This document shows, piece by piece, positions 1 to 64,000 of a stretch of DNA of 64,000 nt (position 1 is the first letter of the stretch; every line of letters begins with the position of its first letter). Made by a program: the position numbers and the translations under genes. A model generated the notes under the pieces. The model worked only from the letters and a program-made list of their open reading frames with translations, searched no databases and was not told the origin of the DNA. The stretch comes from Ectobius pallidus (taxonomy: Eukaryota; Arthropoda; Insecta; Blattodea; Ectobiidae), in contig CAXKWD010000011.1 of the NCBI GenBank assembly GCA_964059195.1, positions 12,928,451 through 12,992,450 of the forward strand, in the 5' to 3' direction.

Positions 1-71
1 CTGAAATCAGCTACAAGAGTCCGTCCGCTCTTTTTTCCCTACCTGTTCAAAAATAAACTAACTCTGTACAT

Positions 72-230
72 CTGCCTGTAGTCCTGGCTAGCGCAGTGAG
101 TATGGTGTTAGCTTTCTGTGCTCTAAGGTATTGGGTTCGATCCCGGCCCAAGTCGGTGAATAAATGTGACATGTACGTGTCTGTACATTTAACATGCACG
201 AAACTCCTGCGGGACAAAATTCTCACGCCT
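72..230 (+). repeat. tRNA-derived SINE, partial
   Basis: The stretch contains a tRNA-like promoter region with a near-perfect B box (GGTTCGATCCC at about 134-144). It is followed by a body ending near 'ctcctgcgggacaaaattc'. The same head and body occur in opposite orientation at 50030-50265 and, interrupted, at 43191-43625. Pol III-type SINEs have this layout. It is not a functional tRNA because no cloverleaf or acceptor stem can be drawn. Confidence 0.7.
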
Positions 231-1416
231 CGATTTATTTTTATTTTTTTCGTTTTATTTCGACAGCGAAACTTTGAAAATGGTATTACTAGCTATCACA
301 TTATTCTTTCTTGGTGTTTGCGTATAGACGTTTTTTCATTTAACAGAAAGTGCACGTTTATTTTAAGTAATAATGATAGGTATTGTAATGATTTCTACAT
401 GGCATTTGTTGATTTATAAAAATCTCGTCTAAAAATTAATATCTGGAGCCTATAAGAAAAAACAAACTTAAGTAAATGTAATGGCATACTTATATGTGAG
501 TCTAAGAGGACCCCCTCAGTCGAAAAAAATATAATAAAAATTCCTTGGTATTCTTAGGGTTGGAATTGTGTGAAATGAAAATTTATCTAATTTATTTCCT
601 TAAATTTAAAAAAAAAAGTATCTTGAACGAATGTAACGTAAAAGTTACAAAAACAAATTTAATCCTCCATTTTCCAGCGAATGACAACGTTACTACTTGT
701 AAACGTATAGAGGACGGAACACGTTGCTACTAAACTTCCGCATGATCTCCATCAACCGTGATGAGATTTCTGCATGCATGGGTGACGACAAAAGTACCAG
801 CAACTCTGCCTGCCTGTGTCTTTCTCCCAGTGCCTTCATACAAAATAGTATTGCCATGCTATAATTACTATAACGCCAGCTTAATACCCAATATGCCCTT
901 TGTAATTCCAAAGGCAAAGTCCGTAAGTATTTGTAAAACAACGACGCTACGAAACAGAATTGATTTTTTCACATAGACATGAGTTTTCAAACATTAAAAG
1001 GGAAGAAGTTGTTTGAAATTGATAGGAACTCTTTAGGCATGAGAAAGATAGAACAATAGAGAGAAAAAGGTGAAAGAGAGTGAAAGAGAGACGAGGCTCT
1101 GAACGTTTGAACATGTGTGTATTAGTTCGAGGAGACACTATTTACAGAAAAAGAGAGAGAGAGAGAGATAAAGAGAGAGAAAGAGAGGGCGAGAGAGAGA
1201 AGCAGACACATAGAGAAACAACGAAAGAACAGTTAGCGAGGAAAAGTGGAAGAGAGTCTATTACATCTTTGTGTGTATGAGAGAGAGAGAAATTGAGATA
1301 AGATATACTATGAATATAGAGGAGCGGCTGTAAAGATAATAATGGACAAGTGAAGTCGTAAATAATTAAAAAATTCCGTTCCTAAGTTAATAACCATGGC
1401 CTCATTTCGCTATATA
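231..1416. other. No gene seen; AT-rich with a GA-rich stretch
   Basis: Only short, low-complexity reading frames are present. Positions about 1141-1205 are a purine-rich GA/GAA stretch, which explains the Arg/Glu-rich translation there. Nothing else is recognised. Confidence 0.6.
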
Positions 1417-2142
1417 CAGTCAACTCTCGACATAATGCCACTATCCGTTCTCGAACATTTAGTGGCACAAAGCGAGAGTGGCACTAAAACGAAATTTAAT
1501 TTTTAAAATAAAAATGGCATAATACAATATTGCCTATGCATCTCCGACTAACAGTTTTCCCCCTCAATAATGAAAAATGTGATGCAATAGTCTACTGTCT
1601 AGTCTTTGGAAATCTTTCACTGTATTCACAGACTTCTCGTTTCTCTTGAAGTGTAACAAAATCTCTCTCCATTTGAACAATCTTACGAATAACTGTAGTG
1701 TAGTGTTTAACAGCTGAACGGACACTGGACTAAAAGAAGTGAAAATTTGGAATGTATCATTGTATGAAGGGCTCTTTCTACCTGGTCTACTCTCACGCGG
1801 GCTGTCTGTCCGACTTCTTAACATAGCTTCCTCATTCTACCGCACTATTATTTGCACATAGTGGCAGGGGAACACTCACTTCTTGGAAATACAGTACAGT
1901 ATGTTTCTTAAATAATCTTCCTAACATTCACGCCAGTTTTAAAAGAATTCTGCAACTGAAAAGAAATCACTGCAACCTACATTTTGTAAAAATCTTGTCT
2001 TATATTCACTGGCACTAAATGAAATGGCACAGTAACGAGGTTTCTTATTTATTTTATATGGGAGGAGATCCGTTTCCTTGCATTTAATGTCACAGTGTGA
2101 AGTTGGCACTGTAAAGAGGAGCCTTATATCGAGGGTTGACTG
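1417..2142. mobile_element. Non-autonomous pogo/Tigger-like element
   Basis: The left end (CAGTCAACTCTCGACATAA) and the reverse complement of the right end (CAGTCAACCCTCGATATAA) form terminal inverted repeats. They resemble pogo/Tigger ends. A TA precedes the left end, but the base pair after the right end is GA, so the TA duplication is not intact. The interior repeats 'gtggcac' motifs and has no transposase frame. Superfamily assignment is by end sequence only. Confidence 0.6.
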
Positions 2143-2324
2143 GATTGAATTTAGTGTTTGGTAACGTGTTTTTTAAAATTATTAGTTAGCTCAAGAATCA
2201 GTTATTTATCCAGCATAATAATATGTGGAATTTCATTCAATCAAAAGTCTCTACTGTCAAAGTTTTATAGTTTTATTTTTATCACTATTATTTATTGCAC
2301 CTAAGTGGACTTGTTTCTTTACAG
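2143..2324. other. No gene seen
   Basis: AT-rich spacer between a pogo-like element and an interspersed repeat. Nothing recognised. Confidence 0.5.
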
Positions 2325-2465
2325 AAATGAGTACCAGGAGCAATCCTGGGGGTAAAGGCGGCCGGTGTGTAAGGCTGACAACCTCACCACCCTCACGTGC
2401 CGAATGTCCAAAATCTGGGAACCTCAACCTCCTGGAATCCTCTGGGCTTCCATGGCCTGTCTAGG
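2325..2465 (+). repeat. Interspersed repeat, family shared with 46205-46350
   Basis: The segment from 'caatcctggggg' through 'gccgaatgtc' to the 'cctc' run recurs diverged at 46205-46350. At 46205 it follows a tRNA-like B box, so this is probably a SINE body. No coding capacity. Confidence 0.6.
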
Positions 2466-3048
2466 GATCAATTTACTTTAAGTGGACTTGTTTTACATAA
2501 GCCAGTTCATTTCCATGACGAAAAGTGTTGGTAATATTCCCACACAGCGCGCCCATCGCTAATATTTCAATCATCTCGCCGTCACTTGTAATGACACAAT
2601 TGATGTATAATAGAAATTGATGTGTTCAATTAGTTTGAGTGGTTTTAATCATGACATGCTTCATTCTAAAAGTTTTCGCTCGGTTAAACAGTAACAATAA
2701 ATGTAACTCCCTGGCTGCTCGATGTCTAATTTCTCGCCTTCCATAATCGACATAAAATCTTTGAGGATATGTGGAGTTTGTGATGGACAAAATGGGATCG
2801 GGGCAGGTTATCTCGGGGTCCTTCCGCCTAACCTACTCGTATCATTCCACCGTTGAACCATTCATCAGAATATGACCATTTGGTTGCAATAATGGAATTA
2901 ACCCTTAACCTCGGACGTGATTATTCTGTTACATTAACCCATAACCTTGAATGTGGGATATATTCTACCCAAGACAATTTTAAATTATAAGATATTTCCA
3001 TTAACGGACACCCAGCACCGGAGTGTGACTGTCTACCTTCCTAACAGT
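2466..3048. other. No gene seen
   Basis: Unremarkable AT-rich sequence with no sustained reading frame and no repeat that I can match elsewhere in the window. Confidence 0.5.
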
Positions 3049-3050
3049 TA

Positions 3051-3772
3051 GGGCTGTGTTCACCAACACGGATAAAATTTCTCGCTATCGTCGATAATAA
3101 AAACTACGATTAATCCATTATATTAAATAGCAAACCTTTCGGGTTTCACCACATAGTTTGTCACCTGGTTTTCGAAAGCTTGGTTTTTGTCTGCTACTTG
3201 TCTGACCCTTAATTTTTTCATAAAAGAACGGACGTCATCTGGCGGCGGTCGTGTGAAACAGCGGGGAGAAGACTGTCTATTGGCTACGTCCGGACGTGAA
3301 ATGTAAACCTTGCCATAGCAACGGAAAGTTTCCCCTCACGCTGTCTCTAGCTAGTAGTTCTACAAATGGTCACTAGATGTCTCACTATTTTGGGGGCGTG
3401 GCGTATAGCAGATAATTTCGTTTTTCCCTTGAATCTTGTGCGGAAATTAATGTCGTCATAAATGTCTAAGTACGGCATGCGTTCCTTTATCTATTAGGGT
3501 GCCTTATTCTGTGTTCTGCTTCATATTCCTCGTCGCTGTGATCATCTCTCATGTTGATCAGATGTTACAATTGCCTACGCGCCATCTTAATGTCGCAATT
3601 ATCTTGGTTTATCCTGTTTTGCCGGCTGATATTTCACCGGTAAAGCATTAGCTTGGATATTATCGAAAAACCAAGTTACTGTAGTTGGTGAAACGCAAAA
3701 TGGGGAATATAGCAGCTTTTCAGTCTAAAAACCAGGATCAGACAGATTATCGGCATTGGTGAACACAGCCCC
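3051..3772. mobile_element. Non-autonomous DNA transposon with GGGCTGTGTTCACCAA ends
   Basis: The left end GGGCTGTGTTCACCAA matches the reverse complement of the right end (GGGGCTGTGTTCACCAA, ending near 3772). The flanks are TTA on the left and TA within CTAG on the right. This fits a TA or degraded TTA target duplication, as in Tc1/mariner or PIF/Harbinger elements. No transposase frame is present. The superfamily is unresolved. Confidence 0.65.
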
Positions 3773-3774
3773 TA

Positions 3775-5869
3775 GTCGTCGATGGTTGTGAAAGACGGTT
3801 GTTTTCCTGGAGGTGAGTAACGATAATTATTAACTAAATTTTGAGTTAGGGTAGCAATTACCCCACGTCCAAGGTAATACTATTTTTTTTATTACCTATG
3901 ATAAATTAATTAAGAAGCAAGAGTTTATATGAACTGCCCTACACAATAATGACATGTAGCTGAGGAATCTGAACATACTCTACGACTTATCTATCACACA
4001 TCGTACCCGTGAGAATCACGCGCTACAGAACTGGGGTTTCTTCCTCACAATAGCATGATATTTAATAACATTTACAATCGAGCAACTCTCGCGACATTCG
4101 GCATCTACTGACCAATGGCAAGCTCAGTATTTTTACGGGAAAACGCCATTGTTGCGACGCGACAAAAGTTAAGTTGGAATTAAATTTTACCGTGCGACGC
4201 AGCTGAGAAGAGGGGAAGTCGAATGTATTTTGTTTCTTCAATAGCGACCACAGCCAGAGCAATTTATACGGGGAACGATACTACAATTTAGAGCAATAGA
4301 GGCTACAATTACAATTTATTAGATTTCTGTATGGTTTCCATTCATTCCAGGACGTGTTCAAGAAATTAAAATTACTGTTCTCAACCTATAACATTTCTTT
4401 ACAGCCCTTTCTTTGAAAAAATGTTCTTTTCCACGGTACAAAACTAAGCTCAAACTAACCACAACCTCAAAGTTAGTTAGAGCAATAGAGGCTCTGCTGG
4501 AAATACTGCTTCTCGCATTGAAAATTTATGTAGGCCTATTCTGTGTAAAGACCAGTGATTTTCAACAATAGGCCTATGCAATTCACACGTAATTTTGATA
4601 ATAGGATTCTGTATCCCGGTATCCGTCAAATCATTTCGGAATCAGGGTACCGTAATTCCCAAACAATAATAATTGACGCTCCCTTCTTTTTGGAATATAA
4701 TAGGACTGAAAGAATTCTTGAATTGAAGGTAGGCATTGCATGAAGATCCCAGTCAGTATTACTTATCCCCTATACAACGCGACGCGACGCGATATTGCAA
4801 TTACGCCGCATGTCGCGGGTGTCGTCCTATTGTAAATTCCACTTGAGTACCCGGAAGAGACAAGATGGTCACTCGTGTGTGTGGCCTTCATGAACAGCCC
4901 CATCCAAAGGTGATAACGCGTAAGCCAAAAGTGGAAGATGAGAGAGTTCTGGTCGAACCTATTGGTGAAAGAAAGCTGGGAGGAATCTAGGAGGTGAAGT
5001 TGTTAATTTATCGGGACTAGAGGCAATGGGGAAGATAGAAGAGTTAGGTAAAAAACAGAAACACGGATAAGTTATAGCAGGTTTATACTGTCAAGAACGT
5101 ATGGACCCAGAGTTCTGGAACACAAACTTAAACGCTTCATTTTCTGAACATTTGAAAATTATTATTTCTTATGGCCTACTATGGCCTATAGTAGGCTAAT
5201 AATAATAGTAGTAGTAGTAGTAATAACAATAATAATATAATAAATAAACAAGTAAATAATTAAACAGGTGCGTATTGTTGTCAATGTTATTCACTTCTAT
5301 TTCATTGTGCGTTACATTAGTTTACTGTTTTGAAGAGTTATGAATAAAATGTTTAATATATTTAAAAAAAACAGTAACAGCTTAAAAGCCGCCCCTTCAA
5401 ATCTGCCGCCCTAGGCAGCTGCCTAGCCTGCCTAGGCTTAACTACGGCACTGAACAAACCTTGATAAGCGACGTTACATATGATAGATTTAGCTCGAGTA
5501 TTAAATATGTAGGTTTAAACATTTTCCAAATTGTGTTCCATATTCAACTTACACCTTTCTTTATATAAGTTGGGAATCTGCAGAATATCTTCAAGCAGGG
5601 TAACATAATAACTACCTGAGTCTGCGTAAAAAACTCTTTAACTTAAATGGCAAGGAACTGGCTATCAATTTAATGGGAAGGTCGGACAGAGGCACGTCCC
5701 GGACCCAATGGGACCTCGACATACTTATATCCAATGACCCATATCGAAACGCTTCCCCAAACACAAAGTTGCAAGTAGCTGCAAGAAAGAAATGGCCAGC
5801 CTCATTCCCTTCCTCGCTGAACTCCCTAATGACGCCCTCCAACTTGCACGCACAGTGCAATAATAGTAG

Positions 5870-5907
<38 letters not shown>

Positions 5908-6374
5908 GTTATTCATTCAATAATGTAAGATTAGATAAGAGCATTTAGTACTACGCATGTAGTGGAGGATGCATAGAGTATATTAAAAACAAATATAATA
6001 ATAATGATAATAACGATAGTAAAAAGATTAATGATGAATAATAATAGTCATAATAATAAAATTAATAGCAACAACAATAATAATGTTTATAAATAAAACT
6101 TACTGAATAGCGTTTTTGTTTCTCTAGTCTTTTCCAAATAAATAAAATAATTATCAATTTTGGATTAAGAGCCCGTCCTATGAAAATCCAATTTTTTTAC
6201 CTCTTATGCCTAGGAGATATTTTAATGCATGACAATATTAAAATATCATACACGTCACGATTAATGCATTAATATCTGTTTTTGCGATCACCCATTCGTT
6301 ACCCACATTTAAAAAATAGGAAAGTGCAGATGCAAAACGAAATATTCTTATTACCAGAGACTTTTTTCAGAGTG
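3775..6374. other. No gene seen; microsatellite-rich
   Basis: There are AAT-type runs at about 5195-5240 and 5873-5905, and many short AAT tracts to about 6080. A segment ending at about 5452 (TTAACTACGGCACTG, reverse complement starting CAGTGCCGTAG) looks like a hAT-type transposon end, but I found no matching partner. Short frames at 5612-5948 are not recognised. Confidence 0.5.
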
Positions 6375-7062
6375 TTTACTAACACTCTCAGATTATGTTC
6401 TTCCTGCAGAGTAAGGAATCTTGTCTCACATCCTTATAATACAACCGGCTGGATAACTAACTATATTTTTTTATTTCTAGATTTCTGAACAGAAGACGAG
6501 AGTATAATATAATCTGAATTCCATCAAATCAAGCATTTCTTGATTTTACTCGACATCTAACTTCTGCCTTAATATTATTTGTGTCTGTAATTATTGCTTC
6601 GAGATATTTGAATTTCTTCACTAGTTCGAATGCTTTATTGGCTATTTTAATATCTTGTAGCGCATTACTTTGATGTATCATGGCCACGTAGTTAGTTATT
6701 TTTCTGTGTTAGTTTCCAATCCAAAATTCCTGTAGGCATCGAAAAGGCCTTCTGCAATTCCCTAGATTGTATTTATGTCATCGCCCAACATACCAACACC
6801 ATATGCGTTTGATTGCCATATAATTTTAGGCCTACTTTTGTTTCCTTAACTCTCCTAATGAAAAAATAAAGGCGATAATGAATCTCCTTGCTTCAAGCCA
6901 TTCTTAATGGCAAACCTATCTGATATAAGTTTCCCTACCCTGACTGTACTATAGGTTTCATTTAGACACATTTTGATCAGCATAACTAACTTTGTGGTAT
7001 CGCAAACTCAATGAGGATATTGTAAAATTTTTCTCGCCTAGCTATATCATATGTTTTTTTTT
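6375..7062 (-). pseudogene. Decayed LINE reverse-transcriptase fragment
   Basis: The sequence parallels, at lower identity, the reverse-strand LINE at 44310-45340. It shares 'ctctcagattatgtt', 'tctgaacagaagacgag' and the stretch encoding the RT palm region. It has many stops and indels. The large palindromic element sits about 35 bp beyond its recognisable end. Confidence 0.7.
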
Positions 7063-7094
7063 TTTTAAATCTATATATTGCAAATATGACTATA

Positions 7095-7100
7095 AAACTT
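7095..7100. repeat. Left target-site duplication AAACTT
   Basis: Exact 6-bp direct match to 23169-23174, immediately outside the first AG of the element. Six-bp duplications are characteristic of Polinton/Maverick integration. Confidence 0.85.
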
Positions 7101-7162
7101 AGTAGTGGTGTTTTCTGTGTAACCCCTGCGGTGGCGCACTGAATGCAACCCGCAATACAGGG

Positions 7163-7253
7163 GCCGCCACCGTGTATTGCAGGGGCAATACAAGGTGGCG
7201 GCGTAGGGGAAGGTGGCGCGTAGGGGAAGGTGGCGCGTAGGGGAAGGTGGTGT
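7163..7253 (+). repeat. Subterminal hairpin and 17-bp minisatellite, left arm
   Basis: 7163-7180 and 7185-7202 can form an 18-bp GC-rich stem with one mismatch and a 4-base loop. Three tandem 17-bp units (GTAGGGGAAGGTGGCGC) follow at 7203-7253; the last is altered at its end. Such structure next to a terminus could act in replication or end recognition. That role is inference. Confidence 0.7.
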
Positions 7254-7317
7254 CCTCAACTACCGGCCCCCCAGGTCAGCCAGTCCCCCACCCACTGCCC
7301 TTTGGTCACCTGGGTGC

Positions 7318-7640
7318 TAGCATGCTTATTGATCATAGCTCTGGATGCTAGCGCCACAACGGCCTAAGTGTTTAATTATTGGTAATATTGTTAATATTGG
7401 TATTTATTAGCTTGCGCCCTTATTGAACATAGCTCTTAAGTCAATCTGGGTGCTAGCGCCCTTTGCTCCGCCTGTGTGTGTAGAACAAAGGCCTAAGTGT
7501 TTAATTATTGGTAATATTGGTAATATTGGTAATTATGAGCTTGCGCCCTTATTGAACATAGTTCTTTAATCCATCTGGGTGCTAGCGCCCTTTGCTCCGC
7601 CTGTGTGTGTAGAACAAAGGCCTAAGTGTTTAATTAATGG
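7318..7640 (+). repeat. 129-bp tandem repeat array, left arm
   Basis: The marker GGCCTAAGTGTTTAATT begins at about 7361, 7490 and 7619, a period of 129 bp. Each unit also holds a GCTAGCGCC block and short 'ggtaatatt' repeats. The first unit is partial. The array lies between the terminus and the polymerase promoter. Confidence 0.85.
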
Positions 7641-7699
7641 TAATATTTGTGAGTTTGTAATATTATTGCAGGCTTGCGGGTTCCAGACGTGATGCAGCT

Positions 7700-8046
7700 G
7701 CGCGTACTAGAATAGCCCGGCTCACCGCGCGGGAGGTCCCGCATGCACACATGCTGTCTCGCACGGCAGAGCCGCATCTATGCGTACCAGAATAACACAG
7801 TTCGTCACGCGTGGGGCCCAAGCGTACGCGTTGTACTCTAGCGTATGTCAATGTTGCAGTACATGTCATATAATATTATTGTGTTGTCCGGCAGATGTTA
7901 TCCAACAGCCACGCGTCTGAAAATAACCCAGCCTAGCGCAGCAGTGGCCCCCCGCTTGTATACCGACGCCGTACCTACGCGTGGTGACCGTGGTCCCTAG
8001 CGTGAGCCGATATAAATACACATGCTGCAGGCGATTTCGCTCATTC
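7700..8046 (+). promoter_or_regulatory. Promoter of the zinc finger-PolB gene, left arm
   Basis: TATAAATA lies at 8011-8018 and a TCATTC initiator match at 8041-8046, about 30 bp apart, the spacing expected for an arthropod RNA polymerase II core promoter. Upstream are three diverged GC-rich repeats (near 7704, 7792 and 7908), each with an 'agaata(g/a)c' core followed by a G/C-rich tail. They are candidate binding sites. The predicted transcript start excludes the upstream in-frame ATG at 8022 and favours the ATG at 8064. Confidence 0.65.
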
Positions 8047-8063
8047 AACGGATAGCAGCCGAC

Positions 8064-11000
8064 ATGGAAGGTACTACTACTGGATTCTTCAAGTGCTCAG
8101 AGTGCGATGCCAAGTATAGGCATAAACGAGACCTGAACCGGCACGTGAGGCAAAGGCATACACAAAGCCATTTCTCCTGTGTTTCGTGTGGGGCTTCATT
8201 TACCCGTCGCGATGTATTGACCAGACATGTGCGGGAGGCACACTCTAACAGTCAACTAGTCTGTGTTAAATGTGGAAAAAGTTTCTCCTGTCAACGTTAT
8301 CTAAACGACCATTTGGAATCTACCCATAATCCAATGAATCCTAATGAAATGTACAGACAACGTGAAGCCAAGACACCGAGACCTACGTCAATAGTCATCG
8401 AACCCGGGTCACCTGCAGCCGGGCCATCAACAGCCATTGAGCCAAGGACAGCGGTAGCGAGACCACAGACCAACCCATCGGTACTAAGCCAGCCTGATGT
8501 GTCCAATGAACCAAGTCCACGGACAGCCAGACAATCAGTGTTGAGAACAGCTTTGGGCGGCCAAGCCATTGATTACTCGGTACGTGTGTTATATATTAAT
8601 GTGTTATATATTAGTGTGTTACTTCCGAGACAACTCGCCTCATAAGTTTTTTTTTTGTTACAGCCTTTCGCCGTGCCAGATGCAAACACGCATCCCATTG
8701 CAGTATCATCTCAGCAAACTGCAGACGGTGGCCAAGGAGTCGCGCCCCATCACATGCCAGATGTTAACGTGCAGACACAAGGATCCATCTCATCGCATGC
8801 GGTGACAGATATCGGCAGCCGTTATAATGTGGGGGGAGCTCTCACCGCTCACGGCAGCCAAGCAGTCTCGCAGTCAGTCAACAGACATGGGGCCGCTACT
8901 CAGTCTGATGTGAGTAGCTTACTACAATCACATGTTTTTTTACGCTAATGTTTACATGGTTTTTCTATATGTTATGCTAATGTATACATTGTATTAATTC
9001 TTACAGAATGATTTTCGCAAAGTGGACTCAGCCTTCAGATCGAGAATCGCTACATATGCAGCAACCAATATCCCGCAAGGGGACCTGGAGAGCGGCCTAG
9101 CAGCCTACAAACCCAAGATGGAGGCACTGGTGAGGGACTCTATCCAACAATTTAAGTCTGTAAAATTCAATATTTTTGTGGAATGTGGTTTTGAGAACTT
9201 GGAAGGAAAATCCACTCTACGTAATTTCAAATCAAAAAACGAGGTAGCTGTTGTAACGACCAACCTATCAGAACTGTTAGATAAACAAATAGAGAAAATT
9301 CAACAGGAATATCAAGACGTAGCCTTACGAGGGTCTGGGTTCATGTTCAAATCCATACATAAAATCGAATTACGCGTCAACCATTATAAACCTTTTACAG
9401 GTAGGAAATTCATGCTCCTACCCGAACGTTTTAGGCATTCAAAATCTCTAGTGAACATTGACAATCATGACGATTATTGTTTCAAGTACTGCATCTTGGC
9501 GAAATTTATAGAGGTAGGTAATGACTTATGGCCTAGCTATCTCGGGAACCAAGAATTATCTGACAGATACGACTGGAGCTGTGTAAAATTCCCGGTAGCA
9601 TTACAAGACATTGGTAAATTTTCTAAATTAAATAACATATCGATCAATGTGTTTGGTTTAGATGACAATGCGGAAGTATACCCAATCAAAATTGCTGATA
9701 AGGAGTTGGACGACCATAGAGACTTGCTCTATGTCTGCGATGAAGCAAATTCACATTATGTCTTAATTTCTGATTTCAACGCATTCATTAGGCCTTTTGT
9801 CACATCGGACAAGCGTCAAGTCAAAGTATGCAAACGATGTTTTACGCACTTCCAGTCGTATAAAGGTGAGTCAGCCGACCAGAGACTTGAGGCTCATTTG
9901 GCTGTATGTAATTCGTTCTCACCCGTCAGGTGTGAATTTCCTAAACGTCTGGAAGTAAGTTTCACTAAGCATGAGTATTCGCAGAAGATTAGGTTTGTGA
10001 TCTATGCGGATTTTGAGTGCTTATTGGAGCCTATTGCCGGATGTCAAAATGAACCTACAAAATCCTGGACTCAAAAGTATCAAAAACATACACCTTTCAG
10101 TTACGCCTATTTTATTAAGGACTTGGAAGGCGAACATTCAAATCTGCGGCTATACAGAGGACCCGAGGCAGGAGCCCATTTTATGAGTTCTCTTGTAAAA
10201 GACGTAAAGTCCATAGATGCCATTTTAAACTGTGAAATAAAACCCATGATCCCTCTCACGGCAGAACAGAACAACCAGTATATGACCAGCACCATCTGCC
10301 ATATCTGTAAACAAGGTAACTTCACCGAAGAAAATTACAAAGTCCGTGACCACTGCCACGTGAGCGGTCGGTTCAGAGGTGCAGCACACAGAAACTGTAA
10401 CCTAAATTATAGGAACCAGTCTTTTGTCCCTGTTGTGCTACACAACCTGTCCAACTATGACTCACACTTCATTGTGACAGAGTTAGGTTTTGACAAGAAC
10501 CGTATCAATGCCATTTGCAATACCCAGGAGAAATACGTGACATTTTCTAAATTTATTCCCTCCTCTTATTTGAAGCGGGGAGGTATGGAACTAAGATTTA
10601 TAGATTCGTTTCGATTCATGGCCAGTAGCCTGGAGAAGCTAGCGGACAATCTTCCCAAGCAGAAATTTATAGAAACCAGAAATTCGTTTGGTGACAAAAC
10701 CGATTTGGTAAGTCGCAAGGGAGTCTTCCCCTACGACTATGTGTCGTCCTACGAAGTTCTAGATGAGGCAAAATTACCGCCTAAAGAGGCGTTTTACAAC
10801 AAACTCAGCAATGCGGGTGTTTCAGATCGAGACTACTCTCATGCTGTCAATGTGTGGCAATCATTTTCGGTCAACTCATTAGGAGAATATTCAGACCTAT
10901 ATTTAAAAACAGATGTTCTGATTTTGACCGATGTTTTCGAGAATTTTAGGCAAATGTGCCATGATACCTATGGGCTAGATTGCCTTTATTACAGTACTGC

Positions 11001-12447
11001 TCCTGGGTTCGCTTATGCGGCCATGTTAAAGTTCACAGAGGTAAAATTACAGCTGTTGAACGATATGGACATGATTCAGATGTTTGAACGTGGGATAAGA
11101 GGTGGTATTTGTCAGTGTGTAACGAGACACGCTGTGGCAAATATCCCTTGTTCCACCGACTACGATGCCTCAAAGTCGAGCTCTCACCTTTACTACGTCG
11201 ACGCCAATAACCTTTATGGTTACGCTATGTCTCAAGCGTTGCCTACTGGTAATTTTCGTTGGCTCGAGAAAGATGAGATAGCGTCTTTTCACGTCATGTC
11301 CATACCGACCAATTCTAAATTGGGATATGTCCTTGAGGTAGACATTGAGTATCCGGATCACCTCCACGACGCTCATACTGATCTGCCCTTCTGTGCAGAA
11401 ATGAAGTGTCCTCCGGGTAGTAAAAACAAAAAGCTTTTGACAACTCTTGAAACTAAACAAAATTATGTCATTCACTATACCGTGCTTAAACAGGCGTTGC
11501 AACACGGACTGAAATTGACAAAGATCCATAGGGTCATCAGTTTTGAGCAAAGCTGCTGGCTTAAACCGTATATTGAGTTCAATACGTCTAAACGGAGGGC
11601 TGCAGCCAACAACTTTGAAAAAGACTTTTTTAAACTGATGAATAACGCAGTTTTTGGCAAGACAATGGAAAACGTGCGAAAGAGGATAGATTTTAGGCTG
11701 GTGTCTGATGAAAAGTCAATGTCTAAACTGATAGCTAAAAGCAGCTTTCAGGATAGAACCATCTATAACGAAAACCTTGTAGGTGTTCACCTTGCTAAGA
11801 CTAAACTCGTTTTGGATAAAGCCATCTATGTCGGCATGTCCATTTTGGAAATTTCAAAAACAAGGATGTACGACTTTCACTACGACACCATGCGAAAGTA
11901 TTTCGAAAACAAAATTAAGCTCACATATATGGATACTGATAGCTTCATATACAAGATCGAATCCAACAATCTAGACCGTGATTTGTTAAATTTGAGAGAT
12001 GAACTGGATACTAGCGTCTACCCACCCGAACATCCCTTGTATTCATTGGAAAACAAAGGAGTGGTCGGTAAATTCAAGGACGAAGGTGCTGGTCATACTA
12101 TAACTGAGTTTGTAGGCCTGCGAGCAAAAATGTACGCCATAAGGTTTAACGATATGAACATAAAGAAATTGAAAGGTATTAATAAATGTGTTGTAGAGAG
12201 AGAGCTCTCATTTGAAGATTATGTCGGTTGTCTTCAGAGCGGGCAATCGTCATTCTCGGTAAACAGGTCTATACGATCCTATAATCATAACGTATTTTCG
12301 ATCGCCATGAATAAAGTAACCTTAAGCGCTTCAGATGATAAGCGGCACATTTTACCTAATGGCGTAGATACTCTTGCTCACGGGCATTACAAAATCAGGG
12401 ATGCTGATGTTGATGAGGGACCCCCAGCTAAAAGATGTAAAGTGTAA
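8064..12447 (+). CDS. C2H2 zinc finger-family B DNA polymerase fusion, left arm
   Basis: Three exons are predicted: 8064-8579, 8664-8909 and 9007-12447. Donors are GTACGT (8580) and GTGAGT (8910); acceptors are TTACAG after T-rich tracts. Both introns (84 and 97 bp) are phase 0, and the joined frame is open for about 1,400 aa. The long third exon has no ATG at its start, which supports splicing. Residues 8-88 hold three C2H2 fingers (Cys11/Cys14/His27/His32, then Cys39, Cys67). A Pro/Ser/Gln-rich linker runs to about 254. A possible papain-like Cys412/His504/Asp510 set is followed by a CxxC zinc motif near 530. Exo I YADFE (Asp589), Exo II NYDSHF, Exo III YLKTD, motif A VDANNLYG (Asp986), motif B KLMNNAVFG (about 1130) and motif C YMDTDS (Asp1230) are all present. 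An HNH/zinc-like insert (CHICK, RDHCH) lies at about 684-724. This is the protein-primed PolB class, expected to copy linear DNA from a terminal protein. It looks catalytically intact. Confidence 0.85.
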
Positions 12448-12739
12448 AAATGTATATATTGTCAGAGTCTTGTATGTAGATAAAAATGTATTATGCTATA
12501 TGTCTTGTGTGTGTAAATAAAAATGAAATATGCTATGTGTCTTGTGTGTCTTGTGTATGTTGTGTATTATGCTATGTGTTGTAAGGCAAAGGAAAGGAAA
12601 AAAAATGAATTATGCTGTATGTTGTAAGGTAAAGGAATGGAAATAAAAACACATGACTATACTTGAGTCTTTAATGAAGTAAAAAAATACAAGTGTTCCT
12701 TCCTCCTCCTGCTCCACCACTCCACTGTTAAGACTCTGT
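12448..12739. terminator. Convergent 3' end region with poly(A) signals, left arm
   Basis: AATAAA occurs at 12516-12521 and 12642-12647 downstream of the polymerase stop. ATTAAA on the opposite strand (12670-12675) lies about 65 bp past the stop of the convergent acidic frame. 'Ttgtgtg' and 'gctatgtgt' repeats between them fit GU-rich downstream elements. Confidence 0.55.
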
Positions 12740-13021
12740 TCATTCTATATAATTTCTATCCCTCAATTCCAATATGATTTCATGTATTTCCTTGTGGTGA
12801 TGTAGTGTGGCAGCAGACGAGGACATGAGAAGCTTTAGTCTGTCAACGAGCTGGTTGGGGTCGAAGTCTATTTTGTGATTCGCATGTAAGTCCTTCCACA
12901 TGCCTCCACGGTGTGACAAAACCTCATCGGAGGAGTCCTCCTCTTCCGAAAATGAGTTTGAATATTGTTCCTCCTCTTCTTCTTCCAGAAATAATTTTTT
13001 ATTAACATGACCAAAGACGTT
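12740..13021 (-). CDS. Acidic open exon, unknown function, left arm
   Basis: A 93-codon open frame ends in TGA at 12740-12742 and has no ATG near its upstream edge (the first in-frame ATG leaves only 53 codons). It is therefore probably the 3' exon of a spliced gene. It begins with a run of six Glu (after KKLFL), then a Ser/Glu/Asp-rich stretch, then a probable amphipathic helix region containing DPNQLVDRLKLLM and ending in RDRNYIE. I do not recognise the family. It is convergent with the polymerase gene. An ATG in good context (GCCGCCATG, next to the MITE) lies upstream but its frame closes after 10 codons. The upstream exon was not found. Confidence 0.45.
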   Translation of the reverse strand, partial: NVFGHVNKKLFLEEEEEEQYSNSFSEEEDSSDEVLSHRGGMWKDLHANHKIDFDPNQLVDRLKLLMSSSAATLHHHKEIHEIILELRDRNYIE

Positions 13022-13105
13022 CTATATATCTACCTAGACTTACAATAGGCGACGCAGCAGTGGCTAAAATTGAACAACTCGCGCATCCTCTAACATGGCG
13101 GCATG

Positions 13106-13495
13106 CAGTGTTGCCAACGTCAAAGAAATTTCTCTAGATTTAGAGAAATCTTGCTTCTTTTAAAGAATTTCGCCCCACATCTACAGAAAAATTTAATTTA
13201 CTCTTTTCCATAGATAATTAATAAAGATAAAGCGGAAATTCGGACAAAAAATAAAATGCAGAGCGAGAGAGCAGTCTACAACAATTTAAATGTTCTGTGC
13301 TGTACTACCCATGCTATCATCGGATGTTTATTGCATGCAGTTAACTTGAGGTAAGATTCATATTAATAAAATTATTATTAATACTATCGATAAAATATAT
13401 AATTAAAGAATATGACTTTTTAATGCATCAAAGAAATTTAAAGAAAATTTATGGAGTTGTCAAAAAGATTTTAGCTTTTGTGGTTGGCAACACTG
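13106..13495. mobile_element. hAT-like MITE inside the left arm
   Basis: Ends CAGTGTTGCCAAC and GTTGGCAACACTG are inverted repeats. The exact 8-bp duplication GCGGCATG flanks them at 13098-13105 and 13496-13503. The CAGTG start and 8-bp duplication are hAT features. It has no coding capacity. The same insertion occurs at the mirror position in the other arm. Confidence 0.85.
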
Positions 13496-13753
13496 GCGGC
13501 ATGTGTTATTCTTCTGACACGTGAGAATGTAAATAGTGAGATATTTTAAATATTAAAAACTAAATGTAAGCTTAGAATTACAGTGTTTGTGTTCATTTTA
13601 GTATTGTGTGCTATTTAGTAATTGCATGAAGTGTAGTGAGCTATAATATGGTTATTATTGCGGATACATTTCAATATTGTAGGCCACGTGTGTTGGTTAG
13701 AATTTATATTTTCGACCCGTGTTTTTTATAGTGTTCCTGGGATTACTAGAAAT

Positions 13754-13824
13754 ATGGTGCGTTCTTGTGCAGCATACAACTGCACAAATCGTCAGAAGAA
13801 GGATTCGGGGATTTCTTTCCACAA
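13754..13824 (+). CDS. THAP-domain first exon, probably truncated gene, left arm
   Basis: An ATG opens MVRSCAAYNCTNRQ...GISFHK, which is the canonical start of a THAP (C2CH) DNA-binding domain: two Cys five residues apart and the SFH motif. A strong donor GTAAGT follows at 13825. The nearest acceptor (TTTCAG ending 13965) continues for about 16 codons and stops, without the second zinc pair. A second short frame starts at 14014 and reaches a GTAATT donor-like site. Either the rest of the domain is lost or later exons were not recognised. THAP proteins include P-element-type transposases and transcription factors. Confidence 0.5.
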
Positions 13825-14290
13825 GTAAGTAATATAGCCTAGTTGTATTATAGGTTAGGAGCAGTGTTGTATTTTGGAATGGATTGCACAACTGTAATTT
13901 TTCATAGTAATGTACTATATTATACTATACTAAATTAATTGTATTAATTTAATCACATATTTCAGGACCCGAAGGGCTATGTTTAAAGATTACAACTTAC
14001 ATTATTCACTAAAATGACTGAGAAAAATGACTTACTGGGAATGTCAACACAGGCCTATGATGTTGTGTTATTGCGTCCACATGAGATAAATGCAGGTAAT
14101 TATGTTTAGTTCTTACACTTATTTATAGCGATATTACTCTTAACTCATGTTTAATTAATTTTTTTCATTATTTATGAAATTAAATACCGGTAGGTTTATG
14201 TTTCCTTTTACGTTTAACAGCTGTATGTTGTCTGCTATGATTTTGTGCCTCAAAGATGGCGGCGAGCGACCACTTCTATTTGGAGCCATT

Positions 14291-14815
14291 TCACGCCGTC
14301 TGCGCAGCTGGTGGTGTGGGGACTTGAACATGACACGTATTGATGGGGTCAGCCTGCTGATGAGTGTTCGTATCCGAGAGAAGATATCGATTGGAGATGA
14401 ATTTCTGTCTGTCTTGACAAATTGGGCACTTGGATAAATAAAGAGAAATCATAGCCTTTGTAACGTTTGCAAATTTTCTGGATAGTTCATTATACATTTT
14501 ATCGCGACCACCATGTCCTATTGCCGCATGAGCGGTATCAATAACGTCGTATATGTCATCAACCGAAAGGTAATATTTTCTATCGTTTTTTGCAACAAGT
14601 TTCCTAATTCCTCCTATTTCTACCACATCAAATCTTTTCAATCTTCTTTTTTGTGTAGCCGTCTTCTTTTGTGATTCTTTAGCAGTATCTACCTCCCGCA
14701 TGAGTGATAAGTAATTTTCCTTTGTTAGAACCTTAAAACGAGTAGATTTTTCACTCTCAGTTCTTAAAAGCTCCCCCACGAAACTCTCTCTCGCCTTTTT
14801 ACAACTCTCATCCAT
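14291..14815 (-). CDS. Integrase-type H2C2 zinc-binding protein lacking DDE core, left arm
   Basis: The 174-aa frame starts at an ATG in the context GATATCATGG. It has a Lys/Arg-rich N-terminal half (LKRFDVVEIGGIRKLVAK region). A zinc-binding motif follows: two His in AHAAIGHGGRDKM, then Cys-x2-Cys in KCPICQ about 30 residues later. This H2C2 unit precedes the catalytic core in Polinton, Ginger and retroviral-type integrases and in KRBA2-like host proteins. The frame ends about 30 residues after the zinc motif, where the rve/DDE core should begin. No such core occurs downstream in any frame. It may be a remnant, a DNA-binding regulator or a dominant-negative form. Transcription points outward from the hinge. 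Confidence 0.7.
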   Translation of the reverse strand: MDESCKKARESFVGELLRTESEKSTRFKVLTKENYLSLMREVDTAKESQKKTATQKRRLKRFDVVEIGGIRKLVAKNDRKYYLSVDDIYDVIDTAHAAIGHGGRDKMYNELSRKFANVTKAMISLYLSKCPICQDRQKFISNRYLLSDTNTHQQADPINTCHVQVPTPPAAQTA

Positions 14816-14905
14816 GATATCGTGAAACGTAGAATGATACCCAGGGATGATGACTTTACTCTACGCCGGTCTATTCTGGACTGGTGTAAAACTTGTCTGG
14901 GCTCA

Positions 14906-14915
14906 CTTATTTATA
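14906..14915 (-). promoter_or_regulatory. TATA box, outward toward left integrase-like gene
   Basis: Mirror of 15354-15363; reads TATAAATAAG on the minus strand, 91 bp before the start codon at 14815. Confidence 0.55.
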
Positions 14916-14960
14916 GGTAAAATTAATCTGGACCGGTTAATATGAGTCTGTAGCTGGTCC

Positions 14961-15020
14961 AGATCGATCTTGACCAGTCAAGATCGATCTTGACCGGTCA
15001 AGATCGATCTTGACTGGTCA
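14961..15020 (+). repeat. 20-bp iterons at the hinge, three copies
   Basis: Three exact-length 20-bp units (AGATCGATCTTGACCRGTCA, third with TGACTGGTCA) sit in tandem between the left 94-bp units. The mirror position 15289-15308 has only one. The two extra units account for the whole 40-bp length difference between the arms. Confidence 0.9.
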
Positions 15021-15353
15021 CTACTGTTTAACAGTTTCGCTACGCCGGTCTATTCTGGACTGGTGTAAAACTTGTCTGGGCTCACTTATTTATAGGTAAA
15101 ATTAATCTGGACCGGTTAATATGAGTCTGTAGCCGGTCAATATCGATCTTGACTGGTCAATATCGATATTGACCGGCTACAGACTCATATTAACCGGTCC
15201 AGATTAATTTTACCTATAAATAAGTGAGCCCAGACAAGTTTTACACCAGTCCAGAATAGACCGGCGTAGCGAAACTGTTAAACAGTAGTGACCAGTCAAG
15301 ATCGATCTGGACCAGCTACAGACTCATATTAACCGGTCCAGATTAATTTTACC

Positions 15354-15363
15354 TATAAATAAG
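15354..15363 (+). promoter_or_regulatory. TATA box, outward toward right integrase-like gene
   Basis: TATAAATAAG in the outer right 94-bp unit, 100 bp before the ATG at 15454. The same TATAAATA core is used upstream of the polymerase gene. A weak initiator (CCAGTC) lies about 32 bp downstream. The inner unit carries a second copy at 15215-15224. Confidence 0.55.
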
Positions 15364-15453
15364 TGAGCCCAGACAAGTTTTACACCAGTCCAGAATAGAC
15401 CGGCGTAGAGTAAAGTCATCATCCCTGGGTATCATTCTACGTTTCACGATATC

Positions 15454-15978
15454 ATGGATGAGAGTTGTAAAAAGGCGAGAGAGAGTTTCGTGGGGGAGCT
15501 TTTAAGAACTGAGAGTGAAAAATCTACTCGTTTTAAGGTTCTAACAAAGGAAAATTACTTATCACTCATGCGGGAGGTAGATACTGCTAAAGAATCACAA
15601 AAGAAGACGGCTACACAAAAAAGAAGATTGAAAAGATTTGATGTGGTAGAAATAGGAGGAATTAGGAAACTTGTTGCAAAAAACGATAGAAAATATTACC
15701 TTTCGGTTGATGACATATACGACGTTATTGATACCGCTCATGCGGCAATAGGACATGGTGGTCGCGATAAAATGTATAATGAACTATCCAGAAAATTTGC
15801 AAACGTTACAAAGGCTATGATTTCTCTTTATTTATCCAAGTGCCCAATTTGTCAAGACAGACAGAAATTCATCTCCAATCGATATCTTCTCTCGGATACG
15901 AACACTCATCAGCAGGCTGACCCCATCAATACGTGTCATGTTCAAGTCCCCACACCACCAGCTGCGCAGACGGCGTGA
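15454..15978 (+). CDS. Integrase-type H2C2 zinc-binding protein lacking DDE core, right arm
   Basis: Identical 174-aa protein to the left-arm copy, starting 100 bp after a TATAAATAAG box in the hinge repeat (15354). The His-x4-His and Cys-x2-Cys zinc ligands are intact in both copies while the catalytic core is missing from both. The truncation therefore predates the palindrome or happened at its formation. The two genes are divergent from the shared hinge. Confidence 0.7.
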   Translation: MDESCKKARESFVGELLRTESEKSTRFKVLTKENYLSLMREVDTAKESQKKTATQKRRLKRFDVVEIGGIRKLVAKNDRKYYLSVDDIYDVIDTAHAAIGHGGRDKMYNELSRKFANVTKAMISLYLSKCPICQDRQKFISNRYLLSDTNTHQQADPINTCHVQVPTPPAAQTA

Positions 15979-16444
15979 AATGGCTCCAAATAGAAGTGGT
16001 CGCTCGCCGCCATCTTTGAGGCACAAAATCATAGCAGACAACATACAGCTGTTAAACGTAAAAGGAAACATAAACCTACCGGTATTTAATTTCATAAATA
16101 ATGAAAAAAATTAATTAAACATGAGTTAAGAGTAATATCGCTATAAATAAGTGTAAGAACTAAACATAATTACCTGCATTTATCTCATGTGGACGCAATA
16201 ACACAACATCATAGGCCTGTGTTGACATTCCCAGTAAGTCATTTTTCTCAGTCATTTTAGTGAATAATGTAAGTTGTAATCTTTAAACATAGCCCTTCGG
16301 GTCCTGAAATATGTGATTAAATTAATACAATTAATTTAGTATAGTATAATATAGTACATTACTATGAAAAATTACAGTTGTGCAATCCATTCCAAAATAC
16401 AACACTGCTCCTAACCTATAATACAACTAGGCTATATTACTTAC

Positions 16445-16515
16445 TTGTGGAAAGAAATCCCCGAATCCTTCTTCTGACGATTTGTGCAGTTGTATGCTGC
16501 ACAAGAACGCACCAT
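16445..16515 (-). CDS. THAP-domain first exon, probably truncated gene, right arm
   Basis: Mirror of 13754-13824 with the same start, donor and absence of the distal zinc ligands. Confidence 0.5.
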
Positions 16516-16773
16516 ATTTCTAGTAATCCCAGGAACACTATAAAAAACACGGGTCGAAAATATAAATTCTAACCAACACACGTGGCCTACAATATTGAAA
16601 TGTATCCGCAATAATAACCATATTATAGCTCACTACACTTCATGCAATTACTAAATAGCACACAATACTAAAATGAACACAAACACTGTAATTCTAAGCT
16701 TACATTTAGTTTTTAATATTTAAAATATCTCACTATTTACATTCTCACGTGTCAGAAGAATAACACATGCCGC

Positions 16774-17163
16774 CAGTGTTGCCAACCACAAAAGCTAAAA
16801 TCTTTTTGACAACTCCATAAATTTTCTTTAAATTTCTTTGATGCATTAAAAAGTCATATTCTTTAATTATATATTTTATCGATAGTATTAATAATAATTT
16901 TATTAATATGAATCTTACCTCAAGTTAACTGCATGCAATAAACATCCGATGATAGCATGGGTAGTACAGCACAGAACATTTAAATTGTTGTAGACTGCTC
17001 TCTCGCTCTGCATTTTATTTTTTGTCCGAATTTCCGCTTTATCTTTATTAATTATCTATGGAAAAGAGTAAATTAAATTTTTCTGTAGATGTGGGGCGAA
17101 ATTCTTTAAAAGAAGCAAGATTTCTCTAAATCTAGAGAAATTTCTTTGACGTTGGCAACACTG
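16774..17163. mobile_element. hAT-like MITE inside the right arm
   Basis: Mirror copy of the 390-bp MITE at 13106-13495 with the same flanking 8-bp duplication. Two independent insertions at the same base are implausible, so the arm was copied after this insertion. Confidence 0.85.
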
Positions 17164-17247
17164 CATGCCGCCATGTTAGAGGATGCGCGAGTTGTTCAAT
17201 TTTAGCCACTGCTGCGTCGCCTATTGTAAGTCTAGGTAGATATATAG

Positions 17248-17529
17248 AACGTCTTTGGTCATGTTAATAAAAAATTATTTCTGGAAGAAGAAGAGGAGGA
17301 ACAATATTCAAACTCATTTTCGGAAGAGGAGGACTCCTCCGATGAGGTTTTGTCACACCGTGGAGGCATGTGGAAGGACTTACATGCGAATCACAAAATA
17401 GACTTCGACCCCAACCAGCTCGTTGACAGACTAAAGCTTCTCATGTCCTCGTCTGCTGCCACACTACATCACCACAAGGAAATACATGAAATCATATTGG
17501 AATTGAGGGATAGAAATTATATAGAATGA
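17248..17529 (+). CDS. Acidic open exon, unknown function, right arm
   Basis: Mirror of 12740-13021 with the same 93-codon frame and the same absence of a start. It lies between the internal MITE and the polymerase 3' end. Probably a 3' exon; function unknown. Confidence 0.45.
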   Translation, partial: NVFGHVNKKLFLEEEEEEQYSNSFSEEEDSSDEVLSHRGGMWKDLHANHKIDFDPNQLVDRLKLLMSSSAATLHHHKEIHEIILELRDRNYIE

Positions 17530-17821
17530 ACAGAGTCTTAACAGTGGAGTGGTGGAGCAGGAGGAGGAAGGAACACTTGTATTTTTTTACTTCATTAAAG
17601 ACTCAAGTATAGTCATGTGTTTTTATTTCCATTCCTTTACCTTACAACATACAGCATAATTCATTTTTTTTCCTTTCCTTTGCCTTACAACACATAGCAT
17701 AATACACAACATACACAAGACACACAAGACACATAGCATATTTCATTTTTATTTACACACACAAGACATATAGCATAATACATTTTTATCTACATACAAG
17801 ACTCTGACAATATATACATTT
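17530..17821. terminator. Convergent 3' end region with poly(A) signals, right arm
   Basis: Mirror of 12448-12739, with the same AATAAA and ATTAAA signals. Confidence 0.55.
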
Positions 17822-20800
17822 TTACACTTTACATCTTTTAGCTGGGGGTCCCTCATCAACATCAGCATCCCTGATTTTGTAATGCCCGTGAGCAAGAGTA
17901 TCTACGCCATTAGGTAAAATGTGCCGCTTATCATCTGAAGCGCTTAAGGTTACTTTATTCATGGCGATCGAAAATACGTTATGATTATAGGATCGTATAG
18001 ACCTGTTTACCGAGAATGACGATTGCCCGCTCTGAAGACAACCGACATAATCTTCAAATGAGAGCTCTCTCTCTACAACACATTTATTAATACCTTTCAA
18101 TTTCTTTATGTTCATATCGTTAAACCTTATGGCGTACATTTTTGCTCGCAGGCCTACAAACTCAGTTATAGTATGACCAGCACCTTCGTCCTTGAATTTA
18201 CCGACCACTCCTTTGTTTTCCAATGAATACAAGGGATGTTCGGGTGGGTAGACGCTAGTATCCAGTTCATCTCTCAAATTTAACAAATCACGGTCTAGAT
18301 TGTTGGATTCGATCTTGTATATGAAGCTATCAGTATCCATATATGTGAGCTTAATTTTGTTTTCGAAATACTTTCGCATGGTGTCGTAGTGAAAGTCGTA
18401 CATCCTTGTTTTTGAAATTTCCAAAATGGACATGCCGACATAGATGGCTTTATCCAAAACGAGTTTAGTCTTAGCAAGGTGAACACCTACAAGGTTTTCG
18501 TTATAGATGGTTCTATCCTGAAAGCTGCTTTTAGCTATCAGTTTAGACATTGACTTTTCATCAGACACCAGCCTAAAATCTATCCTCTTTCGCACGTTTT
18601 CCATTGTCTTGCCAAAAACTGCGTTATTCATCAGTTTAAAAAAGTCTTTTTCAAAGTTGTTGGCTGCAGCCCTCCGTTTAGACGTATTGAACTCAATATA
18701 CGGTTTAAGCCAGCAGCTTTGCTCAAAACTGATGACCCTATGGATCTTTGTCAATTTCAGTCCGTGTTGCAACGCCTGTTTAAGCACGGTATAGTGAATG
18801 ACATAATTTTGTTTAGTTTCAAGAGTTGTCAAAAGCTTTTTGTTTTTACTACCCGGAGGACACTTCATTTCTGCACAGAAGGGCAGATCAGTATGAGCGT
18901 CGTGGAGGTGATCCGGATACTCAATGTCTACCTCAAGGACATATCCCAATTTAGAATTGGTCGGTATGGACATGACGTGAAAAGACGCTATCTCATCTTT
19001 CTCGAGCCAACGAAAATTACCAGTAGGCAACGCTTGAGACATAGCGTAACCATAAAGGTTATTGGCGTCGACGTAGTAAAGGTGAGAGCTCGACTTTGAG
19101 GCATCGTAGTCGGTGGAACAAGGGATATTTGCCACAGCGTGTCTCGTTACACACTGACAAATACCACCTCTTATCCCACGTTCAAACATCTGAATCATGT
19201 CCATATCGTTCAACAGCTGTAATTTTACCTCTGTGAACTTTAACATGGCCGCATAAGCGAACCCAGGAGCAGTACTGTAATAAAGGCAATCTAGCCCATA
19301 GGTATCATGGCACATTTGCCTAAAATTCTCGAAAACATCGGTCAAAATCAGAACATCTGTTTTTAAATATAGGTCTGAATATTCTCCTAATGAGTTGACC
19401 GAAAATGATTGCCACACATTGACAGCATGAGAGTAGTCTCGATCTGAAACACCCGCATTGCTGAGTTTGTTGTAAAACGCCTCTTTAGGCGGTAATTTTG
19501 CCTCATCTAGAACTTCGTAGGACGACACATAGTCGTAGGGGAAGACTCCCTTGCGACTTACCAAATCGGTTTTGTCACCAAACGAATTTCTGGTTTCTAT
19601 AAATTTCTGCTTGGGAAGATTGTCCGCTAGCTTCTCCAGGCTACTGGCCATGAATCGAAACGAATCTATAAATCTTAGTTCCATACCTCCCCGCTTCAAA
19701 TAAGAGGAGGGAATAAATTTAGAAAATGTCACGTATTTCTCCTGGGTATTGCAAATGGCATTGATACGGTTCTTGTCAAAACCTAACTCTGTCACAATGA
19801 AGTGTGAGTCATAGTTGGACAGGTTGTGTAGCACAACAGGGACAAAAGACTGGTTCCTATAATTTAGGTTACAGTTTCTGTGTGCTGCACCTCTGAACCG
19901 ACCGCTCACGTGGCAGTGGTCACGGACTTTGTAATTTTCTTCGGTGAAGTTACCTTGTTTACAGATATGGCAGATGGTGCTGGTCATATACTGGTTGTTC
20001 TGTTCTGCCGTGAGAGGGATCATGGGTTTTATTTCACAGTTTAAAATGGCATCTATGGACTTTACGTCTTTTACAAGAGAACTCATAAAATGGGCTCCTG
20101 CCTCGGGTCCTCTGTATAGCCGCAGATTTGAATGTTCGCCTTCCAAGTCCTTAATAAAATAGGCGTAACTGAAAGGTGTATGTTTTTGATACTTTTGAGT
20201 CCAGGATTTTGTAGGTTCATTTTGACATCCGGCAATAGGCTCCAATAAGCACTCAAAATCCGCATAGATCACAAACCTAATCTTCTGCGAATACTCATGC
20301 TTAGTGAAACTTACTTCCAGACGTTTAGGAAATTCACACCTGACGGGTGAGAACGAATTACATACAGCCAAATGAGCCTCAAGTCTCTGGTCGGCTGACT
20401 CACCTTTATACGACTGGAAGTGCGTAAAACATCGTTTGCATACTTTGACTTGACGCTTGTCCGATGTGACAAAAGGCCTAATGAATGCGTTGAAATCAGA
20501 AATTAAGACATAATGTGAATTTACTTCATCGCAGACATAGAGCAAGTCTCTATGGTCGTCCAACTCCTTATCAGCAATTTTGATTGGGTATACTTCCGCA
20601 TTGTCATCTAAACCAAACACATTGATCGATATGTTATTTAATTTAGAAAATTTACCAATGTCTTGTAATGCTACCGGGAATTTTACACAGCTCCAGTCGT
20701 ATCTGTCAGATAATTCTTGGTTCCCGAGATAGCTAGGCCATAAGTCATTACCTACCTCTATAAATTTCGCCAAGATGCAGTACTTGAAACAATAATCGTC

Positions 20801-22205
20801 ATGATTGTCAATGTTCACTAGAGATTTTGAATGCCTAAAACGTTCGGGTAGGAGCATGAATTTCCTACCTGTAAAAGGTTTATAATGGTTGACGCGTAAT
20901 TCGATTTTATGTATGGATTTGAACATGAACCCAGACCCTCGTAAGGCTACGTCTTGATATTCCTGTTGAATTTTCTCTATTTGTTTATCTAACAGTTCTG
21001 ATAGGTTGGTCGTTACAACAGCTACCTCGTTTTTTGATTTGAAATTACGTAGAGTGGATTTTCCTTCCAAGTTCTCAAAACCACATTCCACAAAAATATT
21101 GAATTTTACAGACTTAAATTGTTGGATAGAGTCCCTCACCAGTGCCTCCATCTTGGGTTTGTAGGCTGCTAGGCCGCTCTCCAGGTCCCCTTGCGGGATA
21201 TTGGTTGCTGCATATGTAGCGATTCTCGATCTGAAGGCTGAGTCCACTTTGCGAAAATCATTCTGTAAGAATTAATACAATGTATACATTAGCATAACAT
21301 ATAGAAAAACCATGTAAACATTAGCGTAAAAAAACATGTGATTGTAGTAAGCTACTCACATCAGACTGAGTAGCGGCCCCATGTCTGTTGACTGACTGCG
21401 AGACTGCTTGGCTGCCGTGAGCGGTGAGAGCTCCCCCCACATTATAACGGCTGCCGATATCTGTCACCGCATGCGATGAGATGGATCCTTGTGTCTGCAC
21501 GTTAACATCTGGCATGTGATGGGGCGCGACTCCTTGGCCACCGTCTGCAGTTTGCTGAGATGATACTGCAATGGGATGCGTGTTTGCATCTGGCACGGCG
21601 AAAGGCTGTAACAAAAAAAAAACTTATGAGGCGAGTTGTCTCGGAAGTAACACACTAATATATAACACATTAATATATAACACACGTACCGAGTAATCAA
21701 TGGCTTGGCCGCCCAAAGCTGTTCTCAACACTGATTGTCTGGCTGTCCGTGGACTTGGTTCATTGGACACATCAGGCTGGCTTAGTACCGATGGGTTGGT
21801 CTGTGGTCTCGCTACCGCTGTCCTTGGCTCAATGGCTGTTGATGGCCCGGCTGCAGGTGACCCGGGTTCGATGACTATTGACGTAGGTCTCGGTGTCTTG
21901 GCTTCACGTTGTCTGTACATTTCATTAGGATTCATTGGATTATGGGTAGATTCCAAATGGTCGTTTAGATAACGTTGACAGGAGAAACTTTTTCCACATT
22001 TAACACAGACTAGTTGACTGTTAGAGTGTGCCTCCCGCACATGTCTGGTCAATACATCGCGACGGGTAAATGAAGCCCCACACGAAACACAGGAGAAATG
22101 GCTTTGTGTATGCCTTTGCCTCATGTGCCGGTTCAGGTCTCGTTTATGCCTATACTTGGCATCGCACTCTGAGCACTTGAAGAATCCAGTAGTAGTACCT
22201 TCCAT
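17822..22205 (-). CDS. C2H2 zinc finger-family B DNA polymerase fusion, right arm
   Basis: Mirror copy with exons at 21690-22205, 21360-21605 and 17822-21262 on the minus strand and identical splice sites. It is intact end to end. It differs from the left copy by two confirmed amino acids: residue 28 is Met instead of Val (between the two zinc-binding His of finger 1), and residue 501 is Val instead of Ala (three residues before the candidate His504). No stop or frameshift occurs in either copy, so decay has not begun or the arms are being homogenised. Function, motifs and domain order are as in the left copy. Confidence 0.85.
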
Positions 22206-22222
22206 GTCGGCTGCTATCCGTT

Positions 22223-22569
22223 GAATGAGCGAAATCGCCTGCAGCATGTGTATTTATATCGGCTCACGCTAGGGACCACGGTCACCACGCGTAGGTACGG
22301 CGTCGGTATACAAGCGGGGGGCCACTCCTGCGCTAGGCTGGGTTATTTTCAGACGCGTGGCTGTTGGATAACATCTGCCGGACAACACAATAATATTATA
22401 TGACATGTACTGCAACATTGACATACGCTAGAGTACAACGCGTACGCTTGGGCCCCACGCGTGACGAACTGTGTTATTCTGGTACGCATAGATGCGGCTC
22501 TGCCGTGCGAGACAGCATGTGTGCATGCGGGACCTCCCGCGCGGTGAGCCGGGCTATTCTAGTACGCGC
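22223..22569 (-). promoter_or_regulatory. Promoter of the zinc finger-PolB gene, right arm
   Basis: Mirror of the left promoter: TATA box at 22251-22258 and initiator at 22223-22228. It differs by one base (22327) in the third GC-rich upstream repeat. Confidence 0.65.
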
Positions 22570-22628
22570 AGCTGCATCACGTCTGGAACCCGCAAGCCTG
22601 CAATAATATTACAAACTCACAAATATTA

Positions 22629-22951
22629 CCATTAATTAAACACTTAGGCCTTTGTTCTACACACACAGGCGGAGCAAAGGGCGCTAGCACCCAGATGGAT
22701 TAAAGAACTATGTTCAATAAGGGCGCAAGCTCATAATTACCAATATTACCAATATTACCAATAATTAAACACTTAGGCCTTTGTTCTACACACACAGGCG
22801 GAGCAAAGGGCGCTAGCACCCAGATTGACTTAAGAGCTATGTTCAATAAGGGCGCAAGCTAATAAATACCAATATTAACAATATTACCAATAATTAAACA
22901 CTTAGGCCGTTGTGGCGCTAGCATCCAGAGCTATGATCAATAAGCATGCTA
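22629..22951 (-). repeat. 129-bp tandem repeat array, right arm
   Basis: Mirror of the left-arm array with the same unit count and spacing. Confidence 0.85.
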
Positions 22952-23015
22952 GCACCCAGGTGACCAAAGGGCAGTGGGTGGGGGACTGGCTGACCTGGGG
23001 GGCCGGTAGTTGAGG

Positions 23016-23106
23016 ACACCACCTTCCCCTACGCGCCACCTTCCCCTACGCGCCACCTTCCCCTACGCCGCCACCTTGTATTGCCCCTGCAATACACGGT
23101 GGCGGC
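23016..23106 (-). repeat. Subterminal hairpin and 17-bp minisatellite, right arm
   Basis: Mirror copy of 7163-7253, with the same stem and the same three 17-bp units. No copy-number difference between arms. Confidence 0.7.
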
Positions 23107-23168
23107 CCCTGTATTGCGGGTTGCATTCAGTGCGCCACCGCAGGGGTTACACAGAAAACACCACTACT

Positions 23169-23174
23169 AAACTT
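23169..23174. repeat. Right target-site duplication AAACTT
   Basis: Matches 7095-7100 exactly and directly follows the terminal CT of the element. Confidence 0.85.
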
Positions 23175-23353
23175 CTAAACTATCTTGTCAAATTGGTTAC
23201 AACAGGAAGGCATATAATTCCTTATTATATTGGATTCAATCGGTAAAACTTCTTGTTTGTCTTCTTTGAAAACATCTTTACGACCTGTGCAAAGAAGGGA
23301 CCCTTTTCGTTAACCCAGATACGTTCACGGGACTTTAAGCTGGGGGCCCGTGT

Positions 23354-23590
23354 CGTAGATTTCCGGCACGTAACAGTACTCCAGGCCTAAATTAGAGCTC
23401 TGGACAAAATTTATCGGCCCTTTTCACGTATAAGTACTACCTTAGTTTCCGGAGAGGGGTTGAGAGGCGATGGGCTTACCACCTGTCCCTCTGCCTTCTC
23501 TAGGAAAATAAGTGTAAACAAATTCATATAGGTCCAGAAACCTCCACTTGGAGTCCCTTCGCCCCAACATGGTGGCATAGGATAAGAGAG
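23354..23590 (+). repeat. Interspersed repeat, family shared with 56595-56830
   Basis: Shares 'gaggcgatgggcttaccacctgtccctct' and surrounding blocks with 56595-56830 over about 235 bp at moderate identity, in the same orientation. SINE-like length; no coding capacity. Confidence 0.7.
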
Positions 23591-23599
23591 GAAGAGAGA

Positions 23600-24037
23600 T
23601 ATGTTCACCATTTTTTTTAAAAAGGAAGTCTAATTTGTTATAAATTTTAGTGCCCTATGTTGGTAGGAATGCCATTTTTTGTGACAACAATGCACAGTTG
23701 CAGGAAGCAGTTGGGAAAATGGATATTTGTTTTGTCATTCAAGCAAAAATATTCATAGACTGAGGTTGAGATTGAAGAAGTTGGTTATATATTTGAAGAT
23801 TAAAAATTCTGCACACCCAATATATTAAAGATAAATAAAATCCTAAGTTATGCATGTATTTTGTGAAGTTTTCGAGTGTACATTAAAAATGCATTACAGC
23901 CTAAATTCCTACTGAGCCTAAATGATAATCTCTCGTTTATAGTGACAGAAAGTCAAGTGTTCTTTTAAAAGGACAATGACCATGTAAGGGTACATTTCTT
24001 AAAAAAGAGTTCTTACTAAAGACGAAGCCCTACATAT
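23600..24037. other. No gene confidently seen
   Basis: AT-rich. The last bases before 24038 (around 'aagacgaagccctacata') may be the upstream part of the piggyBac-like pseudogene that continues after the inserted MITE. Confidence 0.4.
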
Positions 24038-24803
24038 AATTGTGGCATCCAGTGAGAGAGTGGGCTAAGCCAGAAATATCGGAATCGAGATATTCTGAGA
24101 TGGTGTTAAAATTTCATCTTAACACTTGATTTATTTCTTCTTATCAGAATTTACACATTTCAAAGTGTTTACAAAAATGAACTTCAGACCAAAGTGCCAA
24201 CCATTTATCACCTTCTTAAGGTTATTTCGCAGTTTTTCGATATTTTTAAAATTTGTCAAAACTTTGAAGCGCCATATCTCGGTACGTATTTGGTTTCAAA
24301 AAACGTTTAAACAATGCAAATGGTAGAACATGTAGTGCTCTTTAGCTTTTGCAATGGATTTTTGTAGGCTATAACGGGTTGTTTAGGATTTATAAGAAAA
24401 AAACTACAAAAACCCAAAAATTTCGAGTTTTCCGGCTGACCTGAAGTTCGCACAGGGTTCTCGAATTGGAAAACTTGGATTTTACACCACAGAATACCCA
24501 CATAACACATATAAAAAAATTATTAACTTCGGTAGGTAAAAGTACCTGACGACTGAACTGTTACCGCGCCCTGCATATCACGTTACTAATGCTTCCGAGC
24601 TGGCTTAGCCCACTCTCTCACTGGTGAAACGCCATTTCCTTAATTTATGAAAATTGTCTTTCAAGAATAGATAAGGAAGGAACCCACACAAACATTTAAT
24701 ACTAAGTTTATAATTACACGACTATACGTACTACACAGAGATAACAATAACTCAAATTTGAAAATTTTTGGCTTAGCCCACTCTCTCACTGGATGCCACA
24801 ATT
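24038..24803. mobile_element. TIR element with GTGAGAGAGTGGGCTAAGCC ends
   Basis: A terminal inverted repeat of about 34 bp starts AATTGTGGCATCCAGTGAGA on the left and is mirrored at 24770-24803. A third partial copy of the end (TGGCTTAGCCCACTCTCTCA) lies inside at 24601-24624. The interior has no transposase. It splits the piggyBac-like frame, so it is younger than that element. The target duplication is unclear because the flanks merge into the repeat. Confidence 0.75.
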
Positions 24804-25378
24804 GAAAACGATAATGAAAGTGATTATGAATGCAGTGAAATATGTTTGTTCTTGTTTAATCTTCCAGGATCACAACTTAGAGAACAAGTTGAAATGAACA
24901 CCGAATTAGGAGAAAATAGTGATGCCGGAGGAAAGTATGGTAGCAACCGCAACAGAAGCAACACTACTCTGACCACAGAAGAGGCAGTAATAATAAAAAC
25001 AGCTGTCACTACAAAACGCAGTGCAAAACAAGAGTACGTTTGCTGCAATGGTGACTTAGGCAATCAAACAGTCTCTTGACCACAGTTCAGCTATGTGTTA
25101 AATCAAATGTCACCAGTTGAAGTTTTTCTGAGTCTCTTTAATGGTGATTATGTAGCATTACCTAGAAGACGTATGAATTGGGAGAATACACGAAATGAAC
25201 TGGATACAAGTGAATTATCCAAGAATAGGTTCGAATTTATATTTTCAAATCCGCACTGTTGTGATAAAGATAATCATGACGCTTCAGAATTATTTCCTCA
25301 AGTCACGCCGTTCTTCAACTTAGTCAATAACAAATTCCAGAATGTTGTAATTCATGCTGAAAACCATAGTGTGATGTA
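24804..25378 (+). pseudogene. piggyBac-like transposase fragment
   Basis: An acidic segment (ENDNESDYE) is followed by a Cys-containing spacer. A second frame (25095-25376) then has the pattern MSPVEVFLSLF ... LPRRRMNWE ... LSKNRFEFIFSNPHCCD ... ELFPQVTPFFNLVNNKFQNV. This is the order of the N-terminal and early catalytic region of PGBD/piggyBac transposases: the RF...LHF.DN block, then KI.P.....N..F. The acidic catalytic residues are not all present, and the frame is shifted and stops after HSVM. The upstream part is separated by the MITE at 24038-24803. Inactive. Confidence 0.65.
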
Positions 25379-26629
25379 AGCAATTTACATTTTTATTTTA
25401 ATAATTCTCAATATTTCAATGCATAATTAGGAAAACCAATAAATGCCTATGGGTGAAAACAGTGAAAACTCAAATTACAGGCATTTATTGGTCTAAGTAA
25501 ACAGGGCTTGAAGTAGGCATTGCATGATGTATGTAATTTACACTTATAATCCTATCGTCTTTTTAAAAGAAGGTAGTTTTTAGGCATAAGCAAACAGAAC
25601 ATAAGGCATAAGCAAACACATTATTTTCGTAATTTTAATGTTATGTCTAGTGGAAATCATTAACAATGTAAGAAAACCCTATAAAACTAACATATTTTTC
25701 TTTCTGGGCATATCTGGGTTAATAATAATAATAATAATATCATATATAATGTTTCAACAAATATTTGTTATGTTCCACCTTACCTTTAAAATAGAGCCTA
25801 TATAATATGAATTCTCGGATTTTTATATATAGCCTTATTCTTAATTTAAGGAAGGATAGAACATTGATTTGTGTATAAGAAAACATGGGGTATGTCTCAA
25901 GAGATGAATCAGCAAGACACAGTTTGATATTTTCCCTATAAGACAGTAAGCTCATCCGGTACTGTCGATTACAATGTATATTCTAGAACGTGTAAAAAGT
26001 GACGGGTGTAGTTGTGGGGCCTGGAGTCTAGTCCCTTTGCATTGCATGCTGTGAGGGTATATGCCTACTACTAAAATTTAGAGTGCCGTACATCTGCTCT
26101 AAGACATCACAAACTTTTATGACAACAGATAGGAACGTTGAAGAAGGGAGGAAACTAAATTACAATAGGCCAGCTGCCTTACGAAAATCCCGAAAAATAT
26201 TTGGGTCGGCTTGGCCTAGGATTTAAACCCAAGACTCGATATCCAAATTAAAAATATCAAATCCTTCTGCCAATCAATATGTTATTAAGGTGTCTCTTTA
26301 TTGTGTGTGATGGTCCATCTTCGTGAAAATTCCGACTAAAATAAGAAAAATTATCCTGTGTTTCCTACACTTATTTATCGAAGTAATAATAAACTTATTT
26401 CGTGTATCCTAGTAACCAGGAGTAATTCGTGAAACTTTCACAACAATAGCCCCTTCAGGTTGCACAGAATAATATGCACTTACGATGTATACAAACCTGA
26501 AAAGAAAAATCTATTAAAGGTTTTCTTGCAGTACAATATGCTATGCTCACGATTAATCACCTAAGTATTTTTTTTTTACATATTTCTATTCCATAGATCT
26601 CGATGAAAATAGTTATCTATATTATGATA
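25379..26629. other. No gene seen
   Basis: AT-rich, with an AAT run near 25720-25738. No repeat match or open frame of interest. Confidence 0.5.
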
Positions 26630-26842
26630 AATATCTCGCACGAAATCTGTGCCGATGAGACCGTTACTCGCTAGAGAGAGACATGCTATTGTACGACAGA
26701 GAGAGGTAGCTTGGCCTTTACAAATAGAAAGGGAGGTACTGTTGTGCGAGAGAGATAGGTAGCAGGCCAATCGACGCTACAGTCCCCGCGAAAACATGAT
26801 GTAATGACGTAGGCGATCGGCACAGATTTTGTGCGGGAACTT
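26630..26842. mobile_element. TA-target MITE, copy 1
   Basis: Inverted ends CTCGCACGAAATCTGTGCCG and its complement near 26820-26838, flanked by TA at 26628-26629 and 26843-26844. Same family as 43288-43501 and 46824-47032. The short GA-rich interior ('gagagagataggtagcag') is conserved among copies. The TA target suggests mobilisation by a Tc1/mariner-type transposase. Confidence 0.8.
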
Positions 26843-26944
26843 TACAAGGGTTAAAAGAGGAAGTTTATTTTGAGAGTAGGTACAATTTTTACACAGTCGT
26901 TAACATTTTTGAAATAATAATAAATAATATAGGAATGAATTACG

Positions 26945-27325
26945 CACCGTGGAGTCAGCCATATTGAAGAGCACAGACAGCTGAAAGCTGTTATTGATTT
27001 TCTCTTACACTACTGCCAACATAATGTCAACGCTTTTCACTGACAAAGTAAAACGACTTTTGCAATCACCCTGAGAAATTTCACATTTCAAAAGGATAAG
27101 TGAATTTTAAAATTTTCAATTTTTATCAAACTTAGTAGCTATATTTAATAGTTATATGCAAATATTTTTAACAAAAATATTATTATCCACTTGACAGATA
27201 CCACAAGTTGGATACCCTGGAATGTTATAATTCTATACCACTCGGTGACATAATTTTCTTCTATTAATTCATATCATCGACCGTTAAAGTCACTTCTTTT
27301 ACCTTCGACTGTCTAAATTAGTTAT
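26945..27325 (+). repeat. Direct repeat A (partner 27450-27845)
   Basis: About 380 bp aligned with 27450-27845 at moderate identity. Shared blocks include 'tattgattttctc', 'gaattttaaaattttcaat' and 'cttcgactgtctaaa'. Offset is about 530 bp. Either an old segmental tandem duplication or two copies of one repeat. Confidence 0.7.
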
Positions 27326-27449
27326 TTGTGAAACAAGAGGTAAGAAAGAGATTTTATTTTACCAGTAGAAAAATAAAACCATTTTACAATGTATATCATA
27401 CACTGATTTTCAGACAGGCATTAATATTAGTGATATAATAATTTTAAAT

Positions 27450-27845
27450 ACGTACGCTGCAGCCATTTTGGGAGCCTTACAGATGTTTGTGAACTGTCCT
27501 GCCATCTGGTAAACACTTGTGCAGACAGAGGTTATTGATTTTCTCCTACATGACTGCCAATGTAAGGGATGGAATTGACAACGCTTTTCAGCTGCCAAGT
27601 ATGACATTTTTGCGACCAGCGTGAGATATTTAACATTTAATAAGCCGTAATGAATTTTAAAATTTTCAATATATGTCAAACTGAGTCTATTTAATAATCA
27701 TATGCAAACTAAAACAGTATTTTCCACGCGAAGCAATCAAAGTTGCTCACCCTGGAGTGTCATAATTTTATAACAGTGGCATAATTTTCTCGTTTAATTA
27801 ATACGTTAAAAGTGCTTCTTTTGCTTTCGACTGTCTAAAATATAC
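27450..27845 (+). repeat. Direct repeat B (partner 26945-27325)
   Basis: Diverged second copy. Its short frames do not correspond to frames in copy A, so there is no sign of conserved coding. Confidence 0.7.
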
Positions 27846-27849
27846 ATTA

Positions 27850-28700
27850 CAAGGTAGAGAAAAACACAATAATGGGAACATTATTTTTCATTCACATCAC
27901 CCCTTAAATTCGAGTATACCTGCAGATGGGAGAAAAGGAACCGAGCACGTTGCATGTATTCCTGGCTGTCTGGCCAGATACGGGAGGCTTCTTTATCCTT
28001 ATCCACATCCATAATTCAATAAGTACAAATCGCCTAGTGCTAAGAACAGCGTGGCCAACTTTTCTTTATGGGTATTTGATGCGTAAAATATTTTCTCCTT
28101 CAATACTGAATAGATTCAGGAGGCATAATATACAATGTAGGTCAGCTGGCAACTCCTCGCTATGGCTCACAAACTACTGCATGCCCTATTATCAATTCAC
28201 TTTTCAATGAAAGAGTTTTTTTCTGGAGAAATATCTTGTTATGATATTCGCATATTCCAATAGGTATTATTGAATTTACTCATACAATTTGTTTAGATGT
28301 ACAGGAATTAATTCAATAGTTCAAATTCCACATCTTATACCTCAGACGTGCCCGAAGTTAAAGGTACTCTATTCGTCAGTAACCTCGCTTTTAAGTGTGA
28401 AATATGTGTTTAACTTATTTCAAATAAATAGCGATTGATAGTGTTTGCTCGTTTTAGGTCATTATTGTTAGTTTTATGCATTTAATATCTACAAAATACT
28501 ATATATTAACATGGCGCTAGTCCTATTATTTTCTCTTGCAGCCAATGGAAAAGAAGTCTCAAGTACTACTTCCAAGAAATTAGTTTGCAGAGGATTTTTA
28601 TTATTATTAATACTATTACTATTATTATTATTATTATTATTATTTAATCACCACGGATGGAAATCCTATTTCGACACAGAGGCATGTTAGGGTTATAGTT
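27850..28700. other. No gene seen; TTA microsatellite
   Basis: TTA-type repeat at about 28600-28645. A frame at 27926-28210 is not recognised and has low complexity. Confidence 0.5.
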
Positions 28701-28749
28701 TAGAAACTAATTATAATAATTAAGTTACATAATTTCAAACATTAAATAA

Positions 28750-29400
28750 GTGACTAATTATAGTTTATCGTGAATGTAAGTTATAAATCTGATAAATTCT
28801 CTAAAACAACAGATTTTGTTAAATAACTGGAGACATGAGTTGGAAAATGATTTTTTTACACTGAGAAGCATGCAATTGAAGGCATTTTCTTTCGAAAATG
28901 GACAGTCAATTAAGACGTGTTTCACATTTTCTGTTGAAACTGACATCTGCAGACGTGGTTTCTGTCTGTATTAACATTGAATCTCGTAAAATAACTACCA
29001 AAGTTTCCATGGCCTTTTAGAAATTGTGTTAAAATAAATTTTTGTGACAAATATTTCGCCTGTAGCCTTTTATACACAGTGGGGAACAGTTCCTTAGTTA
29101 ATGCACCATTAGTGCTTTGGTCTCATACTGTTCCGGTTTGTCCGCATTCCCAACATATACATATTATGGTTTCCATGCCCTTGGATAGAATTTCTAATCT
29201 TAGCCGAAATCGGATTTAGATTATGTCTACTGTTAATCGAGTGGAGAGCAGCTTGTGAATCACTATGAGTCGCACGCTATGTTTTGATTCCATGCACCAT
29301 TTTATGGCTTCTTTTACAGCCAATAACTCAGCTTGAAAAACACTAAGTTGGGAGCCAATTTAAAGAATTTGAAGGATGGTTCCTTATCCTCACAATATAC
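28750..29400 (-). pseudogene. LINE ORF2 C-terminal remnant with RNase H-like part
   Basis: On the minus strand, around 29340-29220, the translation reads FQAELLAVKEAIKWC, a typical RNase H segment of I/R1/jockey-type LINEs. Nearer 28900 it reads TENVKHVLIDCP, matching the H-x-L-x-CP zinc-like C-terminus of such LINEs. Several frame breaks separate them. The fragment at 51337-51750 has a similar C-terminus. Confidence 0.65.
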
Positions 29401-29419
29401 AACATATGCACATCCTACT

Positions 29420-30540
29420 GATGCTCATACAGGGATAATATTGTAAGTCTATAACACATTTAAGATTCACTTCTTTATTCTGAGGAAAAATATTCTAAAT
29501 TTCACTTAAAACACCCAGAGATTAGTTATATCTAGAGATAAGATTAGTAGGCACTAATGTAGGCCTATTGATGGTTATTTACGTAGAGAAAAATAAAAAT
29601 TGGGAAAGATGAATTAAATAAGGAAAGATGCCCAAAATATGGTAAACCTGTACTTTATGTAGTGATAGTTAAAATGTAATAGTCTACTATGTTATAAACA
29701 ATTTAAAAAGTTACAACATAAAGAACGGTGTGCTACAATATAACACCAATCAATAATCATTAACAATATTGAACATTGAAGGAAATATCAGATGATACTT
29801 TAACACAAGCAAGTTTATGGTTAAAGCTAAAGGACATTTTATGAATAAATTAAAACAACAACTGAATGGTTTAAATAATATTCCAATACAAACAATGCAA
29901 GAAGCGAATATTAAAATACTTGAACTGATGTTAGACAAACTTTTACCTTGAAACACACATGCTGATCAAATCTGTGTGAACTTTCAAGAGTTATATTTTT
30001 ATTTCAAACTTTAAAGAGATGTGTATCAATAAATTAGCGCATATTTAGAATTTTTCCAATACGTTGTCAGTTCTGGAATTATCCTATGGGTTAACAGTAG
30101 TTAAATTATTGATGTTTTGTTAACTTAGAAAACAGCTATTAGATGTTAACATGATCATCTTATATGACTGATTGTAGAGAACTATTTTGTCGGTTAAAGG
30201 TTTTAACCGTAGTAACTTTTTCGGATTGTTGCAGTACCCATGTTGATGTATGAGGAAAGAGGAAAAAGGGAGAATAGAAATAATATGAATGGGATTCCTC
30301 AGAGCAATGACTGGTTACAAACTTGCAGACCAGAAAATAAATGTAGATGTAAAAGTGGAATTACAAGCAATTATTTTACTTAAAAGATAGAATAAAGGAA
30401 CAACAGGACAGGAAAACGCATGTTAAAAGAACAGATAAAAAAAAGAGTACAAAATACCAATGTCATCAGATACCAACATAATAATATATCGATGGTCTAG
30501 TCATCGATAGGTTATACTCCTCAGTACGTTTAATAATATA
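29420..30540. other. No gene seen
   Basis: AT-rich, only short frames, no match to other repeats in the window. Confidence 0.5.
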
Positions 30541-30544
30541 AACT

Positions 30545-30850
30545 AAACTCCGTGGCGCTATATCCTTGAAGGGGCTAGGACTACCACCCGTCCCCTGCAT
30601 CACCTACCATAGATAGATGACAGGAGTTGGGACTTGTGGTCAGCATGGCAACACTCATAGCCGTGAATGACAGTTTTCGTGACCGGAGACGCTTCTTCTC
30701 TATCAAGTAGCTCCTCAGTTTGTATCACAAGGCTGACTGCACCCCGTTTCAGATCCTCTTTACCTCAGAAAACGTACCGGGGATCGAACCCGGGCCTGCG
30801 GATCATTTACCAGCGACGCAACGATTTACCAACTATGTGGGCGGCCATTC
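30545..30850 (-). repeat. tRNA-derived SINE
   Basis: Reverse-strand B box in the form GGGATCGAACCCGGG (about 30780-30794) with a body shared with 46640-46823 ('ctcctcagtttg', 'cctcagaa', 'gtaccggg'). Pol III SINE layout. Confidence 0.7.
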
Positions 30851-30958
30851 ATTAATACAGAGTAAATAATACTATATTTACTATTATGCAATATTTAAAA
30901 TGTTTCACCATTCATAATTTTATACATAATTTTCCAATCTCCGTACGCTCTTATACAA

Positions 30959-30959
<1 letters not shown>

Positions 30960-31010
<51 letters not shown>

Positions 31011-31103
31011 CCTACCCAGTCGCTGTGTTCAAAGATCGCTCATATACAACTTATATATATATATATATATAGGCCTACCCAGTCGCTGTGTTCAAAGATC
31101 GCT
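30960..31103. repeat. TA microsatellites with a duplicated flank
   Basis: (TA)n runs occupy about 30961-31008 and 31052-31070. Each is followed by the same unit ending 'tcgctgtgttcaaagatcgct' (31009-31042 and 31071-31103). The tyrosine/isoleucine-rich frame here is a microsatellite artefact. Confidence 0.9.
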
Positions 31104-32240
31104 TTATCAACGACGTACAAGTCCGAAAGTTTCAGTGTTCAGTCCTGAATTGATCTTTAAAAAACAAGAGAACGTAGGTGCGCTAAGATGAAAGTAATAG
31201 AAAGAAAACAGTAAATTATGATGACATTTGCGACTGGTTGAAATTCCACATATTCCTTAATTTCATCTTAAGGAGAATTGTGAAATTGAAATCAGCTACC
31301 AGAAATGAAGTGAAGTGAACAGGTACTAAAGACGAGAGGAAGAAATGCTGACCATACATGGATATTCACATAGACAAGAGGATTATTTAGGAACATAAAA
31401 GGTAATGTATTCATGATCGGAGCAGAATGGTTGCATGGATATTGCAGCCCTTGCGGCAATTTTGGTGTCATCGTTATCTCCACAACTTGACTGGGATTAC
31501 TCGATCTGCGTGCAACGCTGGGACGCCCCAAGTGCCTTCTTCGGGCCATGCATCGCATTTCATATCATTCATGTGTCCATCAACTGAGATGTACCAATCA
31601 CGTCGAACAACGATACATTTCCACCAATCACGGTCGTGCTTCCTACAACAGCATAATTCCTAGTTTCTATCATCAAAAGCTTGATCTATTGCAATCATAT
31701 CTACCAGCATCACGAATTTTCAGTTTTTCTTTTAAAGCTTCTGAAAATGACATAATATTTTACTGACAGAACCGACGTTCTGTAAAAATACCACGTGTTG
31801 GAATTTATTCGCTTATAGAAAACTTTCAAAACCTTCAATTACGCATAATATAGTATCGTTTAAGCAGGGATACCAGTTAGTCAGCCGTTTACCCTGTGTT
31901 ACTTCTCTAGTTTTCAGGAGGGGAATTTTCTTATATAATTCCATGCAAAACAATAGATTACAAATTACTAAGATACACTTCCATATGATCCAATATGTGC
32001 TAAGTGTTTTGACTTAAGACGCTTTGGAAAGGAACATGTTCTACAACTGTTAAGTAATTTATGTAGTTTTAGCTGAAAAGTTTGCATTTATGTAAAACTG
32101 AAAGTAAGCAAGGAGTTTTTAAATAATTCTTCACTATACGTCACAATGAAATATATTCATAGCTGAGGCTACATAACAGTGTCAAATAACACATTCTGTA
32201 TAACTATTAATAAATTTCATCTTGTATATGAGGGTAATTT
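31104..32240. other. No gene recognised
   Basis: Several frames of 70-90 codons overlap on both strands at 31292-31766, but none matches a family I know. Otherwise AT-rich. Confidence 0.4.
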
Positions 32241-32674
32241 AGAATGAGAAATTGTAAGGAATTTTTTAGCCTAAGCCCTCAATAAAAGGATTAAACAACT
32301 AATGAAGCGAGATACCATGTAGTATTAAATAAACTAGAATATTATATTAGGAAAATTGGAATGAAATATCAATCAGCGTATCACTATATAGTCAAGAAAT
32401 AATTCAGAGAGTTAGGTTAATAAGTTAATAAGTTAACGTTTAAATGAAATCAAACATTTTTGTATTTAAAATATTATGTGCCATTTGGTTTTTCTAACCT
32501 AACTCTCTTTAATCATTTCTTGACTATATAGTAATACGCTGATTCATATTTCATTCCAATTTTCCTAATATAATATTCTAGTTTATTTAATACAACATGG
32601 TCTCTCGCTTCATTAGTTGTTTAATCTTTTTATTGAGGTTTTAGGCTAAAAAATTCCTTACAATTTCTCATTCT
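32241..32674. mobile_element. Foldback element
   Basis: The left arm (32241-about 32416) starts AGAATGAGAAATTGTAAGGA and is mirrored by the right arm (about 32495-32674), which ends AATTTCTCATTCT. Arms are about 175 bp, with roughly 78 bp between them, high identity and a few small differences. No target duplication could be fixed. Could also be two head-to-head copies of one repeat. Confidence 0.75.
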
Positions 32675-35600
32675 GTATAACTATGCCTAGTCGGTAAATA
32701 TGTAGACTGATTTTTTTTTCGGTCACAGATGAATCTCTTAATGCACGTTTCCGAACACTTAATGCGCCTGTACGAAGATATTCATACTATTAACTTGGCA
32801 CATTTGCAAAAAAATTGTGAGATTCAAATAGAAATAGCACGGAACACGACATTGTTTCGGAAGTTACAAGTTCATTCCTGTATAGATGTATGGGGTATCA
32901 TAACGTTTGTTCACGCACGTGAACGGATAGTAGTAAAAATATCAATGTTATTTATTTAGTTATATTTGTGAAATATTATTCGAGAAGATTTTCTACTAGA
33001 TCGCCTGGTGCGCACGTCATCAAAGATGGCTTTCTGCGTATGTATTCAAAGTAGTAAAAATGACATTTATTTTCTTTATAGTTTTCATTAGCAAGAATTA
33101 AAGAGTTAAATAAATAAGCAGAAAGCTTTTCTTCGATTATTATACACTCTAAAATATTCTCTGAAAGCAAATCTTGCTTATAAACATAAGAAAATAATTT
33201 TTGTTTGAGATTAAAACTCTCAACTGATTAGTGCAGTTCCGGTTCTGGAAGCAGGAAGGAGACGTCCCTGTTCGCCATTTTTTTCAGTCTTCTAAAGTCT
33301 TCCTCGTGATGTGGTGGAGTCTAAATTCCAAGCAAATGGCTTGGTGAAGTATACTTTTTGCCATTATTCAGTTCTACGTAAAGTCTTCCACGTGATGTGA
33401 TGCAGTGTAGCTCCCAAGCAAGTGGCTTGGAGAAGCTTAGTGTTCGCCATGTGCTCGCCAAGTTAAGACCATGCTTAAAAAATTGTCGATCGCAGTGAAT
33501 CTACTAAAATGAAGAAATCTAGTCACATCGACACCTATGTTAGTGATCCTAATGTGCCAGCAATGTGAATTTCTTTGCAAACTGCATCTATGTTACGCAA
33601 AGTGAAGCAATAACTATTGTGTTCATCAAATCAGTTGAACTTCAGACAGAAGTGATTCATATCAGTACCCGTGTTAGTAACTTTCTAACGTACTGGCGAT
33701 TAGCAAATTTTCAGTGTAAACATTAAAGACAATAACGACGAAAATACAGTTATTTAGTATGCTCGTCATGTTATCAAAATGCGTCAGACAGGCAACCAAA
33801 CTTTAACGTGCTCTGACTCAATGAACTTTGTGAAAAGGCATTTAAGTTAAAAAATGCTAACATGTTTCAACTCAACGAACTTTTTTGTGTGTAGGGCACC
33901 AATGACCAATAATTGTTTGATGTGCCTTCAAGAAAATGAACTTTGTACAATTTCAACCTATGGTTTTGAACAGTGCATATTGTCTTCAGTGAGCTTTTCA
34001 ACTATTACTTCAAAACTGTACAACTAGAACATACAAAGCTAGCGGTCAGATTTCAAGAATTGTGTCCACATTAATGTATGCAGCCGTCCATGAATATCCA
34101 GGGTTGCACAACGAGGGAATTACGTGGTATCGCCAGCTAGCAGTGACGTCATCGATTGAAGAAAGAAATGCTCAACATAAAGTGTGAAATTTGTGAATGA
34201 ACCAGCAACTTATTTGGTGAGACCGGGGCCAACCCCCGTATTTATTTTTTCTATTAAGATAGACTTGATTGAAGTACATAGGCTATCTCCATCACACATT
34301 ACCTTTGTCTATACCGGCCTTCTAGAAAGACTTTTACAGGCCTAGAACTTAGTTTTTTTTGTGTGTATGATAAAAGAAATATTGAATTTAGTTATTTTTT
34401 CCAATTACTTAAGAGAAATTAGAAAATTGGAAAATAAATCAGTTCTGACTCTAATCAAATTTCAATTGTACTTAAAATAAAAGTTAATTCACAATATTGA
34501 TAAATAAAACTTTTGTAATCTTTGAGAGTAGCTTTGTATTGTTTCTCTTCTGAGACTAGAACATGTTGTATATTTTGTTTTACATATTTTAAAAGGATAG
34601 AACAATGTTTAATTTTTGCATTTTTAAAGAATAAATTTAATTTTCAATTAAATATTATGAATTTGTATCTAATGTTTTCTACTGATACTGAAGCCCCGAC
34701 TTGGGCGAAAACTACAACAATCATTTCCAGACTTCGTGAGCACTGTTTATCAGTTGCCGCTTTATGAATGTCCAGAGTGCTAACAATTACACATTACTTC
34801 TTGCTACTTTGAACTTTGAATTTTTCATTTTATTTTCAATCGTAGAGATTGATATTTCAATATTCTTAGTAATTCTTTTGGTAGCTGATATACGGCCCAC
34901 GAAATCGATCAACGTTAACCTAGAAATGGAAAACCGCTTCTTTAAGACCTCGCACCGATTGCAAATATTATATGCAACTATGCATCCAACTCGTTGCAAC
35001 TTGCTACATAATTTCAATGCCAATATCTTTGGAACTACTGACCGGAAAAATCTCCTCTATAGTCTTCCTCGTATTCACCCTGGTTGTCGGAATCCAATAC
35101 CACATGCAACCGATCTGTCTATTTGGATTTACATCTGGAGATGCATTTCCGATCTAATATTCCTGTACTAGCATAACAGACTAATTCAGAACAGGCGAAT
35201 CACCCTCGGGAACTTATTCCTGTTACCTTCTATTTACTTTGACGCAGATTTCAGACGGTATTGATTATTCATCATACTGCTTTGCGCAACCCCGGTGTTA
35301 GTTTTTCTTTGTTTGTTTAAAGTAAGCTGGTAAGCTGGTAATGTGAAAAGTTGAAAATATGACAGTACCTGCTATTAGTATTTTCGGATATTTACAGAGA
35401 AGGAAAGCAAGTAGAGGCTTCCTTGTATGAATAAAAGGAGTTCTTGAAGTAATGGTTAGAATTGCTACATATTAGCATCATGTACTTAAAACATTTTTCG
35501 GAAAAATTTAGAGCCTAATATGGTAAAGGCAGATAAACTGATAAAAATAGCCCTTCTTTTGTATACGTGGTATACGCTGGAGTTATTTTGCATTATAAAC

Positions 35601-36800
35601 ATTAAGTTATACAAACATACCCTAACAAAATTATACCAAATTTATGGGAGAATTGGAGCGGGTTATTTATTTATTTATTTAAGAATAATAAATACTAAAG
35701 GTAGAAAACCATATTACAATGATAATGACGAAAACATAATTCAAGAGAATTATTAAAACAAGGAAACATTGATTTAATTATTATTTAAGAAACTAAAAAT
35801 ATATTCTTAGCTGCTTCTGGGTTCCAGCAGTTGCCAGGTTTCTTTTCTAAACGTACTAACCTACATAAGGCCTGTGAGGAAATAAAAAGCATTGAATGAA
35901 AGAAAGAAATAGTAAGTGGAATGTATGGCATCAGGTATTTTGATAAGGGTAGAAATCTCAATTAGATTAATTTATTAATAATGTGTGTTAAAATCATTAA
36001 AATTATCATTAGGTAATATAACGACAGCTCCGGATTTATCATTAAATTCATAAGGAACGAAGTTATTTGGCGAATAATCGCAGAATAATTAGAATTAGAA
36101 CAACAAAAATTATTAAAACACATCGTTATTTGTGTCAATGAGATAGCGTACGGTAAGACAAACAATATATTAGTCATTGGCGAGAATCACTCTTTACTAA
36201 TTCTTTTCATCACATGATGTTCTTATAGAATAAACTCCTTAATACAACTAATAATATCGTGTTAATAATATTGTAATTATTATTAAAACATTATTATAAA
36301 AATATTGTAATTATTATTATTGTAATTATTATTATATTATTGTAATTATTATTATTATTATATTGTAATTATTACTATTAAAAAAGATTTAAAATGCTTT
36401 ACTACTCGTAAATTATAGACTTCATTATTTTTATGTCTGCTTTTACTCATATGTAGTTTATTTACACCCAATCGCTGCGCTGAATGATTATGTGATCGTT
36501 TGTAATTCCACATATTCTTATATTCGACAGGTCAATGATTCATAAGCTAAAGACATCGTAAAATGTTGAACATTTGGCACGGCGATATATTTTATTTGTT
36601 ATAATAAATTAATACAAAATCATTTATAACTTCAACAAAAGTATTTAAAATACCGTCGTAGAATCACGTAATGATAACAGACGTACTTACGGAATTTATT
36701 GGTTTCATATTTAACTTACAGACACAAAATCCTCGTAATCTTTTTAACATCGATCACATTTATTATATATATAAACTTTCGTTTAAATCTTAATTAAAAC
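32675..36800. other. No gene recognised; local repeats
   Basis: 33285-33364 and 33370-33451 are diverged tandem copies of an ~80-bp unit ('aaagtcttcc.cgtgatgtg', 'aagca.atggcttgg'). 36240-36380 is a TTA-type microsatellite. A 135-codon frame at 34764-35171 has no recognisable domain and an overlapping antisense frame. I do not call it a gene. Confidence 0.5.
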
Positions 36801-36809
36801 TAACTTACT

Positions 36810-37300
36810 TACTCGATGGCAATAGACAATTCCTAAGCAAGTTAAAGGAATTTTATCAATTTTATGGAACCCGGAGGTTCATTTCCGCGCTTACCTGAGC
36901 CCGCCATTCAACCCTATTCTGTGCTAACTCCATCCAACCATCCCTCGTAAATTCCACTTCCCTTAAATCTATTCTAATGTTGTCCTCCCACCTACGTTTA
37001 GGTCTCCCAGTCAATATTTTTGTGATATGTCTTTCCTTCCCCATGCGCGCAAAATGTCCAGTCCATTTCATACTCTGTTATTTAATACCCTTACTATATT
37101 CGGTGAAGAGTACAGGTCATAAAGCACGTCGTTATGGAGTTTTATCCAGTCCCCATTTTCATCACTCTTGGGTGCAAATAATTTCTTAAGAACCCTGTTT
37201 TCGAACACTCATATTATGTTCTTCCCGTAATGTAAGAGATGTTTCACATCCACATAATAAAACGGACAGGATAATTGTTTTATAATAACAATCTTGACGA
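36810..37300 (-). pseudogene. LINE 3' end (RTE-like), copy 1
   Basis: The minus-strand frame 36862-37071 reads MKWTGHFARMG ... GRPKRRWEDNIRIDL, the conserved C-terminal tail of insect LINE ORFs often mislabelled as craniofacial development protein. It ends in AEMNLRVP. Further upstream the frame breaks. Closely parallels 44310-44760. Confidence 0.75.
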
Positions 37301-37499
37301 TGGAGGCTTCGGCCATTAGAGAACAAGAGAGATGAGAGAGAGAGCTTAAAAAAAGAGAGGCAGATAGGCTTGGAATGTAACAGAGCTACAGGTAGGCAGA
37401 AGGAGATGTAGAGCAAAACTGAGCGCGATAGACAGAGGGATGCAGAGGGAGACGAGAGGATGAATGATAAAGAGATCCATCGAGAAGTAGAAAGATAGA

Positions 37500-39440
37500 A
37501 AGAGGCGGAAAGATATGGAAAAGGATACAGAGCAAGGCAAAAGAGCGAGTCGACGACAGACAGAAATATCCAGAAAGATTCGATGGGATGACTGTAGAGA
37601 GATCCATGCTGATACAGAGAGGTTGAGGCAGATAGATGACGTAAAGAAAAGACAGGAAAAAGGATACAGAGCCAGGCAAAAGAGCGAGTCGACGACAGAC
37701 AGAAATATCCAGAAAGATTCTAGAGGATGACTGTAGAGAGATCCATGTTGATACAGAGAGGTTGAGGCAGATAGATGACGTAAAGAAAGGACAGGAAAAA
37801 GGATACAGAGCAAGGCAAAAGAGCGAGTCGACGACAGACAGAAATATCCAGAAAGATTCTAGAGGATGACTGTAGAGAGATCCATGTTGATACAGAGAGG
37901 TTGAGGCAGATAGATGACGTAAAGAAAGGACAGGAAAAAGGATACAGAGCAAGGCAAAAGAGCGAGTCGACGACAGACAGAAATATCCAGAAAGATTCGA
38001 GAGGATGACTGTAGAGAGATCCATGTTGATACAGAGAGGTTGAGGCAGATAGATGACGTAAAGAAAGGACAGGAAAAAGGATACAGAGCCAGGCAAAAGA
38101 GCGAGTTGACGACAGACAGAAATATCCAGAAAGATTCTAGAGGATGACTGTAGAGAGATCCCTGTTGATACAGAGAGGTTGAGGCAGATAGATGACGTAA
38201 AGAAAGGACAGGAAAAAGGATACAGAGCAAGGCAAAAGAGCGAGTCGACGACAGACAGAAATATCCAGAAAGATTCTAGAGGATGACTGTAGAGAGATCC
38301 ATGTTGATACAGAGAGGTTGAGGCAGATAGATGACGTAAAGAAAGGACAGGAAAAAGGATACAGAGCAAGGCAAAAGAGCGAGTCGACGACAGACAGAAA
38401 TATCCAGAAAGATTCGAGAGGATGACTGTAGAGAGATCCATGTTGATACAGAGAGGTTGAGGCAGATAGATGACGTAAAGAAAGGACAGGAAAAAGGATA
38501 CAGAGCCAGGCAAAAGAGCGAGTTGACGACAGACAGAAATATCCAGAAAGATTCTAGAGGATGACTGTAGAGAGATCCCTGTTGATACAGAGAGGTTGAG
38601 GCAGATAGATGACGTAAAGAAAGGACAGGAAAAAGGATACAGAGCAAGGCAAAAGAGCGAGTCGACGACAGACAGAAATATCCAGAAAGATTCTAGAGGA
38701 TGACTGTAGAGAGATCCATGTTGATACAGGGAGGTTGAGGCAGATAGATGACGTAAAGAAAGGACAGGAAAAAAGGATACAGAGCAAGGCAAAAGAGCGA
38801 GTCGACGACAGACAGAAATATCCAGAAAGATTCGAGAGGATGACTGTAGAGAGATCCATGTTGATACAGAGAGGTTGAGGCAGATAGATGACGTAAAGAA
38901 AGGACAGGAAAAAGGATACAGAGCAAGGCAAAAGAGCGAGTCGACGACAGACAGAAATATCCAGAAAGATTCTAGAGGATGACTGTAGAGAGATCCATGT
39001 TGATACAGAGAGGTTGAGGCAGATAGATGACGTAAAGAAAGGACAGGAAAAAGGATACAGAGCCAGGCAAAAGAGCGAGTTGACGACAGACAGAAATATC
39101 CAGAAAGATTCTAGAGGATGACTGTAGAGAGATCCCTGTTGATACAGAGAGGTTGAGGCAGATAGATGACGTAAAGAAAGGACAGGAAAAAGGATACAGA
39201 GCAAGGCAAAAGAGCGAGTCGACGACAGACAGAAATATCCAGAAAGATTCTAGAGGATGACTGTAGAGAGATCCATGTTGATACAGGGAGGTTGAGGCAG
39301 ATAGATGACGTAAAGAAAGGACAGGAAAAAAGGATACAGAGCAAGGCAAAAGAGCGAGTCGACGACAGACAGAAATATCCAGAAAGATTCGAGAGGATGA
39401 CTGTAGAGAGATCCATGTCGATACAGAGAGGTTGAGGCAG
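37500..39440. repeat. 139-bp minisatellite, about 14 units, higher-order period 417-418 bp
   Basis: The unit includes 'gagagatccatgttgataca', 'gttgaggcagatagatga' and 'cgacgacagacagaaat'. Variants (ccatg/ccctg, gccagg/gcaagg, gttgac/gtcgac, ttcgag/ttctag) recur every third unit, giving a 3-unit higher-order period. Because 139 leaves remainder 1 on division by 3 and the unit lacks stops in all three minus-strand frames, long frames (up to 468 codons) arise by chance. I do not call them genes. Confidence 0.9.
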
Positions 39441-39559
39441 ATAGATGGCGTGGAGAAAAGACAGAAAGAGATATGGAGCGAGGCAGAGAACGAGAGGACA
39501 TTAGGCAGAAAGACAGAGGGTGGAAGAAAGAGAGAAGAGAATGGAGAAGCAGAGACAGC

Positions 39560-40290
39560 CATGTCGCTAGATCATTTTACAGTACGTACGTCTGTTTTGC
39601 ACCCAAGAATCAAACCTCTTTTTATTTTCAGACTGTTTCCTCACCGCGAGAAGAAACTTCTACGGCACGTGCACTGCGGGGTTGTCTAAACGCCGGTCTG
39701 CAGGCGGAAGTGTTTAATCACTAACATTAATAACCATAGCATTGCTTCCCTTCGGAGGGTGGACTTCAGTTAGGACGTACTGTGCTTGTTAAGGTGAGGT
39801 GAAACCAGCCACCTACATCAGCGTGTTAAAACTACCACCCCCGGGTTTCACAGAACCCTCATGAAACAGGCTTGGTGAACTCGACCCGACTCAAATTTTA
39901 ATTTACATTTTATGACATGACAAAGAGACACACTACGACTCAAACCTGCGATAATCAGAACAGGAAGTCTCCGCACTCCATAAAAAGGGCAGTAATAGTT
40001 TAGAAAGCAGAATATATTCGGTTCTATTTCACTGAGGAAACATATTTTTAGAGGAAAACTTCCCTCATTGATTAGCACCCATCCTGAATTAACTGGGTTA
40101 AACCATAAACAATTTAACGCTAAAAATATCAAATTTATATAATTACATCCTCGATTGTTTCCGTGTATTTGTTTATTATTTTGGCAATACTTCATGTATT
40201 AAATCTCAGAACATACATATAAATACATTCAGTTTCCTTCCACAATGCACTTTAAAATGTTATAGCCTATATTATTATGTTATTAGCTCG
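39560..40290. other. No gene recognised
   Basis: Ordinary sequence after the minisatellite. A minus-strand frame of 115 codons at 39848-40195 shows no recognisable motif. Confidence 0.4.
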
Positions 40291-40299
40291 TTCATTTGG

Positions 40300-40420
40300 T
40301 CGGCTGTGGTGGTCTAGATTAGGTTGCGTGCCCGCCTCTAGATCCGAAGGTCACGTGATCAAACCCGGCCACAGTCGATGGGTTTTTGAAGACCGAGTCC
40401 TGTAGAAAGGATGTTGTAGG
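40300..40420 (+). repeat. tRNA-related SINE head
   Basis: A-box-like 'gtggtctagattaggt' and B-box-like 'ggtcacgtgatcaaacccgg' about 45 bp apart. No intact cloverleaf. Directly followed by a MITE copy. Confidence 0.55.
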
Positions 40421-40429
40421 TCTAAATAA

Positions 40430-40822
40430 ATTGTTTTTGTTCTTGATTGGAGCATTTTCGAAGAAAAGGAAGAAAATTGTTTTTAAAGTAGATCCTACAA
40501 AAATGTTGCATTATAGTAATCTAGTAATTTATTTAAATTTAGGTATATACTCAATGTAAACGCATGAAAATAACAAAATAAGGAAGGAAATGACACGAAA
40601 ATGACAAAATAATGACGTAAAATTGAAATAAATGCCCTAAAAGTATAAAATTGCATAAAATGACAAAAAATAACCTAATAAAAATGCATTTCTATAATCT
40701 GGATACAGTAGGCCTACATGGTTAGCCAAGGCAAGTCTGTTGTTTACTTATCTACAAGTTGGCAATGTCTATGCAGCATCAATAAAAAGATGGCATGTCA
40801 TCAGAATCCGGGCCTTGGTTAT
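40430..40822. mobile_element. hAT-like MITE, incomplete copy
   Basis: Homologous over nearly 400 bp to 50475-50823, including 'gcattatagta', 'tgacacgaaaatgacaaaat' and the end 'atcagaatccgggcc'. The left terminus is missing. A 35-bp segment within it (40717-40750) is repeated exactly at about 40934-40968. Confidence 0.7.
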
Positions 40823-40829
40823 CACAATT

Positions 40830-41476
40830 ATATAAGATATAAATAATTCTACGGAATGGAAGTAACAAATACCAGAGCTTGTCGCACTTTCGTGAAGTAC
40901 GCGCTGGTGCGATTAACCAATGAAACTACAGTACATGGTTAGCCAAGGCAAGTCTGTTGTTTACTTTTGCTCCGTACTCATCTTGGATCAAGTGTAGTCC
41001 CCTATTGGAAATAGCTCCATGGAGATTAGTACAGTACTGTAACACATCGAGGCAGCACGCCAGACAGAGTTCTGAGGTCACGGAAACCAGAGAGATTTAT
41101 ACCTGACGCCGGAACTAGCTCGGACGATTTGAGTGTTGAGATAAGCGGTCATAAACTGCAATTCATAGGGAGAGCTGTGCAAATCGCATTTTTGCATGTT
41201 TCGTGTTCAGCTAACATTGTCTTTGCATTGTTTAAGACGGGGAATCTGGGCTGCTTGTTACCTTCGTCATACAGTATCTAAGCCTCAGGGACGAGTACTT
41301 CCCAATACTCTGTCTTCTGTTGTTGTTTCTGTAACGTCGCTAACAAATACACTACTCATTCCTATATCGTCACAAGTATTCTACAATGCATGAAACAAGA
41401 AAATACAGAGTACAGCCGCATCAATAATTAATGCATTTATATATTGACGTAGCCTATTTTTATTTGACTTAACGGC

Positions 41477-41542
<66 letters not shown>

Positions 41543-42940
41543 TAAACGCTAATACTGAACAGTAGTTTATGTAAATTCTTATTACTATTTATACCTGTAA
41601 GAAACGTACGGTACTGGCCCTATACACGAAGGAAGTATATCCCCACAAATGACCAAATACCACGAAAAATAATTTCTTTAAATTTCCCACGAAATGATAA
41701 GTTTAATCACGTTTGCATGATTTTTTACCCTGCCTTTCTAAATGATACCATTTTTAAATGGATGCTCGGCGGGGATAACGGCAGAAACAAGGCAGGCCTA
41801 TGATATTATAATGCAGAACTTCAAATGTATTTTAATCAAATGTAGATTTTTTAACTCATCCTTTTAATGAACCTTATAAATATCCGAAGTTGCTGAACAC
41901 AACTGAAATAAATTTTGACATTTTATTATAGAATAAATTTGGAAATTTCTCCAAGAAAAGAATTACCGTAACTTATACGTAACAGTTTCCCAGAAAAAAA
42001 GTTAAGTAGAAATGAAACCAGGAAAAAATATATAAATTGATTTTTGTGTGGTATAAATAGAATTAGTAATATCGAAATTTGGTTCTTGGTCAAAATATTG
42101 AGGCATCGGTTGGTTATTGATTGGTGAAAGAAAAGCAGACTGAGCAAGATATAAAATTCTCTAAAATACACTACTTATAGGTTATGTGCCCCCAAATTAG
42201 GTCCTTTTGAATGTCCCGAACTTCACTGCAGGAAACTTAATTCCTGAAGGACCTTTCTAGGTCTATACATTTTGTAAATGATTACTATGAAAGCGAAACA
42301 AATCCTGTGCAGCCTCTTTCCGCAACACTGCCAGTGGATACGGAGATATTACCAAGAATGAAGTAAAATCTCGGTTTAGTCTCCACTAATTGAAGGCCCA
42401 TAATATCCTAATAAAATCTACATAAAAAGTGTATAATTTATGAAGTAGTTGATAATATATTATGTACAAAGCGTATATTCATTCCTAAACTGTTATACCT
42501 GCAATTTTTGTTGCCTTTTTTATCAAGCAGTTTAAAATGGCAATGTTATATAAGTGATTTCTTAATCAAAATACCGTTATTACGAAATATAAAGGACTTT
42601 CAACATAAAGAATTTTAGTACGTGTTAGGGAGTGCGACGCCTTAATTATTATTCTATTGCAAATTAAATTATAAATATGGGTTCATAATTAACTTTATTT
42701 AGAGAAAAAAGTAACAATGATTTCCCCAGTATTTGGAACTTTTAATAGTCCTATTAATGCCATTTGAATGAAACAATTATTAGTACAGTAATCGTCCGTA
42801 TTAATAGAGTTTGTGATTTCAGTTGGTAGGCCTGTTCCACGTGAATTTGGATAGTGAAGATTCTACTGTACATTATGCACTGACGTTATAGTTAGTTAAC
42901 GACAGCTCTGTACTCCTAACCTAGGCTTGTAAGAGTCCCT
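40830..42940. other. No gene seen; AAT microsatellite
   Basis: (AAT)n at about 41479-41541. Short frames at 41196-41393 and 41926-42171 are not recognised. Confidence 0.5.
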
Positions 42941-42954
42941 CATACGCCGCAACT

Positions 42955-43070
42955 TTCTCCACCGGAGTTCTTTTAAATGTCTGTAATAGCATTTATGCAA
43001 ATAGATGGCATAGACCTGATCCGGGATCGAACCTGTGATGATGTGACCGGAGAACCAATGCACTACTACT
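42955..43070 (-). repeat. SINE fragment
   Basis: Decayed copy of the SINE seen at 50030-50265: 'ggagttctttta', then a reverse B-box-like 'gggatcgaacctg'. Confidence 0.55.
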
Positions 43071-43190
43071 ATTTAACCGAATCTATCCTAATGATATATT
43101 GGACAGTACGGAAGCTGAGCATCTTTTTATTCTTTGTGTACTGAGACACTATACTAATGGGTACGAGAAAAAGCTATGGACGAAAGAGGT

Positions 43191-43625
43191 TGGTTGGTTT
43201 TATAATTATTTAAAGGGAGAACTGTGCTGCAACTTAGGCCTATGGCCGTCGCCGGTGTGACTGATTTTGTCCCACAGGTTTCTTTTAAAGATCTCGCACG
43301 AAATCTGTGCCGATGACGACCGTTACTCGCTGGAGAGAAATATGCTATTGTGTTAGAGAGAGAGGTAGCTTGGGCTTTATAAATAGAAATTGAGGTATTG
43401 TTGTGCGAGAGAGATAGGTAGCAGGCCAGTCGACGCTACAGTCTCCACGAAAACATAATGCAATGACGTAGGCAATCGGCACAGATTTCGTGCGGGATCT
43501 ATACATGCCTGTAAAACTACAGACATGGGCCTATTACATTCATGCACACATAAATGCTATCGACCTGGGTAGGGATTGATCCGGCAACTTGGGCAGAGAA
43601 AGCCAGAGTGATACAAGAACAGCTT
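43191..43625 (-). repeat. tRNA-derived SINE interrupted by a MITE
   Basis: SINE parts 43191-43287 and 43504-43625 correspond to the continuous copy at 50030-50265. They join at a TA where MITE 43288-43501 inserted, giving the order of events. Confidence 0.75.
43288..43501. mobile_element. TA-target MITE, copy 2
   Basis: Flanked by TA (43286-43287 and 43502-43503). Ends AAGATCTCGCACGAAATCTG and complement. The uninterrupted SINE provides the empty-site structure, so the ends and the TA duplication are well supported. Confidence 0.85.
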
Positions 43626-43905
43626 GGAAAATGGTATCGAGAATCATGATGAGAATGATAGGAACCAGTTTGATGCTTGATGAGTGCTTACGTAATCGCT
43701 ATGTTTGTTGTTCAACTCGTTTACAGACACTTTAGTCCAACATAATTCATCCCCACACGGAGTGAAGCTTGTATCAACAAACTGAGAGGATAGCACTGCG
43801 CCATATGTGGTCTCACATTAATGCCCTCCTCTAAATACAGAAATTATTTCGCTTACTCTGAGATGTTCAGCGAATGAAACGGAGGATTGGGAGTGGGAGA
43901 GGAGG

Positions 43906-43913
<8 letters not shown>

Positions 43914-43942
<29 letters not shown>
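43914..43942. repeat. (GA)n microsatellite
   Basis: Uninterrupted GA run within a purine-rich stretch. Confidence 0.9.
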
Positions 43943-43944
<2 letters not shown>

Positions 43945-44309
43945 CAGACAAGAAGATGAAAAAAGTATAGTCTGACTGTAAACCGTTATAGACACGTTAT
44001 GAGCCTAAAATTTGTGGAAACGAGAAGTGTGTCAATTTTTCTGCGAAACTTCTGTTTGCATAAAATGAAATAAAATTATATACTTTAATGCAAAGCGAAT
44101 TTTTCCTCCACTTAGGAGCAGCCATATTTTAAATATGCAAATTTCTCAAATTATTATGAATCTAACAGCAAGTGTCGTAGACGTATAAAGAATATTATTT
44201 AACAGCAACAACAGTAGCTTTATTGTCTACTTAACAATACAAATGCAATACATTTCGTAGGTTAATAGCGAATAACTGTTGTATTTACAAATTTGAAGCT
44301 CATATTATT

Positions 44310-45340
44310 TACTCAATGGCAATAGGAAATTCCTAAGCAAGCTGAAGGACTATTATCTATTTTATGGAACCGGGAGGTTCATTGTCGTGCTTACCAGTAC
44401 CCGCCATTCAACCCTATTCTATGCTAACTCCATCCAACTATCCCTCTCAATTCCTGCTTCCTTTAAATCTATCCTAATATTGTCCTCCCACCTACGTCCA
44501 GGTCTTCCAAGTGATTTTTTCCCTTCGGGTCTCCCGGTAAATTTTGTTTTTAGAAATGTCTTTCCTCCCCCCATGCGCGCAATATGTCCATCCCATTTCA
44601 TCCTCCGTGAATTAATTACCCTTACTGTATCCAGTGACAAGTACAGGTTATGAAGCTCGTCGTTATGCAGTTTTCTCCAGTCCCCATTTTAATCTCTCAT
44701 AGGTTCAAATATTTTCCTAACCCCCCTGTTTTCGAATACTCTCAGATTATGTTTTTCCCGGAGAGTAAGCGACCCTCACATCCGTATAATATTACCGGCA
44801 GGATAATTCTCTTATAAATTTTAGTTGTAGACTTCTGAACAGAAGACGAGAAGATAAGAGTTTCTGAACCGCATAAAAACCGGCATTTCCTAATTTGAGT
44901 CACACTCTACCTTAACATAATTTGTATCACCCAGATATTTGAATTTCTCCACTTGTTCGAACGTTTTAGGCCTTCCAGCTATTCTAATATTTTGTAGGGC
45001 ATTATTTTGATGTTTCATGACCATGTATTTAGTTTTTTCTGTATTAATTTCCAATCCAACATTCCTGCAGGCATCGAAAACACTGCATTTCTCTCGATTG
45101 TGTTTGTCATCGCACAGCAGACAGACGTCATCTGCATAAAGTAAAATCGGGTGACTGCAGTTTAATTCCAGGCCTACATTCTTTTCCTGAACTTTTCTAA
45201 TGGAATATACCAAAGAGAATTTAAAAAGTAAAGGTGATAGTGCATCTCCTTGCTTCAAGCAACTTTCAATGGCAAACCTATCTTATATAAATTTACCTAC
45301 CCTGGCTCTGAGGCCCTGTTAGACTCATTTTGATAAGAAA
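44310..45340 (-). pseudogene. LINE reverse transcriptase and C-terminal region, copy 2
   Basis: Minus-strand frame 44890-45258 contains MKQGDALSPLLF and LLYADDVCLLCDD, the RT palm motifs with the YADD catalytic box, followed by LEINTEKTKYMV and FKYLGD. These are typical of RTE/jockey-like LINE ORF2. The frame 44419-44640 continues with the GRPGRRWEDNIRIDL tail. Frame breaks between them show it is dead. Homologous copies are 6375-7062 and 36810-37300. Confidence 0.8.
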
Positions 45341-45344
45341 TTTA

Positions 45345-46200
45345 AGAAAGTTAAAAGACCATAAATTCATATTGAAAATTCCTTTATACTACAAAAAACT
45401 CTCAGCTAATAACATTCATACCAAGTTTAAATTTATATTTTCTTTAAGATGGTTCGGTATTTTTTTTATATAGAACCTAATGCCAAAGAAAATAAAACTG
45501 TCTAGTGATTTAGTTAGTCTGCAAGTAGAAAGTTACAAGTTCACATGTGTTCTTGAAAACTATCATGAATCTTCTGTTCTGATATACGCTGAAATAGAAA
45601 TAATTATCAAACAGTTTCAACGCCAGTGAGAAGGGAGTTCGTTAACTAACCAATATGAATCGACTTACAATGATAATGAATGATGATGACAATTTTTCCA
45701 TACTTGAATTTTCTTTATTCCCTCAGGTCTATCGCCTTATAATTCACCAATCACCTTATAATTCACCAATGATTTTCTCTTTATGGTCGGTTACTTTGAA
45801 AAAATCTTCTGTCTTTTCTTCCTTCCTACTTTCTTTCTACATTTCCTTCCTTCTATTCAGCAACATTTGGTGTCAAAAACATGAAAGAAGTCAATAACAC
45901 TGTTAGAAAATTGGTGTTACGGATTACTAAAATAAATAAGGTTAATTGGCGAGATTTGCAGAATTTTTCAGAATTTTTACTTGTTGGAATGACGGTATCT
46001 GAAACATTATGACACATTCTCTGCTATGAAACTACTTGGAGTTGTCATAAGGGAATTAAGTCAATTATCATTTGTCCCAAAATTTTATTTTGCTATTTCG
46101 CTTACACATTACAAACCAGAAGTTCATCGGTTCGATCCCTGATTATGTCATTGAGATTTTTAAATTGGCCTAATACTATCGGTGGCGTTATGAATCTGCA
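45345..46200. other. No gene seen
   Basis: AT-rich. A B-box-like motif (GGTTCGATCCC, about 46131-46141) precedes the repeat at 46205. Confidence 0.5.
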
Positions 46201-46204
46201 GTCG

Positions 46205-46350
46205 ACTCAACCTCTAGAAGAAATGTACATTAGGACAATCCTGGGGGTATATACGCCACTGCGAGAGACTGTCAACCTTACAACCATTATAGGCCGAATG
46301 TCTTAAAATTTGGAAGCCTCAGCATTCAGCAGCCCGAGGGCCTCCGTAGC
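46205..46350 (+). repeat. Interspersed repeat, family shared with 2325-2465
   Basis: Parallels 2325-2465 ('acaatcctgggggta', 'aggccgaatgtc', 'cagcccgagggcctcc'). With the B box about 65 bp upstream this may be one SINE. Confidence 0.6.
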
Positions 46351-46639
46351 GTCTGCAGGGAGTACTTTAAATTATTTCACATAGGCCTATACTTTTGCGC
46401 AATCTGTGGATCTTATCAGGATTTCCTCACACTTAGAATTGCTTGTCTGTAGGTTGGTAACTTTCCACCTCAACACGAAATGTACAAGTGCTGTACTTTA
46501 CTAGGAAATTCATTACTGAAGATGTACGTTCTGATCTGAATTTCGAAAAATAATGTACATTTTTTTTTTTATTTTAGCCGGCCATAAGTGGACTTTCCTT
46601 AATTATTTTTCTTGTTTACAGTTTTGTTTCCTTATAACA

Positions 46640-47060
46640 GACAAACACGGCTATACTGTGGCTAAGGTGACCGGCATATAATTGCGGATTCGATTACCGA
46701 AGCCGCTACTTCTGTATAAATAGCTTCTCAGTTTGAATCATAGGACTGTTCCTGATATTCCTACCTCAGAATCCGAGGAAGTACCGGGAATCGAACCTGG
46801 ACCTATGGATCCGTAGCCAGCTAAAGATCTCGCACGAAATCTATGCCGATGACGACCGTTATTCGCTAGAGAGAGACATGCTATTGTGCGAGAAAGGGAG
46901 GTAGCTTGGCCTTCACAAATAGAAAGGAAGGTATTATTGTGCGAGAGAGATAGGTAGCAGTCGACGCTACACTCCTCACGAAAACATAATGCAATGACGT
47001 AGGCAATCGGCACAGATTTCGTGCGGGATCTTTATACTAATCCCAAGACCATTCAGGTGG
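46640..47060 (-). repeat. tRNA-derived SINE interrupted by a MITE
   Basis: Same family as 30545-30850 (reverse B box in 'gggaatcgaacctgg'). MITE 46824-47032 splits it at a TA. Confidence 0.65.
46824..47032. mobile_element. TA-target MITE, copy 3
   Basis: Ends AAGATCTCGCACGAAATC and the complement of AAGATCCCGCACGAAATC; TA at 46822-46823 and 47033-47034. 209 bp, no coding capacity. Confidence 0.85.
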
Positions 47061-47069
47061 CCTGTATTC

Positions 47070-47670
47070 AAACGATCTGAAGTTTTAAATACTTTTCCTG
47101 CAGAAAAACGTTTCTTGTCACCAGACAATAATTATGCTGTCAACGTAATTAACATGACAATGAATATTCGTTAGGCTGAATGAAACTACAAGAAAACTAT
47201 GAGCTCTTATGTGTTGCTTTTATTTCTGATTACTGTAGAATGCGCTCACAGCATCTCTCTTCAAGAATTCACACCAGCGGTTGCTTTGGGATTTGAGGTG
47301 AAAGAAGAAACGTGGGGGATTTTTCCGTAGAATCTTTTTCTCCTGTCAATTGTCATTCCGCCATACCCCTGTAGCATCAGCTTCATTGTCATTCGCTACT
47401 ACCCTGAGCCTGCGTTACGCCTGCTGTGGGGGTCATGAAAACGAAGCGAGAGTCTGCTAAGCAGCACTAACTTTATTAAATGCTTAATATGAATTCAATG
47501 TGACTTTTACAGGTAGAGAATCTATATTTTTCTTCTTGCTAAATTTTCAGCTGTATCTCGCTGAAGGGATGTGCATTTTATATTGAGGATATTTTTTTTT
47601 CCTTAGCGAGAATCAAACTCAATTTTGGTCAGTTTAGGTGCGCTGACGAAAAGTTCTGTCCTCTCTCCGG
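47070..47670. other. No gene seen
   Basis: Nothing recognised between the SINE/MITE cluster and the AAT microsatellite. Confidence 0.5.
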
Positions 47671-47674
47671 GAAC

Positions 47675-47710
<36 letters not shown>

Positions 47711-47711
<1 letters not shown>

Positions 47712-48061
47712 AGTAGAGTCTTGCTATTCCGAACAGAGTATAAAAAATACCGATTTTTTAAATTTAGAATCAAGTAAAATTAAAAAGACGTTCGTGAAAA
47801 AACGTACATTTATTATTATACAAAGAATTTTAAATAGAGACATACAAAGAGCCTAAGCTTGATGAAAACGCCGGAAACCAAATTGGAAAGAAACCTGGTT
47901 ACTTACAGCACATGTCTTCTCCATTTATACAATTCCCCGCACTTAATTTACGCCTTAACAAGTCAATACGTTGATACTATTCATGAAATCCGCCTATTCC
48001 GAATTCCCGCTAAACCGAATGGTGTTCGGTCCCAATTAGTTCGGAATAGCGGGACTCTACT

Positions 48062-48062
<1 letters not shown>
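47711..48062. mobile_element. Pogo/Tigger-type MITE in an AAT microsatellite
   Basis: Ends CAGTAGAGTCTTGCTATTCC and the complement of CAGTAGAGTCCCGCTATTCC are near-canonical pogo/Tigger termini, flanked by TA on both sides. AAT repeats lie on both sides (about 47677-47710 and 48063-48124), so it inserted into a pre-existing microsatellite. 352 bp, non-autonomous. Confidence 0.9.
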
Positions 48063-48129
<67 letters not shown>

Positions 48130-48557
48130 GGTTAATATTATTAAGAAGGAACGTCGATCTTGTAATCTTATATTCAAGAAATATTTTGATGATAATAATA
48201 ATATTAAAGTTGAACCTGACTAAAGACAGTCTGGAACGGGCCATGTATGTGTTTCAATTCCATGGCCTTATGTAACTGACCACACTGCGAGTTGTGAAGA
48301 TCGAGTTCACACGTGCCTCTTATATTAATAGCTTCATTTAACAAGGTATAATAAGTTTTGTTGCGGAAAATATGACAAAAATGTCAGGGAATTTCAATTA
48401 AGTAAATACATTTAGTTTAGTTCATCAAAGTTATTATCTTAATGATGTTTTTAAAAGAATTTTTAAGAAAAAGAAACATATCCATAACAAGCCAAGTTTA
48501 TAAATATGCACTATTGGTACAAGCGCCATATCCATCTTATTTCGTTAGGCAGGATCA
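48130..48557. other. No gene seen
   Basis: AT-rich spacer between two MITEs. Confidence 0.5.
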
Positions 48558-48565
48558 TTGAAAAT

Positions 48566-48953
48566 TAGGGATGGGTCGATACCATATTTCTTTTATACTA
48601 GATTCTCGATACCGATACATGATTTTTTCCCTCGATACCGTCAACATTTCCAATTTCAAGAAGAAAAAATTAAAAGTTGAGAGAACTGTGTAATACCAAC
48701 TAAATTAATTAAGTGTGCATATTTAATGAGACAATTTAATATCATCAGTAGCCTATAATTATTTTTAAACTCTACATTAAAACTAAAATTTGTTTTTGAA
48801 ACAGTCCACTTACAAGTTTTTGGTAAAAACTACTAGCATTCTCACTTAATTGCAGAATTACCAAAGTATCGAAAAAGTACCGAGCAAGTTTTCTGAAGTA
48901 TCGCTCGATGCCGATACCGTGCAAGTATCGAGAGTACCGAGGACCCATCCCTA
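48566..48953. mobile_element. hAT-like MITE with TAGGGATGGGTC ends, copy 1
   Basis: Inverted ends TAGGGATGGGTC, flanked by an exact 8-bp duplication TTGAAAAT (48558-48565 and 48954-48961). Subterminal 'cgataccgatac' repeats give it a largely palindromic structure. A second copy is at 61842-62310. Confidence 0.9.
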
Positions 48954-48961
48954 TTGAAAAT

Positions 48962-49640
48962 TATTAAAAAAACTGAGCTCATTAATTGTAAAATTGGATA
49001 ACTTTCTACAAATTGTTATATGCCCCACGTACGCAAAAATTTCAGCGGAGTCATTCCGTATTTCATACTCGGCTTCTCCTCGTCCCTACTAGATTCGTCA
49101 ACTTAAAGCCTTTGCTTTGCGTACTTGATACATAGATAGCTATCTCAGCTAAAACAAGCAACAGAACAGCTGACAAATCGAATAGAGTAACGGAACGTTA
49201 TCACTTTAAAACATATTTTTTCAACGCAAGCTCTGCATGACAGGACAGTCTTCCCCAACTCGCCTAACTGTTTTAGCAGTGAACACTAATCTGGGAATGA
49301 GTTGCAATGTCTGCACAGGTTAATTATTTGTGCAAACTATGATATATGACATGGGATTGTGTCACGTCTAAACTGTCATGTTATTATCTCGTCCCATAAA
49401 CTATAAATAGCAAATAAGGATTAAATTAAAGCCGCGTAATATTAAAATTAGTTTATACATGATTAATGCAAAGTACAGACAATTTTTTTCTTACTTGTAT
49501 ATATTTTATCATTATAACATAATCTATGAGGGTATACAGCTCCCAAAGCGGACGCTGATTTGTTAAAAATCGGTTCATTTGGGCTTACATAATTGAATAA
49601 GGGAATTACTTTTTCAGGAGAGATTAATACATTCCGTTTA
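48962..49640. other. No gene seen
   Basis: AT-rich, no repeats matched, no convincing reading frame. Confidence 0.5.
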
Positions 49641-49642
49641 TA

Positions 49643-49902
49643 CAATTGAAGCGTTTAGTTTCATAAGGGTCTAAGTGCCAAAATCATGACTGTGTAGAAA
49701 ACAAGTCATATACCCACGGAAAGACAGGCCGGAGATAGACCCAGCGCTATATATTGGAATTTACTGCAACTAACGTGACTTTCCCTGGTCCTTGGTCCCT
49801 TTTGAAATTAATTGGTCTGGATGCAAAGATAAATTTAAAATTATCAGCTTAAAAATCATGAATTTGGCACTTAGACCCTTATAAAACTAAACGCTTCAAT
49901 TG
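49643..49902. mobile_element. Small foldback/MITE
   Basis: 49643-49690 (CAATTGAAGCGTTTAGTTTC onward) is mirrored at 49855-49902 with few mismatches, enclosing about 165 bp. Ends may extend further; no target duplication was established. Confidence 0.65.
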
Positions 49903-50029
49903 ATCTTATGTAAGTAAGTAGACTTTCATTTCTTTCTTGACATAGCTGAAAAAAACCGTGTAAGTTAGATGGGACCACTCGAAAAAAAGATCATAATCTA
50001 TGTTGAATTTCCATGGTAATAAGGATTTA

Positions 50030-50265
50030 ACGATTGGTTGGTATATGGTTATTTAACGACGGGGATGTACTGCAACATAGGCCTGTGACCGTCGCCGGTG
50101 TGCCTGAATTTTGTCCCGAAGGAGTTCTTGAAAATGTTAGTAAACGTACTGACATGGGCGAGTCGCTTTTATGCATACATAAATCGCCCTGGACCTGGAT
50201 CGAACCCGCAACCTTGGGCACAGAAAGCCAGCGCGATACTAACTGCGCCACCCAGGCCGACTAGA
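50030..50265 (-). repeat. tRNA-derived SINE, near full length
   Basis: On the minus strand it has an A-box-like 'gtggcgcagttagta', a B box GGTTCGATCC and a body with 'gtcgccggtgtg' (seen reversed). It is the best-preserved copy of the family at 72-230 and 43191-43625. Confidence 0.8.
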
Positions 50266-50275
50266 ATGTAATGAC

Positions 50276-50823
50276 CAGTGCCCGGATTCTGATCACCTAA
50301 AATTGTTTGAAAAATGACCTATAAAATGACCCTGAATTTTAAAGAAAATTACTTAATAATTAGAAAGAATTACCTAAAAACTGATACTTTATTTACAAAA
50401 ATTATTATTGTGCACACAAAGATATAGACTAATGTGTACGTAATTGTAAAAACTGTAAAAGTAGAAAAGATATTGTAGGTCTAAAAACTTTGTTCTTGAT
50501 TGGAACATTTGAGAACAAAAGTAAGAACATTGTTTTTAAAGTAGATTCTTCAAAAATGTTGCATTATAGTAACCTAGTCATTTATTTAAAATAAATGCAT
50601 GAAAATGACAAAATATCGAAGCAAATGACACGAAAATGACAAAATAATGACGTAAAATTGAAAGAAATGCCCTAAAAATATAAAATTGCATAAAATGACA
50701 AAAAATGACCTTATAAAAATGCATTTCTATAAAATAGAGGCCATAATTAGGATTTATCTACAAGTTGGCAATGTATATGCAGCATCAATAAAATGATGAC
50801 ATGTCATCAGAATCCGGGCCCTG
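50276..50823. mobile_element. hAT-like MITE, complete copy
   Basis: Inverted ends CAGTGCCCGGATTCTGAT and the complement of CAGGGCCCGGATTCTGAT, with the exact 8-bp duplication GTAATGAC at 50268-50275 and 50824-50831. 548 bp, AT-rich, no transposase. The incomplete copy at 40430-40822 is the same family. Confidence 0.9.
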
Positions 50824-50831
50824 GTAATGAC

Positions 50832-51336
50832 TAATACTTATGGTGAACTAGAGAATTTCCTGAACTTCATTTTTGTTCTAATTAAAATTTAATTTCCGTA
50901 GCTGAGACGTTTAACAGCAGAGCAACCCACATTATGCTTCCTTATTTATAACGCTTTTCTTTCATACTTTATCTTAAATGACTTTTTTGTGACAGTAAAG
51001 TAAGTTTGTCTTACAGAAATAATATTAAGTTACGCAAGAGCACACTACAATAAGAGAACAATGCTAAAAAAAATGAAAATGGAGTCATCTATGTCACACT
51101 CAGTCCCTGTACCATACCGTTGAAGTTGAATAATTGCTAACGCAGCCATACTTCAGGTATATTACTGATACATATACTGCTATAGTACCACCTGAAGTGG
51201 AATAATGTCCATCGCCCTGTTTCCGAGATCTATTGTTTAAAACTTTCCACATTCTTTTGTACAATGGACTCCTTTTCAAAGTAAATGCAGGTGTTATGAG
51301 TATACGAAATGCCTTATCTCGTATGTTAAGAAAAAA
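50832..51336. other. No gene confidently seen
   Basis: May contain the degraded upstream part of the LINE remnant at 51337. No clear frame. Confidence 0.4.
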
Positions 51337-51750
51337 TTGAAGGAAGACATGCTAAATAAGTGGAACATACAGTGGACTAACAGTTCTAATGAAGAATGGA
51401 CAAGGGCAGTGTTTTTTCCGACAATCAAAGACAGAATGGACTCCAGGAATTACGAACCGACTTTTATAATGACTCAATTTATGACCGAGCATGGAAAATT
51501 CAAACCATATTTTAAGCGCTTCAAAATTTGTAATCTAAATGATACTTCTTGCTCCTGTCTTCACCAAAATCAAACAGTTAACCACCCGTTATTTGAGTGC
51601 CCAGTGATCGAACGCCAGAGACGCAACTCAGAAATCCACTTTGATTTCTGCAACTTAACATTCCAACCACCTCTAACACAGATGTTCAAAAAACAGTGCT
51701 GCTTCACAGAGTTTAAGAAATTTGTCAGTGATATTTTCAAGTGCTTGTAG
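51337..51750 (+). pseudogene. Jockey/I-type LINE C-terminal fragment
   Basis: A 137-codon frame contains CLHQNQTVNHPLFECPVIERQR, the Cys/His zinc-like end of LINE ORF2 proteins (CxxC...H-x-L-x-CP pattern with one Cys altered). The minus-strand remnant at 28750-29400 carries a related end (VKHVLIDCP). RT and most of RNase H are missing. Confidence 0.65.
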
Positions 51751-54265
51751 TGATAAGTTATACAGACTCACGGTTAAATTATTTCGCAATTATTCCCTAT
51801 ATTGATTTGCAATAATAATTAGTAGCCTATGTATTAAAGTATAGCCCTAGCATACATTGTACAGTAGGGCTCTCTCTCGTTGGAGAAATAATATATAAAT
51901 AAATAAATGCATTCTCAACATAAGCTACATAAAAGGTTCCGCTTTTCAGCCCCATTTACATTGCATTTACAGCAATTTTTGGCATGTTTGTATTCAATAG
52001 ATGTGAAATGCTCTGATTCAGATTATGCACTGACAATAAAACAGCTAAACTTTACATATAAGATATTCAAGTTGCTGGAAATAGTATTAGTATGGAAATA
52101 TTTTTAAATTCTGCATTGAATATATTGTTAGATTTTAATCAGGCAGTTAATGTTTCAAGAATGATGCTTTATTGTGCTTTTATGATTTACGTTTTAAAAC
52201 TATGCTTTACTGTGCTTTTAAAACTTAGGTTAGACCACTAAAATCATGTCCTGGGTAACAACTACATGTCTAAAGCCCTGTTATGCTTTTTGTGCTTATT
52301 AGGCGTATATTTTAGGGTTTCTCTACCTATTACTTTCTACGATTAATTAAATTCTTGTACCAAGGATAAGTAAATTCAAAATCTGCGTTTGCTCCCTGCC
52401 TTGGGAAATCCCCAAAAAATCTCATTCAGAGTGATTTAAACCAGAGACATTCCGAACGTTGTACACGGCATTACCACTTCGGCCAAACCACTCAGAGAAA
52501 ACCAAACAAATAACCATTAACGATTAACAGGTATAATAAAGGGGTCATTTGAAGCTTAGTGACAAAATTGAAATTAACAACAAAGAAGATATTTTCGAAA
52601 AATCACATTGTTGCAGTGTTCAGAAGTAACCTTTTCCAACATCAACAATTCGCCGTTATAGTTGATAGAGATGATGTTATCACTAGCGTCTTGCAGCTAC
52701 TGCTGCTGTATTGACTTCTAAGTTGCAACCTAGCCACGGTGCGATATGGTAATGTCTCTTTACCAGTCATGTTGACCGATGGACAAACTTTAAGGTGTAA
52801 GAAAATTAATTGGCTTTTCTTATCTCACCTATATTTCGCAACTTTTAATGGATTTTAGTGACTAATCCACTCATATTCCGCGTGTTTGATATTGACCAAT
52901 AACGTTTATCAATTCCTCGGATATAGACCAATCACGATCGTTTATCTTATAAAATTCTTGCTATTAATATTAGGATGATGCTGTATCGATAAAATCGTCT
53001 GCTCGTAATTGGACATCTAAGTGAATAATACGTAACAACTTGTTTGGAAATTGAAATAATAGAAATGTACATTGATTAAAACACAATTTCGATTCGGTGC
53101 AAGCCAGTAGGTATGCTTTTCTGTTATGCTGTTAGCTTACCTGAATGAATTTAACTATATCTTATAAGCACCATTGGTAGCACTGTTACAACACGGTAAG
53201 TTGAATCGATTCATGCATGGTTAATTCATAGTAAGCCGTGATCTCGTAGCTGTTAGTTTTGTTTTTATACAACAAAGCACGAAAGTAATTATTATTTGTA
53301 TGATCCGTTACACTTTTATTCATGGAACAGTCTTAATAAATCCAATTCGAGTTGACGAATTTCATCAAATAAATTCGCTCCTGCTGTACAGTCACGAATC
53401 TATCGATGAACTCGTCAACTTTCGTGGGATTACTTATGATAAACATTCCCTGAAAAGGCTGATTTTTTATAGTCCATATGACAGAAATGTTAATATGAAT
53501 ATTAACCTTCAAGGACTAGGAGCGATCATTTTGACCGGCACAAGCTAGCGGGAGATTATGTTTGAAATCACGCAACAATGCATTTATTTGCCGCCTAAAC
53601 TTTATTTATTATGCATTATGTGTACGCAAAATGATTTGATAGAAATGGTGGGTTTGATTGGACTCAGAAGCATTGAGAAAGGTAGTAGGCCTATGTAAAA
53701 CTTTGAATGTTTGAATTAACTTAAAACATTGAACTTCGCTAGTAAGTAACGTAAATAATATTTATTTTCTTTTAAAATGTGAAATGGCTGTAATAATGAA
53801 TAATTACTGAAGCCTAAAGTTCAAACATATAAGTTGAAACATTGAATAATAAGTAAGTTGAATGAAACACTGTTTTATAATAATGAAAAGCACTCAGGTG
53901 CTGTCAGTCCTACTAGTATTAAAGAAACATTTCTGTCCGTATTTGATTAACATTTCAGAGCACTAAAGGTAACAGTCTACAAAGTAAACTAACTACGAAT
54001 ATCTTATAAATTAGATTGTCTTCAAACCCTCAAATAACATAATCAAAATCTCCTCTTTCCCACTTTTAGCTTATGTTATATACCGCTGATAACAAAATAC
54101 ATGCAATGTTGTCAATAATTTTATTATTGAATGACTTCCTAATACTACTTCTTATAATGATATAATGAAATAGAGATTGAGGTTTTAACTGGAGCTACTA
54201 TTTTAGGGATAAAAGTTTATGTATTAACTGAACAAACAGTTGCTTCAATAATCTCTCTCTTTTTC
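51751..54265. other. No gene seen
   Basis: 52888-52950 matches 59208-59282 ('atattgaccaataa.gttta', 'caattcctcggatat'), a minor interspersed repeat. Otherwise AT-rich with short frames only. Confidence 0.5.
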
Positions 54266-54269
54266 TTAG

Positions 54270-54705
54270 TTTAACCTCTCCCATTATAGGGACGTTTAAG
54301 CGGCCTGAGCCCCGGGCCTTACAGGACCATGATTTGACGGAAGAAGGATTACCTTTGGATCACATACATATTTTGATTTGATAAGAAAAGGACATGGAGG
54401 GCTTATCCGGATATGTAATCACCTCAATGCCGAGGGCACCTCCGAGGAAATCCGAACACATAGGACGAGACACACCAATCACACACACATACACACATAT
54501 ACCGACCAAGGCGCGGTTTAGAAGATGGTAATAATAACGGTCAGATGATGTCCGGGGAACACAAGGTCGTAAGTTTCCCAACATTCGTCTCACATGTGAG
54601 GAACATTCCAGGAAAAAAAATCTAGGAAACTTGTCCTGAACAGAAATCGAACCTGGGCCCGCAGAGTGATGAGAGCAAACGCGTCCACAGCGGTAGACTA
54701 ATTTC
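54270..54705 (-). repeat. Composite SINE, family shared with 62615-63265
   Basis: 'Gggccttacagg', 'ggatcacatacata', 'aaggacatggagg', 'gaacacatagga' and a reverse B box (ATCGAACCTGGGCC) occur in the same order as at 62615-63265. The B box marks it as Pol III-derived. Confidence 0.7.
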
Positions 54706-54709
54706 TCAA

Positions 54710-55800
54710 AACATCATTATTTTTCAGTCCAATTAAAAAGATAACACGTATCCAGATAACTGGATAATGACGTTATTTTAAGCAATAATCAAGTTATTTG
54801 TGGTTATCCAATTATCTGTTAAAAGAATGTTTACTTGATGGCAAGTACAGCCTCGATCATCAGTTCCAGTTCAAGAAGGTTGTTAAAAACGTTTTGTCAT
54901 GTTGTAGATTGGTTGGATTATTATGTGGCTTCTTCCGGCTACCTTATTTGTAGTATTATCCGCATGACAGACACAGAAAAGCGTAAGTACAAAGACCCAG
55001 AGAATAATAATAAAAATAACCTATAAATAGTTCACTGTCTATGGTTGCCCGACAAAAAATCCAGATAACTGCAAACAACATCCAATTAACGCTGTGTTCA
55101 AATGACAGTTAACTGTTTTATCTTCTCTGAATTAATTGTCTGTGCAGTTAACCGTTATCCAGTTATTTGACCCAGCTATAATTTTAATCCAAGATCTCCC
55201 GAAAGTGAGTCCGCGGCGTTACCTCCACGGAAACTCACTTTATAAAAAGAAAGTAACTCAACATAAACGGCTATGATATATCATTTATCATAAGGAAAGG
55301 AATAAAATAGAGAATGAGATTAATGCAAATACATGTTTATGTCTGGAAGTGTTAAAACAATTAATCACATTATACATTTCTCATGAATGTCGGCACATAT
55401 TGCTGCTCTTTGTATTGTGCGGGACTTTAAAAGGGAGATCGCAGATAACGGCTGTAATTGCTTTCATTGCAGTTGTCCTCATGAATAAATGACTTAATAG
55501 CTTTCGGCTGTGTTAATAGTGTGTTACTGTTTGGTAACAAAAACTGTGGTGGAGGCTCCAAACAAATTAAGCGTCCTTTGCTTCCGCCGTCACACGAATC
55601 GATTCACAGGCATGTCACCTATGATTAATTACACAACTCCAGTTCTTAATTAGTTGCCATATTTTCATTATGCACTCTTGTCTCTGTGTCTTCAGAGGGA
55701 GAATTCGCTATCATTCTACCACGGGGAACGGAGTGTCCACAAAATGGAATGAAAGGCAAAAGTACATAATAATATGTCGCCTAGATCTTTAGACACTTTA
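54710..55800. other. No gene seen
   Basis: 'Atccagataact' and 'ccagttatt' motifs repeat at both ends of about 54740-55170, possibly a decayed element with subterminal repeats. Not resolved. Confidence 0.4.
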
Positions 55801-55810
55801 CATTAATGAT

Positions 55811-56248
55811 GCCCGGTTTCTAAAAACTCGCGAAATACCTATGGGTAATTTATCCAATGGACATTATTTACACAAGAATAACTTTTACAAACTCAAATAA
55901 TTTAAAGGTAACAATCACACACACTTGTGGCGAGTTTCTAGATAAATGTCCTCTGGGTAAATATCAAAATGACAGAAAAAAAATTGTTCCTACAAACCCG
56001 GGCTAGATCTTTCCAAGGGTAAATCGTCGGGTTAATTTCTCCTTTCATGGATGGCTGGATAAAATTTAACCTCTTATAGGATCAATAATAATTTAAACAA
56101 TCAGAATCAAAGCCTTATGAATTAAATTAACTGTACAACTCCAAGGCCTTCCTCATTATATCATTAGTGCTCTTGTGGGTGATTCTGGAACTAATTTGCC
56201 CATGGATAATTTACCCATAGGTATTTCACGAGTTTATAGAAACCGGGC
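55811..56248. mobile_element. MITE with ~40-bp TIRs and 9-bp target duplication
   Basis: Ends GCCCGGTTTCTAAAAACTCG and the complement of GCCCGGTTTCTATAAACTCG; similarity continues through 'gaaatacctatgggtaa'. The exact 9-bp duplication ATTAATGAT flanks it (55802-55810 and 56249-56257). Long TIRs and a 9-bp duplication suggest a Mutator-like origin. 438 bp, non-coding. Confidence 0.85.
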
Positions 56249-56345
56249 ATTAATGATGTAAATAGGCTGAATCAACAACTTAAAAATTTCTTGTTCCCTT
56301 TTACTGTTATATTTTCATAATTTGTATTATCACTACTATTATTTA

Positions 56346-56415
56346 GGTTATCCAGTAGCGCAATTGGTTGAGACACCGTGCTATCAGGAAGGAAGTGGGT
56401 TTGATTCCCGATGAA
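56346..56415 (+). repeat. tRNA-derived SINE head
   Basis: A-box-like 'tagcgcaattggttgagac' and B-box-like 'gggtttgattcccg' about 35 bp apart. The acceptor stem does not pair, so it is not a tRNA gene. Confidence 0.6.
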
Positions 56416-56594
56416 GCCAATGCTCGTATTGTTAAATCGATCTAAACATTCTGGTGGCAACATGTCCCTGCGGATGACTCAATTTCCAATAGAAATGTTT
56501 CCCAGAAGCAAACCTTATGGTAAACCTTACAGCCTTCAAGACAATATAAAATCAAAATAAAAAATAATGGAGTCTTACCTCCGAGAGTGTGCTG

Positions 56595-56830
56595 TAGATC
56601 TACGGCACGTAAAAGAATTCCAAGCTTAAATTAGAGTATCTGGACAAAATTTACCGGCCCTTTCACGTCCAAGTAATCTCTTAAGTTTCCTGGAAGGGTT
56701 TTTGAGGCGATGGGCTTACCACCTGTCCCTCTATCCTCTCATGAAAAATAACCGTAACAAAATTAGTCTAGGTACTGAAACCTCACATTGGAGGCCCCAT
56801 GTCCCACGAAGAGGTCACAGGAAAATCAGA
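56595..56830 (+). repeat. Interspersed repeat, family shared with 23354-23590
   Basis: 'Ctggacaaaattta.cggccc' and 'gaggcgatgggcttaccacc' in the same order and orientation as 23354-23590. Confidence 0.7.
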
Positions 56831-56834
56831 TCAG

Positions 56835-57890
56835 AACACACATCCGGGAGTCCTAGATCCTCCTACGGGAGGATTGCAGTATTCTTATTTACTAAAAGGA
56901 GGATTTTTAATTACTTAGTGACACTATCGAGTTGTAACTCTTGCTCCTTTTAAGACTTTTGTTGTGATTAAAAGATGTTTGAGAGAATTTTAATTTTCTG
57001 TATGGTCCAAATCCGTTGACAGTATTTCAACCAGAAGTGGCGAAATAAATAGAAAAGTGTGAATACTGCTCAGCGATAACAGGATCTCTGCATTTTCACA
57101 CATATATACCGGTAGTACTGCAAATTACTGATTTCAACACGCAGACTATTTTTACACGTTATTGGACCAAATGAAAGAAAAGACCTAACAAGAATATATT
57201 TTCATTCTACATGTAGCATATAGGCCTAACAGCATTCAAAGAACTGAAAAGTAAATCGATCTCTCATTCGAAATCCGGATAAAGAACTTCCCCTCCATGG
57301 AAACAGCTTTCATAACTCATAAGTCATGTAGAAATAGCTTCGCTTTGAAATGGATTCAACTTTTACTTGCCTTGGTGAAGAAGAGGACTTCGTACAAATT
57401 ACTACTTTAACTTGACTTCCAAAGAACACGAGCAAATATACAGGCACGAGAAAACTTCGTTCTATTGGATGGTTTAAACTTCACCTCCATTTCTTCGCTA
57501 TTATTTAATATTACAAGGAAAAAAGGAAAAAAAATAGTTTAATTTTTTAAGGTAATTATCTGTAGCACATATACCTGGTCTTTTAAACTGTTTCTGGAAG
57601 TTGCCGTAATTAGACCCCGAGGGCAGGCTGTGTTAAGTGTAAAACCCCAACACAGAGCTCGCCATTGTGTTAAACCTAGCTTGTTCTCTTCTCCACTTTC
57701 TTATTATTATCTACCTGAGTTTTTCTCCTCGAAACCCTAATATTAGAATTTTAATCTGATATTATAAATGTGGTTATTATGCTTCCTTACTGGCATAATT
57801 ACATTAACTGGATACAATCCATGCTAATATAAAGTAATCCCTTAGATCAGTGTTAGGTATATTATAATAAGAATTGTTGTTATTATTAAT
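56835..57890. other. No gene seen
   Basis: AT-rich, with no open frame or repeat that I can name. Confidence 0.5.
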
Positions 57891-57895
57891 ATGAC

Positions 57896-58905
57896 TAGCG
57901 TGTTCCCGTGGCTTTGCACGCACTTATTAATTCGACCGCTAATTATTTTTCAAATAATTCACTTAACCGCAAAATAGCCTATTTAAGACATTTTCATTAA
58001 CAAACTATTTGGTAAAATCCCATCTACGGGGACCATTTTTTAGAACCGAGATTCTCTTCATAAAACACTTATATCACACGAATTTTGTTATAGATAGATG
58101 TGTGGAGAGGAGATGTTGTCTTGGCGAATGATTTGGTTCAACCCACCCACCCTAATTGCTACACTTTCTTTTATATCACGATCTAGCGAAAACTCCCTTC
58201 TTCTCCACCATTTTTCTGTCCTCGTCCTCCTGATTGGACGTTGGAGGTGTGACGTCATATCGCTAAACAAGATATGATTGTGGATGAACAGTGTGACAAA
58301 CCTACAAAGGTACAAGCCACTAGCTGCTCGTAAGAAATGGTGGTTGTGCTAATCAGTATATTGCTCCTTAACTAACATAAACGTTCCTAACCTAACAAAA
58401 CATCGGAGGTATTAAGTACATTGCTCCTTAACTAACATAAACGTTCCTAACCTAACAGTTGGTAACCGTGTATCGCTCATAAACAAAAAACATCACACAG
58501 TCCGTGGAAATGTGAATATCGCGTGAAATGGTCCCCGTAATTGGGATTTTGCCAACTATTTTGTCCTGTGAAAAGAGCTATATCACTTCCAAATGTAACA
58601 TATCAAGTGCTTTACATTGTTCTTCCTGGTGATGAATTCTTTCTTACAGAGCTTCTTTACAAATTATATTAGGAATCGCTCCTTGAAAGATATTAGCGCC
58701 GAATATCACGTTTTTTGAAAGTTTTTCACTCATAACTCGCGAACGAAAGCGAAAATTAAAAATCCGGCTTCGAGGTGCATTTGGCCACCCTCCAGTCCAT
58801 CTACGTTTAAAATTGAATAGCTCTTCGTTCAGCAGATTTCGCTGGACATCGCGTACAGACAGACAGACAGAAAGACAAACACTTCTTCTTATTATATAAA
58901 TTATC
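57896..58905 (+). repeat. Interspersed repeat ending in (CAGA)n
   Basis: Begins 'actagcgtgttcccgtggct' and ends in a CAGA microsatellite followed by 'ttattatata', a layout common in insect interspersed repeats. Inside, 58003-58032 and 58528-58562 are inverted ('ggtaaaatccca.ctacgggg'). 58361-58400 and 58417-58457 are exact direct repeats ('ttgctccttaactaacataa' onward). Class uncertain. Confidence 0.55.
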
Positions 58906-58909
58906 ATTA

Positions 58910-59507
58910 CAGTTATTCTTGTTAATATATCATTTATATTATTAATAAACCATATGATTCAAGATTTTGGACGTAATTTCAGAAGACGATACCTGAAATC
59001 TCCATGAAAGAAGTTTATACTTACATGTTTCATATTTTCACTGTTTGTAGCAATTTTTAAAAATAAAATATGGTATTTTATACAGGACAAAATATAGTTA
59101 TCAATGAACATGATAAAGTTGAAATCATTTACTGTGCTGTAAGCGCACTTTCAACGAAGCGTGAGAACAGAGTTTCAGCTGATGTCCGTTTACCTTGGCT
59201 ATACCTTATTGGATATTGACCAATAAGGTTTAACAATTCCTCGGATATCGAACAATCGCGGCCGTTTATCTTGTAACACGTTTCAAATTATCGAAGGGAT
59301 GCAATTAAATCAGACAAAAAACGTTAGCTCGTTAGTGAACCGTCATAGTATCAATATGCAGTGATTAAAAGGCTGCGTCAACCTTCTCGACTAAGTCAAC
59401 AATCATCTTCAAAAATCGTGTTTTTAATGAATGCACATTTTAGGGTTTAGAGTAGCTCCGCAGTTCGAATGAAGAGGCCGAGTGCACCGCGTTCCAAACC
59501 TCCGTAC
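58910..59507. other. No gene seen
   Basis: Contains the short repeat at 59208-59282 shared with 52888-52950. Confidence 0.5.
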
Positions 59508-59515
59508 CTAATAAA

Positions 59516-60140
59516 TAGACCTGGGATTTTAGGCTCTAAAAAATTAGTTTTAGGCACCTAAAATAGGCTTTTAAACAAGTAAGTAGGCTTTTAAAAGAGA
59601 AAATAGGCACTTAAAAACGCTTTTAAAATGTGTAGAAAATAGTCTTTAAAATACTACAATATGCACTTAAACTGTAACATGGTCTTTTTTCACTGCAGGA
59701 CACGTGGTATACCTATTCATAACAGAATTAACTGCAAAATTAGGCATCACGATCTATATTCACTTAACAGATGTTCTTTCACTGGTGACTTGACACAGTA
59801 GTCCTTCCCCTCCCCCGTCAGTCAGCATTCCTTTAGCGACAATTGTTTGGAATAATCATTTTTCTGTGAAAACCAAACTTCTGCTGTTCTGCCTTTCATT
59901 GAGGGATGATAATTATAAGATTGTAAAAATTACAGAAGTTGAATTTTATTTTAAATGTACAAAATAGCCATTTTAGGCACTAAAATAGTAAAATAGGCTC
60001 TAAAGGTCAAAATAGGAATTTTAGGGCACTATAAAACTCTGTAAATGTAAGTGATTTATCAAGAACGTCCACATATTTAAAAAATTTCACGTTATTTCAT
60101 AAGGAACAAAATAGGCATTTGCCATAAAATCCCAGGTCTA
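59516..60140. mobile_element. hAT-like MITE with TAGACCTGGGATTTTA ends
   Basis: Perfect 16-bp inverted ends TAGACCTGGGATTTTA and the exact 8-bp duplication CTAATAAA (59508-59515 and 60141-60148). The interior repeats 'aataggc' and 'ttaggcac' many times, probable subterminal binding motifs. 625 bp, non-coding. Confidence 0.9.
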
Positions 60141-60149
60141 CTAATAAAA

Positions 60150-60430
60150 ATCCGAGGAGGTACCGGGGATCACGGCAGAATGAAACGCTAGGGGAGCTTG
60201 TGAGCCCGTCTTCTCGATGAATTCTGCATTCGAATCAAGTCGGTTAACTTCGTTAAAGCGATATGTTTTCAAGGCAAGAAAGGCATATAACGAATGCACA
60301 GTTGTGTGTACAAAGGGCAGTTAAGAGTAGCCAGTTTTGGATATTTAACAGACCATCGGACGGCAGACGATAAAGCGTTGTTTATCTTATGGATCTTTGC
60401 TCTATTGAACGCTTGTACGGTAGTAAAATT
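60150..60430. other. SINE scrap, otherwise no gene
   Basis: 'Atccgaggaggtaccgggga' resembles the SINE at 46640-46823. The rest is unrecognised. Confidence 0.45.
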
Positions 60431-60436
60431 ACGATG

Positions 60437-61087
60437 GCCATTCAATAATTAAAGAGACAAACTGACCTGGACAAAAAACAGTTTATTTTTACAAAACAAG
60501 AATTTTCCTACTTTTCAACATAATCCACATCAACATTTATTCACTTATCCGAACGGGTTACTAGCTTTTTTATACCGGCTGCAAAGAACTCTTTGTCTTG
60601 GGGTCGGAGCCAATTTCCCACAAATTTCTTGACATCCTCATTATCCTGAAACTTCTTCCCACGTAATGCCTCCTTCATTGGACCAGACAATTCGAGTTTC
60701 AAGTGAGGAAGTTGCAACTTCAACCCAGAATGGTGTTCGTCAGTCACCGATTCTCGACCACTTTTGAACTGTTCTATGCACTTGTAAAAATTTCCACGGT
60801 TCATTCAACTTTCACCTTACACTTTAGTCATTCTAGAGTATATATTAGGTGGTTTTTCACCTTCGGCAATCAAAAAACTTATCACAGAACGTTGTTCAAT
60901 CATTGTGGAATTTTCAAGAAGACCCGACATCGTTAAACTTAAGTTTGAGGTTAAAAACAGGGCAATGTTGATCCATCAGCTGATTAAAACTCATCCCAGT
61001 GATGCCAACTTAAAATCCTAAATGTATCAAACTTGTACCATCAACTGTGTTTTCCCCGGACCAATTTGTCTCTTTAATTATTGAATG
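60437..61087 (-). mobile_element. Internally deleted mariner element
   Basis: Inverted ends CATTCAATAATTAAAGAGAC at both edges. On the minus strand, from about 60930, the frame gives IEQRSVISFLIAEGE and then FKSGRESVTDEHHSG, the mariner transposase N-terminus. It passes directly into a C-terminal segment ending KKLVTRSDK at 60541. The DDE/D region is missing, and frame breaks occur near 60810-60840. A mariner of about 1.3 kb is usual, so roughly half is deleted. Confidence 0.85.
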
Positions 61088-61089
61088 AT

Positions 61090-61833
61090 CCTCGTACGTT
61101 AACGCAATACCTGACAATTATGCGTGAGTGGTTTGTGGTTCACGAGGGTGAGCTACGCCCATTTCCGGAGCCAAAAGCGATAGATTATATAACATGATGA
61201 AATTTCTGAGGTGTGCATTCGAGTGACGATTTAAGACTATATATCGAATCAGTCATAGTACTTCTCGGCTACCCAGTCGAGTGATGAGTTCTCATCGTGA
61301 GTTCTCGAATCCTTGCTTTCATCCTAGAGCTTTTTCATTCGAATGATCATTCGATTCTCTATATTACACAAGAACAGATTACTTGATTCTTAAAATCATT
61401 ACATTTTGCTCATCACTAATAAAATTATGATACCGTTACGTCAACGTCACACGTGATAAGGATATTATAGTACGGTCGAACAAAAATAATTTTCATTGGT
61501 TTCCGAGTGAGATGAGTAATAATTTGTCCCAGTAGGCTATTCCCGATAGAGAAAGACACGAGGTGGGGTTTATTCACTTGTTCTCCTTTTTTTTTATAAA
61601 CTTTTGTTTTCAATTTGTTGTACTGTATCTTCTATTATACAGTAGGGCTCAGAGCCATAGTGGGCCATCTCCACCAACGGCAAAAATCACCCGGCCGGGT
61701 CGGGGATTTTTCAGTAGTGAAAGATCTCCTCCTCGGGTTCAAGACTGGGTAGGTTAAGTCTTAGGTTAAGATAATGCACATTGTGCGCGATTCCTTAATT
61801 ATAAAAATCAGGTAGTGACACTGTGTGGTACTG
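61090..61833. other. No gene seen
   Basis: A GC-rich block at 61645-61745 resembles a repeat body but matches nothing else here. Confidence 0.45.
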
Positions 61834-61841
61834 TTTTGAAC

Positions 61842-62310
61842 TAGGAATGGGTCCCCGATACTTTTGAGACCTCGATACTCTCGATACTTGCATGGTATCG
61901 GCATCGAGCGATACGTCAGAAAACTCGCTCGGTACTTTTTCGATACTTTGGCAATTCTTCAATTTAAGGAAATGCGGTAGGCCTATCTCTTTCTGCTTTT
62001 AGTAGTCTACTAAATATAGTAATTTTTTAAGAAAAACTTGTAAGTGGACTGTTTCAAAAACTAATTTTAGTTTTAATGTAGAGTTCAAAAATAATTTTAG
62101 GCTACTGATATTAAATTTTGTCTCATTAAATATGCACACTTAATTTAGTTGGTACGCTATAACACAGTTCTCTCAACTTTTAATTTTTAATGTACCTATT
62201 TATTGAAACTGGAAATGTTGACGGTATCGAGTATCGAAGTATCGAGCATCGAGGAAAAAATCATGTATCGGTATCGAGTATCGAGAAAATCTGGTATCGA
62301 CCCATCCGTA
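61842..62310. mobile_element. hAT-like MITE with TAGGRATGGGTC ends, copy 2
   Basis: Second copy of the family at 48566-48953, in reverse orientation ('atcgagcgatac', 'ctcgatactctcgata'). Flanks TTTTGAAC and TTTTGAAT are an 8-bp duplication with one mismatch. Confidence 0.8.
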
Positions 62311-62614
62311 TTTTGAATTTTTCATAAACTATTTACTACTAGTAATGTGGTCATGTCCATGGTCTTCTCATTTATGTAATATTGTACGGGTATTTCAATA
62401 CTTTGTTTATAAGTAATTAAACTATGGTATTAATTGAAATTTACTCCTTGGTTTCGCCTCTTTTAAAGATGGCACATGTTAACTGTTAAAATTTGTGTAC
62501 ATAGAATGTTTAAGACGTGCTTTATTAAAAGTTGTGTACACCGAAGTGTATTTCATTAAATAAGAATGTTATAAAGTATTTGTACTATTATTTGTTTATT
62601 TCTTTCTTTATCGT
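62311..62614. other. No gene seen
   Basis: AT-rich spacer. Confidence 0.5.
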
Positions 62615-63265
62615 AGTTTTACCTCTTCCATTTTAGGATGTAAGTGATCTAAGCCGCCCGGGCCTTACAGGGCCGCGACCTGTCGAGAGAAGGATTATCT
62701 TTGGATCACATACATACTTTTTTGACCAGACAAGGACATGGAGGCCTCCCCGAATGAGTGATCAGCCCAATGCCGGGGCCACCTCAGAGACAACACGAAC
62801 ACATAGGACAAGACACAACGTTCACACACACTCTCACTCAGGAGAAGGCGAGGATGGGGATGAAGATGATAATGACGGCCAGATGATATCCGGGGACCAC
62901 AAGGGCCTAAAGTAGTGCACACTGTTTAAAATACTAACGTCACTCTTATGCAAGCGTATAAACAGTGAAATGTCAACATTTCACAAAATTAAGTGGAAAA
63001 TAACTCCGCTAATTATTTCACAGTAATGTACCTTCTGTATATAACAGTATTCATGTAGTACTCAATTTCAACTAGAACAACGAAGTAAACAAACATCTGA
63101 CTGCATTGCATCAAAGCCCTCAATTATTAAAGAAATGCGGCATTGTATCTCAACTTTATTTGTCTCACAGGTGAGGGAAAATCCCGGAAAAAAGCTCACC
63201 TAGGTAACTCGTCCCGACCAGGAATCGAACCCGGGCCCGCTGTGTGAGTTGAGCCACAGAGGTGG
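62615..63265 (-). repeat. Composite SINE with an internal insertion
   Basis: 62615-62920 and 63170-63265 together match 54270-54705. About 250 bp of unrelated AT-rich sequence separates the two blocks. The reverse B box is in GGAATCGAACCCGGG (about 63221-63235). Confidence 0.65.
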
Positions 63266-64000
63266 ACTATAAAGTATTTACACGGGGTTTAATTAGACTT
63301 TGCAGACTTTATTAAGTACTGGTACTGAATTAATAATAAAAAAAACTCCTTTCCTATTACACATTAGCTTCTCTCATTGCATTCCCTACGAGTCCACTAT
63401 GAAAAGGGATGCCTTTCAGAGTTAGAGTTATGCGATAAAATGGAGTCGTTCTCATGCGAAGACAAGAACTGAAGTACTGTTGCTATTGTTGTTCGCTCAC
63501 AGAAGGTTAAGAAATATTGAAAGTATCGTGTGTATAAAAGAAAATCCCGAGCTTATGGTAAGAATGATGCGTGTACTTTACTATTTTTTGACAATGTTAT
63601 TGTTGTATATGATTAAATTCAGTCAACGGTACAGTTCCACAACAACCATCCCTAAAGAATTGCTGTAACCAATCTCCGGCATATGATAAACCTTTGCATG
63701 GAGTGAAATGAAAAGCACAAGAGTAAAACTCTCGATTATTTCAAGTTTTACTTGTACCTGTGCGCTGAGAGTATGACGGTGGGGAAATTGTCAACACTGT
63801 GGTGTATCCAGGAGGGCCCTGGGGAATACTGAAGCTATCGCATTTACTACAAGAAGAAAAGAAGGAAAAGCAAACGTTTGTGAGAAAGAAAATTCCAAGT
63901 GGGACGAAAGCAATTTGGTAGCTGGAGGCTCTCTTCTGTGAGGAAGCCCAAGTCCACATAAATAAGGAGGAAGAAGAAGAAAGACTGGTGTAAGCTTCCC
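63266..64000. other. No gene seen
   Basis: Only short frames (63480-63668 and 63741-63959) without recognisable motifs. Confidence 0.5.

Follow-up and report, generated by a model that had tools for sequence, protein, structure and literature searches.

Positions 7101–23168 of the window, a 64,000-nucleotide stretch of Ectobius pallidus DNA, form a single palindrome of 16,068 bp, as seen by aligning the window arm to arm. We consider it highly probable that this element is the polymerase-bearing half of a Polinton-family element present in duplicate, and that it arose when a strand folded back within a hairpin-forming repeat, primed its own synthesis and copied the left half.

Structure and gene content of the palindrome

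The termini of the palindrome, AGTAGT//ACTACT, are the Maverick/Polinton motif (end sequences AGTAGTGG...CCACTACT), and the element lies between two copies of the 6-bp target site duplication (TSD) AAACTT, a match expected by chance with a probability of ~4e-4 given the nucleotide frequencies in the rest of the window. Its features are as follows.

7095–7100: left TSD, AAACTT, exact 6-bp match to the right TSD
7101–15154, + strand: left arm, 8,054 bp, AGTAGT at its start (arm alignment)
7356–7647, + strand: left-arm terminal region, tandem repeats of 129 bp (mirror 22622–22913)
8022–8645, + strand: C2H2 zinc-finger ORF (mirror 21624–22247)
9022–12447, + strand: PolB ORF, 1141 aa, predicted fold phi29-like (ORF list, homology, predicted structure)
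13012–14326, + strand: multicopy transposon, 1,315 bp, inserted in the left arm
14327–14860, − strand: N-terminal integrase fragment with H2C2 zinc-binding domain (mirror 15409–15942)
14956–15015, + strand: three near-self-complementary 20-bp units (right arm: one unit, 15294–15313)
15135–15174, no strand: hinge, two 20-bp units, axis 15154/15155
15155–23168, − strand: right arm, 8,014 bp, mirror of the left arm, ACTACT at its end (arm alignment)
15943–17257, − strand: mirror copy of the 1,315-bp transposon, identical insertion site
17822–21247, − strand: second PolB ORF, mirror copy (ORF list)
23169–23174: right TSD, AAACTT, exact 6-bp match to the left TSD

Aligned against each other, the arms show one 40-bp gap and five mismatches, at 7942, 8145, 9746, 15148/15161 and the axis pair 15154/15155, the last two of which fall within the innermost 20 bp. 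At the protein level, the arms differ by A242V in PolB and V42M in the C2H2 ORF. The gap corresponds to two 20-bp units (14961–15000) and arises because the left arm carries three such units and the right arm one. No unique centre was found between the arms in 7101–23168. Realignment therefore bears out the AAACTT duplication, AG/CT ends, arm lengths and missing centre described in the original prediction; the "perfect register" that it also claimed holds along the arms, with five mismatches, but fails where the number of 20-bp units changes, by 40 bp, near the hinge.

The left and right flanks are unlike, and symmetry ends at the element termini except for two bases, TT/AA, which match because the TSD starts with AA and finishes with TT. 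Folding back of the flanking chromosome is thus not the source of the symmetry. A candidate empty site among the repeats of the window was rejected, as the flank repeat at 44727–45337 ends short of the site. Within the arms, the 1,315-bp transposon is surrounded by an 8-bp duplication, AACATGAC (13004–13011 and 14327–14334); its presence at one site in both arms indicates that it was inserted before the mirror formed.

The PolB gene is open in both arms. Its product shares 44% identity with a protein designated PolB from a Ladona dragonfly adintovirus (P0017), and its predicted fold is nearest to the protein-primed phi29 DNA polymerase. Homology and predicted fold together point to a phi29-like, putatively protein-primed DNA polymerase. 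The C2H2 ORF may be an exon lying upstream in the polymerase gene; in the relative P0023, C2H2 and PolB are fused. Searching IMG/VR with the window PolB gave no match, and searching it with alignments returned the same two contigs both times. An exact 17-mer of the terminus occurs in 20 IMG/VR stretches, which we take as chance. NCBIfam and Rfam yielded no match, and Hpy99I was the sole match of a PolB profile to PDB sequences.

Six-frame searches for an rve core found nothing either in the arm outside PolB or in L059, one of the right halves, and none of the copies examined shows a full integrase. Used alone as a query, the integrase fragment retrieved one short relative; placed within a longer frame, it retrieved two longer relatives, one of which has both H2C2 and rve. 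Because the integrase is represented only by an H2C2 fragment with no rve match, this is a defective Polinton-derived element rather than a complete Polinton. The arm contains no ORF of at least 210 aa other than PolB, and the right halves L059 and L077 contain none longer than 135 aa; packaging ATPase, protease and capsid genes were not found among the ORFs of the arm or in these right halves. The viral relatives L001 and L002 each carry several long ORFs, one of which, in L001, matches the ATPase family Pox_A32.

The hinge and its non-palindromic relatives

The 2.1-Gb host genome also carries ordinary, non-palindromic copies of the family, 13.3–14.8 kb in length, with unlike halves and their own 6-bp TSDs (present in five of five full copies compared). 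The terminal repeats of a full copy match each other, and near-self-complementary units form an array in its interior. L072 was set aside, as the matching left end falls outside L042. The left arm of the window matches 9 of 13 relatives for 13 bases past the axis, to 15167, and then continues as its own reverse complement; the other four have shortened or variant sequence at the window hinge. Positions 15155–15167 are thus still parental by this comparison, with copied sequence starting at 15168. Judged from these alignments, the 13-base parental run followed by reverse complement is the kind of trace that self-priming on a 20-bp repeat leaves.

One reading, in which an internally deleted monomer has its right terminus at the hinge, was rejected, since the hinge lies mid-element in the relatives. 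Two local features had suggested such a monomer: the integrase fragment adjoins the hinge, and CACTACT occurs within the hinge.

We propose that a single strand ending inside the 20-bp hairpin-forming repeat would fold back, prime on itself and copy its own left half. Such a strand may have been displaced while the element's phi29-like polymerase carried out protein-primed, strand-displacing replication. Copying of the resulting hairpin could then give a duplex in which both ends are proper and identical, and insertion of the palindrome would fall to an rve integrase provided in trans.

Recurrence and probable spread of palindromes

Palindromes of four hinge classes, involving both halves, are present in the genome, which by sequence comparison is evidence that mirror conversion happened more than once; spacer-free 14-kb palindromes occur at several loci. 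The window palindrome is type I. Type II occupies six loci; a different short inverted repeat, lying 0.5 kb further inward, marks its hinge. It is spacer-free, with the self-complementary CATG as its axis and a 52-bp loop present in both orientations at its centre; its nearest fetched relative, L046, has one mismatch in a 7-bp repeat. All five uncomplicated type II loci have clean 6-bp TSDs, each different. Classes C7 (TSD CATAGC) and C10 mirror the opposite half from the window and type II, and the axis of the examined C10 palindrome lies inside one 20-bp unit.

Both kinds of copy that the original prediction had suggested seeking therefore occur in this genome: full Polintons whose second half differs from the first, and further palindromes (type II at six loci, C7, C10). 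Its central proposal, that one Polinton end was copied into its mirror image (for example by self-priming) and then integrated normally, gains support from the relatives, the further palindromes and the turn-round in a hairpin-forming repeat. What is new here is the recurrence, the six-locus class and the later transposon mirrored in each window arm.

The occurrence of one palindrome at six separate loci, five with clean and different 6-bp TSDs, suggests that type II likely multiplies as a mirror image. A one-arm mutation is common to two loci, and one-arm mutations shared in this way show the palindrome to be inherited as one piece. Later arm-to-arm exchange is apparent in the type II copies L035 and L039, where both arms carry the derived change at arm position 1428. 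We infer that copy-back Polinton genomes integrate and spread, moved by an integrase from elsewhere. We also lean slightly towards a broader reading, in which palindromic Polintons constitute a genome state that propagates itself: births would recur at hairpin-forming hinges in either half, and the left-half product, with two polymerase genes and two identical ends, would move as a palindrome whose arms rewrite each other, a copy-back genome turned into its own transposon lineage.

With its 52-bp loop in both orientations, the type II centre is not explained by one simple snap-back and needs some second step, such as tail-to-tail joining or hairpin closure. A tail-to-tail join of two broken molecules, or a broken end closed to a hairpin and then replicated, might account for entire palindromes, a reading that fits the spacer-free CATG axis of type II and the C10 axis inside one 20-bp unit. 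It bears more on type II than on the window, where the innermost arms are non-identical and the relatives' sequence runs 13 nt past the axis, unlike a blunt join, and we regard it as unlikely.

Taken alone, the type I event might instead reflect repair within the chromosome. In this scenario, a break would have removed the right half of a full Polinton resident at the site, and the right terminal repeat would have primed repair synthesis that copied the left half inward as far as an internal inverted repeat, so that the palindrome was never mobile. The matching terminal repeats and internal array of full copies are consistent with this, as is the exchange between arms in L035 and L039. However, it gives no account of one type II hinge at six loci, and a 13-nt self-pairing run followed by departure at 15168 is a snap-back signature; we allow this scenario only a small chance.

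Palindromes are also classic artefacts, whether of read or contig fold-back or of in vitro phi29 chimerism. At C12, the sequence between two palindromes is the same as the left flank of C5, whose own stretch includes a run of N, so one of those two is probably misassembled. An artefactual origin is nevertheless very improbable given the unlike flanks and exact TSD, the end of symmetry at the element ends, the single hinge at six loci, the five arm differences and the one-arm mutation common to two loci. Finally, although the arms are formally terminal inverted repeats (TIRs), an ordinary Polinton with merely very long TIRs is scarcely credible, as there is no unique middle, the two halves of relatives in this genome are unlike, and the repeats of intact vertebrate Mavericks are put at 46–1,447 bp in the relevant text of PMC8097293.

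Significance and comparison with known systems

Under fold-back and self-priming, these palindromes would be copy-back forms of a Polinton-line DNA element that have become fixed in a genome. The same genome retains non-palindromic relatives, hinges and descendants, so that birth, integration and spread become readable base by base. We know of no direct observation of the displaced single-strand stage of the Polinton life cycle, for which the palindromes offer indirect evidence, and their arm differences could act as a clock for the rate of homogenisation. Among the matches listed in a literature search, no paper title described palindromic Polintons.

Copy-back genomes are known mostly as by-products of virus replication. 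In copy-back defective virus genomes, including adenovirus left-end inverted duplications, strand self-priming leaves one end kept twice as a mirror image. Judging from its relatives and hinges, the window element likewise appears to be one end of a parent genome duplicated in mirror; it differs in being chromosomally integrated with a TSD, and type II in occupying several loci. Giant palindromes such as Tetrahymena rDNA and amplified oncogenes also grow from short inverted repeats, and the hinge here is similarly set by one, but those palindromes are not mobile elements with their own ends and integration.

The window element shares with Polintons and Mavericks its (AGT)2//(ACT)2 ends, 6-bp TSD and PolB of predicted phi29-like fold, and at 16 kb it falls inside the 12.7–24.6 kb given for intact vertebrate copies in that portion of PMC8097293. 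In contrast to them, both its halves are one sequence, with no distinct genes between TIRs and the whole element an inverted repeat; capsid, ATPase and protease genes were not detected in it, its integrase is a fragment, and its arms are 8 kb long, whereas the repeats given there do not exceed 1,447 bp (PMC8097293). Its PolB, 44% identical to that of the Ladona virus, resembles those of adintoviruses, which a passage of PMC11071296 defines by a hexon gene and a distinctive PolB, but the element is palindromic and its arm lacks room for a hexon ORF. A further parallel is phi29-based whole-genome amplification, for which an account in PMC1855051 has displaced 3′ ends priming on nearby complementary stretches of 2–21 nt to yield inverted chimeras. 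Here too, inverted sequence would come from displaced 3′ ends priming at short complementary stretches; there it is an in vitro artefact, whereas here it is an inherited element.

The window palindrome and its full-length relatives

The palindrome and the other repeats in the window are as follows:
7101-23168: 16,068-bp palindrome with a copy of AAACTT on either side (arms 7101-15154 and 15155-23168)
15019-15025 and 15284-15290: the terminal 7-mer AGTAGTG again, in mirror orientation in the hinge region; short enough to recur by chance
32241-32674: 434-bp stretch that matches its reverse complement at 87%; a different kind of fold-back element from the palindrome
37519-39485: tandem satellite array with about 14 copies of a 139-bp unit that are 97% alike

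The two arms align over their full length with five mismatches and one 40-bp gap. Each carries PolB, a DNA polymerase gene with a predicted phi29-like fold; a splice-acceptor-like TTCTTACAG lies upstream of its ORF, within 8646-9002, and on this basis the C2H2 ORF may be an upstream exon of PolB.

The original prediction had proposed a genome search for further copies, and this search recovered both non-palindromic copies and more palindromes. Using the first kilobase of PolB against the insect's own genome (2.12 Gb), we found at least eight inverted pairs and at least 24 singles among 40 scored of 718 candidates; because 40 candidates were scored per search, these counts are lower bounds. Thirteen of the 24 singles, fetched at 10 kb each, served as our set of relatives, and an inverted repeat longer than 150 bp was absent from all 13. 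Terminal-repeat matches paired at 13.3-14.8 kb spacing at seven loci, single or related (C1, C3, C6, C8, C9, C10 and C12; C-numbers denote places in this genome). All five full copies in which both ends were compared have exact 6-bp target site duplications (TSDs; CGCTAC, TACGAC, ATCCCT, CACTCC and GCGGGG). The longest open PolB frame spans 1,135-1,149 codons in nine of the 13 singles and 628-1,053 in the other four. Two full copies (fetched stretches L059 and L077) have right halves that contain no ORF above 135 aa, and that of L059 gave no Pfam match in six frames, consistent with a family that may spread without capsid genes.

The hinge and a mirrored transposon

At the position of the window hinge, nine of the 13 relatives read ...GGTCAATATCGATCTTGACT GGTCAATATCGAT CTGGGG...; the form is shortened in one and variant in three. 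The window matches those nine exactly across its axis (15154/15155) up to 15167, and continues from there as its own arm in reverse complement; thus, 13 nt past the axis are parental. These pair at 11 of 13 positions with the 13 nt preceding the axis, the two mismatches being the two innermost arm differences, and the local hairpin has a 4-nt loop and an energy of -13.8 kcal/mol (DNA parameters). From its sequence, we take the window hinge to mark a 3′ end that had folded back on itself and primed copying of its own strand.

In all 20 other fetched copies, window position 13011 is followed directly by 14327 (by 14338 in L051). The intervening 1,315-bp insert, 13012-14326, is a multicopy element with at least 21 further full-length matches (40 scored) and an 8-bp duplication, AACATGAC; its empty site is seen in the three relatives read. 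The presence of this insertion at the same base of both arms argues that the transposon entered a single parent copy and was afterwards mirrored by copy-back. Within it, 13757-13828 resembles a THAP first exon with splice donor, a likeness that makes a P-like source possible; Pfam returned no match for this stretch.

Recurrence and inheritance of palindromes

Left arms were fetched for all seven inverted pairs besides the window. These type II palindromes, a sister class at six loci, are spacer-free, with left arms of 6,986-6,987 bp and a longest open PolB frame of 1,135 codons in every case. In the tested part, five of the seven are fully self-complementary; L035 has a single mismatch and L039 has two. 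TSDs are present at all five uncomplicated loci (AATTTA, CAGAAC, GCAGAT, ATCACT and TATTAT). The sixth, C12 (about 40918557-40946523), carries CAAGGA at either outer end and contains two palindromes. About 700 bp are missing at the right end of the first, and the sequence between the two is identical to the left flank of the C5 copy (C5:184811397-184811914; 418/418 compared bases); the C5 stretch itself contains a run of N. The fetched stretches for C12 and C5 are L032, L033, L034 and L037. Because of this shortening and this identity before the second palindrome, C12 is probably partly misassembled, or else a composite insertion.

Among the 13 relatives, the nearest to the window arm is a copy at C3:196.98 Mb (98.95%) and the nearest to the type II arm a copy at C2:99.8 Mb (98.9%); the palindromes therefore stem from different sublineages. 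Derived changes in L035 and L039 were called against the same relatives. At 5688, both loci carry a change in the right arm only (relatives G in 12/13, one not placed), and this shared one-arm change means that the type II palindrome was copied as a whole. Another, at 1428, occupies both arms of both loci (relatives C in 13/13), as does one A inserted in a run of A, and that at 3237 affects both arms in L039 and a single arm in L035 (T in 11/13 relatives, two not placed). Changes in both arms suggest that the arms also copy each other.

The other half of the element is mirrored as well, with at least three pairs and at least 34 singles among 40 scored matches. C7 is a 15,704-bp right-half palindrome with the same ends and TSD CATAGC; its arms mirror each other with 100% identity in the compared outer stretches (697 and 1,090 bp) and with 98.6%, and gaps, at the hinge. 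C10 holds two further right-half pairs. The examined one is 100% identical across 1,544 bp, and its axis falls midway through a 20-bp unit of the near-self-complementary hinge array. We count C7 and C10 as separate classes on two grounds: the identity of their right halves to the C1 copy (97% and 94%, respectively) and their different axes. The hinge lies in or adjoins the 20-bp array in three of the four palindrome classes, and palindrome formation is, to judge from these sequences, recurrent; the type II palindrome, present at six loci, has probably also spread.

Proposed mechanism and comparison with known elements

Where type II palindromes hinge, the relatives read AATTTGC, 53 nt, GCAAATT, a repeat pairing at 7/7 bases in four of 13, 6/7 in seven (including L046, the nearest fetched relative) and 5/7 in two. 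Type II palindromes have the order L, loop reversed, loop, L reversed, and it is at this repeat that both switches occur. One of the switches follows from snap-back; the doubled loop would need a second step, in which either the loop was opened and filled in or a join was made at the central CATG.

Our mechanism is based on the relatives, hinge sequences, TSDs, recurrence and six loci that we observe. A strand would be displaced by the phi29-like enzyme, the resulting hairpin copied into duplex, and the product inserted by an integrase acting in trans, since no full integrase was seen among the copies examined. Earlier reports describe strand displacement by an Entamoeba transposon-derived family B polymerase (PMC3511435) and inverted chimeras produced by phi29 polymerase (PMC1855051).

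The window element ends in AGTAGTGG and CCACTACT, with the motif (AGT)2//(ACT)2, the commonest end motif of vertebrate Mavericks (PMC8097293). According to the same paper, intact vertebrate Mavericks total 12.7-24.6 kb and have terminal repeats of 46-1,447 bp, whereas in the window element the repeat is the entire element.
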